64,000 nt of DNA from Granulicella mallensis (GTDB taxonomy: Bacteria > Acidobacteriota > Terriglobia > Terriglobales > Acidobacteriaceae). Position 1 is the first letter of the stretch; each line of letters starts with the position of its first letter. The position numbers were made by a program, and so were the translations under genes. The stretch spans positions 1-64,000 of the forward strand of contig NZ_JACHIO010000011.1 of NCBI RefSeq assembly GCF_014203225.1, read 5' to 3'. The notes below the pieces were generated by a model. It ran no database searches. It worked only from the letters and a program-made list of their open reading frames with translations, and was not told the origin of the DNA. This document shows positions 1-64,000 of this stretch, piece by piece.

Positions 1-69
1 GCCTCAGGGCATGACGGCCTCTCCGCCAAAACGTAACCCATCGTTACGCCTCACATCGCAAGATACAAG

Positions 70-89
70 GGCATGGCTTCAGCCATGCC
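70..89. repeat. short palindrome (hairpin)
   Basis: An 8-bp perfect stem (GGCATGGC / GCCATGCC) closes on a TTCA loop. It lies in the gene-free 1-222 stretch downstream of the aldo/keto reductase. Other TTCA/TGAA- or AA-centred palindromes occur between genes in this window (about 22038 and 31575), so this may belong to a dispersed hairpin family. No function is shown. Confidence 0.45.
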
Positions 90-175
90 ACAAAAGGCCG
101 AACTCCAGGTTCATACCTCTCTGCCGAAGGCTGGAGTGAAGGCGTAGCCGAAACGACTAAATCGCCTTCTTACGT

Positions 176-210
176 GCAGCCACCGCAATCAAAGGGATTG
201 CGGTGGCTGC
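176..210 (-). terminator. perfect 15-bp hairpin downstream of pdxI-like gene
   Basis: Arms 176-190 and 196-210 are exactly complementary around a 5-nt loop. The hairpin starts 12 bp past the stop codon of the minus-strand aldo/keto reductase, where a transcription terminator is expected. There is no clear T-run on the minus side, so it may be a weak intrinsic terminator or an mRNA 3'-end stabiliser. Confidence 0.5.
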
Positions 211-222
211 GTCCGTACCGAA

Positions 223-1107
223 CTACTGACCGGCAGCTCCAGCAATCGAATCAAGCTTCGCAATCAACTCATATGGCAATTGCAGCTTCTCCGCCGCCAT
301 ATTCTCGCGAAGATGCTCGACGGAAGAAGTCCCGGGAATCAGCAGGATATTGGGCGAGCGCTGCAGAAGCCACGCGAGCGCAACCTGCATCGGAGTAGCC
401 TGCAAGGATGCTGCCGCGGCATCGAGCACTCCCGACTGTAGGGGCGTAAATCCTCCCAGCGGAAAGAACGGCACGTAAGCGATGCCTCGTACGGCGAGGT
501 CCTCGATAAAGCTGTCGTCACTCCGGTTGGCCACGTTGTAGAAGTTCTGCACGCAGACGATCTCGGTGATCGTCTCGGCCTCTTTGAGTTGCGCTGGAGA
601 GACATTGCTGAGGCCAAGATGGCGAATAAGGCCCTGTTGTTTGAGTTCGGCAAGGACCGTCAACGGCTCAGCAATCGATCCCTCCGTGGGGGCCGCGAGT
701 CCTCCCACCCGAAGATTGACGACATCCAGTCTGTCGACACCGAGGTTGCGGAGATTATCGTGGACGCCATCGATCAACTCCTGCCGCGAGAGCGCATGGA
801 TCCAGGACTTATCCTCACCCCGCCGGGCGCCGACCTTGGTAACGAGGACAAGACCATCCCGATAAGGATGCAGCGCCTGCTTGATGATCTGGTTCACGAC
901 GTGGGGCCCGTAGAAGTCGCTGGTGTCGATATGATTGACTCCAAGCTCGAGGGCCTCGCGCAGAACAGAGATGGCCACATCGATATCGCGCGGCGGTCCC
1001 CAGACCTGCGGCCCGGCGAGTTGCATGGCTCCATAACCCATTCGGTCCACGGCCATCGAAGTACCTGGAAGCGTGAAGCTGGCATTGAGATCTCTAGAAT
1101 TCGTCAT
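223..1107 (-). CDS. pdxI: aldo/keto reductase, PdxI (YdbC)-like pyridoxal reductase
   Basis: A 294-residue, full-length single-domain aldo/keto reductase, expected to be a cytosolic NADPH-dependent TIM barrel. The segments GYGAMQLAGP, GVNHIDTSDFYGPH (catalytic Asp and Tyr), VTKVGARRGED (catalytic Lys) and PGTSSVEHLRENMAAEKL closely follow E. coli YdbC/PdxI, which reduces pyridoxal to pyridoxine, as recalled without alignment. The segment DVVNLRVGG lacks the histidine of the classical AKR tetrad; as I recall it, YdbC also has DVVNLR here, so this is probably a subfamily trait rather than damage. It is divergent from a TetR gene 73 bp away, which probably regulates it. Substrate specificity cannot be confirmed from sequence alone. 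Confidence 0.85.
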   Translation of the reverse strand: MTNSRDLNASFTLPGTSMAVDRMGYGAMQLAGPQVWGPPRDIDVAISVLREALELGVNHIDTSDFYGPHVVNQIIKQALHPYRDGLVLVTKVGARRGEDKSWIHALSRQELIDGVHDNLRNLGVDRLDVVNLRVGGLAAPTEGSIAEPLTVLAELKQQGLIRHLGLSNVSPAQLKEAETITEIVCVQNFYNVANRSDDSFIEDLAVRGIAYVPFFPLGGFTPLQSGVLDAAAASLQATPMQVALAWLLQRSPNILLIPGTSSVEHLRENMAAEKLQLPYELIAKLDSIAGAAGQ

Positions 1108-1143
1108 TCTGTTTTCCTCTTGACTGTTAGTGGTCTTACCTGT

Positions 1144-1170
1144 GGTTAGATGAAGAAAGCTTCAGGTTAG
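1144..1170. promoter_or_regulatory. candidate TetR operator in the pdxI/tetR divergent region
   Basis: A perfect inverted repeat TGAAG-AAAG-CTTCA (1151-1164) is flanked on both sides by a direct GGTTAG (1144-1149 and 1165-1170). It lies in the 73-bp divergent intergenic region, immediately upstream of the tetR start. This is the expected position for an autoregulatory site controlling both genes. The assignment rests on symmetry and position only. Confidence 0.4.
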
Positions 1171-1180
1171 GAGTTCGCAT

Positions 1181-1822
1181 TTGCCGCAAAGCTTGAAATC
1201 CCCCTTATCTCCCCGAAAAACGCCGGTTCAGGTGCGTTCAGTCGCCAGCGTGGACGCGATTCTCGAAGCGACTATTCAGGTTTTGCTCAGCGTAGGAAAG
1301 GAGCGGCTGACCACGACAAGAGTAGCGCAGCGAGCGGGAGTGTCCGTTGGAACCTTGTATCAGTACTTTCCCAATAAGAGTGCTCTCTTACAGGCTGCGT
1401 TGAAGCGTCATCTGGACGAAGTCCATAACATTATCGTTCGTACCTGCCGAGAGCAGGAGGGCCAAACGCTTGCGCAGATGGCTACCGTTCTCATCACCGC
1501 TTTCCTTCGGGCCAAGATGAAGGATGTGAAGACGAGTGTCGCTCTCTACTCCGTGAGCTCCGATGTGGATGGAGCGAAGATCGTGCAACAGTCAGGCATT
1601 CGGTCCAATAAAGCGATTGCAGGCATGCTGGCAAGCTCCTCCGATCCGTTGACGACCGATCCACAGCTCGCGGCTTCGATGCTTCAGGGGGCGATGGTTG
1701 GGGTCAGTCGTAGGCTGCTGGAATCAACTTCTCCAGAGAAGCAATTCGAGCCTTTGCTGCAGGAGCTTATCTTTCTTGCATGCGCCTATCTGAAAGCCTG
1801 TTCTACGCGGTTATCTGTCTAA
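1181..1822 (+). CDS. TetR/AcrR-family transcriptional regulator
   Basis: A 213-residue protein. The N-terminal helix-turn-helix is clear at about residues 20-70: ILEATIQVLLSVG, then TTTRVAQRAGVSVGTLYQYFPNKSALL, the canonical TetR DNA-binding signature. The C-terminal part is helical and would hold the ligand/dimerisation domain, whose ligand is unknown. The start is a TTG at 1181 preceded by TTAGGAG (1166-1172). It is divergent from the PdxI-like reductase, so it probably represses that gene in response to an aldehyde-type or B6-related signal. Its stop codon abuts the stop of the convergent lipoprotein gene with no intergenic base. Confidence 0.88.
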   Translation: MPQSLKSPLSPRKTPVQVRSVASVDAILEATIQVLLSVGKERLTTTRVAQRAGVSVGTLYQYFPNKSALLQAALKRHLDEVHNIIVRTCREQEGQTLAQMATVLITAFLRAKMKDVKTSVALYSVSSDVDGAKIVQQSGIRSNKAIAGMLASSSDPLTTDPQLAASMLQGAMVGVSRRLLESTSPEKQFEPLLQELIFLACAYLKACSTRLSV

Positions 1823-2683
1823 TCAGTGGTTTTTAGCCGCCGGGGTCTGTGTGGCGGCGTGGGCCGTGGCTAGCAAAGACAAGAGGGCTGGAGAAATTCC
1901 AAGGCGTTGTGCGGCAGGAATATCCAGCACGACCTGCTCTCCGCAGAGTGCAGAGCTTATGTGGGAGAGACCGGTTGCCTCCGCCACGATGGCCCCCTGA
2001 TCGGCATCGGGCCAAAGGATAAACGAGAGATCTTTTTCGCGATAAACATCTTTGCAGTCGTCGTCGGCCTGTTCGAGTGCGAGCTGTTGCAGTGGGGGCC
2101 AGATCACTGAGGATGAATACGAAGCATCTTCTGCCTTGTACCCGACCCTGGAGCCGGGGAGCATGGTGAGCCAATCGATGGCCGCTCCTGTGGTGACGTC
2201 ATAAACCAGCGCTTCATCGTTGTTTTCGGGATGCGCCCCTCCGCAATCATAGGCGTCTACGGTTAATACGCTCAGATAACGGGGACCGCGCATGGAAATC
2301 GACAGCTTGTGTTCGTAGACAGAGTCGCCCTGGTCCGGGTGCATCTTTCTTTCAGCGGCCCTGCATTCGTGAAGTGCTTTGCGTGTATCTGAATCGAGGC
2401 GATCGAATTTTGAGTTGAGCGTCGCCGCCATAGGGGACGATACGTTCTCGTTAGGAACAACGCGCGGAAAGGAATCTACGTCCTCACTAATTGCAGGCAG
2501 GAGCCGAAGCTTCACGTGTCCGGTTGCGGTCGATGTATTCATGGTTTGGGAGCCTGCCGATGGTTGGACGGCAGGTTGAGCCGCGACTTTTGCGGCAGGC
2601 GAAGAAGGTGTCCTGGAACAAGAGGTTAGCAGCGTCATCAGCATTCCTGTCATTGCGACCTTCCGAAATTCGCTGGAGTGCAT
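1823..2683 (-). CDS. DUF3298/RsiV-like lipoprotein
   Basis: A 286-residue protein with a lipoprotein signal: a short charged N-region, a hydrophobic stretch and the lipobox LLTSC near residue 22. It should be lipid-anchored after signal peptidase II cleavage. A low-complexity Ala/Pro/Ser linker follows. The core, about residues 100-270, contains LSISMRGPRYLSVLTVDAY and CGGAHPENNDEALVYD, then DWLTMLPG. This resembles the DUF3298 (RsiV/PdaC C-terminal) domain, in which a beta-rich strand pattern is followed by G-AHP. A ligand-binding envelope role is a family-based guess. It is convergent with tetR and its operon status is single. Confidence 0.6.
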   Translation of the reverse strand: MHSSEFRKVAMTGMLMTLLTSCSRTPSSPAAKVAAQPAVQPSAGSQTMNTSTATGHVKLRLLPAISEDVDSFPRVVPNENVSSPMAATLNSKFDRLDSDTRKALHECRAAERKMHPDQGDSVYEHKLSISMRGPRYLSVLTVDAYDCGGAHPENNDEALVYDVTTGAAIDWLTMLPGSRVGYKAEDASYSSSVIWPPLQQLALEQADDDCKDVYREKDLSFILWPDADQGAIVAEATGLSHISSALCGEQVVLDIPAAQRLGISPALLSLLATAHAATQTPAAKNH

Positions 2684-2821
2684 GTCCCGGTCTTCCTCTC
2701 AAGCTAGGCTATCTCATTGGTTGGGTGATGGGTCTTGCTTGCGCTTGCGATAAAACTGCGGACACTTTGGACGTCAAAGGCTTTCAGCGCATCTGATTGG
2801 AGGGACGCTGGGAGAACTCGA

Positions 2822-3853
2822 GTGCGCGTCACAGACCATACACTTACGGCGACCGATCCGCTGGCGCAGAGGATCTGGGATCAGGTGGCGCAGTCACCGC
2901 TGCGCAGCCTGTGGGACTTTGAAGGTGCAAGTCCGAAGCTCGTGTGGAAGCGTACCTTCCAGGCGATGATGAGCGACAACCTGCTCTCCCGGGCGGCCGA
3001 GATGGGATATTACTTCCTCTTTGCGCTGTTTCCAACGCTGGTTTGCGCGAGCTCGATCCTGGGACTGGCAGCGCGGCAGGCATCGCGCATCTACGACAGC
3101 TTGTTGCACTATCTCGCGCTGGTGGTGCCGGGGTCGGCGTACAACATCGTCATCGAGACCTTCAACCAAACGGCTGCTGCGGCAACAGGCGGCAAGATCA
3201 CGTTGGGATTGGTAGCCGCCTTGTGGTCGGCGTCGGTGGGGTTCGCTGCGATCCAGGATGGCATGAACACGGTGTACAAGGTGCGCGAGTCGCGGCCCTA
3301 CTGGAAGGCGCGCGGCGCGGCGATCCTCGTTACGATGCTGCTGTCGGTGATGGTGACGGCGAACCTGGGGGTGCTGCTGGGCGGGGACCTGATTGCGAAG
3401 CTGGTCTATGTGCGCATCTGGCATCATGCGTTGGCAACGACTGCGGCCATTGTCGTTCATCTCATCCAGTGGGTTGCGGCCAGTGGTCTGCTGTTGTTGC
3501 AGTTCAGCACGATCTATTACTTCGCTCCCGATCTGAAGGCCAAGCGCTGGCACTGGATCACTCCCGGAGCTGCCATCGGAATCTCGGGCTGGGTGCTGGC
3601 CTCGCTGGGACTGCGAGTGTATCTGCACTTCTTCGACAGCTTCACCCTCACGTACGGATCACTGGGAGCTGTCATCATCCTGTTGACGTGGTTCTACATC
3701 ACCGGGCTCATGCTGCTGCTGGGCGCGGAGATCAACAGCGAGATTCAGGCGGCAGTGATCGAGAAGCAGTTGAAGGCAGCCGGCGTGATTCCGCCGGAGG
3801 TGGTCGCGGAGCCTCCTGTGAGGGATCTACCGGGTTCCGGCGAAGTGCGATAA
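2822..3853 (+). CDS. YihY/BrkB-family inner-membrane protein
   Basis: About 343 residues from a GTG at 2822 that has GGGAG at 2810-2814. The frame is open back to a TTG at 2735, but that start has no Shine-Dalgarno sequence. At least six hydrophobic segments are visible, including AEMGYYFLFALFPTLVCASSI, a segment at GKITLGLVAALWSASVGF, and the C-terminal YGSLGAVIILLTWFYITGL with GAEINSEI. These are the hallmark regions of the YihY/BrkB (UPF0761, formerly 'ribonuclease BN') family, whose molecular function is unresolved. Its last 27 bases overlap the 3' end of the convergent cobD. Confidence 0.88.
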   Translation: MRVTDHTLTATDPLAQRIWDQVAQSPLRSLWDFEGASPKLVWKRTFQAMMSDNLLSRAAEMGYYFLFALFPTLVCASSILGLAARQASRIYDSLLHYLALVVPGSAYNIVIETFNQTAAAATGGKITLGLVAALWSASVGFAAIQDGMNTVYKVRESRPYWKARGAAILVTMLLSVMVTANLGVLLGGDLIAKLVYVRIWHHALATTAAIVVHLIQWVAASGLLLLQFSTIYYFAPDLKAKRWHWITPGAAIGISGWVLASLGLRVYLHFFDSFTLTYGSLGAVIILLTWFYITGLMLLLGAEINSEIQAAVIEKQLKAAGVIPPEVVAEPPVRDLPGSGEVR

Positions 3854-4918
3854 CGATTTCGATATCGCCGTCGAGAGACGAGCATTCTCTTCCTGCGTTC
3901 GAACGCCAACGCGGAAGTGTCCGGCAGGAAGAGTCTCGTAGTTCGCGCAGGCGCGCAGGACGATCTGGTGAACAACGATCATGTGCTGCCAGAAATGATC
4001 CGGATCGATGGTCGAGGGCAGTCGAAATAGAAGGAAGTTCGCAGCCGAGGGATAGACGAGAAGCCCAAGCCGTTCTAGATCGTTTTGCAGTGTGCTTCTG
4101 CGCTCAATGTTTTCAGCCCTCGAACGAACAGCATAGGCCTGGTCGTCCAGAGCCGCGCTCACAGCACGAGAGGCGAGAGTGGTGATGGGCCAGGGCGGCA
4201 GGCTCTCGTTGAGGGATGACACCAGTGCACGATGGCTAACCGCGTAGGCCACTCGCAGGCCCGGAATGCCATGGAACTTCGTGACGGAACGAAAGACGAT
4301 CAGATTCGCGAAGCGATCGACCGCTGTTGTGAGCGAGTGCTCAGAGATGTAGTCGATGAATGCTTCGTCGAGGAATACGTAGGTGTTTGTTGCAGCAGCC
4401 CTCGTGACTAGATCATGCAGCGTTTCAGCGTTGTGACAGACGCCCGAAGGGTTCTGGGGATTCGCAAGGAGGATGGCGTCGTGCTGTCCGGCGGTCAATG
4501 CCGCGGGATCATAGCTGAATTTCGATTGAGTGCTTAGCTCATGGAGGCAGACTTCAACGCCTGCACGCTCAAGTGTTCTTCGATATTCGACGAAACCGGG
4601 GACCGGAAGCAGGCAGCGACGAATCTTTAGCGTTCGTAGGGCTGCTTCGAGCAGGGGGACGAAGCCGTTGGCGACCGCGATGTTTTCAGGGGCGACGCCT
4701 GCATAGCGCGCGATCGACTGTTTGAGTTCGAGCTCCTGCAGATCGGGATACTCCGTCAGCGTCGATAGGTCGTCGAGACTCGCGCGCAGTGTCGTCAGCA
4801 CGGCAGGCGGTGGGCCTGCGGGATTGATGTTGGCGCTGAAGTCCAGAAGTTGCGACGGAGCGATGCCGAATCGTTCGGCAATCTGCCGGAGTTGACCGCC
4901 ATGCAGAGGGTAGGACAT
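3827..4918 (-). CDS. cobD: threonine-phosphate decarboxylase (PLP aminotransferase fold)
   Basis: A 363-residue PLP enzyme of the class I/II aminotransferase fold. It makes (R)-1-amino-2-propanol O-2-phosphate from L-threonine phosphate, the linker of the cobalamin nucleotide loop. HGGQL at the N-terminus and LLDFSANINPAGPP are characteristic of CobD rather than histidinol-phosphate aminotransferase. The PLP-binding lysine is in SVTKFHGIPGLRVAYA, and NPQNPSG is the usual cofactor-pocket motif. It is the last gene of the riboswitch-controlled cobalamin operon, directly after cbiB whose product uses its product. Confidence 0.92.
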   Translation of the reverse strand: MSYPLHGGQLRQIAERFGIAPSQLLDFSANINPAGPPPAVLTTLRASLDDLSTLTEYPDLQELELKQSIARYAGVAPENIAVANGFVPLLEAALRTLKIRRCLLPVPGFVEYRRTLERAGVEVCLHELSTQSKFSYDPAALTAGQHDAILLANPQNPSGVCHNAETLHDLVTRAAATNTYVFLDEAFIDYISEHSLTTAVDRFANLIVFRSVTKFHGIPGLRVAYAVSHRALVSSLNESLPPWPITTLASRAVSAALDDQAYAVRSRAENIERRSTLQNDLERLGLLVYPSAANFLLFRLPSTIDPDHFWQHMIVVHQIVLRACANYETLPAGHFRVGVRTQEENARLSTAISKSLSHFAGTR

Positions 4919-4919
4919 A

Positions 4920-5891
4920 TCAGCTTCGCTTCCTTGGCTGAGCGAGCGCAGTTAGCAGAACACCCAGGGTTAATCCAACAAGTGACGCTATGGATACGAG
5001 ACGAACGGCCTGGACTGCTTTGGAGGGCCTGGCGGAAGGGAACTCCTGCCCCATGCGCTGCGCTGGGATAAGTTCACCCGAATACGTGTTGTCTCCACCG
5101 AGCGACACATGCAGAGCTCCGGCCATTGCACTCTCCGGTTGGCCTGCGTTGGGACTCTTGTGTTTACTGCCATCGCGCTGCCAGGTCTGCCATGCGGCTT
5201 GTGCGTCAGAGGGTGCGACGAGATGCGATGCCGCGACGAGGCTGAGAGCAGTCAGGCGTGCGGGAATGTAGTTTGCCGCGTCGTCGAGGCGGGCAGCAGC
5301 TTTGCCGAAGTAGAAGTAGCGGCTGTCGGCGTGGCCGATCATGGAGTCGAGCGTGTTGATCGCCTTGTAGGCCATCGCGAGGGGAACACCGCCAAGCGCC
5401 ATGTAGAACAGCGGCGCCATGATTCCATCGGATGCACTTTCGGCGACAGTCTCGATGACTGCACGGCTGATTTCCTGTGCATCAAGCTGTTCGGTGTCGC
5501 GGCCGACGATCCGCGCAAGGCGTTTGCGTGCGAGAGGCAGATCGTCGTTCTGTAGTGCGTCGGTGACGGCTCTAGCTTCCTGTTCGAGATTGCGCGCCGC
5601 GAGACAGGTCCAGCCCAGCAGGAGCTCTGTCGCGTCTCCGAGAGAACTACAGTAGCGGCGCGTGAACTGGAGCAGACCTGCGGTAAGCCAATACGTTGAT
5701 CCAACGACGGCGACGGTGAGAGCTACGCCTGAGAAGAGCTCGGATGCGACGGTTTGGTCAGGATGGCGGAGCGCTGACTCACCACGCGAGATTGCGAGGC
5801 CGATGAGGCGGACTGGGTGCGGAAGCTCCTCGGGATCGCCGGCGATCTGATCGAGTAGATAAGCAGAGGGAAGAAGGGTGCTCCGATTCAA
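4920..5891 (-). CDS. cbiB: adenosylcobinamide-phosphate synthase (CbiB)
   Basis: A polytopic membrane enzyme that attaches aminopropanol phosphate to adenosylcobyric acid. The chosen start is a TTG at 5891 that overlaps the cobQ stop (TTGA) and has AAGGAG upstream. It gives 323 residues, the usual CbiB length. A longer open frame extends upstream to 6152 but encodes only Arg/Pro-rich shadow sequence inside cobQ. Recognisable segments are LLDQIAGDPEELPHPVRLIG near the N-terminus, AVIETVAESASDGIMAPLFYMALGG and AYKAINTLDSMIGH. It is followed by cobD after a single base. Confidence 0.93.
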   Translation of the reverse strand: MNRSTLLPSAYLLDQIAGDPEELPHPVRLIGLAISRGESALRHPDQTVASELFSGVALTVAVVGSTYWLTAGLLQFTRRYCSSLGDATELLLGWTCLAARNLEQEARAVTDALQNDDLPLARKRLARIVGRDTEQLDAQEISRAVIETVAESASDGIMAPLFYMALGGVPLAMAYKAINTLDSMIGHADSRYFYFGKAAARLDDAANYIPARLTALSLVAASHLVAPSDAQAAWQTWQRDGSKHKSPNAGQPESAMAGALHVSLGGDNTYSGELIPAQRMGQEFPSARPSKAVQAVRLVSIASLVGLTLGVLLTALAQPRKRS

Positions 5892-7465
5892 GACTGCGTC
5901 TCCTTGCTGTTTTGTGCGCTGTAGGAGAGGCCTGCGCAGGCGAAGATCTGTTCCATGTCGAGCGAGGCGCGCACCGTATCGGCAAGGCGATTCAACGACT
6001 CTTCGCGCTGCTGCTTCCAGTGATTGAGAGACATGTCCCGTGCCAAGCCATAGAAGGCCCGGGCAGCCGCGAGAAAGATGTGGCGGAAGTTGTCGTCGTC
6101 GAAGAGGCCGTGGAGGTAGCTTCCGAAGATGCGTCCTTCGTGTGCGGTGCAACCGTCGAGAAGGCTGTCCGCAGTCGATTCAGTCTCAAGCTGCGCAAAC
6201 GGTTTTGCGCCTTCGAGGTAGCGGGTCTCTCCGATGTGAATCTCGTACCCGCTGATGGGCAGAGGCGGCGTGGGCTGGCTGAAGAGCGAGGTAGCGATGA
6301 GTTGGCCGGAGCTGATTCTTGTGACCTTTTGTGGCTGCATCGTCGTGTGGATCGGCAGCAGCCCCAGCCCGAGGATCACTCCCTCGCGTTCCATGCCTTG
6401 TGGGTCGGCGATCTCTTCGCCAAGCATCTGCATCCCGCCGCAGATGCCTACAACGAGTCCGGTGCGGGCATGATCTGCGAGCAGGGGTGCCAGGCCTTCG
6501 GAGCGCATCCACAATAGATCGTCCGCCGTCTGTTTGCTGCCGGGAAGAATGACGATGTCGGCGTGAGTCAGCTGTCCCGCCGTGCGACAGAATCGCAGCG
6601 ATACCGAGGACTCTGCGCGCAGGGCGTCGAAGTCCGTGAAGTTGGAGAAAGAAGGCAGTGCGATCACGGCGATTCGCAGTGGCCTTGCCGGATCGCTGGT
6701 AGAAGACCATGGCTCGCTATGTTCGGAGACGGGAGCGGGAAGCCCGAGGCTGTCTTCTTCGTCGATCGTGAGTTGAGGAAGATAGGGCACAACTCCGAGG
6801 CATGGCTTCTTGAGGCGTTCTTCGATCATGCGGACGCCGGGTTCGAGAAGTGAGACGTCGCCGCGAAATTTGTTGATCAGGAAGCCATGAATGCGATCCT
6901 GCTCGTGGGGTTCAAGCAGGGCAACGGTGCCAAAGAGCGAGGCGAAGACTCCGCCACGATCGATATCGCCGACCAGCAGGCAGGCGGCATCGGCGAGTTC
7001 GGCCATGCGCATGTTCACGATGTCGTGTTGTTTGAGATTGATCTCAGCCGGCGAGCCTGCGCCTTCGAGGATGATGACATCGTTCTGCGCGGCGAGGATC
7101 TCATAGCTCTCACGCACGACCGGCAACAACTCTTCCACGCGGCGCAGATGGTAGTCGGACGCCGTGAGCTTGCCCCAGATCTTTCCTCGCACCACGATCT
7201 GCGAGGTCATGTTTCCCATGGGCTTCAGGAGGATGGGATTCATGTGGACCGAGGGGAGAATGCCTGCGGCTTCGGCCTGGAGCGCCTGGGCGCGGCCGAT
7301 CTCGAAGCCCTCTGGTGTGACGGCGGAGTTGAGCGACATGTTCTGCGACTTGAAGGGCGCGACTCGATATCCCTCCTGCGCGAAGATGCGGCATAGCGCT
7401 GCCGTCAGCAAAGACTTGCCGACGTGCGAACTGGTTCCGAGCACCATGATGGCGCGGGCTCTCAC
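5888..7465 (-). CDS. cobQ: cobyric acid synthase (CobQ/CbiP)
   Basis: A glutamine-dependent amidase that performs the four remaining amidations of adenosylcobyrinic acid a,c-diamide. The start is a GTG at 7465 that shares GTGA with the bluB stop and has GGAGG 10 nt upstream, giving 525 residues, the normal length. The N-terminal P-loop-like NTPase has GTSSHVGKSLL and KSQNMSLNS. A middle segment reads LEGAGSPAEINL. The C-terminal class I glutamine amidotransferase has the nucleophile Cys in VVGICGGMQMLG. It is translationally coupled at both ends. Confidence 0.95.
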   Translation of the reverse strand: MRARAIMVLGTSSHVGKSLLTAALCRIFAQEGYRVAPFKSQNMSLNSAVTPEGFEIGRAQALQAEAAGILPSVHMNPILLKPMGNMTSQIVVRGKIWGKLTASDYHLRRVEELLPVVRESYEILAAQNDVIILEGAGSPAEINLKQHDIVNMRMAELADAACLLVGDIDRGGVFASLFGTVALLEPHEQDRIHGFLINKFRGDVSLLEPGVRMIEERLKKPCLGVVPYLPQLTIDEEDSLGLPAPVSEHSEPWSSTSDPARPLRIAVIALPSFSNFTDFDALRAESSVSLRFCRTAGQLTHADIVILPGSKQTADDLLWMRSEGLAPLLADHARTGLVVGICGGMQMLGEEIADPQGMEREGVILGLGLLPIHTTMQPQKVTRISSGQLIATSLFSQPTPPLPISGYEIHIGETRYLEGAKPFAQLETESTADSLLDGCTAHEGRIFGSYLHGLFDDDNFRHIFLAAARAFYGLARDMSLNHWKQQREESLNRLADTVRASLDMEQIFACAGLSYSAQNSKETQS

Positions 7466-8151
7466 GAGGCAGTGTCCTCCGTGTAGCGGTCGTAGCATAC
7501 GGCGGTGGCAAGGGGCACGCGCTTCTCCCATCCAAAGCGTTCGAGGTCAGGGGCCGAGGCAAACTGATCGACGTAGCCCAGGCAGAGGTACGCGACGGGA
7601 AGAATGTGTTCCGGGATATGCAGCACTGCGCGGAGCCGCACGGGATCGAGAATGCTGACCCAGCCGACACCGACTCCTTCGGCGCGCGCAGCCAGCCAGA
7701 GGTTCTGGATGGCGCATACGGTCGAGTAGGCCGCGGTCTCGGGCATGGTGTGACGGCCCAACCTGTGGCCGCGCGCGGCTTGCGTATCGCACACCACGCA
7801 GAGGTTTTGTGGCGCTTCAAGAATGCCTTCGAGCTTGAGGGCCGAGTACTGTTCGCCTTGCGCTCCGGAGTAGGTGGCAGCCGCCTGGAGGTTCGCTTCT
7901 TCGAAGATGTTGTGCACCTCTTTGCGGGTGGCAAGATCACGAATCACGATGAAGCGTGAAGGCTGCATGAGCCCGACCGAGGGGGCACTGTGCGCTGCGG
8001 CCAGCAGCCGTTGGAGCAATTCATCGGGCAATGGACGATCGACGACGAAGCCGCGGCGGACATCACGCCGCGCGGCGATCGTGCGATAGACTGCTGCCCG
8101 CTCGGATTCGCTGAAGGCCAGGTCTTCGGGGTTTACCAGGCTCTCGACCAT
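7462..8151 (-). CDS. bluB: 5,6-dimethylbenzimidazole synthase (BluB)
   Basis: A 229-residue nitroreductase-fold flavoenzyme that destroys FMN to make the lower ligand 5,6-dimethylbenzimidazole with oxygen. BluB signatures are IAARRDVRRGFVVDRPLPDE at the N-terminus, AAHSAPSVGLMQPSRF, and EGVGVGWVSILDP. Its presence implies aerobic synthesis of true cobalamin rather than a purinyl corrinoid. Its 5' end overlaps the cobO 3' end by 19 bp and its stop overlaps the cobQ start. Confidence 0.94.
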   Translation of the reverse strand: MVESLVNPEDLAFSESERAAVYRTIAARRDVRRGFVVDRPLPDELLQRLLAAAHSAPSVGLMQPSRFIVIRDLATRKEVHNIFEEANLQAAATYSGAQGEQYSALKLEGILEAPQNLCVVCDTQAARGHRLGRHTMPETAAYSTVCAIQNLWLAARAEGVGVGWVSILDPVRLRAVLHIPEHILPVAYLCLGYVDQFASAPDLERFGWEKRVPLATAVCYDRYTEDTAS

Positions 8152-8708
8152 TTAGGACCGCCTTTGGACTCGGGACGAAGACGCGACTCGACGCCCGCGT
8201 TGAACTCGATGAGACGGCCGAAGAGCCAGATGACATCGGAGAGCCGGTTGAGATAGGGAAGGATCGTGGGCTGCACAACGCCTCCGCTATCGATGAAGCG
8301 GACGGCTGCGCGTTCCGCGCGGCGGCACACGGTGCGGGCCATCTCGTACGCCGCGGATTCGGTATGGGCTCCGGGCAGCGACCAGTCGGAGAGGATGCCC
8401 TCGGTCGCTTCAATCTGGTGGACGAGGTTGGTGAGCTTGTCGATGTCCTCTTCGGAGACGACCGGCGGCTGCTTCTTGCTCTCGGGTGGTGTGGCGAGGG
8501 CAGAGCCGACGCGAAAGAGCGTTCGCTGGATGTCTTCGGTCCAGGTAGCGATCTCCTTGTTTTGGCAGATGCTGCGGGCGAATCCGAGGACCGTATTCAG
8601 CTCGTCGACCGAGCCGTAGGACTCGACGCGAAGGTCTGCCTTGGAGACGCGGATGCCGCCGGCCAGGCCGGTCTGTCCGCCGTCGCCGCGTTTAGTTGCA
8701 ATGCTCAT
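8133..8708 (-). CDS. cobO: cob(I)alamin adenosyltransferase, PduO type
   Basis: A 191-residue PduO-type ATP:corrinoid adenosyltransferase. The start is the ATG at 8708, with AGGAG 7 nt upstream; the frame is open further upstream but only as shadow. The N-terminal ATP-binding segment TKRGDGGQTGLAGG and YGSVDELNTVLGFAR, together with RTVCRRAERAAVRF in the C-terminal half, define the family (trimeric four-helix bundle). The function is adenosylation of the corrinoid cobalt. 'cobO' is used functionally; the fold is PduO, not CobA/BtuR. It overlaps the upstream unknown gene by 17 bp. Confidence 0.92.
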   Translation of the reverse strand: MSIATKRGDGGQTGLAGGIRVSKADLRVESYGSVDELNTVLGFARSICQNKEIATWTEDIQRTLFRVGSALATPPESKKQPPVVSEEDIDKLTNLVHQIEATEGILSDWSLPGAHTESAAYEMARTVCRRAERAAVRFIDSGGVVQPTILPYLNRLSDVIWLFGRLIEFNAGVESRLRPESKGGPKWSRAW

Positions 8709-9522
8709 GATTGATCTCCTGATGTTGCGGGCTAAGGGTCTCTTCCATCGTGATGCGCAGTGTCTTGATGAGGGCCGGGCGGTTGTATTCGAGGACCAGT
8801 TCGTCGTTGAGAAAATCCAGAACGAGGGGCGGTGTTTCCGAGAAGAGGAGCTCTTCTGAAAAGAACCAGGGCTTGGTTGGGCCAAGCTCTTCGATCGTGT
8901 TGGCGCGGACGATCACTGCGGGCACCTCGAAGACACCAGCCTGTAGAAGAGTGTAGGCGCGATGATAGCCATCGCGCAGAAACCAGCGGTCACGATAAGA
9001 CGCGACCTCAAAGAAGGGGCCGCCTGCGTGGACGCTGAGCGGAAAAGCTGCGTCGATCGTGGTCCGAAGGTGCAGGTTCGGGTTTGTCGATTGCAGGACC
9101 AGGGTGTGGGCCGCAGTGTCTTGCAGCCGGTCGAAGAGAACGGGCTTTGCAGGACCGAAAGAAAAGTCGAGCAGGGCCGTCCAGTTTTTTGCCGCGGGCG
9201 CTGGGGGATGCGGAAATTCAGGGTTGAAGGAGAGCCTGCGCTGAAAGGCGAGAAGAGATCGCAAATCGACGACACCCAGAGACCAGGTGAGGCCTGTCAT
9301 CTCGTCGAGCAGGTCCGGTCTTGTGGCGTGCTCCAGAAGCGCATCCATCAGCTGCGCGCTCTCTTGTGCGAGCACGACGGTTGACTGCTGAAAGGGCGTA
9401 CGCTGTGCAACCAGATGCTCGGCTTGCGATGGCTTCGTGCGGTCGAAGGTGCCGGCGCGAAACTCGTAGTCATCGAGTCCCCAGGCGGCAAGCTCTCGAA
9501 CATGGACCTGCTTGTGGCTCAT
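8692..9522 (-). CDS. uncharacterised protein with ParB-like DGYHR motif, in the cob operon
   Basis: A 276-residue protein from the ATG at 9522, which shares ATGA with the cobC stop and has GGAGAG upstream. I do not recognise a characterised family. The only suggestive stretch is FLRDGYHRAYTLLQAG, followed by VFEVPAVIV (about residues 184-212), which resembles the DGxHR...AG...VP pattern of ParB/sulfiredoxin-like domains. The C-terminus ends in EINHEHC, rich in His/Cys, a possible metal ligand set. No signal peptide or membrane segment is seen. It is coupled to cobC upstream and overlaps cobO by 17 bp, so it is co-translated with cobalamin enzymes. The function is unknown. Confidence 0.7.
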   Translation of the reverse strand: MSHKQVHVRELAAWGLDDYEFRAGTFDRTKPSQAEHLVAQRTPFQQSTVVLAQESAQLMDALLEHATRPDLLDEMTGLTWSLGVVDLRSLLAFQRRLSFNPEFPHPPAPAAKNWTALLDFSFGPAKPVLFDRLQDTAAHTLVLQSTNPNLHLRTTIDAAFPLSVHAGGPFFEVASYRDRWFLRDGYHRAYTLLQAGVFEVPAVIVRANTIEELGPTKPWFFSEELLFSETPPLVLDFLNDELVLEYNRPALIKTLRITMEETLSPQHQEINHEHCN

Positions 9523-10091
9523 AGGCTCTCCAGGTTGATTGGATAGGAGAACGTGCAACAGTACGAGTTCGTTTTCTCCCATGCTTCCTGCTCGCTGCAA
9601 CCGTGCAGAGAGCGCAGGACGGTGCGCATGACACCGCCGTGCGTGACCACGGCGATTCGCTGGCTTTCGGCAAGACTGCGGAGAGGAGTAATTTCAGTCA
9701 TGACTCTGCGCTCGAAGTCTGCGAAAGATTCACCACCGGGTGCGGTTAAAGCAGGAAAGGTCTCGCTCCAGCGGCGCGCGTAGTCTGCATCGCGCTGTTC
9801 GATCTCGGCCCAGGTCAGGCCCTCCCAGTCGCCGAAGTGAATCTCGCGCAGGCCCTGTTTGGGGGTGAGCGGTGCCTTGAAGGCTTGCGCGAGCGGTTCT
9901 GCTGTGTCCACGGCACGACGCAGGTCGCTGCAAAAGATCGCATCGAAGTGTTCGGCTGTGAGGCGCGCGATCAGGTCTGCGACCTGTTGTTGGCCAGTGG
10001 TGTTGAGTGGCGGGTCGGAGTGTCCGCAGAAGGTTCCCGCCAGGTCGGTTCGGGCGTGACGAATGAAGAGGAGGCCGTTCACAGGGTCCAC
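9519..10091 (-). CDS. cobC: alpha-ribazole phosphatase (CobC), histidine phosphatase family
   Basis: A 190-residue phosphoglycerate-mutase-like phosphatase. The catalytic RH is in LLFIRHARTD, the second arginine region is CSDLRRAVDTAEPLAQ, and the second catalytic His is in VTHGGVMRT. In cobalamin synthesis this enzyme dephosphorylates alpha-ribazole phosphate or adenosylcobalamin phosphate. The assignment from fold alone would be generic, but the location between cobS and cobO makes CobC likely. It overlaps cobS by 13 bp and the next gene by 4 bp. Confidence 0.88.
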   Translation of the reverse strand: MDPVNGLLFIRHARTDLAGTFCGHSDPPLNTTGQQQVADLIARLTAEHFDAIFCSDLRRAVDTAEPLAQAFKAPLTPKQGLREIHFGDWEGLTWAEIEQRDADYARRWSETFPALTAPGGESFADFERRVMTEITPLRSLAESQRIAVVTHGGVMRTVLRSLHGCSEQEAWEKTNSYCCTFSYPINLESL

Positions 10092-10861
10092 GCTCCGCAG
10101 AGATAGACGCCGATTTCAGCGAGCTGATTGGTGGCTCCGAAGCAGTCGCCGGTAACACCGCCGATGCGGCGTTTGTAGTAGAGGCCGGTGAGCGCCGTCA
10201 GTGCGATAGAGACAAGGATCGGAGCGACCGCGCCCGTTCTGAGCAGACAGGCTGCGACGGCAAAGCTGAAGAGGGTGCCGCCGATGAGGGTACCGGTTGA
10301 AGTGAGGCGTGCGATGCGCGCGCCCTGTCCATTGAACTCCTGTCCTTCGGTTTGTGTGCGGGCTGAAGGGAGGAAGTAGCTGAGGGGAAGCGTCGTCCAG
10401 CGGCAGAGCATGTGGGCCACGATGAGATAGGTGGCAACCTGTGCCAGGGGGAGAGAGGCGATCAGCACGATGCGGCCAAGAAGGCTTAGCCCGAGCGCGA
10501 TGCCTCCGTAGCTGCCGATGCGGCTATCGCGCAGGATGCGCAGAATCTGTTCGCGGTCGTTTCCGCCGCCGAAGCCATCGGCGGTATCGGCCAGGCCGTC
10601 CTCATGCAGGCAGCCTGTTACGAGGACGAGGCATAGAACAACGAGGAAGGCAGCGACAAGCCTGGGAAGATGCGGGGCGAGCAGAAGATGCAACAGTGCG
10701 GCTATACCGCCGACCACAATGCCTACGAGCGGGAAGAACTTGACAGCTCGTGAGAGGGCGTCGACCTCGTAGGGTTGCGATGGGACGGGAATACGTGTGA
10801 GGAACTGGAGGGCGGAGAGAAACTCCGATCCTGTCCTGCGGATATAGGCGGCCGGGCTCAT
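10079..10861 (-). CDS. cobS: adenosylcobinamide-GDP ribazoletransferase (cobalamin synthase)
   Basis: A 260-residue polytopic membrane protein that joins adenosylcobinamide-GDP and alpha-ribazole (phosphate). The diagnostic motif GCLHEDGLADTADGFGGG is present at about residues 85-102, followed by RDSRIGSYGGIALGL. SALQFLTRIPVP near the N-terminus is typical. The start ATG overlaps the cobT stop as TAATG. Confidence 0.95.
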   Translation of the reverse strand: MSPAAYIRRTGSEFLSALQFLTRIPVPSQPYEVDALSRAVKFFPLVGIVVGGIAALLHLLLAPHLPRLVAAFLVVLCLVLVTGCLHEDGLADTADGFGGGNDREQILRILRDSRIGSYGGIALGLSLLGRIVLIASLPLAQVATYLIVAHMLCRWTTLPLSYFLPSARTQTEGQEFNGQGARIARLTSTGTLIGGTLFSFAVAACLLRTGAVAPILVSIALTALTGLYYKRRIGGVTGDCFGATNQLAEIGVYLCGAWTL

Positions 10862-11937
10862 TACGCGGCTCCGCTCACGCCTGCCGAGGTGAAGGTCGCC
10901 ATCTGCGTGTAGAGCGCGACGGCCGATTCGAGGATGGGCATGGCGAGCACTGCGCCGGTACCTTCGCCGAGACGCATGTGGAGGCTCAGAACGGGCACAA
11001 GGTTCAGGTGCTGCAGCAGGAGCCTGTGTCCTGGTTCTTCGGACTGGTGTCCCGCGATGAGATAGCCCTGGGTGTTGGGAGCGATGGCAACGGCAATGGC
11101 TGCGGCTGCGGTGGAGATGAATCCATCAATGACGATGACGAGCTTGTGCTGTGCGGCCGCGAGAACCATACCGGCCATCGCGGCGATCTCCAGACCGCCG
11201 ACGCAACGCAGCACTTCAAGCGGCGAAGCATTCGCAGCGGAACCGCCGAAGTGCTTCTCCACGACGGCCTGCACGACGTTGACCTTGCGGGTATGAGCTT
11301 CAGGATTGAGGCCTGTGCCTCGGCCCGTAGCTTCAGCGGCTGCAGAGCCTGTGAGGGCGCAGGTGATGGCACTGGCCGAGGTCGTATTGCCGATGCCCAT
11401 CTCGCCGATGGCAATCATCGTCTGCCCGGCGGCAACGGCGTTGGCGGCGATCTCCGCGCCGACGGCGAGGGCCTGCGCCAGTTGCTCGTCTGTCATTGCT
11501 GCCTCGTGCAGCATGTTACGCGTGCCTCTTGCAACCTTGTGGTGGAGCAGTCCGGGGATATCGTTGAATTCGGTGTCAACGCCGACATCGACGATGCGAA
11601 GTTCTGCGTGATGCAGTCGCGCCAGCACGTTGACCGCAGCTCCCTGGGCGAGGAAGTTCAGCACCATCTGGTGCGTGACTTCGCGGGGGTAGGCGCTCAC
11701 GCCCTCTGCGGTGATCCCGTGGTCCGCGGCGAAGACGTAGACGCCTTTGCTGATGGGCTCAGAGAACTTTTCTTCGCGAATGGCGACGATCTGGGCTGCA
11801 AGATCTTCCAGCCGTCCCAGGCTGCCGAGGGGCTTCGTAAGGGTGTCAAGATGCGCTCGTGCTTTTTGTCGCCAGAGTTCGCTGGGGAGCTCGATGCCGT
11901 GCGTGATCGAATCGAGTTGTTGCGTGAGGGAATTCAT
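10861..11937 (-). CDS. cobT: nicotinate-nucleotide:dimethylbenzimidazole phosphoribosyltransferase
   Basis: A 358-residue cytosolic enzyme that activates dimethylbenzimidazole to alpha-ribazole phosphate. The start is the ATG at 11937, sharing ATGA with the cobB stop; an upstream in-frame extension is shadow. Signatures are TKPLGSLGRLEDLA, FAADHGITAEGVSAYP, GEMGIGNTTSASAI, and RLGEGTGA with the catalytic glutamate. It works with the neighbouring BluB, CobC and CobS. Confidence 0.95.
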   Translation of the reverse strand: MNSLTQQLDSITHGIELPSELWRQKARAHLDTLTKPLGSLGRLEDLAAQIVAIREEKFSEPISKGVYVFAADHGITAEGVSAYPREVTHQMVLNFLAQGAAVNVLARLHHAELRIVDVGVDTEFNDIPGLLHHKVARGTRNMLHEAAMTDEQLAQALAVGAEIAANAVAAGQTMIAIGEMGIGNTTSASAITCALTGSAAAEATGRGTGLNPEAHTRKVNVVQAVVEKHFGGSAANASPLEVLRCVGGLEIAAMAGMVLAAAQHKLVIVIDGFISTAAAAIAVAIAPNTQGYLIAGHQSEEPGHRLLLQHLNLVPVLSLHMRLGEGTGAVLAMPILESAVALYTQMATFTSAGVSGAA

Positions 11938-13319
11938 CGGGTCTCCTGGGCGATAGCTTCTGTTGCCGAATGCCGGATCTGTTCCACCAGGTGCTGTGCC
12001 ACTGCTGGCGCCGTGCGAAAGTGCAGATGGACGTAGCTCGCGAGAACATTCCCGAGACTGTAGCCTTCCTCCTCCTGCTGTCCGGAGAGGGAGTACTGCA
12101 CGCAATAGCTGGTGGATATTGTGGGTGCGTTGGTGACGCGAGAGTAGTGGAAGCTATGGCCTCGCAGAACTGTCCCGCGTGTGCCGAGCAGACAATCCTG
12201 CGTGAGTTCAACGGTGACGTAGCCGAATCGAACGAGCTTGCTCGTCATCTCCATCGCGAGGGGGAGCACGCTCGCCATGTTGTGCGCTGTGCCGTCGGCT
12301 GCTGTGAGCCGCTGCGAGAGATAGATCATGCCGCCGCACTCGGCATAGACAGGACGATCAGAGGCGGCGAAGTTTCGAATCGATGAGAGCATCGAGGTGT
12401 TTGCGCTGAGTTGCTGCGCATAGAGCTCCGGATAACCGCCGCCCAGGTAGAGAGCATCGAGGTCAGAGGGAAGCGATGCATCCAGCAAGGGGCTGAACGG
12501 CACAATCTCTGCACCGTGCTGGCGCAGGAGATCGAGGTTGTCCTCGTAGTAGAAGCAGAATGCGCGGTCTCGCGCTACGCCGATTCGTACGGTGGTCTTC
12601 GGTGTCTCTCGCAGTGAGGGAGCCTGTTCGAGATCCAGTCCGCATTCAAGCGAGAGGAGCGCGTCCAGATTAAGGTGCTCTTCCGCGAGGGCGGCCAGCC
12701 TGTCGAGCTGTTGCTCGTGGTCTTCTGACTCCTCTGCCGTGCGCAGGCCGAGATGCCGTTCGGGAATGGAGATCAAGGGCTCGCGCGGCAGCCAGCCGAG
12801 GATAGGTGTCTGGCAGGCGGAGAGGATCGCCGTTTCGAGCATCCTGAAGTGGCGCTCGCTGGCGACGCGGTTGAGAATAATGCCTGCCAGCGGAAGCTCG
12901 CGGTCGAAGTGCTCGAAGCCCAGGACGACGGCAGCGATGCTCCTGGCACTCTTGCTGGCATCCAGCACCAGGACGACGGGCAGCTTCAGCAGTTTGGCGA
13001 TCTCTGCGCTGCTCCCGGTTTCGGTGGCGCCGTCCTTGCCATCGAACAGGCCCATCATGCCTTCTACAACGACGGCATCGGCGCCCTCCGCGTTTTGGCG
13101 GAGAACTTCTTCGTTCGCTTCGCGTGAGAGCATCCACGTGTCGAGGTTGCGCGCGGTGCGCCCGGCGATGCGCGTATGGTGGCCTGTATCGAGAAAGTCG
13201 GGGCCGCCTTTGAAGGGCTGAACGATTAGCCCGCGGCGACGCATGGCGGCGAGGATCGCAAGCGTGACGGTGGTTTTGCCCACCCCGCTTGCGGTTCCGG
13301 TGATGAGAAATCCCTTCAC
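11934..13319 (-). CDS. cobB: cobyrinate a,c-diamide synthase (CobB/CbiA)
   Basis: A 461-residue glutamine amidotransferase. It amidates the a and c carboxylates of (hydrogeno)cobyrinate using ATP and glutamine. The N-terminal P-loop GTASGVGKTTV is followed by PFKGGPDFLDTGHH. EGMMGLFDG and the C-terminal class I amidotransferase Cys in YAECGGMIYLSQ complete the family pattern. The GTG start overlaps the cobU stop (GTGA). Whether it acts before (aerobic) or after (anaerobic) cobalt insertion cannot be told from sequence; the neighbouring cobN favours the aerobic substrate. Confidence 0.93.
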   Translation of the reverse strand: MKGFLITGTASGVGKTTVTLAILAAMRRRGLIVQPFKGGPDFLDTGHHTRIAGRTARNLDTWMLSREANEEVLRQNAEGADAVVVEGMMGLFDGKDGATETGSSAEIAKLLKLPVVLVLDASKSARSIAAVVLGFEHFDRELPLAGIILNRVASERHFRMLETAILSACQTPILGWLPREPLISIPERHLGLRTAEESEDHEQQLDRLAALAEEHLNLDALLSLECGLDLEQAPSLRETPKTTVRIGVARDRAFCFYYEDNLDLLRQHGAEIVPFSPLLDASLPSDLDALYLGGGYPELYAQQLSANTSMLSSIRNFAASDRPVYAECGGMIYLSQRLTAADGTAHNMASVLPLAMEMTSKLVRFGYVTVELTQDCLLGTRGTVLRGHSFHYSRVTNAPTISTSYCVQYSLSGQQEEEGYSLGNVLASYVHLHFRTAPAVAQHLVEQIRHSATEAIAQETR

Positions 13320-13876
13320 GATTGCACCTTCGCGGGGACGGAGCCTTTGAGTGCGAGGGGAAGCCCCGCGATCATGAAAAGCACCGTGTCCGCTGTCGCG
13401 GCAACACGCTGATTGATCTCGCCGACGAGGTCGCGAAAACGGCGGCCAAGTTCGTAGGCCGGAACGACGCCGCTCCCCACCTCGTTGGATACGAGAACGA
13501 CGGCGCAGGGTGCTGTGCTGAGTGCGAGACAGAGGTCTGCGATATGTGCCTGGAGCTGTTCGGAGTCGTCACCGCAGGCCTCGAGGAGGTTCGCTGCGAA
13601 GAGCGTGAGGCAGTCGATGAGAAGGACGTCGCAATTCTTACCTGCTTCGCGAATCGTCTTGGACAGGTGGAGCGGCTCTTCGATGGTGGCCCAGGACGAG
13701 GGCCGTTCGGCGCGATGACGCTCGATCTTGGCGTGCATCTCGGCATCGTCGCGGCGTTCCGCGGTGGCTACGAACGTAACTCGCTCGGCACGTTCGCCGA
13801 TTTGTTGCGCATACCGGCTTTTGCCGCTGCGAACGCCGCCGAGCACGAGGGTTACGGAGACGGGTTGATGCTGCAT
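13316..13876 (-). CDS. cobU: adenosylcobinamide kinase / adenosylcobinamide-phosphate guanylyltransferase
   Basis: A 186-residue bifunctional enzyme from the ATG at 13876, with AGGAG 6 nt upstream. It carries the P-loop GGVRSGKSRYAQ at the N-terminus, then FVATAERRDDAEMHAKIERH with the region that carries the guanylyl acceptor, and VLVSNEVGSGVVPAYELGRR near the end. It is the first gene of the eleven-gene operon and lies about 130 bp downstream of a cobalamin riboswitch. An in-frame extension to 14146 would translate the riboswitch itself and is rejected. Confidence 0.94.
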   Translation of the reverse strand: MQHQPVSVTLVLGGVRSGKSRYAQQIGERAERVTFVATAERRDDAEMHAKIERHRAERPSSWATIEEPLHLSKTIREAGKNCDVLLIDCLTLFAANLLEACGDDSEQLQAHIADLCLALSTAPCAVVLVSNEVGSGVVPAYELGRRFRDLVGEINQRVAATADTVLFMIAGLPLALKGSVPAKVQS

Positions 13877-14008
13877 ACATCGCTCCTGGCATCCAGTCTG
13901 AGATCGCCGGACACTGAGCGGGAGATGATAAATAGGCAGCCGCCACGATGCCTGGAAGGCCGTGGATATGCTCTTCAACTCTCCCAGCGAAGTTGAATTA
14001 AGCCCGTC

Positions 14009-14150
14009 TCTGGCCGGTCTCCTGACTTGCGCCTCGTGGAGCTTGAGCGGCCTTCCCAGGACTCTGATCCCAGTGACCTTATATGCCAAACTCTTAGCGC
14101 TTACAGTTACGCGGTAGTGACGGATTTGCACCGTCTTCCCGAACACCAGA
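14009..14150 (-). promoter_or_regulatory. cobalamin (AdoCbl) riboswitch upstream of cobU operon
   Basis: Read on the minus strand, the conserved elements occur in order: GGGAAGACGGTGCAAATCCG, then CGTAACTGTAA, then CACTGG, CTGGGAAGG, and the B12 box GCAAGTCAGGAGACC. A short closing helix TCTGG/CCAGA pairs 14146-14150 with 14009-14013. The distance to cobU (about 130 nt) fits regulation of the operon by transcription or translation. When the cofactor is abundant, expression of the downstream genes should fall. Confidence 0.95.
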
Positions 14151-14235
14151 TATCCGAGTTATACCGCTCGCGGAGGAGGTGGGTCAATCGTAGGGAGTGT
14201 GGTATGGCGGAGAATTGGATGTCTTTGTCGTTGCC

Positions 14236-14424
14236 GTTGCTTTTCTGGTTGTCATTCCGAGCGCAGCGAGCGAATCTGCTTCCTCCCGTTCTCCGTTTGT
14301 AGCGCCAGAGAAGTATAGGCAGCAAAAGTTATGTTCTGGACGATGACATCTGTTCTGGTGCGAGCAAAAAGCGGGAGGAAGCAGATTCGCTCGCTACGCT
14401 CGGAATGACAACCAGAAAAACAAC
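14236..14424. repeat. long inverted-repeat element, copy 1
   Basis: Two arms of about 53 bp (14236-14288 and 14372-14424) are nearly perfect inverted complements, flanking an 80-bp unrelated centre. The arm contains the core GTCATTCCGAGCG and CGAATCTGCT. Related arms occur at 26712-26907 and 39101-39258. It lies just downstream of the chlI-chlD stop and upstream of the cobU riboswitch. No ORF or transposase is inside. It may act as a 3'-end hairpin or be a non-autonomous mobile palindrome. Confidence 0.8.
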
Positions 14425-14433
14425 AGCAATAGA

Positions 14434-16155
14434 TCATCCCCGGAATTGTTGCAGGGCCAGAACCATGTCATCACTGGATTCGAGATTCTCCAGCCCCACA
14501 TACTCTGCCGCCATGACCTCTGCCAACTGGCGGGGGCGTCCCAGCCGTTCGGCGGAGTTTTCGGTATCGACTACGAGGGCGGTGGTCTTGATCCGGCTCG
14601 CAATCTCCAATGCCTCCTGCCAGGGGTCGCCCTCACCCAGAGAGACATTTGCTCGCCCATCGGTGAGAAGCACCAGGACCGTTGCCGGTGTCAGGTAGTT
14701 TTGTGCGAGATCGAGGGCATGGGCCAAAGGGGTTCTGCCGCCCGTGGGTAGGTACTCGAAGGCGGTGATGGCTTCGGGGAGTGTCCGCGTCGGCTCAAGC
14801 ACCACCTGCGCTGCCGTGCCGCGAAAGACGATGATGGCAGCCTCGTCGCCATTCTTGAAAGAACGTGTCAGCAGGCTGGAAGCCGCGCCTTTGACCAGGC
14901 GCATTCTCTCCTGCGCTGCGTGAGAGCCGCTTGAATCGATGACGAAGAGATATCGGGTGCCTGTTGTCGGCTGCCGCACTCGTTCGTGGAGATCCTGCAG
15001 GCGCGGTTGGAGGCTTCCGGTCTCCATTACGGCGTGGTTCAAGGTAGCGCGAAGGTCGAGCTCCACGGGAGTTTCAGACCGGCGTGTTCCGACCACCGGC
15101 CCCGGCTGGTTCGCCAGTGCCGGAGCGCTGCTGCCGCGTGTCGCGGCGTCCTCAAACTTCGCTTGCACCTTGGGCGTTTTGATCTCCCTGGGAGCGAAGA
15201 TTCGTTCCTGGGCCTCACCTGCGTTCTGCGCCTGGTCTTTGTCGGAGGCCTCGGAAGGAGCGTCTGGCGGTGTCTGGGGTGCTGGCGGTTGGGGTGCCGG
15301 GGGACGGCCTCGCTCCTGGGCGCGATGAGCCAGCACCAGCGGCAGTACGGCGGCTACATGGTGGGGCTGTACCGAGACATCGCCGGTGAGGGCGGCGTAG
15401 GCGATGGAGGCTCGAACCGCCGCGAGATCGGCGCGCAGGGAGCGCACGCCTCTTTCGCAGACGGCGGCACTGATCTGCGCGGGAATCTCTCGCGAGCACA
15501 GAACGCCGGAGAGCTGCGCGCGCGCGCTGAGGATCTGCTCGCGAAGCTGCTGTTCTATCTCCGCCCAATCGGCGAGGAAGCCGGCCGGATCGCGGTCGAA
15601 GGCGATCCGGCGCTCGACGACGGTTTGCCGTTCGGCTGGCTCCAGAGGCGCAGTGATGTTGACCGCGAGCGCAAAGCGGTCGAGCAGTTGGGGACGCAGC
15701 AGGCCTTCTTCCGGGTTCATGCTGCCGAGCAGGACGAACTCGGCTGCGTGCGAGGCGCTGAAGCCTTCGCGCTCGATCACGTTGACTCCGCTGGAGGCAG
15801 TGTCGAGCAGGGTGTCGCCCAGATGGGCCGGGAGAAGGTTGACCTCGTCCACGTAGAGGACGCCGCCGTGCGCTTCGGACAACAGACCGGGCTTTAGCGC
15901 GGGGTCGCCTTTGAGCGCGCGCTCCAGGTGCAGGCCGCCGAGCAGACGGTCTTCAGTCGCCCCGATCGGCAGATTGATGAAGGGACTGGGCTGGGGCAGG
16001 AGAGCGGCAAGCGCGCGCGCCGTGGTGGTCTTGCCGGCGCCTTTGTCTCCTCGCAGGAGCACGCTGATGCGCCAGTCCACGGCTGCGAGCAGCAGGGCCA
16101 GCTTCATCTCGTGCTGTCCGGCGATGGCGGAGAACGGATAGATGGACGGCTTCAT
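14434..16155 (-). CDS. fused ChlI/ChlD-type AAA+ and von Willebrand A chelatase subunit
   Basis: 573 residues from the ATG at 16155, which shares ATGA with the cobN stop; a longer open frame to 16830 is shadow. The N-terminal AAA+ module has Walker A GDKGAGKTTTARAL and Walker B GVLYVDEVNLL. A Pro/Ala/Gln-rich linker lies at about residues 275-340. The C-terminal VWA domain keeps the metal-binding site in FVIDSSGS and LTDGRANVS. The protein is thus BchI and BchD in one chain. Coupled to cobN, it should be the ATPase partner of cobaltochelatase, replacing the separate CobS/CobT subunits of the Pseudomonas-type enzyme. Confidence 0.88.
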   Translation of the reverse strand: MKPSIYPFSAIAGQHEMKLALLLAAVDWRISVLLRGDKGAGKTTTARALAALLPQPSPFINLPIGATEDRLLGGLHLERALKGDPALKPGLLSEAHGGVLYVDEVNLLPAHLGDTLLDTASSGVNVIEREGFSASHAAEFVLLGSMNPEEGLLRPQLLDRFALAVNITAPLEPAERQTVVERRIAFDRDPAGFLADWAEIEQQLREQILSARAQLSGVLCSREIPAQISAAVCERGVRSLRADLAAVRASIAYAALTGDVSVQPHHVAAVLPLVLAHRAQERGRPPAPQPPAPQTPPDAPSEASDKDQAQNAGEAQERIFAPREIKTPKVQAKFEDAATRGSSAPALANQPGPVVGTRRSETPVELDLRATLNHAVMETGSLQPRLQDLHERVRQPTTGTRYLFVIDSSGSHAAQERMRLVKGAASSLLTRSFKNGDEAAIIVFRGTAAQVVLEPTRTLPEAITAFEYLPTGGRTPLAHALDLAQNYLTPATVLVLLTDGRANVSLGEGDPWQEALEIASRIKTTALVVDTENSAERLGRPRQLAEVMAAEYVGLENLESSDDMVLALQQFRG

Positions 16156-19100
16156 TGGGCGATCTCGCGCCTCCGTTCGCCCTGGGCCTCTAACAGCGTC
16201 TCGCTCTCCAGCAAGACTTCGCGCAGGGCGTTCAAGGTCTCTGGTGCGGGGTTCTCCCAGAGCTCGCGCCGGGCTGCTTCGAGCAGCCGTTCGGCGATGG
16301 CGTTCAATGCCCACGGATTGGAGGCGCCTAGGAAGTCGCGCATCTCCTGGGACAGGGCATAGTGCTCGGCGAGGCCCTCGTAGACAAAGTCCGGAGCGAT
16401 GTGTGCTGTGGAGTCGAAGCCGAAGATGTAGTCCACCGTGGCCGAGAGTTCCAGACCGCCCTTGTAGCCGTGCCGCTTGATGCTCTCGATCCACTTGGGG
16501 TTGATGACGCGGGAGCGGTAGACGCGCAGCGCTTCTTCTTTGAGGTCGCGGACCTGTGCATTCTCGGGGCGAGAGCTGTCGCCGAAGTAGGCCTTGGGTT
16601 GCACGCCTGTGAGCGCGCGGATGGAGGCGATCATGCCGCCGTGGAACTGAAAGTAGTCGTCGGAGTCGAAGATGTCGTGCTCGCGATTGTCCTGGTTGTG
16701 CAGCGCGACCTGGATCGACTTCAGGCGTTCCGCAAACACAGGCTGGGCATCGACGCCGTCCGTGCCCTTGCCGTAGGCGTAGCCGCCCCAGGCGAGGAAG
16801 GCGCGTGCAAAGTCCTCGTCGCCATGCCAATTGCCGGTTTCGATCAGCGGGAGAATGCCGGCGCCATAGGAGCCCGGCTTCGAGCCGAAGATGCGATAGC
16901 GAGCCTGGGCTTCCGCCTCATGCTCGGGAAGATCTTTGTGCGCCTCGAGATCGGCGAGGTAGTGCTTGCGTGGGAAGTTCTGTTCGAGCGGTTCGTCCAG
17001 CTCGACGACAAGGGAGATGGCCTGGTCGAACATATCGATCAGATGGGGAAAGGCATCGCGGAAGAAGCCGCTGATACGCAGCGTAACGTCCACGCGGGGG
17101 CGACCCAGTTGTTCGAGCGGAATGACAGCAACGCCTTCCAGTCTGCGGGACTGCGCGTTCCAAACGGGCTGCACGCCGAGCAGCGCAAAGGCTTCGGCGA
17201 GATCGTCGCCGTGGGTGCGCATCTGCGAGGTTCCCCAGACGCTCAGGCCCATCATCTCGGGGTATTTGCCTTCCTCTTTGCGGAAGCGTTCGATGGCTTC
17301 GCGCGCAAGTTGCTGCCCCACCCGCCATGCGGCCTGTGACGGCAAGGCACGCGGATCGACGGCGTAGAAGTTACGGCCTGTCGGCAGAACGTGGGCCATG
17401 CCGCGTGTCGGTGCGCCGGCCGGTCCGGCGGGAATGTATTTGCCTTCGAGGGCGTCGAGAAGGTGCTCGATCTCGTCGCCGGTCTGTTCGAGGTTCGGCA
17501 CAAGTTCCTCGCAGGCGAAGATAAGGGATTGCGTAATGTCCTCTGATTGGAGGCCGAGCACGGCGCGCTGGACATCGGCGATCTTTTCCGTGCGAAAGCC
17601 GAGGGTCTCCAGCATGGTGAAGAGATCGAGCGAGGCACGGTCGAGCAGTTCCAGCACGTCAGCTCGTGTGTAGCAGGTCTGGTCGAGGATCTCTTGCGGC
17701 TCTTCCAGCCGTTCTCCTGGCTTGTCGAGAAGGCTCGCAAGGTCGAAGGAGAACGCCGTCGCGAGGCTCGCCTGCAGGCTGGGTGTGCTGATGTTCGCCA
17801 ACCGCGTGAGCGAGCGAAGCATCTCGGGGAGCGGGGGCATCTGTCCCAGGATATGGAGGCCGTCGCGGATCTGGGCCATGCCCAGCTCGCAGAGATAACC
17901 GTCGAGGTCTTCGATGAGATGCGCAACCTCGTTGCCGGTCATCGAAGCCAGCGTCGTTGGAACACCCTCCGGCGTCAGCGCGTCGTCCCACTCATGAGTG
18001 TGGTCGCCGCGTTCGCGCGTGAGCATCGTCTTGGTGTCGAGATCGGTCTTGAGGTTGGTGCGCTCCACCAGCTCCCAGATCTGCTGTTGCAGGTACGGCA
18101 GCTTCTTGGGGTCCAGCTTTTCTACGGCGTAGTACTCGTTCACGAGCTGGTTCAGCTCTGCCAGGGGACCATAGGTTTCGGCATTGGTCATCGGCGGTGT
18201 GAGATGGTCGACGACGATGGCGTGGGCCCGCCGCTTGGACTGGCTGCCCTCGCCGGGGTCGTTGAGGATGAACGGGTAGACGAGCGGAAGATCGCCCAGC
18301 AGCAGGTCGGGGTAGCACTCGCCTGAGAGGCCTATGCCCTTGCCGGGAAGCCACTCAAGCGTGCCGTGCTTGCCCATGTGGACAATAGCGTCCGCGCCCC
18401 AGCCGCCCTCGGATTGCGGCGTTCCCAGCCAGCGGTAGAAGGCCGTGTAGTGGTGCGTCGGCGGCAGATCGGGCGTGTGATAGATCGTGTCGGGGTCGAT
18501 GCCATAGCCGCGCGGAGGCTGTAGAGCGATGAGCGCATTGCCGAGATCCATCGCGGCGAAGAGGTAGTCGTGCTCATCTCCCCACGGCTCTTCCTGCTCG
18601 ATGGAGACGACCTTGCCACCGATGGTGGGGAGCAGTTTCTTGTCTGTCTTTTTGGCAGGCAGAACGCTGAAGCCCCGGTCCTGGGGCTGACCCCAGAAGT
18701 CCTGCATCCTGCGGTTCGGCCGCTCGGGAAATGCGGCAAAGATCTTCCGGTAAACGGCTCGGGAGAAGCGCTTGGCTTGCGCGGGGTCGAGCGGATAGTT
18801 GTCGTCGTAGGTGCCATGCTGCAGCAGACTCTGCATCAACTCATCCGAGGTTTCTGGCAGGGCAGAGATGTTGTAACGGCGCGCACGCATGGCGTGGAGA
18901 GTGGTCAGAAGGCTCGCCGGTGTATCGAGGCCCACGGCACCGCCAACCTGCGAGGCCTTCGCCGCGGAGTTGGTCAGCACGAAGGCGATGCGGCGTTCGC
19001 GATTGGACTTGCGGCGCAGAGCCGCAAGACGTGCAGCAATTCCGGCAACGCGGTCCACTCTGTCCGGGTGGGCGACGTAGAGGTTGTCTGTACCGGCGGC

Positions 19101-20513
19101 ACTGCGTTCTTTGAATGAGACCGGCACGGTGATGATGCGGCCATCGAACTCGGGAATGGCGACGTTCACGGCGGTGTCGAGGGCATTGATTCCGCGACGC
19201 GAGCCTTCCCACGCTCCGTACTGCATGCCGCTCGCGATGGCCTGCAGCACGGGAATGCCGAGCTGTTCGAGAGAGCCCACGGCCTCGCCTGCAATCGTTA
19301 CAGCGCCGGTGTTCACCTCTCCCAGTGCAAACGACAACGTCGAGATCAGAACGTCTGCTTTGCCTTCGATCAGGCGGAAGGCTGCGGGGCGTCCGTTCTC
19401 CTTCGACTTGAGGCTTGAGGTGAAGATGCAGAGCGCATTCATGCCCTTGCTCTTTAGCGCTTCGGCGATCGCGTCGATGAAGCTGGTGTTTCCGCTCATG
19501 CGATGCGCGCGATAGAAGAGCACCGCTGCGGTCGGCTGGGCGGGATCGGCCTGGCGCTGCCAGTCTTCAAAGGTCGCGGCGTCCATCTCCGGCAGGTAGA
19601 TTCCGTGCTCCGGCATTGGGCTTGGAGCGGTGTAGCCGAAGCCGGTAAGCATCAGGCGGTCGGAGAGGAAGCGGAACAACTCGCCGAAGTTGGAGACGCC
19701 TCCGAGATCGAGGTAGCCCGAGGCTGTCTGCATCACATCGGCGGGCACGTTGATCGTCTCGGAAAACTCCGAGGCGTTATCGCCTGTGCCGCTCACCAGC
19801 ACCAGCGACTGCCCACGCTCGATGCAGGCTGCCTTCAGTCGGTCGAAGCCGGGGATGCCGCTGAGCGGCCCATGGCAGCGCACGACGATAACCTTTGCCT
19901 TGCTCATCTCGCCGAGGATCAGCACGTTCATCTGGTCTTCGGTGCGGAGCGCGTTCAGGGAAAAGCCACTGACGCGCAGCTCTTCCGGCAGCGTCTCCGA
20001 GGCCTTGATGAGCGTCAGCAGATCGGTGTCCGCGTGCGAGAGCAGCATGATCGCGCCATTCGGTTGCACGATCTCAAGCTGGGTTAGCCCCTCTGCCGGG
20101 CTGGGCAGGCGAACGTCCCAGTCGTAGTAGTTGAATACGTATTCGCTCAGCTCGGAGGGCGGCTGCAGGAAGCGATCCGCCTTCAGCATCGAGTCGATGT
20201 ACTCGTAGATCTGGCGTACCTGCCACTCGCTGTTGACCGAGTGGAACCAGATGCTCTTGCCGTCGAAGACGAGACTGGCGACGTTCGCCAGGGCGCAGGG
20301 CCCGATGCACCCGCCCTTGGTCAGGTGGACGTCGTTGCGGATCTTGCGCTTGAGCCACTCCTCTGTGTAGACGTCGACCGGCACCGCGGCATAGCCGCGC
20401 TCGGTGATGCCGCAGCAGCAGCCGGTGTAGCAGTAGGTCAGGTGCGCGCGGTGCTGCGTGATGTTGAAGGCGCGCCCATCGGCACGGATGACGCGTTGGC
20501 GGTAGGTCGGCAT
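16152..20513 (-). CDS. cobN: cobaltochelatase CobN with N-terminal 2Fe-2S ferredoxin-like domain
   Basis: About 1453 residues from the ATG at 20513 (GGAG upstream); the frame is open to a GTG at 20585. This is the large subunit that inserts cobalt into hydrogenobyrinic acid a,c-diamide. The first ~95 residues are not classical CobN. They contain CYTGCCCG and, after about 30 residues, GGCIGPCALANV, a thioredoxin-like 2Fe-2S ferredoxin pattern. The remainder is CobN: YRAHRMSGNTSFIDAIAEAL, ADAIVHMGKHGTLEWLPGKG and the C-terminal VDYIFGFDSTA segment. The domain could sense iron/redox or deliver electrons, which is inference. It is preceded by its own cobalamin riboswitch and followed by the chlI-chlD fusion. 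Confidence 0.93.
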   Translation of the reverse strand: MPTYRQRVIRADGRAFNITQHRAHLTYCYTGCCCGITERGYAAVPVDVYTEEWLKRKIRNDVHLTKGGCIGPCALANVASLVFDGKSIWFHSVNSEWQVRQIYEYIDSMLKADRFLQPPSELSEYVFNYYDWDVRLPSPAEGLTQLEIVQPNGAIMLLSHADTDLLTLIKASETLPEELRVSGFSLNALRTEDQMNVLILGEMSKAKVIVVRCHGPLSGIPGFDRLKAACIERGQSLVLVSGTGDNASEFSETINVPADVMQTASGYLDLGGVSNFGELFRFLSDRLMLTGFGYTAPSPMPEHGIYLPEMDAATFEDWQRQADPAQPTAAVLFYRAHRMSGNTSFIDAIAEALKSKGMNALCIFTSSLKSKENGRPAAFRLIEGKADVLISTLSFALGEVNTGAVTIAGEAVGSLEQLGIPVLQAIASGMQYGAWEGSRRGINALDTAVNVAIPEFDGRIITVPVSFKERSAAGTDNLYVAHPDRVDRVAGIAARLAALRRKSNRERRIAFVLTNSAAKASQVGGAVGLDTPASLLTTLHAMRARRYNISALPETSDELMQSLLQHGTYDDNYPLDPAQAKRFSRAVYRKIFAAFPERPNRRMQDFWGQPQDRGFSVLPAKKTDKKLLPTIGGKVVSIEQEEPWGDEHDYLFAAMDLGNALIALQPPRGYGIDPDTIYHTPDLPPTHHYTAFYRWLGTPQSEGGWGADAIVHMGKHGTLEWLPGKGIGLSGECYPDLLLGDLPLVYPFILNDPGEGSQSKRRAHAIVVDHLTPPMTNAETYGPLAELNQLVNEYYAVEKLDPKKLPYLQQQIWELVERTNLKTDLDTKTMLTRERGDHTHEWDDALTPEGVPTTLASMTGNEVAHLIEDLDGYLCELGMAQIRDGLHILGQMPPLPEMLRSLTRLANISTPSLQASLATAFSFDLASLLDKPGERLEEPQEILDQTCYTRADVLELLDRASLDLFTMLETLGFRTEKIADVQRAVLGLQSEDITQSLIFACEELVPNLEQTGDEIEHLLDALEGKYIPAGPAGAPTRGMAHVLPTGRNFYAVDPRALPSQAAWRVGQQLAREAIERFRKEEGKYPEMMGLSVWGTSQMRTHGDDLAEAFALLGVQPVWNAQSRRLEGVAVIPLEQLGRPRVDVTLRISGFFRDAFPHLIDMFDQAISLVVELDEPLEQNFPRKHYLADLEAHKDLPEHEAEAQARYRIFGSKPGSYGAGILPLIETGNWHGDEDFARAFLAWGGYAYGKGTDGVDAQPVFAERLKSIQVALHNQDNREHDIFDSDDYFQFHGGMIASIRALTGVQPKAYFGDSSRPENAQVRDLKEEALRVYRSRVINPKWIESIKRHGYKGGLELSATVDYIFGFDSTAHIAPDFVYEGLAEHYALSQEMRDFLGASNPWALNAIAERLLEAARRELWENPAPETLNALREVLLESETLLEAQGERRREIAQ

Positions 20514-20713
20514 GGCTACATCTGCTCCGAAGGGCTGCTTTGACGGGTTGGCTGGACGAGATGCGGGCCGCTGAGGAAAGGGCACGGAGGCATCGCTGCA
20601 CGCGCGACACCGGTCGCGAAGCTGCGCAGGGTCAGCGGGGAGGGGTACGGGTTGTCTTCGATGGAACGTAAGCTCAGGCGCAGGGTTTCTGTCTCCGCAG
20701 AAAGTTGCAGTTC

Positions 20714-20885
20714 GAACCCTGGCAGGTCTCCTGGCTCAAAGACGACATCTAGGTGTCTGCCGCTATCCTTCCCCGGTCTTTTGCCGAGTGGTACCGCTAG
20801 CGGCTCATCTTTGTTTACAGTGGCGGGACCGCGCCGGTTTTGCTCCGGACTTCCCTTTTAAGCCCATGTGGGCACCGTAGGTCAA
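20714..20885 (-). promoter_or_regulatory. cobalamin riboswitch upstream of cobN
   Basis: On the minus strand the order is GGTGCCC...GGGC, AAAAGGGAAGTCCGG, the strongly conserved GCGGTCCCGCCACTGTAA, GGGGAAGG, and GAGCCAGGAGACCTGCC. This is an unmistakable AdoCbl riboswitch. It ends about 200 nt before the cobN ATG. The gene-free stretch 20514-20931 is therefore explained by this leader and a roughly 45-bp spacer to the cbtA stop. Confidence 0.95.
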
Positions 20886-20931
20886 CACCATTAGTATCAC
20901 GCGTAATCCCACGCGGGACGTCACGATTTTG

Positions 20932-21690
20932 TCAGGAGTAACGCATCTCGTCCGAGGTAGGGAAAGCTCGCCCGCTTTGTTGAGCCGCGGCTTCCTGCCG
21001 CTCGGTCAGAGCTCCGAAGAGCAGGCCCAGCACGCTCCACAGCACGACCTGCGTCTCCCACGATGCGATGCGGAACTTCCAGAGCAGAGAGGCCGGAAAG
21101 CCTGCGGGGACTTCGTCGATGACAGGCATGAAATGAGCGCTGATTCCCGTCAGCAGTACGAACAAAAGGGCCGCGAGCAGCGACGCGTTCCAGGGGCCGA
21201 AGGGCTTCTTCAAGCGCCGTCCGGCCTTGATCGCCAGAATCAGGGACATCAGGGAGATGGCGATGAGCAGAAAATAGGCCCCGGTACGAACGCCGATCGT
21301 CTCCGGATTTCCAACTGACGGAGGATTTGCAGGGTACTTGAGCGACGGAACCAGAACGATGGCGATGAATCCCAGGCCCGCGATCAACGCGGAGAGCGCT
21401 CTGGGCCTGGCCGCGCTGAGACGGCCCCGCGCAAAGGCGAACACGATTCCGAAGATGCCGCCGAGCGCGGTGCTGTAGACCACAGCCCCGGTCAGCAATC
21501 CCAGGCCGCTTTGAATTTTGCGGCTGACCATCTCCGGCTCGGGAGCTTCGCCTTTGGCCTGGTCCATGCTGGTTTCAAAGGCGATAGCCCTGTCGACCTG
21601 AGGCTCGCCGATCCAGCGCGCGAACGCAAAGACGATCAACCCGGCTACGAGGCCGACCAGCATTCCACGAAGAAGCAGCGTACGGGCCAT
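20932..21690 (-). CDS. cbtA: CbtA-family cobalt transporter subunit
   Basis: A 252-residue polytopic membrane protein with about five hydrophobic segments. LLLRGMLVGLVAGLIVFAFA, with the GEP following, opens the protein; SGLGLLTGAVVYSTALGGIFG and VPSLKYPANPP follow in the middle. HFMPVIDEVPAGFPASLLW with FRIASW is the CbtA C-terminal signature. Together with CbtB it forms a predicted B12-regulated cobalt uptake system. The pair lies just upstream of cobN and supplies its metal. Confidence 0.9.
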   Translation of the reverse strand: MARTLLLRGMLVGLVAGLIVFAFARWIGEPQVDRAIAFETSMDQAKGEAPEPEMVSRKIQSGLGLLTGAVVYSTALGGIFGIVFAFARGRLSAARPRALSALIAGLGFIAIVLVPSLKYPANPPSVGNPETIGVRTGAYFLLIAISLMSLILAIKAGRRLKKPFGPWNASLLAALLFVLLTGISAHFMPVIDEVPAGFPASLLWKFRIASWETQVVLWSVLGLLFGALTERQEAAAQQSGRAFPTSDEMRYS

Positions 21691-21695
21691 CGGGT

Positions 21696-21914
21696 TTAGT
21701 GGCAGGGAAAGCCGAGGAGATGGCGTCCATCGTGCACGAACTCATGGACAGCACGACCATGAATGAGAGAGGTGGCTCCCTGTTCCGCGCCGACAAAGTA
21801 GATCAGGAGCAGCATCAGCAGACCGCCGAAGAGCGCCCAGGGCAACAGCTCCCGCAACGGAACAACGGGGATAGATACCGGGGATGCAATGGAACCTGCG
21901 ACAGATTGTGACAT
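21696..21914 (-). CDS. cbtB: CbtB-family cobalt transporter small subunit
   Basis: A 72-residue protein from the ATG at 21914, with AGGAG 8 nt upstream. A single transmembrane helix (LLPWALFGGLLMLLLIYFVG) is followed by a short His-rich tail ending HEFVHDGRHLLGFPCH. The terminal histidines and cysteine are the expected CbtB metal-ligand motif. It is followed by cbtA with a 5-bp gap. No riboswitch is visible upstream of it in 21915-22122. Confidence 0.88.
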   Translation of the reverse strand: MSQSVAGSIASPVSIPVVPLRELLPWALFGGLLMLLLIYFVGAEQGATSLIHGRAVHEFVHDGRHLLGFPCH

Positions 21915-22122
21915 GTGGAAGTCTCCTGAACTGGTTGAGGGATAACGCAAGCTCAACTGAATCTGAGCCTAGTGAAGGCGAGGGGGAGTGTCAAGGAGTG
22001 GGGTAGGTCATGCGATTGCGCGAAGTGCAAACTGCGACGCTAAAGCGTCGGGGAACGCGCTGCGCGCAATCGGGTGACAGGTCCTGATAGCCGAAGCCCT
22101 CTCCCACGTAGAATGATTTGCG

Positions 22123-22731
22123 ATGCAACCCTCCGAACCGCAAACTCTACCTGCCCGAATCACCTTGATCAGCCACGCCGCCACTCTTGCCCTGAAACGC
22201 GCTTCCTTCCCGCTGGACGAAGCTCTTGTCGAAGGCGAGCCGGAGAAGATTGCTGCCCTGGGCTGGACGGCTCCGCGCACACAGCAGATCTGCGCAGGCC
22301 CTGAGCAGCGCACGCGACAGACGGCGACAGCCCTGGGCCTTGAAGCATCTGTAGAAGGTGGGCTTGCCGATGTCAGCTACGGAGAGTGGAGTGGCAAACA
22401 GATCGACGAGATACAGGCGAGCGATCCGATAGGGTTAGCGGCCTGGCTTACCGATGTAAGTGCCGCGCCTCACGGCGGTGAGTCCTTCGTGCAGTTGATT
22501 GCCCGTGTGGGGCATTGGATGGAAGCGCAGACCGGTGCCGGGCACACCTTAGCCGTGACTCATCCCGCCGTGATTCGTGCGGCAATTCTCTATAGCTTGC
22601 AAGCTCCGCCGGAGTCCTTCTGGCGGCTTGAAATCTCGCCGCTCTCGGTGACTGACCTGCGATTTAACGGGAGGCTTTGGACGGCGCGTTCCACTGGATG
22701 TGCTCTCTCTCGCTCTTCAGGAAACTCATAG
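22123..22731 (+). CDS. histidine phosphatase family protein (CobC/PGM-like)
   Basis: 202 residues. The catalytic His is in LISHAATLA, where the usual RHG arginine is replaced by Ser, and the second His is in VTHPAVIRAA. AGPEQRTRQTATALGLEA and LADVSYGEWSGKQIDEI follow the family order. The nearby riboswitch and cobalamin locus suggest a second alpha-ribazole-phosphatase-like role, but cobC is already present in the operon. The RH-to-SH change may alter or reduce activity. It is the only gene between cbtB and the third riboswitch. Confidence 0.78.
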   Translation: MQPSEPQTLPARITLISHAATLALKRASFPLDEALVEGEPEKIAALGWTAPRTQQICAGPEQRTRQTATALGLEASVEGGLADVSYGEWSGKQIDEIQASDPIGLAAWLTDVSAAPHGGESFVQLIARVGHWMEAQTGAGHTLAVTHPAVIRAAILYSLQAPPESFWRLEISPLSVTDLRFNGRLWTARSTGCALSRSSGNS

Positions 22732-22767
22732 GTCCTCTCAGAGGCTGTGTGTTAGTCTGGCAAAACG

Positions 22768-22940
22768 TTCCAGGTGCCCGCAAGGGCATAAAAGGGAAGT
22801 CCGGTGTAAGTCCGGCACGGTCCCGCCACTGTAATCAGGAAAACGACTTTTCATAGGCCACTCGGTGCGATCGGGGAAGGTGAAGAGTCGGGAGCTTCGT
22901 AACAGAAGCTTCGCCTGATAGTCAGGAGACCTACCTGGAA
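22768..22940 (+). promoter_or_regulatory. cobalamin riboswitch upstream of TonB-dependent receptor
   Basis: Plus-strand elements in order are: a closing helix TTCCAGGT (22768-22775) pairing with ACCTGGAA (22933-22940), GCCCGCAAGGGC, AAAAGGGAAGTCCGGTG, CACGGTCCCGCCACTGTAA, GGGGAAGG, and GTCAGGAGACCTACC. All core features of an AdoCbl riboswitch are present. It ends right before the receptor gene, so it probably controls translation initiation of that receptor. Confidence 0.96.
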
Positions 22941-23029
22941 TCAATTTGATTCTTTTCCGCGTGGAAACGGGAAGCGATCGCTCATTTCATTTGAGCTTTG
23001 TGCCTCTTTGCCACGGATTGAGGTGCAGT

Positions 23030-26000
23030 TTGCTCGATTCGATTTTGTTGTTCGTTGGTTGTAAGACAAAACAAACTATCTTTCTCCTCGCTATTTTGAT
23101 CTTCACCAGTCTGCGGATATTTGCGGCTGTAGGTGGAAGTATTACCGGCACGGTTACGGATGCTACGGGAGCTGCTATTCCCGCAGCCAAACTGGTGCTG
23201 GTCAGCCAGGCGCAGCAAACGACCTATCGAGCAGTCTCGAATGCGCAGGGAGCCTATTCCTTCCTCAACCTTCCGGTGGGAAGATACGACCTTACGGTTA
23301 CCGGAACCGGCTTTGCCACGAAGAAGCTGACAGGCCTGGTCGTCGATACGGATGCCAGTCTTCGCGCCGATGTCGCGCTTGCCGTTGGTGGTACGTCCGA
23401 TGCGGTAACGGTAAGCGGCGAGACGAGTGCGCAGTTCGATACCAGCTCGACGCATCTGGGGGAAGTTGTCTCGGGTGCGGAGATGACAGCACTACCACTC
23501 AACGGCAGGAGTTACACCGACCTGCTTTCGATTCAGCCTGGCGTTGCGCCTGTATCCACGCTGCTTCCCAACGCCGTAATCATGGCTGGAGTGACAGGCG
23601 GCATCTCTCCCTCGGGGGATGAGAATCCCGGCAATGTTTCGATCAATGGCCAACGCGAGTCTTCCAATGGCTTCATGGTCAATGGCGTGGATGTACAGGA
23701 GCACATGAACGGGGGAACGTCCATTGTTCCTGATCTGGATTCCATCGAGCAGTTCCGTGTGCTGACCAATAACTTCGATCCAGAGTACGGAAATTACAAC
23801 GGTGGCATGATCACTGTTGTCACCAAGTCCGGCAGCGGCCAGTTTCACGGAAAGGCCTTTGAGTTTTTTCGCAACACGGCCCTCGACGCTCGAGGCTACT
23901 TTGATCCCACTCGCCCGGCCTTCAAACAGAACCAGTACGGTGGAACGCTGGGTGGTCCTGTAAAACACACCAAACTATTCTTCTTCGCGGACTACCAGGG
24001 CACGCGTACAACACAGGGCATCTCTACGGGAAATATTTCGGTTCCTACTCTGGCTGAACGGAGTGGCGATTTCTCTGATGACGGGTCCACCTTTACAACG
24101 ACGGCCACCGTGAATGGTGCACAGGTTACGGTTCCAACGGTGGTCAGCGGTCCTTATCTCGCGTCTCAGGTCCTTGCACCAAAGCTCGGGTATCCCGTGA
24201 GTGCCGGAGAACCCTACAGCTTCACGGCAGGCGAATCGATGCCGGTCGATCCGAACCATCCAGACCAGAACCCAGGTACTTACTCGAACACCTGTACCAG
24301 CACGGCCCAATGTGTCTTCCCGGGCCTGAGGATTCCTCCGGCTGCATGGTCGGCACCCGGGAAGAATTTACTTCAATACATCCCCTCTCCGAACGTTGGT
24401 TCCGGTCAGTTTTCGACCTCAGCCTTCGCTGAGGTGAACCGCGATGACAAGGGTTCCGTGCGGCTCGATGCGGATACTCTCCTGGGCAGGATTTCGGGAT
24501 ATTACTTTATCGACGACTACACACTGGATAATCCGTATCCTGGCCAGCAGGGAGGAGCTTCCATTCCTGGCTTCGACGCTCTCACCCTGGGCCGCGCACA
24601 GCTTCTTTCGATCTCAGACACCAAGGTGATCGGAGCGAATGCGGTGAACGACTTCAATGTTGGGTACCTTCGTTACGCGAATGTGATCGGACAGCCAAAG
24701 GGCGGCCTTGGTGTCTCGCTTGCCTCGCAGGGGTTTACGACCGGGGCCGGTAGTTCGGGTATCTATGTTCAGGCCCCGCAGTTCGAGGGCGTTGAGAATA
24801 TTACCTTCCCGACCTTTGTCCTGGGTGTTCCTATTACGAATGAGACCCAGGTCAACAATACGTATTACCTGAGCGATGGCTTCTCGCGCGTCTTCGGAAC
24901 TCACACCGTCAAAGTTGGAGGACAGTTCCATGTTGACCAGGTCAATGAACATCCGAACGCGACCTTCAATGGGACCTTCAATATCAATGGGACGGAGACT
25001 GGTGATCCGTATGCCGATTTTTTGATCGGCACTCCGAGTAACTACACGCAGTCCTCCGGCCAGCCCTTTTACCTGCGCAATCACTATCTCGGTTTTTATG
25101 CGCAGGATAGCTGGCGCGTGCGCAGTGACCTTACGCTCAATGCGGGTGTTCGCTGGGACATCATCGAGCCCTGGTCGGAGAAGAACCATCAGCTTCAGAC
25201 TTATATTCCCGGGGAGCAATCTGTGCTGTATCCCGGAGCGCCTCTGGGCTTCGTCGTTGCGGGAGATCCTGGTGTGCCACAGACGATTGCTCCGACGAGC
25301 TATAAGAACTTTGCTCCACGCATCGGTCTGGCCTACGCGCCGCACTTTGAAAAGGGGCTTGGCCGTCTGCTCTTTGGTGAGTCAGGCAAGAGCAGTATTC
25401 GCGCGAGTTACGGCATCTTCTATACGGCTTTCCCTGGGCTATCTGCCGGCATCATGTATGCAGTTCCACCTTTCGGCTTCAACTATCTCAGCCCTGGACC
25501 GCCATTGCTTGAGTCGCCGTTTATCACGGCTGCATCAGGCGTCAATAACGGCCAGCGCTTTCCGTTCCCATTCCCACCGCACAACGTGTCCGCCTCCAAT
25601 CCCGACAACAATGTCGACTGGTCGAACTTCACTCCTATAGCGGCGGACCCATTTTTCTACTATCGCAATCGTGTGCCCTATATCAATAACTTCATGCTTT
25701 CTTTGCAGCGGCAGATTACACACAATCTAATTCTCACAGCGAGCTACGTTGGCAACCAGGGGCACCATCTTCTGAGTCTCGTCTCCGTCAATCCCGGCAA
25801 CCCTGCGCTCTGTTTGAGTCTTCAGAGTGTCGGCTGTGGCCCCTTCGGAGAAGACACGACCTACACTACCGCCAGCGGTCAGGTGATTCAGGGCACGCGC
25901 GTGGGGCAAGGATCGAATTATGGTGAAAACACCGCCGATAAATCCGCTGCGAACTCTAACTACAATGCTCTGGAGACTATGCTGAAGTATCAGCGGGGCG

Positions 26001-26671
26001 GTTCATCCTTTTTGCTCAGCTATACCTATGCCAAATCGATAGACCAGGGATCGAACCTTGGAGAGCAGCTCGATCCTATCGATCCCCGTCACTCCCGCGC
26101 TATTTCTGCCTACGATCTTAAGCACGACTTTGTCGCGACCTATAGCCTGTATCTTCCCTTTGACGAATTTCTGCATCGCGTAAATCGATGGACGACGGGT
26201 TGGACGCTGTCCGGTACGACCCGCTTCGCCAGCGGCTTGCCTGTCACTCTCTCCGACAACTCGGACAATTCCTTGCTGGGAACTCTCGGGAATGGAGCGA
26301 ATAACTTTCTGCTCGATACGCCGCAGTATTTGCCCGGACCGTTGCAGATCAATACGAACGGACGCAATGGCCGGCCTGCCTTCAATACGGCACTCTTTCC
26401 TGAAGAGATCCTGGGTCAGCTTGGAAATGCGAAGCGCCGGAACTTCTATGGACCGGGTATCAACAACTTCGATACTAGTTTGCAGAAGAGTATTCGGATC
26501 CAGGGTTCGAAATCCCTGGACCTTCGCCTGGAGGCGTTCAACGTGTTCAATCACACTCAATTCTTCGGGCCAGCCTCAGTGGATGGACAGGTGGAAGATC
26601 CCAACTTCGGGAAAATTGTGAGTGCGTCCGCTCCACGGTTGGTTCAGCTTGCGGCGAAGTTTGCATTTTAG
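23030..26671 (+). CDS. Oar-type TonB-dependent receptor under cobalamin riboswitch control
   Basis: About 1213 residues from a TTG at 23030 (GAGG 6 nt upstream); the frame is open to 22946, so the start is uncertain. A hydrophobic export signal around FLLAILIFTSLRIFAA is followed by a carboxypeptidase-regulatory-like domain beginning GGSITGTVTDATGAAIPAA. The plug has SINGQRESSNGFMVNGVD and ITVVTKSGSGQFHGKAFEF. The long beta-barrel ends in AAKFAF, the terminal Phe expected for outer-membrane insertion. The family usually imports oligosaccharides or is unassigned. The upstream riboswitch implies cobalamin, cobinamide or cobalt complexes as cargo. It is much larger than BtuB (about 600 residues). 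Confidence 0.9.
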   Translation: MLDSILLFVGCKTKQTIFLLAILIFTSLRIFAAVGGSITGTVTDATGAAIPAAKLVLVSQAQQTTYRAVSNAQGAYSFLNLPVGRYDLTVTGTGFATKKLTGLVVDTDASLRADVALAVGGTSDAVTVSGETSAQFDTSSTHLGEVVSGAEMTALPLNGRSYTDLLSIQPGVAPVSTLLPNAVIMAGVTGGISPSGDENPGNVSINGQRESSNGFMVNGVDVQEHMNGGTSIVPDLDSIEQFRVLTNNFDPEYGNYNGGMITVVTKSGSGQFHGKAFEFFRNTALDARGYFDPTRPAFKQNQYGGTLGGPVKHTKLFFFADYQGTRTTQGISTGNISVPTLAERSGDFSDDGSTFTTTATVNGAQVTVPTVVSGPYLASQVLAPKLGYPVSAGEPYSFTAGESMPVDPNHPDQNPGTYSNTCTSTAQCVFPGLRIPPAAWSAPGKNLLQYIPSPNVGSGQFSTSAFAEVNRDDKGSVRLDADTLLGRISGYYFIDDYTLDNPYPGQQGGASIPGFDALTLGRAQLLSISDTKVIGANAVNDFNVGYLRYANVIGQPKGGLGVSLASQGFTTGAGSSGIYVQAPQFEGVENITFPTFVLGVPITNETQVNNTYYLSDGFSRVFGTHTVKVGGQFHVDQVNEHPNATFNGTFNINGTETGDPYADFLIGTPSNYTQSSGQPFYLRNHYLGFYAQDSWRVRSDLTLNAGVRWDIIEPWSEKNHQLQTYIPGEQSVLYPGAPLGFVVAGDPGVPQTIAPTSYKNFAPRIGLAYAPHFEKGLGRLLFGESGKSSIRASYGIFYTAFPGLSAGIMYAVPPFGFNYLSPGPPLLESPFITAASGVNNGQRFPFPFPPHNVSASNPDNNVDWSNFTPIAADPFFYYRNRVPYINNFMLSLQRQITHNLILTASYVGNQGHHLLSLVSVNPGNPALCLSLQSVGCGPFGEDTTYTTASGQVIQGTRVGQGSNYGENTADKSAANSNYNALETMLKYQRGGSSFLLSYTYAKSIDQGSNLGEQLDPIDPRHSRAISAYDLKHDFVATYSLYLPFDEFLHRVNRWTTGWTLSGTTRFASGLPVTLSDNSDNSLLGTLGNGANNFLLDTPQYLPGPLQINTNGRNGRPAFNTALFPEEILGQLGNAKRRNFYGPGINNFDTSLQKSIRIQGSKSLDLRLEAFNVFNHTQFFGPASVDGQVEDPNFGKIVSASAPRLVQLAAKFAF

Positions 26672-26711
26672 GGCGGGAAAGCCCGATTTGCCGATGGATG
26701 GTCGGTGCAGT

Positions 26712-26907
26712 TGCCTTTGCTTTTCTTGTTGTCATTCCGAGCGTAGCGAGCGAATCTGCTGTCTCCCGTTCTTCGTTCGTATCACCGCGAAACGCGTGAG
26801 TTGAAACTGGGATCTGCTTGAACGCATAACGTTTGTGGCAATGCTAGCGAAAAACGGGAGACAGCAGATTCGCTCGCTACGCTCGGAATGACAAAAAGAA
26901 AGGCAAA
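26712..26907. repeat. long inverted-repeat element, copy 2
   Basis: Arms 26712-26769 and 26854-26907 are inverted complements with the same core as copy 1 (GTCATTCCGAGCGTAGC and CGAATCTGCT). It fills most of the 317-bp gap between the convergent TonB receptor and chrA genes (26672-26988). No coding potential is seen. Its place between two convergent stops suggests a bidirectional 3'-end structure. Confidence 0.8.
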
Positions 26908-26988
26908 GACAGGACTTTGGACGCGGCTTTAATCTACTTCCGTACCTGAATAGCCTCTATCAAAGATGTTCATTTTGAAGTCGCTCGT

Positions 26989-28323
26989 TCATCGCATGTG
27001 CAGCATGATCAGATACCGTCCCGCTCCGAAGGCAACGCTCAAGAGAATCAGGTAGACCACGTTCATCCTGAACTTCTTTAGTAGCAATAGGGACGTAATG
27101 ATCCAGGCTACGGAGACGATGTCGATGCTTCTTACTGCCATGGTTCCCGAGGGAAAGACAACACCCTTTCCGAGAAACAGGGTCAGGTCGAGAATGGCGC
27201 CCACCACAACAGCGGTGATGAGGCTTAGAACGCCCTCCACCGCGGGCTTGCCCTGTGTGCGTTCTACGATCGGCGCACCTGCAAAGACAAAGAGAAAGCA
27301 GGGAAGAAAGGTATAGAACGTAGTGGCTAACAGCCCTAGGGTTCCCATCCATAGAGACCCGTGGAAGTGATTGTAGCCAGCCATAAAGCCGACAAAGGCT
27401 ACCACGATAATCAATGGTCCTGGTGTCGTTTCAGCCAGAGCAAAGCCATCCATCATCTGGAGTTTGCTCAGCCAGTGCAGCTTCACCACGCTGATCTGCG
27501 CCACGTAGGGAATGACGGTGTAGGACCCGCCAATCGTTACGAAGGCCGTCTTCGTGAAAAAGAAAGCCAGCCCTTTCCAGAAGTGAAAGTCGTCGACAAA
27601 GAAATAGAACAACGCGAAGGGAGCCAGCCATAACAACAAGGCCGTTCCGACTAGTTTGACGAGAGACTTGCTATTGAATTCTGTTTCGCTACTCTTCGAA
27701 TATTTATTGATGAAATACTCGTGTTCGTCTTCGTCCGTCTCCAGTGAGTTTTGATGGTGAAAGAGGGAAGGGCGCAGGTGGCCGAGCAGGACGCCCAGAA
27801 CTACAGCTCCCAGCATAATCAGCGGCAGCGACACGTTGAAGAAGAACATGCCGATAAAGGCAGCGGCTGCTACGACGTAATGCACGGGGCCGCGCAAAGC
27901 CCTGCCTGCTATTTTGAGCAGCGCAAGAAGGACCAGTGCGATGACGGCTGGTTTTAGTCCGTTGAACATGGCCGCAATCCACGGAAGATTGCCGAATAGA
28001 ACATAGATCAGGCTCAGTGCCAGCAGCACGAACATGGAGGGCAGGACAAAGAGAGTGCCTGCCGCGAGACCACCCTTCTTCCCATGAAGCTTCCAGCCGA
28101 TATAGATTGCCAGTTGCTGCGCTTCAGGTCCGGGCAAGATCATGCAGTGGCTCAGGGCATGGAGGAATCTGCCGTTGCTGATCCACTTCTTTTTCTCTAC
28201 AAGGTAGCCATGCATGATGGCGATATGCGCGGCGGTGCCGCCAAAGCTGATCCATCCCAGCCTGGACCAGAAGCCGAAAGCCTCTCTGAACGAGGGTCTT
28301 TGTGGGGTAGCAGAAGAGTTCAT
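26989..28323 (-). CDS. chrA: chromate transporter, CHR family (ChrA)
   Basis: A 444-residue two-domain CHR protein of about ten to twelve membrane segments. Each half starts with the family motif: LGWISFGGTAAHIAIMH with ALSHCMILPGPEAQQLA in the N-half, and TKTAFVTIGGSYTVIPYVA with ALAETTPGPLIIV in the C-half. CHR proteins export chromate or related oxyanions. A charged linker around residues 195-225 separates the halves. It is translationally coupled to the GntR regulator (ATGA overlap), which presumably controls it. Confidence 0.92.
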   Translation of the reverse strand: MNSSATPQRPSFREAFGFWSRLGWISFGGTAAHIAIMHGYLVEKKKWISNGRFLHALSHCMILPGPEAQQLAIYIGWKLHGKKGGLAAGTLFVLPSMFVLLALSLIYVLFGNLPWIAAMFNGLKPAVIALVLLALLKIAGRALRGPVHYVVAAAAFIGMFFFNVSLPLIMLGAVVLGVLLGHLRPSLFHHQNSLETDEDEHEYFINKYSKSSETEFNSKSLVKLVGTALLLWLAPFALFYFFVDDFHFWKGLAFFFTKTAFVTIGGSYTVIPYVAQISVVKLHWLSKLQMMDGFALAETTPGPLIIVVAFVGFMAGYNHFHGSLWMGTLGLLATTFYTFLPCFLFVFAGAPIVERTQGKPAVEGVLSLITAVVVGAILDLTLFLGKGVVFPSGTMAVRSIDIVSVAWIITSLLLLKKFRMNVVYLILLSVAFGAGRYLIMLHMR

Positions 28324-29063
28324 TTGGATGGATTACGGGCCAACCGCGTGACAAACCGGATCAGGTCGCCTCGATAGTGCAGCCTCTCGTAGTCGATGGG
28401 CTGGCCTCCCGTGGTGTAGGAGGTGCGCTCGATCATGAAGATCGGGCTGCCGCCAGCCACTTGGAGGGCCTGGGCTACGTGGGGCTCGGCCGCAATGGCC
28501 TCGAGCCTGTACTCCGCCTCTATGAGGGGAATATCGTACTTCGCCTCAAGCAGCGAGAAGATCGGCTCGACTTCCAGGTCGTTGGTGATGATCTTCTTGC
28601 CTATCTCCAGCGGCAGGTAGGTCTCGTCGAACGACATGGCCACGCCATCGGCCAGGCGCACTCGCTGAATTCTGACAACCAGCGTGCCTGTGATCAGAGC
28701 GAGATGCCTGGCGACAGCTTCGGTGGCAGCTACAGTCTGTTGATCTACCACGCGAGCGGTAGGGTTTCGTCCTGCTGCCTGCATGTCTTCGACGAAGCCG
28801 CTCAGTTCGGTCAACTCCTGCGTGATTTTGGGCTGAACGACGAAGGTTCCTTTTCCTCGGCGAATCTCGATCAGGCCTCGGCTCACCAGGTTCTGAATCG
28901 CCTTACGGACGGTGATGCGGCTCACTTCGAATCGCGCGATCAGGCTATCTTCGGTCGGAAGCTGGCTGCCCGGGAGCAGAGCTCCTGCGGCTATATCTGA
29001 CGCAAGAACCGATTCGATACGCGCATAAAGAGGGTGATGTGCGTCTGTTGTCGAATCAATCAT
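28320..29063 (-). CDS. GntR-family regulator with UTRA domain (HutC subfamily)
   Basis: 247 residues. The N-terminal winged helix contains LPTEDSLIARFEVSRITVRKA and the wing GLIEIRRGKGTFV. The C-terminal UTRA ligand-binding domain includes VVRIQRVRLADG, MSFDETYLP and the end segment PIFMIERTSYTTGG with LHYRGD. UTRA ligands are usually sugars or amino-acid derivatives, so the pairing with chrA is unusual. The start ATG has no Shine-Dalgarno sequence and only about 8 nt of predicted leader; a palindromic operator overlaps the predicted -10 element. Confidence 0.9.
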   Translation of the reverse strand: MIDSTTDAHHPLYARIESVLASDIAAGALLPGSQLPTEDSLIARFEVSRITVRKAIQNLVSRGLIEIRRGKGTFVVQPKITQELTELSGFVEDMQAAGRNPTARVVDQQTVAATEAVARHLALITGTLVVRIQRVRLADGVAMSFDETYLPLEIGKKIITNDLEVEPIFSLLEAKYDIPLIEAEYRLEAIAAEPHVAQALQVAGGSPIFMIERTSYTTGGQPIDYERLHYRGDLIRFVTRLARNPSK

Positions 29064-29095
29064 AATGACATCATAACATTATAATGTCTGTTTGC
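29061..29095 (-). promoter_or_regulatory. candidate gntR-chrA promoter and operator
   Basis: A perfect 12-bp palindrome (29076-29087) contains TATAAT on both strands. It is nested in a wider GACAT...ATGTC inverted repeat (29067-29088). On the minus strand the -10 hexamer lies 14 nt before the gntR start codon. No good -35 is visible, and the transcript would be nearly leaderless. A site overlapping the -10 would suit autorepression. This is a positional inference. Confidence 0.5.
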
Positions 29096-29238
29096 TTGAG
29101 AAAGAGGCCTCGCTCTGGCTGAAAGGCTTTGGGTTATTAAAAATGAGAAAACTCTGTGGAACGCTGGAGTGAATGACACAATCAGGGCTGTGATTTTCGC
29201 ATCTCACATATGTCGTCAAAGAGGCGACATGAGGTGAC

Positions 29239-31278
29239 ATGTTTCAGGTTAATTCGAAGAGGAAGCGCGCCACACGAATGCAAAAGCGAAGTGCCCGGCC
29301 ATCCAGAAAAGTTGTTCTGCTAAGTGTTTTTGCTGCCACCCTGCTGGCAGGTTCGGCCGTTACGCAGTATGCCGCTCATGGTCAACAGGCTGCGAGTGCC
29401 AGCTTCGATCCGGCTGCGAGAAGCCGCGATATTCTGGCCCATCTGAACACGGTTATCCAGTTTTACCGGGCTTCCATGCAGCCCATCCAAAAGGCTGGCG
29501 AGCCTAACGATATCGTCTATCGCGACCAGGCTGTCGCTCTTTCGTCGCAGGTGGCTGGGTATGCCTTCCAATCGGCGAAGGCGGAAGCCACTTTGATGGC
29601 CGGGTATCAGGCCCATCAGGGGACTGCACCGGGAGCCGCACCGGGAGCTGCCCCCAGCGAGCCGGGGACGAGTGAGCAGCAGCGGATGCAGTCGACCGAG
29701 GCTAATGTCGAAAAGCAGATAAGCGATCTGCAGGCCCGGGAAGCCGCTTTGGACAAGCAGATCGACTCTGCCAATGCGAAGACCCTTCCAGGATTGCAGG
29801 CTCAGCGGAAGCAGGCCCAGGGCGCTCTCGATCTGGCTACCGCCATGAAGGACGCGCTGCAGAAGATTGTTAGCATCACGGATGCTCAAAATAGTTCGGG
29901 GATAGCGGCTGATATCGATCGGCTGCAGAGTTCGGTTCCAGAGCTGCAGAGCAAGAATAAGACGGCTGCGCCCCAGATCACTACGCTCGATGCAGCCAAG
30001 TCTTCGGGCGTTACCAGCCAGGGAGCCGTCCTGTTCGAGCTGTTTGAGACGCGGCGTGCCCTCGATAACCTGGTCCAAGAGAATGCGAATTTGAAGAAGC
30101 AGGCTCTTGACTTGCGTACTCCTGTTTCGAACATTCTTCGCAATCTGATTAAGCAGGGGCAATTGTTCTCTCAACAGGCGGAGGACTCTGGCGATCAAGC
30201 TGCCTCGACTCCAGCTCCGCCAGCAGCGCCTCCAACCACGCCACCTGCAGCCACGCCACCTGCAGCCGGCCAACCCAATATCACGTCCATTACCACCCAG
30301 TTCAAGGTCTTATCGGCGGCGGCTGTTCCTCTGAGCCAGGAGATTATCGTCCTGGAGCAGAGCAGTGCGAACCTCTCCGCCTGGCGGTCCTCTGTCGATG
30401 AAGAGTACTTCAGCATTCTGCACACCCTGCTTCTTCGGATCCTGGTGATTGCTATTGCACTGGCTATCATTCTGGGGGGCGGAGAGATATGGAGCCGGGC
30501 GACCAATAAGTACATTCGGGATATCCGCCGTCGCCGTCAATTTTTGATTGTGCGCAGGGTTGTTGTCGGCTTTCTTTCCGTCATCGTCATTTTGTTTGGG
30601 TTTGTGACCCAGTTCAATTCACTCGCAACGTTTGCGGGTTTCATCACCGCCGGTATTGCTGTTGGTCTTCAAACGATTCTGCTCTCTGTCGCCGCATACT
30701 TCTTCATCATTGGGCGCTATGGAGTGAAGGTAGGCGATCGCATTACGATCTCGTCGGTGACCGGAGACGTGATCGATGTGGGGCTGGTTCGCTTTTACAT
30801 GATGGAACTGGCCGGTAGCGGGACGGAGTTGAATCCGACGGGACGTGTCGCTGTCTTTTCGAATGCCGTTCTCTTCCAGGCAGGCACGCCTCTTTATAAG
30901 CAGATACCGGGTACTGAGTATGCCTGGCATGAACTAATTGTGAAGTTCACGGACGCGGCTAATTACAAGTTGGTCTGCGAAGCCATGTTGAAAGAATTGC
31001 ATGCAGTTTATGACGGCTACCGCTCCAGCATTGAGCTGCAGCATCGAGTGGTCGAGAACTGGATGCAGACATCGATTGCTCCTCCTGCGATCGAATCCCG
31101 GTTGCAGTTCAATGGCGGCACGTTCCAACTCTGGGCACGCTTTCCGGTATTGATCCGGCATGCCTCTGAGACGGATGAAAAGCTGACGCGAGCGTTGGTC
31201 GAACTCATCGCCACGAACCCTGAGATCAAGAGTTCCGTGGCCTCGACCCCCTTAATTCAGGCGTCGATTCGAGGGTAA
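29239..31278 (+). CDS. MscS-family mechanosensitive channel with large N-terminal periplasmic domain
   Basis: 679 residues. A signal-like hydrophobic segment near residues 25-45 is followed by about 340 residues predicted extracytoplasmic. This region holds Ala/Pro-rich repeats (GAAPGAAP, and TPPAATPPAAG near residue 335) and a coiled-coil section (MQSTEANVEKQISDLQAREA). Membrane helices follow from about residue 390. The pore/MscS part contains LATFAGFITAGIAVGLQTIL and GRYGVKVGDRITISSVTGDV. It is expected to be an inner-membrane channel releasing osmolytes under hypo-osmotic shock. The start could also be the ATG 39 bp downstream. Confidence 0.85.
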   Translation: MFQVNSKRKRATRMQKRSARPSRKVVLLSVFAATLLAGSAVTQYAAHGQQAASASFDPAARSRDILAHLNTVIQFYRASMQPIQKAGEPNDIVYRDQAVALSSQVAGYAFQSAKAEATLMAGYQAHQGTAPGAAPGAAPSEPGTSEQQRMQSTEANVEKQISDLQAREAALDKQIDSANAKTLPGLQAQRKQAQGALDLATAMKDALQKIVSITDAQNSSGIAADIDRLQSSVPELQSKNKTAAPQITTLDAAKSSGVTSQGAVLFELFETRRALDNLVQENANLKKQALDLRTPVSNILRNLIKQGQLFSQQAEDSGDQAASTPAPPAAPPTTPPAATPPAAGQPNITSITTQFKVLSAAAVPLSQEIIVLEQSSANLSAWRSSVDEEYFSILHTLLLRILVIAIALAIILGGGEIWSRATNKYIRDIRRRRQFLIVRRVVVGFLSVIVILFGFVTQFNSLATFAGFITAGIAVGLQTILLSVAAYFFIIGRYGVKVGDRITISSVTGDVIDVGLVRFYMMELAGSGTELNPTGRVAVFSNAVLFQAGTPLYKQIPGTEYAWHELIVKFTDAANYKLVCEAMLKELHAVYDGYRSSIELQHRVVENWMQTSIAPPAIESRLQFNGGTFQLWARFPVLIRHASETDEKLTRALVELIATNPEIKSSVASTPLIQASIRG

Positions 31279-31333
31279 GTCAGGGTACATAAAGAGAGGG
31301 CTTTAGGTAATGTCTGACGAATCGACGAGTACG

Positions 31334-31554
31334 CTTTTGCTGTTGTCTCCGAGATAGGCCCGGCCTTTAGCCCGGGTATTACGGGGCGAATACGGAGGGG
31401 GCTTCAGCTCCTGGGACAAGCCTTTTTATCCCTTGGCATCTCTGCCTGCGGAGAGGAAAGCCTATCCCAGGGGCTGAAGCCCCATTCATAGCTTGTTCTG
31501 AATGTCCGGGCTAAAGCCCGGACCTATCTCAGAAGCAAAGACAAAGACAAAAGC
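31334..31554. repeat. nested long inverted repeat between convergent genes
   Basis: The outer arms (about 31334-31363 and 31506-31554) contain GAGATAGGCCCGG / CCGGACCTATCTC-like complements. The inner arms (about 31397-31426 and 31457-31483) contain GGGGCTTCAG / CTGAAGCCCC. The result is a 220-bp two-tier hairpin in the 380-bp gap (31279-31658) between mscS and the convergent regulator. A further small palindrome, GACGCTGAAGCGTC, lies at about 31572. No ORF is seen. It differs in sequence from the three GTCATTCCGAG elements. Confidence 0.7.
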
Positions 31555-31658
31555 TGCTATCTCCGTCTCCGCGACGCTGAAGCGTCACGCTTCTCGCTAT
31601 GGGGCAACGCTGGCGCTTCAATGAACTAAAGACTCACCACACTCGTACCACTCAATGG

Positions 31659-33092
31659 CTACTGATAGAAGCGAGTCGCGATGATGTGGCCGCCAGGATC
31701 GTTCGCGCCGATGCTGCTGGTCTCGACCAGGAACTCGAAGGACTTCAGGGAGCCATCCGGCAGAAGGGCCTGTTTCAAAACCGGCTTCATCTCTGCAGGA
31801 TTGGACAGGATGTCCGCAGCAGCCTGGGTGGCGGCCATGTTGAGTCCCTGGATGATCAGCACGTGGCCCTTTCCATCGAGGCTGGGCAGATAGTCGATGG
31901 CACCATAGGTTCGGTTGGTGGTTCCGCCTATGCCGTTCGAGTACCTTTGCTGCTCCGTGCCAAGGGGATGATCGTTCAGCACATACGACTGGTCGACTTC
32001 GGACGTGTATTCGAATTTGAAGTTAAGGTTTTTCTCAAAGAGAGCGACCCAGGGATTTGTATGGACCGAGCCGAGCAGGATGACATTGGAACGCTTCAGG
32101 TCTTCCGCTGTGATGCTTCGCGCGTAACGAATCTGTGTCCGGCCTGGTGTAAATTCGGGGAGCTGAGTCAACGTGTTCGTAATGTTCAAAGAGACGACGC
32201 TGGTATAGCGCTGCTGGCGCAGGTCATTCATGTTGCCAACGCTAAGCATGGGCACAAGCTTCGTATCGGTGAGATAGGTTCCGCTTGCGTACTCTTCCAG
32301 GGTGACGAGGTGTCCCGTGATGTTCTGCAATACTCCGAGTCCACTATCCGAAGGAACGATGAGCATGTTCCGATTCGGTTGGAAGAGTTGGGCCCAGATC
32401 GAATGCGCTGGTCCAAGTACCTTTGTGTCCTGCATTTTGTGGACTACGAACCGTACAGTCCAGGTCAGAAGAACGCCGACAACCAACCCGATAGCGAGCG
32501 CGAATCTTGTAGAAACTCTGCGAGACGCAGCGACAGGCTTCGGGATCTCTGCTGCGTCTGAGAGCTTGGCGGAAAGCTGTATCGGTGCGAGAGAGGCGCC
32601 GAGAGAAGAAGGGGGTGCTTGTGACTCGATCGCGGGCTCTTGCTGAAAGACCGGCACATAACCACCGCGAGGAATGACGATCCGCATGGGTTCGTCGCGG
32701 CCTTCGCCTTCAAAGTATTCATCGAGCCGCTTCCGCAATAGCCGTGCATAGCTGCGGACGATATTGTCTTCGCCGGGATTGTAATCAGGGGCACGATTGA
32801 AGATCTGCGTGCCGATACGCTGCTCTGTAATCTCATGCGCGTTTCCCAGAAGCTGCTGCTCGCAGACATATTGGAGAAACTTCGGAAGCAGATCGGATTT
32901 CGATAATCCTTTACTGGCCGCGACCCGGCAGGCTAGTTTCCACTCCGGTCGTTCCGAAAGATTTCTCGGATCGTTGGGGTGAGGCTCCTCAACCAGTACT
33001 GCTGTATCGCCAGATGAACCGGAAGCTACCTTCCCCATGACACGAGGGGTACCCGACCTCTTTCCGTAGGACCATTCACGATCATCGGGCAT
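31659..33092 (-). CDS. membrane-anchored winged-helix-like regulator, divergent from TonB receptor
   Basis: 477 residues. The N-terminal segment, about residues 65-150, reads LLPKFLQYVCEQQLLG ... ITEQRIGTQIFNRAPDYNPG ... IVRSYARLLRKRLDEYF ... VIPRGGYVPVF. This is the putative winged-helix DNA-binding module found in many acidobacterial and rhizobial signalling proteins. One membrane helix follows (FALAIGLVVGVLLTWTVRFVV, about residues 197-217). A ~250-residue extracytoplasmic domain ends the protein, which I do not recognise. Divergent placement suggests it controls the 33.4-36.9 kb receptor operon in response to an envelope signal. Confidence 0.6.
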   Translation of the reverse strand: MPDDREWSYGKRSGTPRVMGKVASGSSGDTAVLVEEPHPNDPRNLSERPEWKLACRVAASKGLSKSDLLPKFLQYVCEQQLLGNAHEITEQRIGTQIFNRAPDYNPGEDNIVRSYARLLRKRLDEYFEGEGRDEPMRIVIPRGGYVPVFQQEPAIESQAPPSSLGASLAPIQLSAKLSDAAEIPKPVAASRRVSTRFALAIGLVVGVLLTWTVRFVVHKMQDTKVLGPAHSIWAQLFQPNRNMLIVPSDSGLGVLQNITGHLVTLEEYASGTYLTDTKLVPMLSVGNMNDLRQQRYTSVVSLNITNTLTQLPEFTPGRTQIRYARSITAEDLKRSNVILLGSVHTNPWVALFEKNLNFKFEYTSEVDQSYVLNDHPLGTEQQRYSNGIGGTTNRTYGAIDYLPSLDGKGHVLIIQGLNMAATQAAADILSNPAEMKPVLKQALLPDGSLKSFEFLVETSSIGANDPGGHIIATRFYQ

Positions 33093-33354
33093 AGAGGAAG
33101 CATAGCGTTCAAATATGAAATGTTTGTGAATGCGCTAAAATTCAGCACATATTTTCTTCTTGAATTACGGAGGGGTGAAGCGGGGTGTATGCACAGGGCA
33201 TAAGCCGTTTTCCACGTGAAACACCCTTTTGGAATTGTGCTGGTCAGGCCATGATCGGGCCATCTGTATTTTCTGCGTGGGCCGTTTCCAGGGACTCTTT
33301 CAGAAGCCTATTCACGTAATTGAAACACAGACACGCAATGATTTGGAGAGAACG

Positions 33355-36300
33355 GTGAAGCGTCTTTTTTTATTAGTAGTAATGGCTTGTCTTGTATTGA
33401 GCTCCGCACGGATGTTTGCGCAGTTTGAAACTGCTTCTGTGCTGGGATATGTGCGTGACGGCTCAGGTGCTGTTGTCCCCGGTGCAAGCGTCTCCCTTAT
33501 CAATCAGGAGACCAAGGCCGTGGTCAAGGCACAGACCAGCGCTCAGGGCTCTTACGAATTTGTCGACGTCAAGATCGGCCAATATCTGGTCACCGCGCAA
33601 GCGAATGGTTTTGATGTCAGCACGACACAGCCCTTCACCGTTACCGTTAACGCCCGCCAACGCGTTGACCTGGCCCTTACCATCGGCTCCACCAGCGAGA
33701 CCGTTACCGTCGATTCCGCTGCCGCGCTGCTCGAGACTGACTCGAGCGAACGTGGACAGGTCATCGGCACCCGCGAGGTCCAGAACCTCCCGCTCAACGG
33801 CCGCGCGTACGCCGACCTTGCCGCCCTGGTCCCCGGCGTTCGCCGCAGCCTCCTCGAAAACGGCACCGACTCCAGCCGTGATGCCAGCTTCAACGTGAAC
33901 GGCATGCGCAGCGAGCAGAATAACTTCCTGCTCGACGGTCTCGACAACAACTCCTACGGAACCTCCAACCAGGGCTTCTCCAACCAAGCCCTCCCGCCCT
34001 CCCCAGATGCCATCGACGAGTTCAAGGTCCAGACCGATAACTACTCAGCCGAGTTCGGCCGCGCTCCCGGCGCCGTCATCAACGTGTCGATCAAGAGCGG
34101 TACCAACCACTTCCACGGCGCCGCATATGACTACATCCGCAACACCGCGCTAAACGCCATCGGGCCGTTCAGTGCTCCTATCAATCCCCTCACAGGCAAG
34201 AGCCAGAAGCCGACTCTACAGCGCAACCAGTTCGGTGGAACCTTCGGCGGACCCATCTTCAAGGATAAGCTCTTCTTCTTCGGCGACTACGAAGGTACCC
34301 GCCAGGTCGTTCACGCGATCAACACCGCCACCGTGCCCGACGCTGACCAGAACGGCACCAGCGCCCAAGCCATCGCCAACGGCGGTTATACCTTCCTGAC
34401 GACCGCAAGTTCCACCCTCGGCATCGCCGCCAACACTCCCGTCCAGATCAAAAACCCGATCACCGGCCAGGTCTACACCAACGGCGTCGTCCCCTTCAGC
34501 GACCCAACCGTCTCCAGCTTCGCCAAGGGCGTCCTCGCCGCGCTGCCTGCGCCTAACCTCTCCGGCATCGTGTCCAATAACTACATCTCGCTGCCCGCCG
34601 ATACCCTCAACGACGATAAGGGCGATATCCGCGTTGACTACACCATCAGCCCGAAGACGACCATGTTCGCCCGCTACAGCGAGCACCAGGGCAACATTTT
34701 CAGCCCGCCCAACATCCAGGGCCCAGCTGGTGGTAACTCGAACGGCTTCGTCTATATCTTCAACCAGCAGGTGGCGGGTGGTGTGACGCACGCCTTCACC
34801 CCGAACTCCATTTTGGATGCGCGTTTTGCCTTCACCCGCACCGATGGCGGTAAGAGCCCTTACGGCCACAGCCTCCCCAGCCTCGAGAGCGGTATCGCTG
34901 GCCTGCCGACCAGCGGCCCAGCGGTCACCAGCCTCAACGCGCAGTCAGTCCAAAACTTCTCACAATTCGGAAGCCTTAGCTCCAACCCCCAGTTCCAGGA
35001 TCCCTACACCTACAATCCGAAGATCAACTACACCTGGATCAAGGGTCGCAGCACCTATAAGGCAGGCTACGAGTACGTCGCCGACTTCACCACGGACTCC
35101 GACTTCAACCCGGCCTACGGCGAAGACACCTACAACGAGTACTTCAGCGCCAATGGATATGTCTCCGCCGCACACCCCGGCGTCATCACCGGAACAACAT
35201 CATCGCCAAGCGGCTTCGACACCGGTAGCAAGGAAGGCGTCGCACTCTCAGACTTCCTCTTCGGCGCTCGCGACACCTACCAGCTAGACAACAACACCCT
35301 CGCCTACATCAACCAGCGCTTCCACTTCTTCTACTTCCAGGACGACATCCGTTTCTCCTCGAAGCTGACCATCAACGCCGGTCTGCGCTATGAGCTCGTC
35401 ACTCCGCAGTGGGAGTCAAGCAACCACCTCTCCAACTTCGATCCCGGCACCGTTTCGATGGTGAACGCCTCCAAGGGTTCCATCTACAACCGTGCTCTCG
35501 TTCACATGCCCAAACTCGACTTCGCTCCGCGTCTTGGACTTGCTTACCAGATCGATTCCAAAACCGTTGTCCGCGCTGGCTATGGCATCGGCTTCCTTCA
35601 GTTCAATCGCCAAGGCGGAGAGAACGTACTCGTCTATAACGCTCCCTTCGTCGTCGACACGGTCCTCACCCAGGCGCCGGAGTTCGGCAACCTGGCTACC
35701 TCAGGCTCTTCTGCTCCGCTCGCCCCTTGCACCGCCGCTCAGGCAGCTCTTGCCTACAACTCGGCCAACCCCACCCCCTGCTTCCGGACCAGCGCTCAGG
35801 GTTACACCACTGGAATGTCCAGCCCTGCAAACGTCACGGCCGCCAGCTACAGGAACACCGAAGTCCGTTACCTTCCCCCGAACCTACCCACCGGCTACGT
35901 GCAGAGCTACCACCTGACCGTACAGCGTGAACTCGGTCCTTCCACCACCCTCGAGGTCGCCTACGTCGGTGAGCATGGCGTCAAGATCCAGACACTCGCT
36001 GATCTGAACCAGGCTAACCCCGCAACCCCTTCGGCCACCTGCTCCACCACCATCACCTCTGGTTGCGGAAACCTCGCCGCTCGCCGTCCCATCCAGTCCT
36101 TCTACACCATTGAGGAGACGATCCCCGCTGGCTTCCTCACCTACAACGCCCTGCAGACCAAGCTCGAGCATCGCTCCGGGCATGGCCTCTACCTGTTGAA
36201 CTCCTTCACCTACTCGCAGGCGATCGATAACTCCGGCGGAAACCTCGAGGCCAACAACGGTGACAGCGCGCGCATCAACCTCGCCAACCCGCGTAACGAT

Positions 36301-36897
36301 CGTGGTCCTTCCGGCTACAACCAGCCTCTCAACGACACGCTCTCCATTGTCTACGACCTGCCCTACGGCAAGGGCCGCACCTTCGGGGGCAACGCTCCGG
36401 CTGTCGTCCAGCAGGTTCTCGGCGGCTGGCAGGTTACCGCCATCAACGACATGAACAGCGGTCAGCCGTTCAACATCTCCTACTCTCCAACGGGTGTGCA
36501 ATCGGTCAGCTCGATCCTCACTCAACGCCCCAACCAGACCGGCCCGGCAGTCCTTCCCAAGAGCAAGCGCGTGAAGACGAGCACCTCGTACTCGCTATTG
36601 AATCCCGCGTCCTTCAGCCTGCCGGCCTTCAACCAGCCCTACGGCAACGCGGGTCGCAACAGCGCACGCCTGGATCCCTTCTACCAACTCGACCTCGGCC
36701 TGCATAAGCAGTTCGATGTCTTCCCCCGCGAGAACGTCAAGTTCGACTTCCGCACCGAGGCCTTCAACGTCCTGAACAAGGTCAACTACGAGGGACCGGC
36801 TAACGAGACCTTCGGCAACAGCGCCTTCGGCCTCGCTACCTCATCTACGGTCTTCCCGGCACGCATCCTGCAATTCGCTGGCAAGATCATCTTCTAA
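33355..36897 (+). CDS. Oar-type TonB-dependent receptor
   Basis: 1180 residues from the GTG at 33355, which has TTGGAGAG upstream; the frame is open to 33229. The signal peptide (VKRLFLLVVMACLVLSS... ending MFA) is followed by a carboxypeptidase-regulatory-like domain (VLGYVRDGSGAVVPGASVSL). Plug and barrel segments include NLPLNGRAYADLAALVPGV, QNNFLLDGLDNNS, and INVSIKSGTNHFHGAAYDYI. The protein ends GKIIF with terminal Phe. From about 33570 on, codons end overwhelmingly in C, unlike the first 70 codons and unlike the 23-26.7 kb receptor, suggesting high expression. It probably forms an operon with the two downstream phosphoesterase genes. Confidence 0.9.
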   Translation: MKRLFLLVVMACLVLSSARMFAQFETASVLGYVRDGSGAVVPGASVSLINQETKAVVKAQTSAQGSYEFVDVKIGQYLVTAQANGFDVSTTQPFTVTVNARQRVDLALTIGSTSETVTVDSAAALLETDSSERGQVIGTREVQNLPLNGRAYADLAALVPGVRRSLLENGTDSSRDASFNVNGMRSEQNNFLLDGLDNNSYGTSNQGFSNQALPPSPDAIDEFKVQTDNYSAEFGRAPGAVINVSIKSGTNHFHGAAYDYIRNTALNAIGPFSAPINPLTGKSQKPTLQRNQFGGTFGGPIFKDKLFFFGDYEGTRQVVHAINTATVPDADQNGTSAQAIANGGYTFLTTASSTLGIAANTPVQIKNPITGQVYTNGVVPFSDPTVSSFAKGVLAALPAPNLSGIVSNNYISLPADTLNDDKGDIRVDYTISPKTTMFARYSEHQGNIFSPPNIQGPAGGNSNGFVYIFNQQVAGGVTHAFTPNSILDARFAFTRTDGGKSPYGHSLPSLESGIAGLPTSGPAVTSLNAQSVQNFSQFGSLSSNPQFQDPYTYNPKINYTWIKGRSTYKAGYEYVADFTTDSDFNPAYGEDTYNEYFSANGYVSAAHPGVITGTTSSPSGFDTGSKEGVALSDFLFGARDTYQLDNNTLAYINQRFHFFYFQDDIRFSSKLTINAGLRYELVTPQWESSNHLSNFDPGTVSMVNASKGSIYNRALVHMPKLDFAPRLGLAYQIDSKTVVRAGYGIGFLQFNRQGGENVLVYNAPFVVDTVLTQAPEFGNLATSGSSAPLAPCTAAQAALAYNSANPTPCFRTSAQGYTTGMSSPANVTAASYRNTEVRYLPPNLPTGYVQSYHLTVQRELGPSTTLEVAYVGEHGVKIQTLADLNQANPATPSATCSTTITSGCGNLAARRPIQSFYTIEETIPAGFLTYNALQTKLEHRSGHGLYLLNSFTYSQAIDNSGGNLEANNGDSARINLANPRNDRGPSGYNQPLNDTLSIVYDLPYGKGRTFGGNAPAVVQQVLGGWQVTAINDMNSGQPFNISYSPTGVQSVSSILTQRPNQTGPAVLPKSKRVKTSTSYSLLNPASFSLPAFNQPYGNAGRNSARLDPFYQLDLGLHKQFDVFPRENVKFDFRTEAFNVLNKVNYEGPANETFGNSAFGLATSSTVFPARILQFAGKIIF

Positions 36898-36916
36898 CCC
36901 AAAGGGACGTCTCACC

Positions 36917-37858
36917 ATGGATCGCAGACAATTTACTGCCCTTGGCGCCGCATCGCTCGGCAGCCTGCTCACCCAGAAACTCTGGGCTGAGCAGGCCCGA
37001 GCCGGAGCTTCGCCTGACAAGTTCTACTTCGCTCTGGTTGCCGATACCCACATCATCGACGACTTCTATGTCAAAGGTAGCGAGAACGGCGTGGAAGACA
37101 ACGAGAGCATTCTTGTTACGACTCCTCGCCTGATCTCTGCACGCGATCTGATCAACTCGCTCAATCCAGCGATTGAGCAGGTCTTCCTGATCGGTGATTA
37201 CTTCCATAACTATCCTTCTACCGACTACGACTTCTACTTCAAGAACACCACCCGCCTCGACAATGCCAAGGTGATTACCGATGGCTTCAAGATGCCGGTG
37301 CACCTGGGCTTTGGCAACCACGACTACGATGTGCGCCATGTCTCGCGGGAGATGAGCCACCGCCTCTTCGAGGCGAAGTTCAAGGCGAAGCCTTACTCCG
37401 TACTGGACTACAAGGGCTACAAATTCATTCACCTGAATAACTTCCTTGGCAGCACCCAGGACCATACGTCTTCGGACTTCAATCCCAACGTCGGATCACT
37501 CGGGGAAGAGCAGCTCCACTGGTTTGAGGCGCAGCTTCAGCAGCACAAGCCTACCTTCGTCTTTATTCACTACCCGCTGATTCAGGATGTTCCGGTCGAG
37601 TTTGCCGACTACGGTCTTCATCCTCTTCTGCGCAAGTACGAGGACACGATTCAACTGGTCGTCTCCGGCCACCAGCATAAGTGGGTCGACTTCTCCCGTC
37701 TGTACGGGCCACGGCATTACATCATGGCAGCTACTCGCTATGATCCCAATGCCTACATGCTGATGGAAGTAGACACCAAGCGTGGCACCTGGCGATTTAT
37801 GAATGAGAGCCTCGTGGAGTGGGACACGCATTACAGCAAGCCCTACAAGATTGCCTGA
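36917..37858 (+). CDS. Tat-exported metallophosphoesterase (calcineurin-like)
   Basis: 313 residues with a twin-arginine signal, DRRQFTALGAASLGSLL. All metal-binding blocks of the calcineurin-like fold are seen in order: VADTHIIDD, LIGDYFHNY, LGFGNHDYD, FIHYPLI, and VSGHQHKW. It should be a two-metal phosphomonoesterase or phosphodiesterase in the periplasm. It starts 19 bp after the receptor stop, so it is co-transcribed. The link to the PI-PLC-like gene downstream suggests sequential hydrolysis of phospholipid or inositol phosphates, which is inference. Confidence 0.87.
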   Translation: MDRRQFTALGAASLGSLLTQKLWAEQARAGASPDKFYFALVADTHIIDDFYVKGSENGVEDNESILVTTPRLISARDLINSLNPAIEQVFLIGDYFHNYPSTDYDFYFKNTTRLDNAKVITDGFKMPVHLGFGNHDYDVRHVSREMSHRLFEAKFKAKPYSVLDYKGYKFIHLNNFLGSTQDHTSSDFNPNVGSLGEEQLHWFEAQLQQHKPTFVFIHYPLIQDVPVEFADYGLHPLLRKYEDTIQLVVSGHQHKWVDFSRLYGPRHYIMAATRYDPNAYMLMEVDTKRGTWRFMNESLVEWDTHYSKPYKIA

Positions 37859-37882
37859 TAACAGTCATAGCTGCTATCTCAT

Positions 37883-37925
37883 GGTTCAGTGTCGATAGGA
37901 GCAACTCTCCTATCGACACTGAACC
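37883..37925. repeat. perfect 19-bp stem-loop between phosphoesterase and PLC genes
   Basis: Arms 37883-37901 and 37907-37925 are exact inverted complements around the loop CAACT. There is no T-run after the stem, so it is not a classical intrinsic terminator. It ends about 47 nt before the PI-PLC start. It may be an RNA processing or stability element, or a protein-binding site that sets the ratio of the two gene products. Confidence 0.75.
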
Positions 37926-37972
37926 TTATGTTTGTCATGCAAGCTCTATCGATACGAATGAAGGATGTACCT

Positions 37973-39097
37973 ATGCTTTCGAACTCCTGCCGTATTCTCT
38001 CCGCCGTCGCGCTGGCTGCATCTCTGGGGACTGCCCATGCTCAGTCAGGTGACAAGGCGATCAAGCTCAACCAGATTCAGGTAATCGGCACGCACAACAG
38101 CTATCACGCGGGCATTGCCGCCAATGAAAGCAAGCTCTGGCAGGACAAGTATGCGGAGGCCTTCAAAGGGCTCGATTACCAGCACCAGCCTCTGACGCAG
38201 CAGTTCGATAGCGGCGTTCGCCAGATCGAACTCGATGTCTATGCGGATACCAAGGGTGGTCTCTATGCGCATCCCTCAGGCCCAAAGATGGTAGCCTCTG
38301 CCCATCTTCCTGCCGATCCCGACTTTGATCCCAACGGAGTGATGAACAAGCCCGGCTTCAAGGTCATGCACGTTCAGGATGTCGACTATCGCAGCACCTG
38401 CCAGCCTTTCACTGCCTGCCTGAAAGAGATTCGCGAGTGGTCTCATGCTCATCCGGGACACATTCCACTCTTCATCCTTGTCGAAACCAAGCAGGGAAAA
38501 CCCGAGGGCAATCTGCACCTCACGATGCCAGAATCCTTCACGACGGAGACCTTCGACGCTCTCGATGCTGAGATCCGCTCCGTGTTTCCGGCCAACGAAC
38601 TCATCACTCCAGATGACGTCCGCGGCCACCACAAGACGCTGAATGAGGCTGTTCTCGCAGGTAAATGGCCTACGCTTGCGAAGGCGCGCGGGAAGATTGT
38701 CTTCCTCATGGACCAGAAAGCTGTGGGGCCTGTCTATCTTGCCGGGCATCCTGCTTTGCGCGGTCGCGTGATCTTTACCAATGCTGACCCCGGCCAGCCT
38801 GACGCGGCCTTTATCGAACGCAACGACGGTCCTGCAGCGGATATCTCCGCTCTTGTGCGCCAGGGGTATCTCATTCGCGCCCGCACCGACTCCGACACGA
38901 AGGAAGCGAGAACAAACGACACCGCCACGCGAGATGCCATGATAGCCAGCGGAGCCCAGATGCTCAGCACCGACTATCCCATCAATGAGCCCGCTCGCTG
39001 GGACGGCCACTACGTCGTTACTCTTCCGGGGGATGTCGACGCACGCTGCAATCCTGTCAACGCTCCGGCTACCTGCAAGATCGAAGAGTCAAAGTAA
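37973..39097 (+). CDS. secreted PI-PLC-like phosphodiesterase (PI-PLC-C1 family)
   Basis: 374 residues from the ATG at 37973, with AAGGA 7 nt upstream; the open frame reaches 37889. A signal peptide (ILSAVALAASLGTAHAQ) leads into a phosphatidylinositol-phospholipase-C-like TIM barrel. Diagnostic segments are VIGTHNSYHAG (first catalytic His), SGVRQIELDVYAD (metal ligands), and VMHVQDVDYRSTC. This resembles the Ca2+-dependent phosphoinositide-specific PLC family found in bacteria and fungi. It probably cleaves phosphoinositides or related glycerophosphodiesters outside the cytoplasm. Substrate cannot be fixed from sequence. Confidence 0.82.
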   Translation: MLSNSCRILSAVALAASLGTAHAQSGDKAIKLNQIQVIGTHNSYHAGIAANESKLWQDKYAEAFKGLDYQHQPLTQQFDSGVRQIELDVYADTKGGLYAHPSGPKMVASAHLPADPDFDPNGVMNKPGFKVMHVQDVDYRSTCQPFTACLKEIREWSHAHPGHIPLFILVETKQGKPEGNLHLTMPESFTTETFDALDAEIRSVFPANELITPDDVRGHHKTLNEAVLAGKWPTLAKARGKIVFLMDQKAVGPVYLAGHPALRGRVIFTNADPGQPDAAFIERNDGPAADISALVRQGYLIRARTDSDTKEARTNDTATRDAMIASGAQMLSTDYPINEPARWDGHYVVTLPGDVDARCNPVNAPATCKIEESK

Positions 39098-39100
39098 GTT

Positions 39101-39258
39101 GTTTTTCTGTTGCTGTTGCTTTTCTAGTTGTCATTCCCGTAGGGAACCTGCTGCCTGCTTGCTGTGGCAATGCTGCTGTGGGGAGCGAGCGAAAAACGGG
39201 AGGAAGCAGGTTCCTCGGCTTCGCTCGGAAGGACAACCAGAAAAGCAGCAGCAACAAC
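39101..39258. repeat. long inverted-repeat element, copy 3
   Basis: The left arm (about 39101-39155) and right arm (about 39192-39258) share the GTCATTCC, GGAAGCAGGTTCC and GACAACCAGAAAAGCA modules with copies 1 and 2, though the centre is shorter and the arm is diverged (GTAGGGAACC in place of GCGAGCGAATC). It fills the whole gap between the convergent PI-PLC and winged-helix/TPR genes and abuts the latter's stop codon. Confidence 0.72.
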
Positions 39259-41661
39259 CTACTGCTTCGCCATCTCACGCTGATAGGCGTGCAACTGTTG
39301 CAAGGGTGGAAAGCCTCGATCGGCCCCTTTCCATGTATCCGCAACGGCACGATAGGCGAGATCGGCATGAACGCGATCCTCTCGCAACTGAAACGTTCTT
39401 CCCAGTTCAAGCTGCGACAGGACAAGGTAGGGAGACTCGGGAAAGCTGGCTTGCTGACCAATGACCCGCTTGAACTCCTCAGCGGCTTTATCGAACTGCC
39501 TGGTCTGGAGATAAGCCTCTCCTCTGTAGTACGCGGGGCTTAGGTCCATAAAGCTGCAGAAATCGAAGGGCCGTGTCTCCTCAAGTTCCCGAATGGCCGC
39601 CGCCGGATCGCCTTTATGTACCTGCATGGCGGCGCGAACGGAAGCCAGGACCGCAAAGTTGAGGACGGTGTCGGAGGGAGCCTGCGCTGCTGCGTGGGTT
39701 GCTGCTGTCAGGGCGTCGCTGGTATCTCCGGATCTTGCCAGGGCGAGCGCGGCATACGCCTGCACGGTAGGACTTTCAGGAAACTGGTGCGAGGCATTGC
39801 GAGCGAGCGCCTGAGATTGATGGGGAAAGCCGAGATCGGCTTCCAGCGCAGCCTGGTCCAGGCTAACCTCGGCGGCAAACTCTCCGAGATGATTGGCCCG
39901 CGCATTCTGTTCGGCCTCCGAAAAGAGATGGTTCGCCTGCGACATCTGGCCGCGATACAGCGCCGCCCACGCCGCGCTGGCGAGCATCTCGCTCTCCGCC
40001 GGGTCGTTCTTCGCCTTCTCCAACTGCGCTTGCATGCCGGCGGGATCGTTTTGCGCGAAGGCTCCCTGAAAACAGGCGACACGGAACTCGACCGAATCGG
40101 TCTTTCCTGGGATGGGATGGTTGCAAAGTTGATTGAGCGCAGCGTACTTGCCGGTGCGCAGATCGGCGGAGGCAAGGTTCGTATAGGCATGATCCATCTC
40201 AGGATTGAGCTGGACTGCTGTTTCTGCCAGCCCAAGCGCCTTTTCGGGCTCCCCTAGAAGGAGATACATGTCCGCCAGATTATTCGCAGCAATCGGGTCA
40301 CGCGGATAGATCTTGCGCCACAACTGCAGGGTCTGGATCTCCGGCTCGATCTCGCCGGTCCCTGAGTAATAGCGCGACACAATATAGAAACGCTCGCGTT
40401 CCGTGGCGTGCTCGCGCAGATCGAACGCTTTCTGCGAGAACTGCTGGCTGACCTTGTACTCTTCCAGGTTGTAGTAGACGCTGCCCAGGCGGGCATAGGC
40501 GAGCGCGAACTCGGGGTCCAGGGCGATGGCCAGCTTGTAGTCTTCTGTGGAGTCGGACTCCAGGCCGAGGAGATGCTTTTTCTCGCCCTGCGTAAAGGCC
40601 TTGAGCGCTCCCAGAGAGCCTGTGGTTGCCTGGACCAGCGGGACATTGAACCTCTGCAGCGAGCTTTCCGGCTCATTCAGGGTGCGGCGCATCTGCTCGC
40701 TGGCCAGATTTAGAGCCTGGAGAACGTCATCCCGGGTCTTTGCCCGGTCTGTCTGGGTAGCGAGGGCGTGTCCGTTAGAGCATTGAAAGACCGTAACCTT
40801 TAATAGATAGTCCGGCGATTGGGCGAGGATCTCTCCGCGCAGGAGTGCCTGGGCGTGCAACGAGACACAGGCTCGCAATTCGTCCTGCTGGCTGGCTACA
40901 TCCGAATCGGGCACCAGGCGGCGGAACTTCTCTGCCGGAACGAGGTTCAGGTAGGGGGATTCCTCCAGCTTGGCCTGTAGTGCGGAAGAAAGCACTCCAT
41001 CAAAGTAGTGATCGCCCGTGGAGTTGATGACTCCGCCTACAACGATCATGTCCGAATCATTGATCGAGAGCAGGGGCTTTGCTCGATGCCAGCGGTAGAG
41101 CCACAACCCTGTGGCCGCCAGCGCGATCAATCCCAGCAAGAGGACGAGCAAGGCTGGCCGGTAGCGGGGCTGCGGCGTCTGCTCTTGAATCTGTTCGTCT
41201 GGCAGGTTTTGCGAGGGCTCTTCGGCTGGTGCCGGAGTCCCAATGGGGGTTACCTTTCCGATGAACTGGTAGCCGCGCCGGGTCACCGTTTCGATATAAC
41301 GTGGCGCTGTCGAGTTGTCTCCGAGAGCCTGCCGGAGCTTTGTCGCGGCGACCCGCAGACTGCGATCGGACTCTTCGGGGGTCTTCTCGGGCCATAGCTG
41401 GGCCCAAAGCTTTTCGCGCGAGACCAGCTCTCCGGGCGTTTCCAGCAGCCTCAGCAGGATCTGGAGAGGCTGTTCCTGCAGCTTAACCCGTTCGCCGTTC
41501 TGCAGCAGGACTCCGTTATTTGCCTGCAACTCGAAGGAATCGAACAGGTAGGCAGTAATAGGAGGTCGAGGGCTAGGGTCCGAGCCTGCTGAGATAGAGA
41601 GCCGCCTTTGCGTCGTTTCGGGCCAAAAGCCCGGAATTATTTGTTGGCAAATAGTTAACAA
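39259..41661 (-). CDS. CadC-like winged-helix / transmembrane / TPR regulator
   Basis: 800 residues from a TTG at 41661, the only canonical start available because a stop codon precedes it. An OmpR/PhoB-type winged helix occupies about residues 37-135 (YLFDSFELQANNGVLLQ, LVSREKLWAQLWP, IETVTRRGYQFIGKV). One membrane helix (ALLVLLLGLIALAATGLWLY) lies near residue 170. The C-terminal half is tetratricopeptide-like, with repeats such as AYARLGSVYYNLEEYKVSQQ and AANNLADMYLLLGEPEKALG. The architecture is that of CadC/ToxR one-component regulators. It diverges from the GloVer gene across only 46 bp. Confidence 0.85.
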   Translation of the reverse strand: MLTICQQIIPGFWPETTQRRLSISAGSDPSPRPPITAYLFDSFELQANNGVLLQNGERVKLQEQPLQILLRLLETPGELVSREKLWAQLWPEKTPEESDRSLRVAATKLRQALGDNSTAPRYIETVTRRGYQFIGKVTPIGTPAPAEEPSQNLPDEQIQEQTPQPRYRPALLVLLLGLIALAATGLWLYRWHRAKPLLSINDSDMIVVGGVINSTGDHYFDGVLSSALQAKLEESPYLNLVPAEKFRRLVPDSDVASQQDELRACVSLHAQALLRGEILAQSPDYLLKVTVFQCSNGHALATQTDRAKTRDDVLQALNLASEQMRRTLNEPESSLQRFNVPLVQATTGSLGALKAFTQGEKKHLLGLESDSTEDYKLAIALDPEFALAYARLGSVYYNLEEYKVSQQFSQKAFDLREHATERERFYIVSRYYSGTGEIEPEIQTLQLWRKIYPRDPIAANNLADMYLLLGEPEKALGLAETAVQLNPEMDHAYTNLASADLRTGKYAALNQLCNHPIPGKTDSVEFRVACFQGAFAQNDPAGMQAQLEKAKNDPAESEMLASAAWAALYRGQMSQANHLFSEAEQNARANHLGEFAAEVSLDQAALEADLGFPHQSQALARNASHQFPESPTVQAYAALALARSGDTSDALTAATHAAAQAPSDTVLNFAVLASVRAAMQVHKGDPAAAIRELEETRPFDFCSFMDLSPAYYRGEAYLQTRQFDKAAEEFKRVIGQQASFPESPYLVLSQLELGRTFQLREDRVHADLAYRAVADTWKGADRGFPPLQQLHAYQREMAKQ

Positions 41662-41707
41662 TCAATTTACTTGACCGTTTCGTGCCAGACAAGTTGATGT
41701 GGCACAT
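41662..41707. promoter_or_regulatory. 46-bp divergent control region
   Basis: This is the only DNA between the start codons of the winged-helix/TPR gene and the GloVer gene. On the plus strand, TTGACC (41671-41676) lies 17 nt from TTGATG (41694-41699), a sigma-70-like pair with a poor -10. It would place the transcription start at about the GloVer ATG, implying a leaderless or near-leaderless mRNA. No Shine-Dalgarno sequence precedes the ATG. Confidence 0.35.
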
Positions 41708-44356
41708 ATGAATCCTCTCAAGTCTTTTCACATTCTTCCCGTGCTGTGCCTATTGGCGTTGAGCTTTTCTCCGGCGCGGGCCCAGAGTGCAGGGCAGACA
41801 AAAGCCGCCGCCAAGGCACAGGGAACTCCCGCCAGGGCCGAGACCAATGCCGCGTCCTTGCCTGCGAGCGACAACATCCTCTACCAGTTCGGGGCGAGCA
41901 GCACCGATGCTGCGGATCCCTCTACCGCCCTCATGCAGGCCAGCGATGGCAACTTCTACGGCGGCACCTACGGAGGAGGTACTTATGGAGATGGCACACT
42001 CTACCAACTCAGCCCGTCCGGCAAGTACACGGTGCTTTACAGTTTTACCGGTGGCAACGACGGCAAGGCCCCCTACAACAGCCCAATCGAAGCCAGCGAT
42101 GGAAATCTCTATGGCGTGACCAACTACTACGGAGCCTACGGGACCTTTCAGACTGGCGGCACGATCTACCAGTACAACCTCAAAACAGGCGTGCTGAGTA
42201 CCGTCCACTCCTTCCAATATGGGGGGACGGCCGGTTTTGGAGAGTTAGTCGACGATGGGAAGGGAACGATCTATGGCACAGCCAACGTCGACGACCCGAC
42301 GGGCAACAATCTAGGCAGCATCTGGTCCTACAACTACCTGACCCAGACCTTTACAACGCTCCACTCGTTTACCGGGGCGGATGGCAATAGTCCCGTTGGA
42401 GGCCTCGTTCTGGCTTCCGATGGAAATCTTTACGGCACAGCTGAGTTCGGCGGTCCCTATGTCTCCGGCAGCCCTTTGGGCTATGGCTATGGCACGGCCT
42501 TCGTTATCGCTCCAGACGGTTCGAACTTCCATGTCTTCCACAACTTCGATGACGGTGGACAGGGCATCGAAGATGGCTGCTGGCCAACCAGCTCTCCGGT
42601 TCAGGGGCCGGATGGGAACCTCTACGGCTTTACCTTCGAGTGCGGTACGCAGGGAAATGGGACCGGTATCTTCTACCAGATCGTGCCGAACGGTGTGAAC
42701 TCGACGCTTCATAGCATCTATGACTTCCAGGTTGGTGACGGAAACAATCCGCTCCACGGACGGCCCTTCCTTGGAGGTGACGGCAACTTCTACATTGCCG
42801 GTTCTGAAGGTGGATCTCATAGCTCCGGACAGGTGATGCAGATCAGCCCCACCGGCACGAAAGCCGATGTGTACGACTTTGGCTCGAACGCGGCAGATGG
42901 TTTCAATATTCAGACGCAGCCCTTTGAATCGACAGACGGCAATCTCTATGGCGTGGCTTCGTCTGGTGGACCCCATTATCAGGGAAACATCTACCAGATT
43001 CTGACCACGCTGCCTCCTGCGATTACCCTTACCCCGAGCACGGCGAATGTAAATCCCGGCGACTCTCTTACCCTCACGTGGTCGGTCACGAACGCATTCT
43101 CCACCAATGCTAAGGCCTGCTTCGCTTATAGCTCCGACAACTCCTGGACTGGCTCAGTCGCGACGACGGGTAGTGCGACGGTGAAGCCTACGCTTGCCCT
43201 GGGCATTCTGACCTATTCGTTTACCTGCAGTGGCAGTGAGACGGCTACGGCTACGATCGTCGTCGGAACGATTCCTCCGCAGATTACGACGACCAACCTG
43301 CCAGGCGGCATGGTCAGGGCCGCCTATGCGCAGACCATTGGTTTGCTCGGAGGAACGTCGCCCTATATCTGGAGCATTACCGCCGGCAGCCTGCCGTCCG
43401 GACTAGTGCTGTCGGCCAGCACTGGTGTTATCTCCGGAACTCCGACGCAGAGCGGGACGAGCTCTTTCACCGTGCAGGTGAAGGACTCGGAGAGCACTCC
43501 TTTGACGGCGACCGCTGCTCTCAGCATCGTTGTCGTTCCGGCTCCGCTGGTGCCTCCCACGGTGGCTGTCAATGCAAGCCCCTCCAGCATTGTGCTGGGG
43601 AAGAGCACATCGCTGACGGCGACCGTAACCGGCCTCGCCAATGTGCCCACGCCGACGGGCACTGTGCAGTTCGCTGCCAGCGGAAGTGCTCTGGGTGCGC
43701 CGGTTCAACTGTCGAATGGCACGGCGACGCTGCCAGGCCAGGCGCCTACAGCGACCGGCTCCTATGGAATCACTGCCACGTACTCCGGTGACATCAACTA
43801 CACCGCCGGAAACGTAGCGACAACCACGCTGACCGTAACGGCTCCTACTCTTGCGGCAATTGTGGCGACACCCGACACCGTGATGATCCCCAGCGCAGGT
43901 GGGAATGGATCGACGATGTTGAAGGTCCTCAACTTTCCTGACGCTTCTGTCTCGTTCGCCTGCTCCGGTCTGCCCAAGGGAGCCGCCTGCAGCTTTGGCG
44001 CTTTGAGCAGTTCGAGTACGTCTGCTCTCCAGATCACTACGACCGGCGGCGGCAGTGCGAGCCTCGTTCAGCCTGCAAATGGAATGGGCACGCGCCTGAT
44101 GTATGCGCTGACGCTGCCTGGACTCTTTGCGGTCGCAGGCCTCTTCGGCAGAAGGAAAGGATATCTCCGGTGGCGCAAGATGCTGATGTTGGCGGTGCTG
44201 TTCTGTATGGGCGGGCTGATGACGGCTTGTTCCGGCGGTAGTGGGACCAGCGCTCCCGTAAACGATGCGACTCCCTCCGGTACAAGCACAGTCATCGTGA
44301 CGGCGACGGATGGCAGTCAGTCCGCCGCTCTCAACCTGACGATCGTCGTGCAATAA
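41708..44356 (+). CDS. secreted GloVer-repeat / Ig-like protein with C-terminal membrane and Cys motif
   Basis: 882 residues from the ATG at 41708. The signal peptide ends at about PARAQ. Residues 55-430 contain tandem ~50-60-residue units with recurring GNLYG / LYSFTG / ASDGN..Y phrases, the 'choice-of-anchor tandem repeat GloVer' family. A putative Ig domain (LPGGMVRAAYAQTIGLLGG) and a Big_3-type Ig-like repeat (PTGTVQFAASGSALG) follow. Near the C-terminus there is a hydrophobic stretch, FGRRKGYLRWRK, a second hydrophobic stretch, and LMTACSGG, then a short beta-like tail. It is probably in an operon with the S53 peptidase 82 bp downstream. Function unknown; likely surface adhesion or glycan contact. 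Confidence 0.8.
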   Translation: MNPLKSFHILPVLCLLALSFSPARAQSAGQTKAAAKAQGTPARAETNAASLPASDNILYQFGASSTDAADPSTALMQASDGNFYGGTYGGGTYGDGTLYQLSPSGKYTVLYSFTGGNDGKAPYNSPIEASDGNLYGVTNYYGAYGTFQTGGTIYQYNLKTGVLSTVHSFQYGGTAGFGELVDDGKGTIYGTANVDDPTGNNLGSIWSYNYLTQTFTTLHSFTGADGNSPVGGLVLASDGNLYGTAEFGGPYVSGSPLGYGYGTAFVIAPDGSNFHVFHNFDDGGQGIEDGCWPTSSPVQGPDGNLYGFTFECGTQGNGTGIFYQIVPNGVNSTLHSIYDFQVGDGNNPLHGRPFLGGDGNFYIAGSEGGSHSSGQVMQISPTGTKADVYDFGSNAADGFNIQTQPFESTDGNLYGVASSGGPHYQGNIYQILTTLPPAITLTPSTANVNPGDSLTLTWSVTNAFSTNAKACFAYSSDNSWTGSVATTGSATVKPTLALGILTYSFTCSGSETATATIVVGTIPPQITTTNLPGGMVRAAYAQTIGLLGGTSPYIWSITAGSLPSGLVLSASTGVISGTPTQSGTSSFTVQVKDSESTPLTATAALSIVVVPAPLVPPTVAVNASPSSIVLGKSTSLTATVTGLANVPTPTGTVQFAASGSALGAPVQLSNGTATLPGQAPTATGSYGITATYSGDINYTAGNVATTTLTVTAPTLAAIVATPDTVMIPSAGGNGSTMLKVLNFPDASVSFACSGLPKGAACSFGALSSSSTSALQITTTGGGSASLVQPANGMGTRLMYALTLPGLFAVAGLFGRRKGYLRWRKMLMLAVLFCMGGLMTACSGGSGTSAPVNDATPSGTSTVIVTATDGSQSAALNLTIVVQ

Positions 44357-44438
44357 AGCGCTACAGAAACGTACGAGGATGCGAGGTCTCTAAGCCGAGC
44401 CGCTCGCCTTGTCCTGCACCACTTTTCAGGAGCTTCCG

Positions 44439-47400
44439 ATGAAACTGAACTTCCGTATGCCGTCCTCTCTCAAGTCCGTATTGCCCGCTGCGCTGCTGGC
44501 CTTTTCAGTGAATGCTGCCAGTGCGCAGGCTGCTCCTCAGATCAAGCAAAGAGTGAACGACGCTGAAGTCGTTGCGCTGCAGAACAACGTCCATCCTCTC
44601 GCGAAAGCGATCTACGATCAGGGCGCGGTTCCGGACTCTACTCCGACAGGCCGGTTGACCCTGACTCTGAAGCGTCCAGACGCGCAGGAGAATGCTCTGC
44701 ATCAGTTCCTTGCGGACGTTCAGACAAAGGGAAGCCCGAACTATCACAAGTGGCTTACCCCGGCGCAGTTCGGGCAGAAGTATGGGCCGGCTGACTCAGA
44801 CCTCGCACAGGTTGAGTCCTGGCTGCAGTCTCATGGTTTCAGTATCGATAAGGTTGGTGCAGGTCGAACGGCCATCGAGTTCTCCGGAACTACCGGACAG
44901 GTCGCGAACGCCTTCCACACGTCGCTTCATACCTACAGCGTCAACGGAGAAGTGCATCATGCGAATGCTACCAATCCACAGATTCCCTCTGCGCTCGCGC
45001 CGGTGATCGCGGGGGTTGGGTCCTTGAATGACTTTCACGCCAAGTCGCAAGCGCAGACGCTGGGCCGAGCCAAGTACGATGCGACCTCGCATAAAGTGAT
45101 TCCACAGTGGACGACTCCCGACGGCGCGGGTGGAGTCTATTACGCCGTTGGTCCGAAGGATTTCGCGACTCAGTACAACGTCACTCCGCTCTACAGCGCC
45201 GGTACGAATGGTGCCGGTCAGACCATCGGCATCATCAATGAGTCCAACATCGATTTGGGAATCGTCCAGGCTTATCGAAAGCTCTTTGCCCTGGATACGA
45301 ATTCCGCTGCTCCCAATCTTCCTCACATCATCATCGATGGTAACGATCCTGGGCTTTATGCTCCTGCCCTGACCGAAGCTTATCTGGACGTGGAGATGGC
45401 TGGAGCTGTGGCCCCGCAAGCCACCGTCAACCTGTATATCGCTGCCAGTACCGACTACAACGATGGCCTTGATCTTGCCATGCTGCGCGCCGTGGAGGAC
45501 GACACGGCTACGGTCCTTAGTTTGAGCTTCGGCACATGCGAAGCCGAAGAGGGTGCGGGTTATCTGGCGTACATCAATTCTTTGTGGGAACAGGCTGCTG
45601 CCCAGGGGCAAACGGTGATGGTCTCCTCTGGCGATAACAGCTCCGCCGGTTGCGATAATCAGAACGATCCGTTCGATGCTGCAGACGGTTTGCAGATCAA
45701 TGGACTGGCTTCTACTCCATGGAACATCGCGGTGGGCGGCACCGACTTCTACTACAGCGATTACGCTACCGGCGGAGCAAGCAGCGCGCAGGACTGGAGC
45801 GCAACGAACGATGCAAGCCTCGGCTCACTCCTTCATCCGCTTCCTGAACAGCCCTGGAATAACAGCTCTTATGGCTTGAATATTAATCCGACCACTGGTG
45901 TTTCCATTGTGGGGGGTAGTGGTGGACAGAGTACCTGTGCGGTTGCTGGCGGGCCTCTGGCCGGAACGAATGCTCTTACCTCGCAGGGGCTGTGCCTTGG
46001 GCTCGGAGGCTATCCGAAACCCGCGTGGCAGGCAGGCCCTGGCGTTCCCGACGACAAAGTGCGCGATATTCCGGACGTCTCACTATTTGCCGCTTTTGCC
46101 GCAAATAATAGCTTCTATGCCATCTGTGCCGCTACCGGAGATTGTGTCAATACTGACCCGAATACGAACTCTGTCTCCTATACCTCGGTAGGTGGAACCT
46201 CGGCCTCTACTCCTGCCTTTGCAGGCATCATGGCGCTCATCAATCAGAAGTATGGACCCCAGGGGCAGGCCGACGCGGTTCTTTATCCACTGGCTGCGAA
46301 GATGCCGTCGATTTTTCACGATGTTACGTTGGGTTCCAACAACGTACCGTGCAGTGTGCAGGGCGGCTTGCAATGTTCAAAAGACAAGACCGGCACGGGA
46401 GCTTCTCTACAGGAGTGGCCGGCGACAGTGGGCTATGATCTTGCCTCGGGGCTCGGCAGTGTGGATGCCAACGCGCTGGTCTCAAACTGGAATAGCGTTA
46501 GCCTGAGCTCCACCAGTGTTGCGTTCCAGGCGACACCCACAACCATCACCCACGGCCAGACGGTGAACTTACTCGCGAACGTCGTCGCGAATTCAGGTTC
46601 AGGAGTTCCTACGGGAGCCGTTGCCGTTGTGGCAGATACACCCCTTCCTTCTAATCGCGGACAGCTTGCCATGACGCTCGACAGTACGGGGGCCGGCGCT
46701 TCCAGCGTCAGCTTCCTGCCCGGCGGTACTTACAACATGCACGCTAGTTACAGCGGAGATGCGACCTTCGCAGCCAGTCAGTCCGCGCCTGTTTCCATTA
46801 CGGTGAAGCCGGAGAGCAGCATCATTCTGGCGGGTGCATTTCAGAACCAGACGAGTCCCTATGGTTCGCAGACCCCGCTTGGACCGTCGGTAACCTATGG
46901 CACCATCGTGGGCATTGATCTGCAGATTGGTGGCAGCGCCGGCAGCGTGAATGGCATCGCCACCGGGACGGTTACAGTGCAGGACAACGGCACCGCGATT
47001 GCAACACTGCCTCTCAACGCGAATGGTGCGACTGTTCTTTCCTCGGGAACGTGGACCCTGGGGCAGCATAGTCTTACCTTCAGCTACTCCGGCGATCCCA
47101 GTTACAACGCAACGACCACCAGCAATCCTAAAGGTCCACTGACCTTCACCGTAACCAAGGGACTTACTCAGATTGGCACGGTTGCTAACTCCACCTCTTT
47201 TTCTGCTGGTGGTACGTTAGTGGTCCAGGCCCAGGTAACCGGGCAAAATAGTGGGTTATCTCCCACAGGCAACGTGACGTTCACGCTGGGAAGTCTTACC
47301 CGGACCGTGCCGCTTTCGGCGACATCGAATGGCGTAGGGTTTGCTACTGGAACGTTTACCAACCTGGCTGCCGGCACCTTCAGCCTGGGAGTAAGTTACG

Positions 47401-48359
47401 CGGGAGACAGTAACTGGAGCAGTTCGACGGCATCTCCTCAAACAGTTACGGTCACCGGCGCCTCCACCTTGTTGCCCACAACCACGGTGGTCACCAGCGA
47501 TCCTGTAGACCTTACAACCATCGTCCCTGGGACCTTGATTACGCTGACAGCGAAGGTAACCGGTTCTTCTGTCGCGCCTACCGGCGGAGTGTACTTCGTC
47601 TCAGATGGCCAGCTCTTCAGCTCCGGCAACAGCCCTCAAGTGACGCTTGTTCCGGGGAGTGGTGGCACCTCGACGGCGACCATCACCTTTACCGCTGCGA
47701 ACTCTTCCGCCGGCTCGAATCAGCTCTATGTGATCTATCTCGGCGATAAGGTCTACAACACTTCAAGCAGTCCTGTGCTGATGTTCAATAACCTGCAGGG
47801 GGACTTTTCGATCCTCAATAACAATCCAACGGTTACGGTAGCTGCTGGTTCTCCTGCATCCGTAAATCTAACGCTGAGTTCCAATAATCAGTTCAGTGGG
47901 AAAGTAACTCTGACCTGTGCTGTTACCGGCAGTGGCACGGTTGTACCGCTCTGCACTGTGCCGGGTACGGTGGCCGTTGCTACCACGGGACAAGCCACAG
48001 CCTCTGTTCAATTGGTAACCTCGATTCCTCCTGCGACTACGTCTCAATTGGCACAACCAGCAACGAGAAGATGGTTCGCTGGAGGTAGTGGAATCGCAGC
48101 CTTTGCCTGCCTTCTCCTGTTTGGGGTTCCATCACGGAAGCGCAAATGGACGGTGGCGCTTGGCTTTGTTCTATCGGTGACACTCCTGGGCGTGATGGGT
48201 GGTTGCAGCGGCGGCAGCAGCCCGCCGGTTACTACTGCTCCACCCAGCCCAACTCTTGTTCCGGCCGGGGCCTACAAGGCCGTGATCACTGCAACGGACG
48301 GAGTCATTACCCACAATGTCGTGGCAAATATCGTAATAACAGCCACGTCGACTAACTAA
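44439..48359 (+). CDS. pro-kumamolisin S53 peptidase with Ig-like repeats
   Basis: 1306 residues from the ATG at 44439 (AGGAG 6 nt upstream). A signal peptide is followed by the pro-kumamolisin activation domain (about residues 50-190; NYHKWLTPAQFGQKYGP). The sedolisin catalytic domain has Glu and Asp in EAYLDVEMAG, the oxyanion Asp in SSGDNSSAGC and the serine in GGTSASTPAFAGIM. GYDLASGLGSVDANALV ends the catalytic unit. Several Ig-like repeats follow. The C-terminus repeats the hydrophobic / SRKRKW / hydrophobic / MGGCSGGSS pattern. Sedolisins are acid-active endopeptidases, suiting an acidic soil habitat. It lies downstream of the GloVer gene. Confidence 0.9.
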   Translation: MKLNFRMPSSLKSVLPAALLAFSVNAASAQAAPQIKQRVNDAEVVALQNNVHPLAKAIYDQGAVPDSTPTGRLTLTLKRPDAQENALHQFLADVQTKGSPNYHKWLTPAQFGQKYGPADSDLAQVESWLQSHGFSIDKVGAGRTAIEFSGTTGQVANAFHTSLHTYSVNGEVHHANATNPQIPSALAPVIAGVGSLNDFHAKSQAQTLGRAKYDATSHKVIPQWTTPDGAGGVYYAVGPKDFATQYNVTPLYSAGTNGAGQTIGIINESNIDLGIVQAYRKLFALDTNSAAPNLPHIIIDGNDPGLYAPALTEAYLDVEMAGAVAPQATVNLYIAASTDYNDGLDLAMLRAVEDDTATVLSLSFGTCEAEEGAGYLAYINSLWEQAAAQGQTVMVSSGDNSSAGCDNQNDPFDAADGLQINGLASTPWNIAVGGTDFYYSDYATGGASSAQDWSATNDASLGSLLHPLPEQPWNNSSYGLNINPTTGVSIVGGSGGQSTCAVAGGPLAGTNALTSQGLCLGLGGYPKPAWQAGPGVPDDKVRDIPDVSLFAAFAANNSFYAICAATGDCVNTDPNTNSVSYTSVGGTSASTPAFAGIMALINQKYGPQGQADAVLYPLAAKMPSIFHDVTLGSNNVPCSVQGGLQCSKDKTGTGASLQEWPATVGYDLASGLGSVDANALVSNWNSVSLSSTSVAFQATPTTITHGQTVNLLANVVANSGSGVPTGAVAVVADTPLPSNRGQLAMTLDSTGAGASSVSFLPGGTYNMHASYSGDATFAASQSAPVSITVKPESSIILAGAFQNQTSPYGSQTPLGPSVTYGTIVGIDLQIGGSAGSVNGIATGTVTVQDNGTAIATLPLNANGATVLSSGTWTLGQHSLTFSYSGDPSYNATTTSNPKGPLTFTVTKGLTQIGTVANSTSFSAGGTLVVQAQVTGQNSGLSPTGNVTFTLGSLTRTVPLSATSNGVGFATGTFTNLAAGTFSLGVSYAGDSNWSSSTASPQTVTVTGASTLLPTTTVVTSDPVDLTTIVPGTLITLTAKVTGSSVAPTGGVYFVSDGQLFSSGNSPQVTLVPGSGGTSTATITFTAANSSAGSNQLYVIYLGDKVYNTSSSPVLMFNNLQGDFSILNNNPTVTVAAGSPASVNLTLSSNNQFSGKVTLTCAVTGSGTVVPLCTVPGTVAVATTGQATASVQLVTSIPPATTSQLAQPATRRWFAGGSGIAAFACLLLFGVPSRKRKWTVALGFVLSVTLLGVMGGCSGGSSPPVTTAPPSPTLVPAGAYKAVITATDGVITHNVVANIVITATSTN

Positions 48360-48368
48360 AGATGTTCC

Positions 48369-48410
48369 AACGCAAAAATGCCGCCCGCTGATAGGACGGC
48401 ATTTTGCGTT
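48369..48410. terminator. bidirectional terminator hairpin
   Basis: The arms AACGCAAAAATGCCG (48369-48383) and CGGCATTTTGCGTT (48397-48410) pair with one bulged A. The A/T-rich stem base gives a T-run on each strand. It sits 9 bp after the peptidase stop and just beyond the stop of the convergent small membrane protein gene. Confidence 0.75.
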
Positions 48411-48427
48411 GCCTCCTACGTGTCTTC

Positions 48428-48571
48428 CTAGAAAACTTTTAGCAGGAGCAGAATGATGACAATCAACAGAATCAAACTGATGCCACCACCTCCGTAGTAA
48501 CCCAGACCAGGTCCCATGCGATAGCCGCCAAAACCAAAAACCAAAAGCAAGATGAGCAAAATGATGAGCAT
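48428..48571 (-). CDS. 47-residue small membrane protein (DUF3309-like)
   Basis: The ATG at 48571 is preceded by GGGAG 7 nt upstream. The 47 residues comprise a hydrophobic N-terminal helix (MLIILLILLLVFGFGGY), a Gly/Tyr-rich turn (GPGLGYYGGGG), and a second hydrophobic helix ending LLLLKVF. This two-helix, glycine-hinge pattern resembles the small DUF3309 proteins that are often stress-induced. The good Shine-Dalgarno sequence and the terminator on its 3' side support a real gene. The function is unknown. Confidence 0.7.
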   Translation of the reverse strand: MLIILLILLLVFGFGGYRMGPGLGYYGGGGISLILLIVIILLLLKVF

Positions 48572-48740
48572 AAATGTTCTCCCTGTACCTCTATGATGCT
48601 TTTTGCGCGTGCGGCAGCTGAATATTTTGAGAAAGAATGCAAAGCCTGCCCTTCTGCTTGTTTCTGAGAACTATTCGTCCTTCTTTTGGTGAGCGCTTGC
48701 ACGTTTTTGAGAGATTAAGCATCTCAATGCTTGGCTCACT

Positions 48741-49430
48741 ATGATTGTCCCGATAGTAGAAGAACATGAGTGGATCAACTGTCTGGATGCCTTGGCATCC
48801 TGGCAACCACCTGCGGCATCTCTTTTAGTTATCGCGCCTCACCCCGATGACGAGACATTAGCCGTTGGGGGATTGATTGCCGCGCATCGTGCGAAAGGCC
48901 TTGAGGTAATCGTTGCCGCAGTAACTGACGGTGAAAATGCGTACCCAGATTTCCCCGGACTGGGAGACCTGCGTTCCGGCGAGCAGAGAGAAGCTCTAAA
49001 TCGACTTGGAGTTGGTGCTGACAATATCGTTCGCCTCAAGTTGTCGGATAGCGGTGTCGCTTCTCAGGAGCGACTGCTGGTAGAGCAGTTAATGCCACTG
49101 GTCTCTCGCTCTACTTCTATCGTTGCTCCCTGGCGAGGGGACTTTCACCCGGACCATGAGGCTTGTGGCCGCGCTGCCGAAGAGGTGGCAAGACGGACCG
49201 GTGCGAGTCTTACCTCCTATTTTTTCTGGACATGGCATAGGGGAACGACAGAGCTACTGCAGGAGATGTCTCTCCGCTCCTTTTCCTTGAGCGATGAGTC
49301 GCTGCTCGCCAAGAGCGAGGCGCTTCTCTGCCACCGGTCTCAGTTAGCTCGCGAATCGGGCGACCCTATCTTGCCTGAGTCGTTGTTAGCTCCCGCGAGG
49401 CGTTCCTTTGAGGTTTTCAGCATCGGATGA
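48741..49430 (+). CDS. PIG-L (LmbE-like) family deacetylase
   Basis: 229 residues. The zinc-binding signature HPDDETLAVGG is near residue 37, followed by AAVTDGENAY, and the third-ligand region HPDHEACGRAAEE near residue 136. PIG-L enzymes remove N-acetyl groups from GlcNAc-containing conjugates. It starts a tightly coupled set: its stop shares ATGA with the methyltransferase start. No Shine-Dalgarno sequence precedes the ATG. The operon suggests a deacetylated amino-sugar product that is modified further. Confidence 0.87.
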   Translation: MIVPIVEEHEWINCLDALASWQPPAASLLVIAPHPDDETLAVGGLIAAHRAKGLEVIVAAVTDGENAYPDFPGLGDLRSGEQREALNRLGVGADNIVRLKLSDSGVASQERLLVEQLMPLVSRSTSIVAPWRGDFHPDHEACGRAAEEVARRTGASLTSYFFWTWHRGTTELLQEMSLRSFSLSDESLLAKSEALLCHRSQLARESGDPILPESLLAPARRSFEVFSIG

Positions 49431-50002
49431 ATATAGAGACAACAAGCCGGGATTTTTTTGAGCAGAAATATCTGAAGAATGCCGACCCCTGGTCGTTTGC
49501 ATCCAGTAGCTACGAGCAATGCCGGTATGACGCGATCTTTCGTTCGCTGAATCATCGGCGCTATCGGCATGGCTTCGAGCCGGGTTGTTCTATCGGTCTG
49601 CTGACAGAGCGGCTGGCATCGGTCTGTCAATATGTCGATGCTATGGATATTTCGCCGACAGCCGTTCGATATGCACGAGAGCGCTGTCGTGGCTTGTTGA
49701 ATGTCGATATTGAGTGTGGAGCGTTACCGGACCTTATTCCGATAGGTTCCTTCGATCTTGTAGTGCTCAGCGAGATTGGTTATTACTTCGACGAAGAAGA
49801 GTTAGAGAGACTGGCTAAGAACATTCTTTCCCAGATGAGTATCTCCGGTGTTCTGGTCGCAACGCACTGGCTCGGAGTCTCAGAAGATCATCTGCTAAGT
49901 GGTGAGCGCGTGCATGAGATTCTGGGGTCTCTTCAGGGGCTTGTTCATGAGCATGCGGAACATCACGCCGGGTTTCGGTTGGATAGGTGGAAACGGATAT
50001 GA
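49427..50002 (+). CDS. NodS-like SAM-dependent methyltransferase
   Basis: 191 residues, a full-length class I methyltransferase. FFEQKYLKNADPWSFASSSYE at the N-terminus is the NodS-family entry motif; the SAM loop is GFEPGCSIGLLTERLA, and VDAMDISPTAVRYARER is the acidic-loop region. NodS N-methylates the deacetylated amino sugar of Nod factors. In some genomes this domain is fused to a PIG-L deacetylase in one protein, as I recall, which supports a joint reaction. It is coupled by 4-bp overlaps to both neighbours. Confidence 0.85.
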   Translation: MNIETTSRDFFEQKYLKNADPWSFASSSYEQCRYDAIFRSLNHRRYRHGFEPGCSIGLLTERLASVCQYVDAMDISPTAVRYARERCRGLLNVDIECGALPDLIPIGSFDLVVLSEIGYYFDEEELERLAKNILSQMSISGVLVATHWLGVSEDHLLSGERVHEILGSLQGLVHEHAEHHAGFRLDRWKRI

Positions 50003-50712
50003 GCAGTGCTCTCCAACATATGAGTGTGTTGATTCCTGCGCGCAATGAAGAGGAGCTATTGCCTCGGTGTCTTCGATCCATCTTTGCGGCATGTTCCTTG
50101 TTGCCGCTGTCTGTGAGCTGGGATGTAGTCGTTGCCGTGGATAGCTCCACCGATAGGACCTTTGAGATCGCGGAATGCGTGCTGCGTGGTCGCGGAGTCG
50201 CCATCCGCACCGATGCAGGCGCGGTGGGGAAAGCCCGAGCGCTGGCCGCTGCCGTAGCTCTTAAGCGTTATCGCGGTCCGCGAAACTGCTGCTGGCTGGC
50301 CAATACCGATGCTGACTGCAGCGTTCCTGAGACGTGGCTGAGGGATCAATGGGAACTGGCGGCAGCTAACGTAGAGGCCTTTGCGGGCACCGTCGATGTC
50401 GACACCTTCCAGGAGCATCGTGCAGGTGTGGATGACCTGTTCCGAGCGAGCTACCGAATCTTTTCCGATGGCACGCATCCCCACGTTCACGGCGCGAATC
50501 TCGGAGTGCGCGCAGATGCGTATCTAAGAGTGGGCGGATGGCGGCATCTTGAAACCGCCGAAGATCATGATCTGTGGAATCGACTGCGGATTGCGGGGTC
50601 CAGGCGGGCTTCGGTCGGCCGGATGAAAGTTCTGACCAGCGGCAGAAAGGTCGGGCGCGCGCCTTATGGATTTGCCCAGGCGCTTGCAGCGCATGATGAG
50701 GTGGCGGCATGA
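49999..50712 (+). CDS. family 2 glycosyltransferase
   Basis: 237 residues from the ATG at 49999, sharing ATGA with the methyltransferase stop. The GT-A core is clear: VLIPARNEEELLPRCLRSI, VVVAVDSSTDRT, the DxD-like ANTDADCSVP, and a later AEDHDLW (ED-like catalytic acid region). No membrane helix is seen, so it is probably a soluble or peripherally bound transferase. It should add a sugar to the deacetylated/methylated intermediate or build the substrate of PIG-L. Confidence 0.86.
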   Translation: MSSALQHMSVLIPARNEEELLPRCLRSIFAACSLLPLSVSWDVVVAVDSSTDRTFEIAECVLRGRGVAIRTDAGAVGKARALAAAVALKRYRGPRNCCWLANTDADCSVPETWLRDQWELAAANVEAFAGTVDVDTFQEHRAGVDDLFRASYRIFSDGTHPHVHGANLGVRADAYLRVGGWRHLETAEDHDLWNRLRIAGSRRASVGRMKVLTSGRKVGRAPYGFAQALAAHDEVAA

Positions 50713-51683
50713 CCAGCGAGGCTCTGCTCCAAAGACTCCGCTCCCTTACAGAGATCGCTATGCCATTGCCGGGTGCGGGTGACACTCCTGGGCGTCACAG
50801 GCAGTTGATGGAGATTGGGCGGGAGGACCTGTCCCTGGCTCGTTTGGCCGAGGCCCATTGGGATGCTATCTCCATTCTGGCGGAGGCCGGACGCAAGCCT
50901 GAGCCGGGTGCGATCTATGGCGTGTGGGCGTCCGAGAAGCCAGGGCAAGAACTGAGTCTCATTCCACGAAGCGGTCGTTATTCTCTTGTGGGAACAAAGA
51001 TGTTTTGTAGTGGAGCGGGGCTGGTGGATCGCGCTCTTGTCACTGTTTCGAAGCCAGAGCGATTTCTCGTGGATGTCGATCTTCGCAGGGAGGTGGAGGG
51101 CTTTGAATTCAATACCTCGGGTTGGAAGTCGAATGCTTTCCAGCAAACGGGGACTGCGACGGCTACTTTCAAAGAGATCTCCATCCTGCCGGATGAAGTC
51201 GTTGGGAAGGATGGGTGGTATCTCTCTCGTCCGGGATTCTGGCATGGGGCCTGTGGTCCTGCAGCGTGTTGGGCTGGAGGCGCTGCGGGGCTCGTGGACT
51301 ACGCCATGCAGCAGTCACGGGATGACCCCCATACTCTGGCGCACCTGGGAGCGATGAACGCCTCTATCTGGGGACTTAGGTCCTATCTTGATCTGGCGGG
51401 CAGAGAGATCGACGCGAAGCCCTGCGATGTCGGTGAGGCTCATAGCCGGGCACTCATCGTTCGACATCTCGTGGAGCAGGCCTGCACCGAGGTCCTTCGC
51501 CGGCTGCCGCGGGCCTATGGCCCGCACCCGCTCGCCTTCGATGAAGAGATCTCCCGCCGCTACCAGGAGCTCGATTTGTATCTGCGGCAATCCCATGCGG
51601 AGCGCGACCTGGAATCGTTAGGCAGGGAACTGAAGAGCCAGCAGATTCGATCGAACGAACATGTTAGTTCGCCTGTTTTTTAG
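50709..51683 (+). CDS. acyl-CoA-dehydrogenase-like flavoprotein
   Basis: 324 residues, somewhat shorter than the usual 380-400. Segments characteristic of the fold are LARLAEAHWDAISILAEAG, IYGVWASEKPG (the equivalent of the FAD/substrate strand), LVGTKMFCSGAGLVDRALV, and SNAFQQTGTATATFKEISI. The C-terminal helical bundle is present but short, and I see no canonical catalytic Glu. It may be an ACAD-like oxidase or a non-catalytic fold member. It overlaps the glycosyltransferase stop by 4 bp. In this context it could desaturate or oxidise an acyl or N-methylated intermediate. Confidence 0.75.
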   Translation: MTSEALLQRLRSLTEIAMPLPGAGDTPGRHRQLMEIGREDLSLARLAEAHWDAISILAEAGRKPEPGAIYGVWASEKPGQELSLIPRSGRYSLVGTKMFCSGAGLVDRALVTVSKPERFLVDVDLRREVEGFEFNTSGWKSNAFQQTGTATATFKEISILPDEVVGKDGWYLSRPGFWHGACGPAACWAGGAAGLVDYAMQQSRDDPHTLAHLGAMNASIWGLRSYLDLAGREIDAKPCDVGEAHSRALIVRHLVEQACTEVLRRLPRAYGPHPLAFDEEISRRYQELDLYLRQSHAERDLESLGRELKSQQIRSNEHVSSPVF

Positions 51684-51692
51684 GAGACCGAT

Positions 51693-52388
51693 ATGCCACT
51701 TCATCTCACATGGGAACAGATCGCTCTTCGCCTTGTTCTGGCGTTGCTTGCCAGTTTTGTGATCGGTCTAAATCGCGATGAGAATGGTCATCCTGCCGGA
51801 ATTCGAACCACGATGATCGTGTGTCTGGCCGCCACCCTGGCCATGTTGCAGGTAAACCTGCTGCTTCCTCTTGCGGGGAAACCATCAAGCTCTTTCGTCG
51901 TTATGGATCTCATGCGGCTTCCGCTGGGCATTCTTTCCGGTATCGGCTTTATCGGTGCAGGTGTGATCATCAAGCACGAGGGGAATGTCAGTGGAGTGAC
52001 TACGGCAGCGACCATCTGGCTGGTTACGGTCCTCGGTCTGCTCTTTGGTGGAGGCAATCTCTATCTTGGCATCGCGGGATCGCTGGTCACGTTCCTGGTT
52101 CTCTGGGCGTTGAAGCGGATCGAGAAGAATATTGCCCATGAGTATCACGGGTCGCTAAGCCTCACCTTGTCCGGAGAGGCTCCGAGTGAGACGGCCCTTC
52201 GGAGTCAATTATTGACCGATTTCGGCATCGTTCATTGGAGCCCGCTCTATGAGCCTGCTACCGCAATGGTGGTCCTGAACTGTGAGCTGAAGTGGGTAGC
52301 CAAGGCTTCACGAGTTCCCGAAACGCCGCCAGCTATCGAGAGGCTGCGAACTCTTCCTGGAGTGCTTAGTCTTAGTTGGAGGGAGTAA
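51693..52388 (+). CDS. MgtC/SapB-family membrane protein
   Basis: 231 residues with AGGAG upstream, 9 bp after the preceding stop, hence probably the same transcript. The N-terminal membrane domain of 4-5 helices carries RLVLALLASFVIGLNRDENG, AGIRTTMIVCLAA, and GIGFIGAGVIIKHEG, the MgtC/SapB signature. A C-terminal ~80-residue cytosolic domain is present. MgtC proteins are linked to Mg2+ limitation and membrane-potential control. Its relation to the upstream sugar/acyl genes is unclear. Confidence 0.88.
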   Translation: MPLHLTWEQIALRLVLALLASFVIGLNRDENGHPAGIRTTMIVCLAATLAMLQVNLLLPLAGKPSSSFVVMDLMRLPLGILSGIGFIGAGVIIKHEGNVSGVTTAATIWLVTVLGLLFGGGNLYLGIAGSLVTFLVLWALKRIEKNIAHEYHGSLSLTLSGEAPSETALRSQLLTDFGIVHWSPLYEPATAMVVLNCELKWVAKASRVPETPPAIERLRTLPGVLSLSWRE

Positions 52389-52409
52389 ATGAAGGGGCAC
52401 GCTATGCTT

Positions 52410-54410
52410 CTATGGCGTAGAAGTCTTAGCGGGTAAGGGGAGACCGATCTGGGTCAACAGAGCATTGAAGGCCGGATCGCCGTGCAGCGAAAAGTAGGCA
52501 GGACTGGCCGCAAACTGAAGCGCTTCCGGATCGTGGGCGTGGACCATGCTCTCCATCGACTTAAGAGCTTGCTGCGGCTCTCCGGCGTTGAGTTGCCACT
52601 CAGCGGGTTGAAAGTCATTGGGATGGGCCGAAGATTGCTCGCTTTGGAGGGAGGCAAGCTTCAAGCGGGCATAGGCGATGGTTCCACCGTCTGAAAGGGC
52701 CTTCAGACCATCCTGTTCGAGTTTGAGGCGCAGCGCATCGTGCTCCAGGGTCGCCATGTGAATCCACTCACGAATGGCCTCTTCATGACGCCCGGCGTAC
52801 CAGAAGGCCCAGGCGTTTTGGTCGCAGGCCAGAGGCCAGTCCGGCATGAGCTTTTGCAGCCTCTGGGCAGCCTCCAGAGCACGTGCGTTGTCCCGGGCAG
52901 CGCTGTAGAGATAGATCTCGGTAAGGTAAATCGGTGGCCAGAGCGGGTCGGCGGCCTGGGCTTTATCCAGCTCTTCAAGAGCCTCGCGGAATCGGCCCGT
53001 ATTGCCCAACACCAGGGCATACATAATCCGATGCAAGGCCTGCCCTGATTCCTGATCGATAGCCTGCTTGAGTTCGGTTTCTGCCGCTACAGCGTTCCAG
53101 TCGTGTCGAAAATACAGGAATCCCAGGGTGGCATGAGCTTCCGCCGTGCGAGGGTCCAGATGGATGGCGGTCAGGGAAGCGGCACGGGCCGCTGCGTAAC
53201 TCGCATCGCGGTCAAGGCTGCTGTGTTCGGCCCGCAGCAGATAGGCGCTTCCGAGTCCTGAGAAGGCCTGCACGAAGGAGGCGTCCTGGTTTGTAGCGTG
53301 GCGAAAGTTCTGAATCGCTCTTCCGATGGCTTCATCTGTTGGATGGAGTAGTTCCTGGCGTCCTTGCAGGTACTCGCTGTAGGCCTGGGTGTTCTCTGTA
53401 CTGTGGATGGGATTCAGACGGCTATGGGGGGAGTCGCTGAGCCGCAGGAAGAGATCCCGCTGAATCTGGCTGCGAATGGTGCCGAGCTGCTCCTTCGTGC
53501 CGCTGTAGTGAAAGGTCGCGAGATGGACCGCATCACTTCCTCGCACCAATTCGAAGGTGAAGTCGAAGTGATTGGGAGCGCTGGTGGCGATCCTGCCGAG
53601 TAGCAGGGTGTCCAACTGAAGTCCCTGCGTGAGGGACGGAATGGCGGCGTGGTTGATGGCCGTAGACCCAAAGGAGTGAGCGGCTCGCACCACCACGCCC
53701 GGCAACTGCGAAGCGGCATCCACCAGTTCCAGGCGAAACGGTTCGGCGATCGACTGAGCTTCGTCACCCGAGGCCTCGATTGGTGCGATGCCCAGGGTGA
53801 TCTGCTTTAGCTGGGGCGGGGGGTGAGCCTGGGATACCCATAGACGCTCTGCGCCGAAGAGCATACCGGCCACAAGAATGGCGATGACTCCGTACCAGAG
53901 AAACGGCCGCCTTCCCTGAGAGTCCTGTATGGCTTGGGTGTCAACCAAGTCTGGGGGCAGGTCTGGTACCTCGACAGTGAGAAGAGGAAGAGCTTCGGGC
54001 GACGAGGCTGGCTGAAACTGAGCGGGCGTGACGGCTGAGCCTGGCTCTTCAAGGGGAGCCGCCGGCTGGCTCGTCGGTTCAAAGCGCACTTCGGCGATGA
54101 AGCGATAGCCGCGTTTTGGGATGGTCTCTATGTAAGAAGGGGAGCGGGAGTTGTCGCGCAGGATCGCTCGAAGCTGATTAATGCTGTTGGTGATGGCGTG
54201 ATCGTGATTGAGGTGCTCGCCGTCCGGCCACATGACCGAGCGCAGATCATGTCGTCCCAGGACTGTGCCGGGGTGTTTCAGCAGAACTGTCAGCAGGCGG
54301 GCATTTTGATCGGGTAGCCGGAGCTTGTGGCCTCGCCGAAAGAGTTCTCCAGTCGAAACTCGAAACTCAAACGAGCTGAAAATAAACTTCCCATCAGACT
54401 GTCCCCCCAT
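52410..54410 (-). CDS. CadC-like winged-helix / transmembrane / TPR regulator
   Basis: 666 residues. An OmpR/PhoB-like winged helix spans about residues 8-110 (FIFSSFEFRVSTGELFRRG, LRSVMWPDGEHLNHDHAIT, IETIPKRGYRFIAEV). One membrane helix lies near residue 175 (LWYGVIAILVAGMLFGAERL). The extracytoplasmic part contains TPR-like units (AYLLRAEHSSLDRDASYAA; AHATLGFLYFRHDWNAVAAE). It is the same architecture as the 39.3-41.7 kb regulator. It diverges from the second S53 peptidase, which is its probable target, and is convergent with mgtC. Confidence 0.87.
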   Translation of the reverse strand: MGGQSDGKFIFSSFEFRVSTGELFRRGHKLRLPDQNARLLTVLLKHPGTVLGRHDLRSVMWPDGEHLNHDHAITNSINQLRAILRDNSRSPSYIETIPKRGYRFIAEVRFEPTSQPAAPLEEPGSAVTPAQFQPASSPEALPLLTVEVPDLPPDLVDTQAIQDSQGRRPFLWYGVIAILVAGMLFGAERLWVSQAHPPPQLKQITLGIAPIEASGDEAQSIAEPFRLELVDAASQLPGVVVRAAHSFGSTAINHAAIPSLTQGLQLDTLLLGRIATSAPNHFDFTFELVRGSDAVHLATFHYSGTKEQLGTIRSQIQRDLFLRLSDSPHSRLNPIHSTENTQAYSEYLQGRQELLHPTDEAIGRAIQNFRHATNQDASFVQAFSGLGSAYLLRAEHSSLDRDASYAAARAASLTAIHLDPRTAEAHATLGFLYFRHDWNAVAAETELKQAIDQESGQALHRIMYALVLGNTGRFREALEELDKAQAADPLWPPIYLTEIYLYSAARDNARALEAAQRLQKLMPDWPLACDQNAWAFWYAGRHEEAIREWIHMATLEHDALRLKLEQDGLKALSDGGTIAYARLKLASLQSEQSSAHPNDFQPAEWQLNAGEPQQALKSMESMVHAHDPEALQFAASPAYFSLHGDPAFNALLTQIGLPLPAKTSTP

Positions 54411-54811
54411 GTCGAAACTCTACACCAGTGGGCTAAAAAAGATGTCTCGGCTTGGCCTGTTGTTTCTCAAGTAGTTCATAAGGAGCGGCTTACAGCGTGA
54501 TGTTAAAAGTATATTTCTCCGATAAACGAGTTTTCACGACTCCCCTTACATTCTTCATATGTCCTTCACATTTGGGTTTGGAGAGGCGATAAATTCGCTC
54601 TCTTCAAAGCGCAGGCAGGTGTCTCCTCTGTTGCCGCCACGGTGCTCCGGTGTCTCTCGGAGTCGTCGTCAGCGCATGACCGTGTCGTCGATGGGGTGGG
54701 GTTGGCGGGTGTCGGTCTATCTGCTGTCCGATGCACTGAGGCCGTGTTCGCCGCTCGTTGTCTCGATCTAGCTATTTGAATTTTGCCGCTTCACTATCTT
54801 CTGGAGGCTTT
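54411..54811. other. 401-bp divergent intergenic region
   Basis: This gap separates the divergent regulator and S53 peptidase genes. It holds no supported gene. A short open frame at 54559-54771 has no Shine-Dalgarno sequence and an Arg/Ser-rich, shadow-like translation. The part near 54490-54560 is A/T-rich and could hold promoters. GGAGG lies just before the peptidase ATG. No palindrome strong enough to call an operator was found. Confidence 0.6.
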
Positions 54812-57800
54812 ATGTTCGTTCGACTTCCTCGTATTGCCTGGAGTGCTGCTCTCTGTCTTCTGCTGGGAACCTCCTCTGTGGCTCAACAACCGGTGGCACC
54901 CGCTGCTTCGGTCATTGCACCTGTTCCCGCGGTGCTTACGCAGCGGATTGACGATTCGCAACGCGTTACCTTACCCAACTCCGTAATCCCGGCAGTGAAG
55001 CGAGCGAGCGACCTGGGGGTGTTGTCCCCGTCCCAGCAGATGAGCCGCATGGTCCTTGTGCTGAAGCATTCCGAGGCCCAGCAAAAGGACCTGGACACTT
55101 TGGTAGCAGCCCAGCAGAAGAAGGGATTGCCTCAATATCACCAATGGCTGACTCCTGAAGCCTTCTCGGCGCGCTTTGCTCCTGCCCCAAGCGATGTGGC
55201 CAAGGTGACAGCGTGGCTGCAGGGGCATGGGTTCTCGCAGGTTGCGGTGAGCCGCAGCGGCCAACGGATTGAATTTTCCGGCGGTGTCTCCAGCGTCGAG
55301 TCGACCTTCGGTACTTCGATGCACCAGTATCAAGTCAAGACTGCAACCGGTACCGAAAATCACATCGCGAATGCGACGACGATCTCGATTCCGGCAGCAC
55401 TTGCGCCAGTTGTGTCCGGCATTCTCTCGCTCAATAACTTCACCTCGAAGTCGCTGCACACTACCCCGCAAAACGTCGTCAAGAACGCTGCCGGGAAGTT
55501 TGTAAAGGCAAAAGGGGACACGACCTTTACCGATAACCTTGGTGACTATGAGTACGCCTTGTCGCCTAGCGACGTAAGCAAGATCTATGGCGCGACGACG
55601 CTGCCGGCCGGAGTCGACGGCACCGGGGTGTCGATTGCCGTGATTGGGCGTTCGGACATCGTGCTGAGCGATCTCCAGACCTTCCGCCAGCTCTTTGCTC
55701 TGCCGGTCAACGACCCCAACATGATTGTGAGCGGACCTGATCCTGGATTGGCCAATCTAGGCGACGAATTCGAATCGAGCCTGGACCTGGAATGGGCTGG
55801 TGCCATTGCTCCCAAGGCGACCATTAATTTTGTGATCGCCAGCACCACGGATACGACGGATGGCGTCGTGCTTGCCGCAGCCTATGCCGTCGAAAATGTG
55901 GTGTCTCCGATTATGACCGTCAGCTATGGTGAATGCGAGATGGATGAGGGGCCGTATGGCAACTTGTTCTGGAGCACGCTCTGGGAGCAGGCAGCGGCTG
56001 AGGGCATCACGGCTCTCGCATCTTCGGGGGATGGTGGTGCTGGAATGTGCGATTCCGACGCCCAAAACTCGCCTGACATTTATGGGGATTCGGTCAGTGG
56101 AATCGCGTCCACGCCGTACGACCTGGCTGTGGGTGGAACGCAGTTCGCCGAGGGCGATCTTTCCTTCCAGTACTGGGACTCGAACAACGGTACGGGATTC
56201 GTGTCGGCACTCGGATACATTCCCGAGGCGGCGTGGAACCAGAGTTGCGATCCTACGTTGCCTGTTGGCATCGGCTCGGGGAACTGTGCCTATGGACAGA
56301 CGTCCTACGAAAGCACGGCTGGTGGAGGTGGCCGCAGTAGCTGCGCAACCGGTACGGTCGACAATGACGGCAATGTGACGTGCACGGCCGGGTATCCGAA
56401 GCCTTCCTGGCAGTCCGGTACGGGAGTTCCTGCGGATGGTGTTCGCGATATTCCGGACGTTGCGCTCAATGCTTCCGACGTCGATGATCCCTATATTATC
56501 TGCTTTCTGGGAAGCTGTACGTATACGCAGACCGGTACAAGCACTTCGATCACGGGAGAGTCCCTGGTGGGCGGAACGTCTGCTTCTTCTCCGGTGATGG
56601 CGTCGATCCTGGCCCTGGTCGAGCAGCAGAATGGCGCATTCCAGGGTCTAGTGAACCCTACTTTGTACAACCTTGGCGCACAGCAGAAGGCTTCCTGTTC
56701 CTCCAGCGCCCGCACCGACCCGACGGCACCCGCAACCTGCATCTTCAACGACATCACCGGGGGCAATAACGGCGCGCCGGGGTTGCCGGGATATGGCACC
56801 GATACGGCGGACTTTACCGCGGGTGTGGGCTACGATCTGGCAACGGGGTTGGGCAGTGTCAATATCGCGAACCTGGTGGCGGGATGGAAGGCCGGTGCAG
56901 GCGGGACAGCTACGACTACCCAGTTGACCGCAACGACGACTACAGCCAAGCATGGCACGGCTGTCCCTCTGGCTGTGGCCGTGACCTCTGGCTCGGGCAC
57001 CCCGAGCGGAGATTTCGTGCTGCTCACCGACAAGTATGGTGCGAACGACCAATACACCCTGGGCTCGGATGGAACGTGGACTGGACAGGTGAAAGATCTT
57101 CCCGGTGGCTCTTATACTCTCACTGCTCGCTATGCCGGAGACGGTGCGTATGCTTCCAGCACATCGGCTGGCACGAGCCTGAACATCACCCCCGAAGCCA
57201 GCACGACCGTGCTCGCGGTCGACATCACTGATCCCAATACGGGGGCTATTGTACCCACTACTCCCACCTCGAACTTTTTTGGCAGTACTTTGTTCTTCAA
57301 GGGCTCTGTTGCCGGACTTTCGGGGCAAGGTACGCCGACGGGAACCGTCAATGTGCTGCTGGACGGAAGCACGAACCTTGAATCGACCACGCTGACGCCC
57401 GATGCGGGCGTTTATCTCTCGTCAGGGGCTGTGCCGGTGGGTACTCACGCCATCACGTTGCAATATCTTGGCGATAACAGCTTCAACCCTGGCACCTCCA
57501 GCCCTGTATCGGTCATTGTCGCCAAAGGATTGAGTGCAACGTCTGTACAGACGGGAAATGGCCTTACTGCTTATCTCGGGGTATCAGGCCCGACGCAACC
57601 AACCGGAACGCTGCAGGTCTTCGACGGAAGCAAGGCGATTAGCCAGCCGATGCCGTTCGTTATTGGACCATACGACACCGAGCCGCAACTGTATATTCAC
57701 TACACCTTTAGCCCGGGACCCCATTCCCTGCAGGCTGTTTACAGCGGCGATGCAAATTATGTGGGTGTGGCTCTTAACAGCCCGTATGCAAATATCACAA

Positions 57801-59233
57801 CCTTCACCGTGCCCGACAATACTGGAGCCGCAACAACAACCACCACGTTCAAAATGACCACGGCTTCGACCTTGCAGCCGGGGCAGACTGCCAACTTCGT
57901 ATTCACCGTGAAACCTCAAAGCAAAAACGCCGCGGTTCCGACAGGGTCAGTTTCCCTCTACTCAGCCCGCAGCCCATACCAGATGTGCGGAGGCAATCTT
58001 GTCAACGGTACGGCGACAGGAGCCTGCTATGTAGACGAGGCTGGGACTTTTGTTATGACAGCGACCTATGATGGCGATAATAACTTTGCAAGCAGTACGA
58101 GCGCCAATAGCATCACATTAAATGTTTCAAAGATTACGCCTGCGGTAACCTTTGCTGCAGGAGCAAGCTATGCCCTGCCGAACACGCAGTTGAGTCTCAA
58201 TTACACAACGGCGGGCCTGGTCATCAACTCTGGCGGAGCGGAGCTGGCTCCTACTGGAGCCGTAACTTTTACCGATTCTGTGAATGGCGTATCGACTACA
58301 TTGGGCACCTTTCAGCTTCTCCCGGTCAATGGTCTTATTGAAGGCTACAGCGGACGATTTATCTTACCCGCCGGAAGCAATGTCGTTACCGCAACCTATC
58401 CCGGCGACCAGAACTTCAATGCTGTTGTCTCCTCCACTACGGTTGTTGTCAGCCCACCGGACTTTGTCTTTACCGCCGGGCAGACCGGCTTGCAGTTGAC
58501 GGCGGGTGCTCCTGGCGCTGCGACGTTGTCGCTGACTCCGGAGCTGGGTTACACCGGCAGCGTGACGCTGGCTTGCGGTACAGGCGTCCCTGCAGGGGCG
58601 GTCTGTGTCGTCAATCCTTCGAGCGTAACGTTTGGCACCGCGCAAACCGCTACGGTTTCGATCTCGACTCCTGCGCCGTCGCCAATGACCAGTGCAAGGG
58701 TAGCGATGAAACCGGCATTCCCGGGACGTGTGCTTGAACTTACAAGTCTCGCGGGGCTGCTTCTGTTTTGTCTGCCTGCGGTACGCCGCCGTCCGGGATT
58801 TCTTCTGGTTCTGCTGGCGGTGCTTCTGCCGGTTGTCGGTTGTGGTGGCTCAAGTCCGAGCGCACCTGTACCTCAGGCGACTTTGTTGTCGCTGACCTCC
58901 AGCAACACCAAGACGGCTTCCGGTCAGAGTGTATCGCTGGTAGCCACACTCAACTCGCTTGCAAGCAATCCGACAGGAACGATTAAGTTCTACGACGGAA
59001 GCACGGAGCTTGGATCGTCGGTAACCGTGATGAACGGGACGGCAACGCTTGCGAGTTCCACCCTTGCTGTGGGGGCGCATACGATCACTGCCGTGTACAG
59101 CGGCGATGCAAAGGACAGTGGAAGCACTTCCTCCCCTGTTACCCAGGTGATCACCGGAAGCAGCACGCTGCAGATCACTGCGACCTCCGGCACCCTGGTT
59201 CACTCCATCAGTCTGCCGATCACCCTTAACTAA
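54812..59233 (+). CDS. pro-kumamolisin S53 peptidase with many Ig-like repeats
   Basis: 1473 residues from the ATG at 54812 (GGAGG upstream). A signal peptide (ending SSVAQQ) is followed by the activation domain (YHQWLTPEAFSARFAP) and the sedolisin catalytic domain: Glu and Asp in EFESSLDLEWAG, Asp in SSGDGGAGMC, Ser in GGTSASSPVMASIL. GYDLATGLGSVNIANLV closes it. Five or more Ig-like repeats follow, with ARYAGDGAYASSTSAG-type ends. The C-terminus has a hydrophobic stretch, PAVRRRPG, a second hydrophobic stretch, and LLPVVGCGGSS, then one more Ig-like domain. Likely exported acid protease, controlled by the divergent regulator. Confidence 0.9.
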   Translation: MFVRLPRIAWSAALCLLLGTSSVAQQPVAPAASVIAPVPAVLTQRIDDSQRVTLPNSVIPAVKRASDLGVLSPSQQMSRMVLVLKHSEAQQKDLDTLVAAQQKKGLPQYHQWLTPEAFSARFAPAPSDVAKVTAWLQGHGFSQVAVSRSGQRIEFSGGVSSVESTFGTSMHQYQVKTATGTENHIANATTISIPAALAPVVSGILSLNNFTSKSLHTTPQNVVKNAAGKFVKAKGDTTFTDNLGDYEYALSPSDVSKIYGATTLPAGVDGTGVSIAVIGRSDIVLSDLQTFRQLFALPVNDPNMIVSGPDPGLANLGDEFESSLDLEWAGAIAPKATINFVIASTTDTTDGVVLAAAYAVENVVSPIMTVSYGECEMDEGPYGNLFWSTLWEQAAAEGITALASSGDGGAGMCDSDAQNSPDIYGDSVSGIASTPYDLAVGGTQFAEGDLSFQYWDSNNGTGFVSALGYIPEAAWNQSCDPTLPVGIGSGNCAYGQTSYESTAGGGGRSSCATGTVDNDGNVTCTAGYPKPSWQSGTGVPADGVRDIPDVALNASDVDDPYIICFLGSCTYTQTGTSTSITGESLVGGTSASSPVMASILALVEQQNGAFQGLVNPTLYNLGAQQKASCSSSARTDPTAPATCIFNDITGGNNGAPGLPGYGTDTADFTAGVGYDLATGLGSVNIANLVAGWKAGAGGTATTTQLTATTTTAKHGTAVPLAVAVTSGSGTPSGDFVLLTDKYGANDQYTLGSDGTWTGQVKDLPGGSYTLTARYAGDGAYASSTSAGTSLNITPEASTTVLAVDITDPNTGAIVPTTPTSNFFGSTLFFKGSVAGLSGQGTPTGTVNVLLDGSTNLESTTLTPDAGVYLSSGAVPVGTHAITLQYLGDNSFNPGTSSPVSVIVAKGLSATSVQTGNGLTAYLGVSGPTQPTGTLQVFDGSKAISQPMPFVIGPYDTEPQLYIHYTFSPGPHSLQAVYSGDANYVGVALNSPYANITTFTVPDNTGAATTTTTFKMTTASTLQPGQTANFVFTVKPQSKNAAVPTGSVSLYSARSPYQMCGGNLVNGTATGACYVDEAGTFVMTATYDGDNNFASSTSANSITLNVSKITPAVTFAAGASYALPNTQLSLNYTTAGLVINSGGAELAPTGAVTFTDSVNGVSTTLGTFQLLPVNGLIEGYSGRFILPAGSNVVTATYPGDQNFNAVVSSTTVVVSPPDFVFTAGQTGLQLTAGAPGAATLSLTPELGYTGSVTLACGTGVPAGAVCVVNPSSVTFGTAQTATVSISTPAPSPMTSARVAMKPAFPGRVLELTSLAGLLLFCLPAVRRRPGFLLVLLAVLLPVVGCGGSSPSAPVPQATLLSLTSSNTKTASGQSVSLVATLNSLASNPTGTIKFYDGSTELGSSVTVMNGTATLASSTLAVGAHTITAVYSGDAKDSGSTSSPVTQVITGSSTLQITATSGTLVHSISLPITLN

Positions 59234-59259
59234 CCCTTACCATTGCGAACGAATAAAGC

Positions 59260-59297
59260 AGAGCGGTCACCTTCGGGTGGCCGCTCTACACGTTTTT
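59260..59297 (+). terminator. intrinsic terminator of the second S53 peptidase
   Basis: A 12-bp stem (59260-59271 with 59276-59287, one G-U pair) closes on a TTCG tetraloop and is followed by ACACG and TTTTT. It lies 26 bp past the peptidase stop. This is a textbook Rho-independent terminator apart from the short spacer before the T-run. Confidence 0.88.
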
Positions 59298-59398
59298 GCG
59301 ACTGCGAACAAGGGTTTAGGTGGCTGAATTCAATCGGCGTAGCCCAAAACTCCATGCTCGCGGTACCCTTGACTAGACAGGTTGGAGTGAACGAAGAC

Positions 59399-60304
59399 GT
59401 GCGAATTGGAATTGATCTTGGTGGGACGAAGATAGAAGCGATTGCGCTGGATGCAAAAGGACAGGAACTGCGCCGGATTCGCGTGGCAACACCACGTGGA
59501 GACTACGATGCAACCGTGTCCACGATTGCCGAACTGGTTCATGACATGGAGCAGGCGACCAAACGGGTCGGCAGCGTCGGTGTGGGAATTCCCGGAACGA
59601 TTATTGAGTCGACCGGCCTCGTAAAGAACGCGAACTCGACGTGGATCAATGGGCGCCCCTTCCAGCACGATCTGAGCGTCGCGCTCGAACGCGAGGTCCG
59701 CTGTGCGAACGACGCGAATTGTTTTGCTGTCAGTGAGGCGACCGACGGCGCGGCCCGTGGCGCCCGCATCGTCTTCGGCGTGATCGTCGGTACAGGTTGC
59801 GGTGGCGGAGTGGCGATCGACGGCCGCGTCCATGCCGGCAGGAACGGTATCGCCGGGGAGTGGGGGCACATTCCTCTGCCCTGGGCTCAAGGCGATGAGG
59901 TGCCGGGGCCGCAGTGCTACTGCGGACGTACCGGATGCCTGGAGACCTGGATTTCGGGCACGGGGTTTGAGCAGGACTTTGCCCGCAGAACCGGACGGGA
60001 TCTTCTCGGCAAGGAGATCGTCGCGGCCGCCGAGGCTGGAGATGCCGAGGCTCTGGACGCGCTCGACCGGTTGGAAGACCGTATGGCGCGTGGGTTGGCG
60101 ATCATGATCGATATCCTCGACCCGGACGTGATTGTGATGGGGGGAGGACTCTCCAACATTGAACGTCTCTACGCGGGGATCTCGCGACGGCTGCGTGATT
60201 ATCCGTTTGGCGGCGGCGTTGATACCCCTGTCGTTCGGGCGGTTCATGGAGATTCCAGCGGCGTTCGTGGGGCAGCGTGGCTGTGGCAGCCGGAGACGCG
60301 CTAA
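59399..60304 (+). CDS. mak: ROK-family fructokinase (Mak-like)
   Basis: 301 residues from the GTG at 59399 (GGAG 11 nt upstream); the frame stays open to 59243, with an ATG at 59354 as alternative. Sequence blocks match E. coli Mak as I recall it: [70 protein letters not shown] and [11 protein letters not shown]. The zinc-binding ROK motif [10 protein letters not shown] is present. It phosphorylates fructose (or a related hexose) with ATP in the cytosol. It is monocistronic or leads the short DinB gene. Confidence 0.87.
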
Positions 60305-60354
60305 GGCTTCATATTTCATGCGACGGTTCTCCGCGAACCTGCATCCGATAGGGC

Positions 60355-60870
60355 ATGAGACACGATTCGACGACCGAAGAAGATCTGAAGGGAAGCCTGG
60401 TACGGGAGCTGCTCTCCCTCTTTGAGGGCGGTAATGCCCATGCCACCTTCGAAGACGCTGTAAAAGATTTTCCGGCAAAGCTTCGCGGTGAGATTCCTGT
60501 GGGCCTGCCGTACTCAGCCTGGCAGCTCGTCGAGCATCTGCGGATTACGCAGCGTGACATCCTCGAATTCAGCGATAACAAGGCTGGAGGGTATCGCGAC
60601 CTGAAGTGGCCGGAGGAGTACTGGGCAAAGGAAGCCGCGCCACCGAGTGAGGCCGCGTGGGACCATGCGATTCACGAGATTCATTCCGATCGCAAGGCCT
60701 TCGAAAAGCTTCTCAAGGAAGCGGACGAAAAGGCACTGACCGAGGCCTTTTCCTGGGGGAACGGTCAGACGCTGCTGCGGGAGGCCCTGCTGATTGCCGA
60801 CCATAACGCGTACCACATCGGGGAGCTGGTCGTGCTGCGGCGGTTGCTGGGTGTGTGGAAGAAACACTAA
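60355..60870 (+). CDS. DinB-like four-helix-bundle protein
   Basis: 171 residues. The three metal-ligand histidines of the DinB/YfiT fold are visible in the first helix region (WQLVEHLRITQRDILEFS) and the late motif IADHNAYHIGELVVLRRLLG. The family comprises metal-dependent thiol transferases and damage-inducible proteins. The middle segment (DLKWPEEYWAKEAAPPSEAAWD) is typical of acidobacterial DinB paralogs. It starts 50 bp after mak. The exact role is unknown. Confidence 0.82.
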   Translation: MRHDSTTEEDLKGSLVRELLSLFEGGNAHATFEDAVKDFPAKLRGEIPVGLPYSAWQLVEHLRITQRDILEFSDNKAGGYRDLKWPEEYWAKEAAPPSEAAWDHAIHEIHSDRKAFEKLLKEADEKALTEAFSWGNGQTLLREALLIADHNAYHIGELVVLRRLLGVWKKH

Positions 60871-60896
60871 CGCGCTTCTTCGTCCGGGCGTAATTC

Positions 60897-61307
60897 TTAG
60901 CGCCAGCTTACTGCCAGATGCCAGCGAAGGTCGCGCTCCGCTGTCTTACGTAGGACGATCTCATACTCGCGGAGTTCTTCCAGCACCGAAGCGCCCTCCG
61001 TGCCGAGTTGCTGCGGGTCGTTTTCGAGAGATTCGATGAGGGCCATGACGGTGGGCAAGCCGTCTTCGCCTCGATACCACTGCGGCGGCGGCAGGCGCTT
61101 CAGCAGATCGGGATTGCCCGCGCCTTCTTCGATCAGCAGCGCCATGGAGCTTTCGTCCGCGGAGAAGAACTCAAGCAGCGGACGCACTCCCAGTTCAAGC
61201 GCCAGACGTTCCACAGCGCTTTCGTGACGTGCCAGCGCGCGTCCGTTGACGTAGATGTTGAAGCCGGGATCCTCGCCCTGGACCACGATATACATCGATG
61301 CTGCCAT
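60897..61307 (-). CDS. hypothetical protein
   Basis: A 136-residue soluble protein with no signal or membrane segment. It begins MYIVVQGEDPGFNIYVNGRA after a short leader. The central part is acidic and helical (EFFSADESSMALLIEEGAG), and the C-terminal region holds WYRGEDGLPTVMALIESLE. I do not recognise the family. The Shine-Dalgarno sequence is weak, and the second Met of the frame is an alternative start. It is convergent with the DinB gene. Confidence 0.6.
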   Translation of the reverse strand: MAASMYIVVQGEDPGFNIYVNGRALARHESAVERLALELGVRPLLEFFSADESSMALLIEEGAGNPDLLKRLPPPQWYRGEDGLPTVMALIESLENDPQQLGTEGASVLEELREYEIVLRKTAERDLRWHLAVSWR

Positions 61308-61516
61308 GTTCCGCAGTTTACCTTCGCAGGGGCAAATCTTCGAGTGGCTTTTGTGGGTCTGAATGGTTCATGGTTCACGCTTCCTGTGCCTTTGCCAGAA
61401 AGATAGTGAGTCTAGAGCGTGTCATCAAATTGTTGTTCGAGATAATGATGGGGCTTTGCCCACTTCGCGCCTACGGAACACAAAATGGAGAGGAAATGCT
61501 CACACGGCCACGGGTA

Positions 61517-61593
61517 CAAGCCCCAAAGGGGCGATATATCCCAGCCCAGGGTGGAGGCATCCGCGGCTGGGATATACCGCCCCTTTGGGGCTG
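61517..61593. repeat. 77-bp near-perfect inverted repeat
   Basis: The arms GCCCCAAAGGGGCGATAT and the matching ATATACCGCCCCTTTGGGGC enclose a second complementary pair, CCCAGCC / GGCTGGG. The element lies in the 325-bp gene-free stretch 61308-61632, 39 bp downstream of the EamA-like gene's stop. The rest of that stretch shows no gene. It resembles intergenic extragenic palindromes and may serve as a 3'-end hairpin. Confidence 0.75.
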
Positions 61594-61632
61594 ACATTGA
61601 CGCAGTGTCCTAAAGCAGTTTGAGAACACACC

Positions 61633-62535
61633 TTAGTCAGCCACGACATTCAAGGGTTCATCTTCCCGTCTGCCGCTTTGCCGTAAGAGCGAGAGTGCCG
61701 CGCCTGCCAGCAGGACAGCACAGGTCACACTCCGAGCCGTGATCGTCGCGTGAACCTGGAAAAGGCTTAGCGACAGGATCGCTAACGGGACGAGCACGTA
61801 TCGTGCCGCGTATTGGGTGGCCGTCAACCTTTGCAGCGCAAGGATGGAAAGCAGTGTGAGAATCAGGTCGATGGCTACAGCCGCAAAGGTTGGGGCGGGA
61901 AGGGTATGTTGTAGCGTGGATTGAACGGCTGTGCCAAGGCCGAAGAGAAGGCACCCGCCCGCAAAGGTGGCTGTGGCGTTTTCTCTGGCATCCATAGCTT
62001 CGAGAGAGTGGCGGCGGAACAAAGTGCATCCGATGCCGGTGAGCAGAGGCGCCAAGAGTAAGGCTGCATCGTTGAGCGGACTCGCAAGAGAGGGCTCCGG
62101 CAGCACGAGCAGCAGGCCGGAGACAGCGGCAAGCCCCGGCCAGAGGCTTCTAGCCGAGAGGCCCTGCTCCTGAGTGCCAAGGGCGGCTTCGGCGACAGCG
62201 ACTACTACCGGTGTCAGTGCCAAGGCCAGAACCCGGTTGGCAGGGCCCAGAGAAGACATCAGGAAGAGTCCGATGGCAGGGCCGACAAGAATCAAAGCTC
62301 CACCCCATGCTGCTGAAGAGGTGGATAGCCGTATAGGGTGTGCTTTTGGCTTCAGAAGAATGGGCAGGCCAAAGCTCAGCGCAGCCGCCAGGGCACAGGC
62401 GACAGTCTCAGAGGCCAGCGTTGAACCTGCCTGGGGCCAGTTGTCGGTGATCCACCCTTCGCTCGAGGCGGCGAGGCAGAGCAGAGCGAACGGCCATCCC
62501 TGGCGCAACAGGTCAATCCCTCGTCTCTGTGTCAT
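61633..62535 (-). CDS. EamA/DMT-like membrane transporter
   Basis: 300 residues from the ATG at 62535, with GAGG 4 nt upstream; an open extension to 62604 has no support. About ten hydrophobic segments are arranged as two halves, typical of drug/metabolite (EamA) transporters. The first half contains GGALILVGPAIGLFLMSSLG and ALALTPVVVAVAEAALG; the second half ends with ARYVLVPLAILSLSLFQ. A conserved EamA signature is weak, so the assignment rests on topology and length. Substrate unknown. Confidence 0.7.
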   Translation of the reverse strand: MTQRRGIDLLRQGWPFALLCLAASSEGWITDNWPQAGSTLASETVACALAAALSFGLPILLKPKAHPIRLSTSSAAWGGALILVGPAIGLFLMSSLGPANRVLALALTPVVVAVAEAALGTQEQGLSARSLWPGLAAVSGLLLVLPEPSLASPLNDAALLLAPLLTGIGCTLFRRHSLEAMDARENATATFAGGCLLFGLGTAVQSTLQHTLPAPTFAAVAIDLILTLLSILALQRLTATQYAARYVLVPLAILSLSLFQVHATITARSVTCAVLLAGAALSLLRQSGRREDEPLNVVAD

Positions 62536-62562
62536 AAGACCTCTTCCACTTCGACGCTGAAA

Positions 62563-62597
62563 CGATAGAAGCCGCGCACAAGGCGCGGCTTCTATCG
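62563..62597 (-). terminator. perfect 15-bp hairpin downstream of pnp
   Basis: Arms 62563-62577 and 62583-62597 are exact complements around a 5-nt loop. It lies 21 bp after the pnp stop on the minus strand and is followed only by TTTC, so termination may be partial. PNPase mRNA is often autoregulated elsewhere, but here the hairpin is at the 3' end. Confidence 0.7.
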
Positions 62598-62618
62598 ACT
62601 GCATTCGTGCTTTTCAGA

Positions 62619-64000
<1,382 letters not shown>

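Follow-up and report, generated by a model that had tools for sequence, protein, structure and literature searches.

A cobalamin riboswitch before an Oar-type TonB-dependent receptor in Granulicella mallensis, and cobalt as its possible cargo

Introduction

What does a giant TonB-dependent receptor carry when its gene stands directly behind a cobalamin riboswitch? This question is raised by a locus of Granulicella mallensis (Acidobacteriaceae) contained in a stretch of 64,000 nucleotides of contig NZ_JACHIO010000011.1, referred to here as the window. The original prediction, made from the letters of the window, was that the receptor represents a new class of corrinoid importer, with B12, cobinamide or a cobalt chelate as its cargo. 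The comparison with related genomes presented here leads to a somewhat different proposal, to which we give a probability of about 0.5: the receptor, repressed by B12, would be the point at which cobalt destined for de novo B12 synthesis passes the outer membrane. In the literature surveyed, judged by titles and the openings of abstracts and lying mostly outside subscription journals, no riboswitch-controlled Oar-type receptor was found described.

The receptor and its leader

The receptor is of the Oar type and has about 1200 residues, as had been proposed. It scores 574 bits, above the cut-off, with PF25183, a model which we take to stand for the long Oar-type barrel, and its N-terminus matches CarboxypepD_reg (PF13620) with 68.8 bits against a cut-off of 32.3, while the Plug model PF07715 remains at 20.8 bits, below its cut-off of 23.9. 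The open frame extends from 22946 to 26671 on the plus strand, with 1241 codons counted from the first TTG. This first TTG falls within the riboswitch match; the most likely start is the TTG at 23030, situated six bases past the sequence GAGG (23020–23023) and in agreement with the leaders of the relatives (Table 1). An AlphaFold model of the receptor alignment (A3, 24 rows) was poor, with a mean pLDDT of 45.6 and a pTM of 0.37.

Table 1. Features of the receptor locus and of the cobalamin genes in the window.
Feature	Position	Strand	Evidence
Late cobalamin genes CobU, CbiA, CobT, CobS, cobalamin adenosyltransferase, BluB, CbiP, CbiB, CobD-like aminotransferase	3827..14146	-	CobD-like aminotransferase: TIGR01140 just below cut-off
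Cobalamin riboswitch before CobU	13995..14165	-	96.1 bits
ChlI/ChlD-like chelatase ATPase subunit	14434..16830	-	TIGR02442 512.7 bits, below cut-off
CobN, cobaltochelatase large subunit	16152..20585	-	TIGR02257 1147.5 bits, above cut-off
Cobalamin riboswitch of the cobaltochelatase genes (before CobN)	20704..20894	-	94.0 bits
CbtA, predicted cobalt transporter	20932..21690	-	PF09490 248.5 bits; TIGR02458 below cut-off
CbtB, small subunit, predicted cobalt transporter	21696..21956	-	PF09489 38 bits, above cut-off; TIGR02459 below cut-off
CobC-like histidine phosphatase (alpha-ribazole phosphatase family), just 5' of the riboswitch	22123..22731	+	PF00300 87.9 bits; TIGR03162 80.3 bits, below cut-off
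Cobalamin riboswitch aptamer of the receptor gene	22755..22952	+	RF00174, cmscan 98.3 bits, E 2.5e-23
Conserved expression platform of the receptor leader	22955..23033	+	Alignment of 21 leaders
Oar-type TonB-dependent receptor, probably 1213 aa from TTG 23030	23030..26671	+	PF25183, PF13620; start from leader comparison
CarboxypepD_reg domain, receptor N-terminus	23138..23380	+	Residues 65-145 of the 22946 frame
OMP_b-brl_4 barrel region of the receptor	23819..26647	+	Residues 292-1234 of the 22946 frame

The riboswitch is complete: cmscan aligned it with RF00174 over the full length of the model (positions 1–189), far above the gathering score of 31.5 bits, and its span is slightly wider than the 22768–22940 first assigned to it. 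Behind the aptamer, the alignment of 21 leaders reveals a conserved expression platform with a hairpin around CCGCGTGGAAACGGG, a second one formed by GCTCA (22980–22984) and TGAGC (22992–22996), and a last one in which GCCT (23002–23005) pairs with AGGT (23021–23024) and masks three bases of the Shine-Dalgarno sequence GAGG. According to RNAalifold, the four pairs of this last hairpin are standard in 20, 21, 20, and 20 of the 21 sequences, and the outermost one shows double changes in two of them. Since no T-run was seen by eye 3' of the last hairpin in the aligned leaders, translational control is preferred, and the conserved Shine-Dalgarno hairpin suggests that the leader acts in this manner.

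The surrounding genes correspond to those originally described, namely the CobC-like phosphatase, CbtB, CbtA, and CobN with a riboswitch of its own. The other three riboswitches of this genome precede CobU, CobN, and NrdAB; the one before NrdAB, a class I ribonucleotide reductase, is located on another contig (C6). The genome also encodes a BtuB-like receptor without riboswitch, and a search of it with the FecCD profile, covering inner-membrane routes of the BtuFCD type, gave no FecCD/BtuC match.

Conservation of the riboswitch-receptor pair

Linkage of a riboswitch with an Oar-type gene in related genomes had been proposed as a test, and it proved to be conserved. A riboswitch lies directly 5' of an Oar gene, on the same strand, in 22 genomes (17 genomes of four genera and five further records), and the surroundings of the pair differ from one to another. 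CbtA is found within about 5 kb of the pair in the window, G158, G264, G305, G066, and L318. In G174, a riboswitch on the plus strand of contig C1 (93633–93831) lies some 1 kb away from CbtA. The leader up to the start codon, with its Shine-Dalgarno hairpin, is kept in 21 of the 22, and the nearest relative of 16 of 17 receptor switches is another receptor switch. Matches to the window receptor occur in all 398 genomes of the family that were searched, where Oar-type receptors are numerous. No switch was found at 26 of 43 loci of close homologues, including those of G072 (75%), G043, and G095 (both 71%). On the receptor tree, the presence of the riboswitch requires five label changes, which is compatible with more than one origin.

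The pair was set against the cobalamin economy of 30 genomes, 17 with the pair and 13 without it. Corrin-ring genes, scored as at least six PF00590 matches per genome, are present in 16/17 of the former and 1/13 of the latter (Fisher 1.9e-6), and a strong CbtA in 16/17 and 2/13, respectively (Fisher 1.5e-5); these genomes were chosen by the authors rather than at random, and the Fisher tests ignore kinship. The contrast in corrin-ring genes also appears within genera, with 3/3 against 0/6 in g1 and 11/11 against 0/2 in g35. One example each of NrdA, NrdB, CobI/J, CobM, CobH, BtuF, BtuC, BtuD, MetE, and BluB was checked, and elsewhere these proteins were recognized by BLAST to those examples.

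Corrinoids, cobalt, or another cargo

The pairing is kept mostly in relatives able to make their own B12, and this suggests cobalt rather than the vitamin as cargo. The locus combines an AdoCbl riboswitch with CbtAB and CobN as neighbors, the combination by which a B12-regulated TonB receptor for cobalt is predicted, and transporters of the CbtAB type have been reported almost only in B12 makers (PMC2667541). A close precedent by riboswitch and gene context is a predicted cobalt TonB receptor of Novosphingobium aromaticivorans, which also has an AdoCbl riboswitch 5' of the gene and adjoining genes for cobalt uptake and cobalamin; as described in section 5.1.1.1 of the source, its neighbors are a NiCoT permease and CobW, whereas those of the window receptor are CbtAB and CobN (PMC7689651). 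The likeness is one of riboswitch and gene context; the window receptor is of the Oar type, and here the association has been traced across genomes.

The serious rival is that corrinoids, such as cobalamin or cobinamide, are the cargo and that the receptor has replaced the BtuB-like one in these lineages, which we regard as possible but rather doubtful. In its favor, a BtuB-like receptor is the usual target of B12 riboswitches in the family (88 of the 149 examined in 120 genomes, as against two before Oar-type genes). Furthermore, wherever the pair is present the BtuB-like receptor mostly has no riboswitch of its own (14/17), as though control had been handed over, while it has one in 11 of the 13 comparison genomes (Fisher 6e-4). 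Nonetheless, BtuB-like receptors persist in all 17, and within the set of 30 the genomes that carry the pair make the ring rather than salvage, with the exception of G066. In G066, which has no corrin-ring genes, the pair stands next to a BtuFCD-like transporter; similarly, the receptor of G137, which has no switch of its own, adjoins BtuFCD-like genes and CobN. The BtuF-like protein of G066, however, stays below the BtuF cut-off, and likeness to BtuF has proved deceptive elsewhere, as with CbtJ, a BtuF-like component of the cobalt importer CbtJKL (PMC7689651). Most genomes carrying the pair (15/17), that of the window included, gave no FecCD/BtuC match. This absence was dropped as proof against a corrinoid cargo because many genomes of the family lack a strong FecCD and yet possess a BtuB-like receptor under riboswitch control, and because the comparison genomes G064, G116, G043, and G095 also lack BtuC. 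The original prediction thus stands as regards riboswitch, receptor family, context, and linkage; the corrinoid part of it is not supported as stated, and of the cargoes proposed the cobalt chelate is the one favored.

BtuB and the BtuB-like proteins of the family share with the window receptor their location in the outer membrane and their control by cobalamin riboswitches, and the BtuB-like proteins checked also carry CarboxypepD_reg (below the cut-off in the copy of the window genome). They differ in that the BtuB-like profile (A1) reaches BtuB in the PDB (1nqf, E 1.2e-45), whereas the Oar profile (A2) matched no PDB chain at E 0.01 and the window receptor has no match to TIGR01779, the model of BtuB; the BtuB-like proteins of the family are themselves below the cut-off of TIGR01779. 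The earlier statement that BtuB is half the size of the receptor applies to the solved E. coli protein (594-residue chains) but not to the riboswitch-controlled BtuB-like proteins of the family, mostly of 730–880 residues.

Another cargo of the B12 economy (a precursor, a lower-ligand base or a metal such as nickel), or the export of a secreted protein, the role of Oar in Myxococcus xanthus, is improbable. No cargo is known to us for the Oar-type paralogues of acidobacteria, which leaves room for such roles, but the control by B12 and the CbtAB/CobN neighbors indicate cobalt or corrinoids, and no secreted partner was recognized among the nearby genes with an assigned identity, a minority in the relatives. 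The Oar of M. xanthus resembles the window receptor, by description rather than by alignment, in its N-terminal CarboxypepD_reg and in being 300–400 residues longer than typical TonB-dependent transporters; it differs in its known role, the secretion of PopC, and the portion of the source available reports no riboswitch or cobalamin context for it (PMC6434023). Finally, the reading that the riboswitch serves some other element and precedes the receptor by chance or without function is very hard to sustain, for in spite of the switchless close homologues the pair recurs in differing surroundings, with a leader conserved to the start codon and switches that resemble each other most.

Several observations weigh against the cobalt reading: the exceptions G066, G137, and G072 (the last with corrin-ring genes and CbtA, and a receptor without switch), the comparison genomes without BtuC, and the switchless loci. 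In addition, porins offer cobalt another route through the outer membrane (PMC7689651), and the TonB receptors for cobalamin of Anabaena are riboswitch-linked (PMC10878165).

A possible cobalt supply line under B12 control

If the receptor does serve cobalt supply, the system would operate as follows. When AdoCbl is scarce, the Shine-Dalgarno sequence would stay unpaired in the leader, allowing the receptor to be made. It would take up cobalt, most likely chelated, with energy supplied by TonB; CbtAB, a cobalt carrier by prediction in the literature, would move the metal across the inner membrane, and CobN with its ATPase subunit would insert it into the corrin ring. Once B12 is plentiful, its binding to the aptamer would allow the hairpin covering the Shine-Dalgarno sequence to stop translation. 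A broader proposal, that Acidobacteriaceae which make B12 have transferred riboswitch control of outer-membrane uptake from the BtuB-like receptor to a giant receptor of the Oar type devoted to cobalt, within a supply line of riboswitch-Oar, CbtAB, and CobN, is plausible but falls a little short of even odds.

According to a 2021 review, no cobalt-specific outer-membrane receptor had been confirmed (PMC7689651). If the cobalt reading is true, an Oar-type receptor of Acidobacteriota gains a nutrient, and it could become the first such receptor to be shown. With a conserved B12 switch that goes together with corrin synthesis and CbtAB, one Oar-type receptor acquires a specific and testable cargo in Granulicella, Edaphobacter, and Silvibacterium. 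The pairing also suggests that B12 makers and salvagers place the same RNA control before receptors of different families.

Riboswitch and Leader of the Receptor Gene

As originally predicted, a complete cobalamin riboswitch precedes an Oar-type TonB-dependent receptor in the window. The element matches RF00174 over its full length (98.3 bits, E 2.5e-23), and the next gene on the same strand encodes a protein matching PF25183 (OMP_b-brl_4, 574 bits) and CarboxypepD_reg (68.8 bits), with a plug-domain match slightly below the Pfam cut-off and no match to the B12-receptor model in NCBIfam. The first TTG of the frame (22946) falls within the riboswitch match. A start at TTG 23030, six bases after the motif GAGG (23020-23023), agrees with the leader alignment, and a hydrophobic signal-like stretch can be read after it. 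The window further encodes another Oar-type receptor, which scores 705 bits with PF25183 and lacks a riboswitch, as well as three large proteins containing Ig-like repeats of the Big_3_5 type; a pro-kumamolisin activation domain is present in two of these proteins.

The stretch from aptamer to start codon is conserved in 21 of the 22 loci with such a pair; the leader of genome G386 differs and was omitted from the alignment. Three hairpins are predicted by RNAalifold from the 21 sequences, in the last of which GCCT pairs with AGG and the base after it, so that three positions of the Shine-Dalgarno GAGG lie within the pairing. Standard pairs form at the four positions of this hairpin in 20, 21, 20, and 20 of the 21 sequences, and the outer pair shows double changes in two; with a covariation term of only -0.34 kcal/mol, support for the hairpin is mostly conservation. 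Bound B12 would block translation of the receptor, and B12-repressed expression is likely, judging from the switch and its leader.

Location of the features discussed (G000, genome of the window; other G-numbers, compared Acidobacteriaceae genomes)
Feature	Position	Strand
Cobalamin riboswitch RF00174	22755-22952	+
Receptor open frame	22946-26671	+
Second Oar-type receptor	33229-36897	+
Three Big_3_5 proteins	41699-59233	+
NrdA/NrdB riboswitch	G000:C6:161716-161906	-
Short element before CbtA	G264:C1:49408-49522	-
Short element before CbtA	G305:C1:5179863-5179979	-
Short element before CbtA	G066:C1:1860049-1860169	-
Short element before CbtA	G141:C16:157544-157678	+

Conservation and Origin of the Linkage

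Homologues of the receptor were sought first in 120 and later in 398 family genomes, and the DNA upstream of the closest homologues was scanned with Rfam. RF00174 lies directly upstream on the same strand in 17 of 43 loci (the window; 1 of 4 among L091-L094, from G066; 6 of 18; 7 of 8; 2 of 12), in genomes spread over four genera (g1, g35, g66, and g70). The 26 negatives include L227, whose sequence stops at the gene and offers no upstream DNA, and G137, whose riboswitch has the opposite orientation. Homologues at greater distance (25 loci, L046-L070, with 45-54% identity) had no riboswitch in the flanking DNA available. A separate scan of 70 loci from named genomes used a sequence profile derived in part from the switches above, so that it agrees with the Rfam-positive loci by construction; it matched none of the Rfam-negative loci included. 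It placed a switch directly upstream on the same strand in 13 loci, eight from genomes already counted (Granulicella sp. S156, L60, S190, and dw_53, two Edaphobacter lichenicola strains, Silvibacterium bohemicum, and one MAG) and five additional (Edaphobacter modestus, E. aggregans, and three MAGs). The expected linkage in related genomes is thus found in 22 genomes; the receptor frame of G278 is split in two.

In a quick, midpoint-drawn tree of 57 receptors (G278 left out), all 16 with a riboswitch fall within one 33-row group (SH-aLRT 99), and the riboswitch requires five label changes vs. 14.3 in shuffles, none of 500 being as low. The nearest sequence to 16 of the 17 receptor riboswitches is another of their kind; that of G386 is nearest to an NrdA riboswitch and looks like a separate recruitment.

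Such a target is rare in the family. Among 149 riboswitches examined, from at least 150 in 120 genomes, 58 precede a BtuB-like receptor of a shorter kind, 30 one of a longer kind, and two an Oar-type receptor (window and G066). The other 59, three of which have less than 400 bases of DNA behind them, precede something else (20 NrdA, 12 CobU, 3 CobN, and others); MetE was identified once by Pfam, with similar N-termini behind several others. Targets such as NrdA, CobU, CobN, and MetE are usual for B12 control. CarboxypepD_reg and plug domains above cut-off occur in two BtuB-like examples, and BtuB is the closest solved structure to the BtuB-like profile. Tandem riboswitches about 130-155 bases apart precede one BtuB-like receptor in G012:C40, G085:C155, G023:C42, G114:C126, and G016:C68. 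FecCD (inner-membrane B12 transporter component) is matched in only 50 of the 120 genomes, strongly in only 16 of these, though riboswitch-controlled BtuB-like receptors are common.

Genomic Context

The window genome (6.47 Mb, 52 contigs) holds three further riboswitches (E up to 0.001), before CobU, CobN, and NrdA/NrdB, the last being the best of the genome (120 bits); in G141 the NrdAB and receptor riboswitches stand back to back. Downstream of the CobU riboswitch come late cobalamin genes, and CbtA and CbtB (predicted cobalt transporter) and a CobC-like phosphatase sit between the CobN (cobaltochelatase) genes and the receptor. Contig C24 carries CobI/CobJ, CobM, CbiE/CbiT, and CbiC, identified by model, so the organism is able, judged by its genes, to make the corrin ring.

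In the stretches that were read, 9 of the 22 receptors have B12-related genes next to them: the window, G158, G264, G305, G066, G141 (NrdAB), E. modestus (corrin-ring cluster), and loci L318 (CbtA) and L348 (CobC). In the named genomes, with flanks up to 6 kb, such a neighbour accompanies 4 of 13 receptors with a switch vs. 1 of 57 without (p 0.0035); most switched receptors therefore have no recognised B12 neighbour. Short cobalamin-riboswitch-like elements (24.8-30.5 bits, below the RF00174 gathering score of 31.5) lie just upstream of CbtA in four genomes, with a CbtB-like frame in between in the three read, and may represent a compact variant that controls cobalt uptake. None was seen before CbtBA of the window.

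Cobalt or Corrinoid Cargo

The original prediction of a new class of corrinoid importer is supported in part, as regards the B12 riboswitch ahead of the receptor. Corrinoids as cargo are suggested by two genomes: the receptor adjoins BtuFCD-like genes, CbtA, and CobN in G066 (L092), and BtuFCD-like genes and CobN in G137. G066 retains cobaltochelatase, CbtA, and BtuFCD-like genes without corrin-ring synthesis (two TP-methylase matches). Anabaena, which also has cobalamin riboswitches, takes up cobalamin by two TonB receptors (PMC10878165).

Against this reading stands a comparison of 30 author-chosen genomes, 17 with the pair and 13 without (G137, six of its genus, and six others with unswitched homologues). 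Corrin-ring synthesis, scored as at least six PF00590 matches, occurs in 16/17 vs. 1/13 (Fisher 1.9e-6, uncorrected for kinship), the exceptions being G066 (two matches) and G072 (seven matches, receptor without a switch); the contrast is 3/3 vs. 0/6 inside g1 and 11/11 vs. 0/2 inside g35. A strong CbtA is found in 16/17 vs. 2/13 (G174 and G072; Fisher 1.5e-5, uncorrected for kinship), the one lacking it, G160, being 59% complete. A corrinoid receptor is expected to be most useful to salvagers, yet in this set it is ring-makers with CbtAB that keep the pair. BtuC does not discriminate: among the 17 and G137, a strong FecCD/BtuC match occurs in G066 and G137 alone, G201 has a fragment, and 15 have none, and of the comparison genomes G064, G116, G043, and G095 also lack it and G072 has two. 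All 30 genomes have a BtuB-like receptor, which carries a riboswitch in 3/17 (G201, G160, and G066) vs. 11/13 (not G072 or G043; Fisher 6e-4, uncorrected for kinship). With the Rfam search relaxed to E values up to 0.5, no riboswitch turned up at the BtuB-like genes in the remaining 14 genomes, and the weak one of the control G214 was recovered.

Cobalt transport by CbtAB is itself a prediction; these proteins were reported almost exclusively from species that possess the B12 pathway (PMC2667541). A TonB receptor predicted to take up cobalt, behind an adenosylcobalamin riboswitch, is already on record in Novosphingobium in a review that describes no cobalt TonB receptor as confirmed (PMC7689651). 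Since the pair persists in ring-makers that have CbtAB, and most of the other genomes carry the switch before their BtuB-like receptor, the comparison favours, without proving it, cobalt as the cargo of the receptor, most likely in chelated form.
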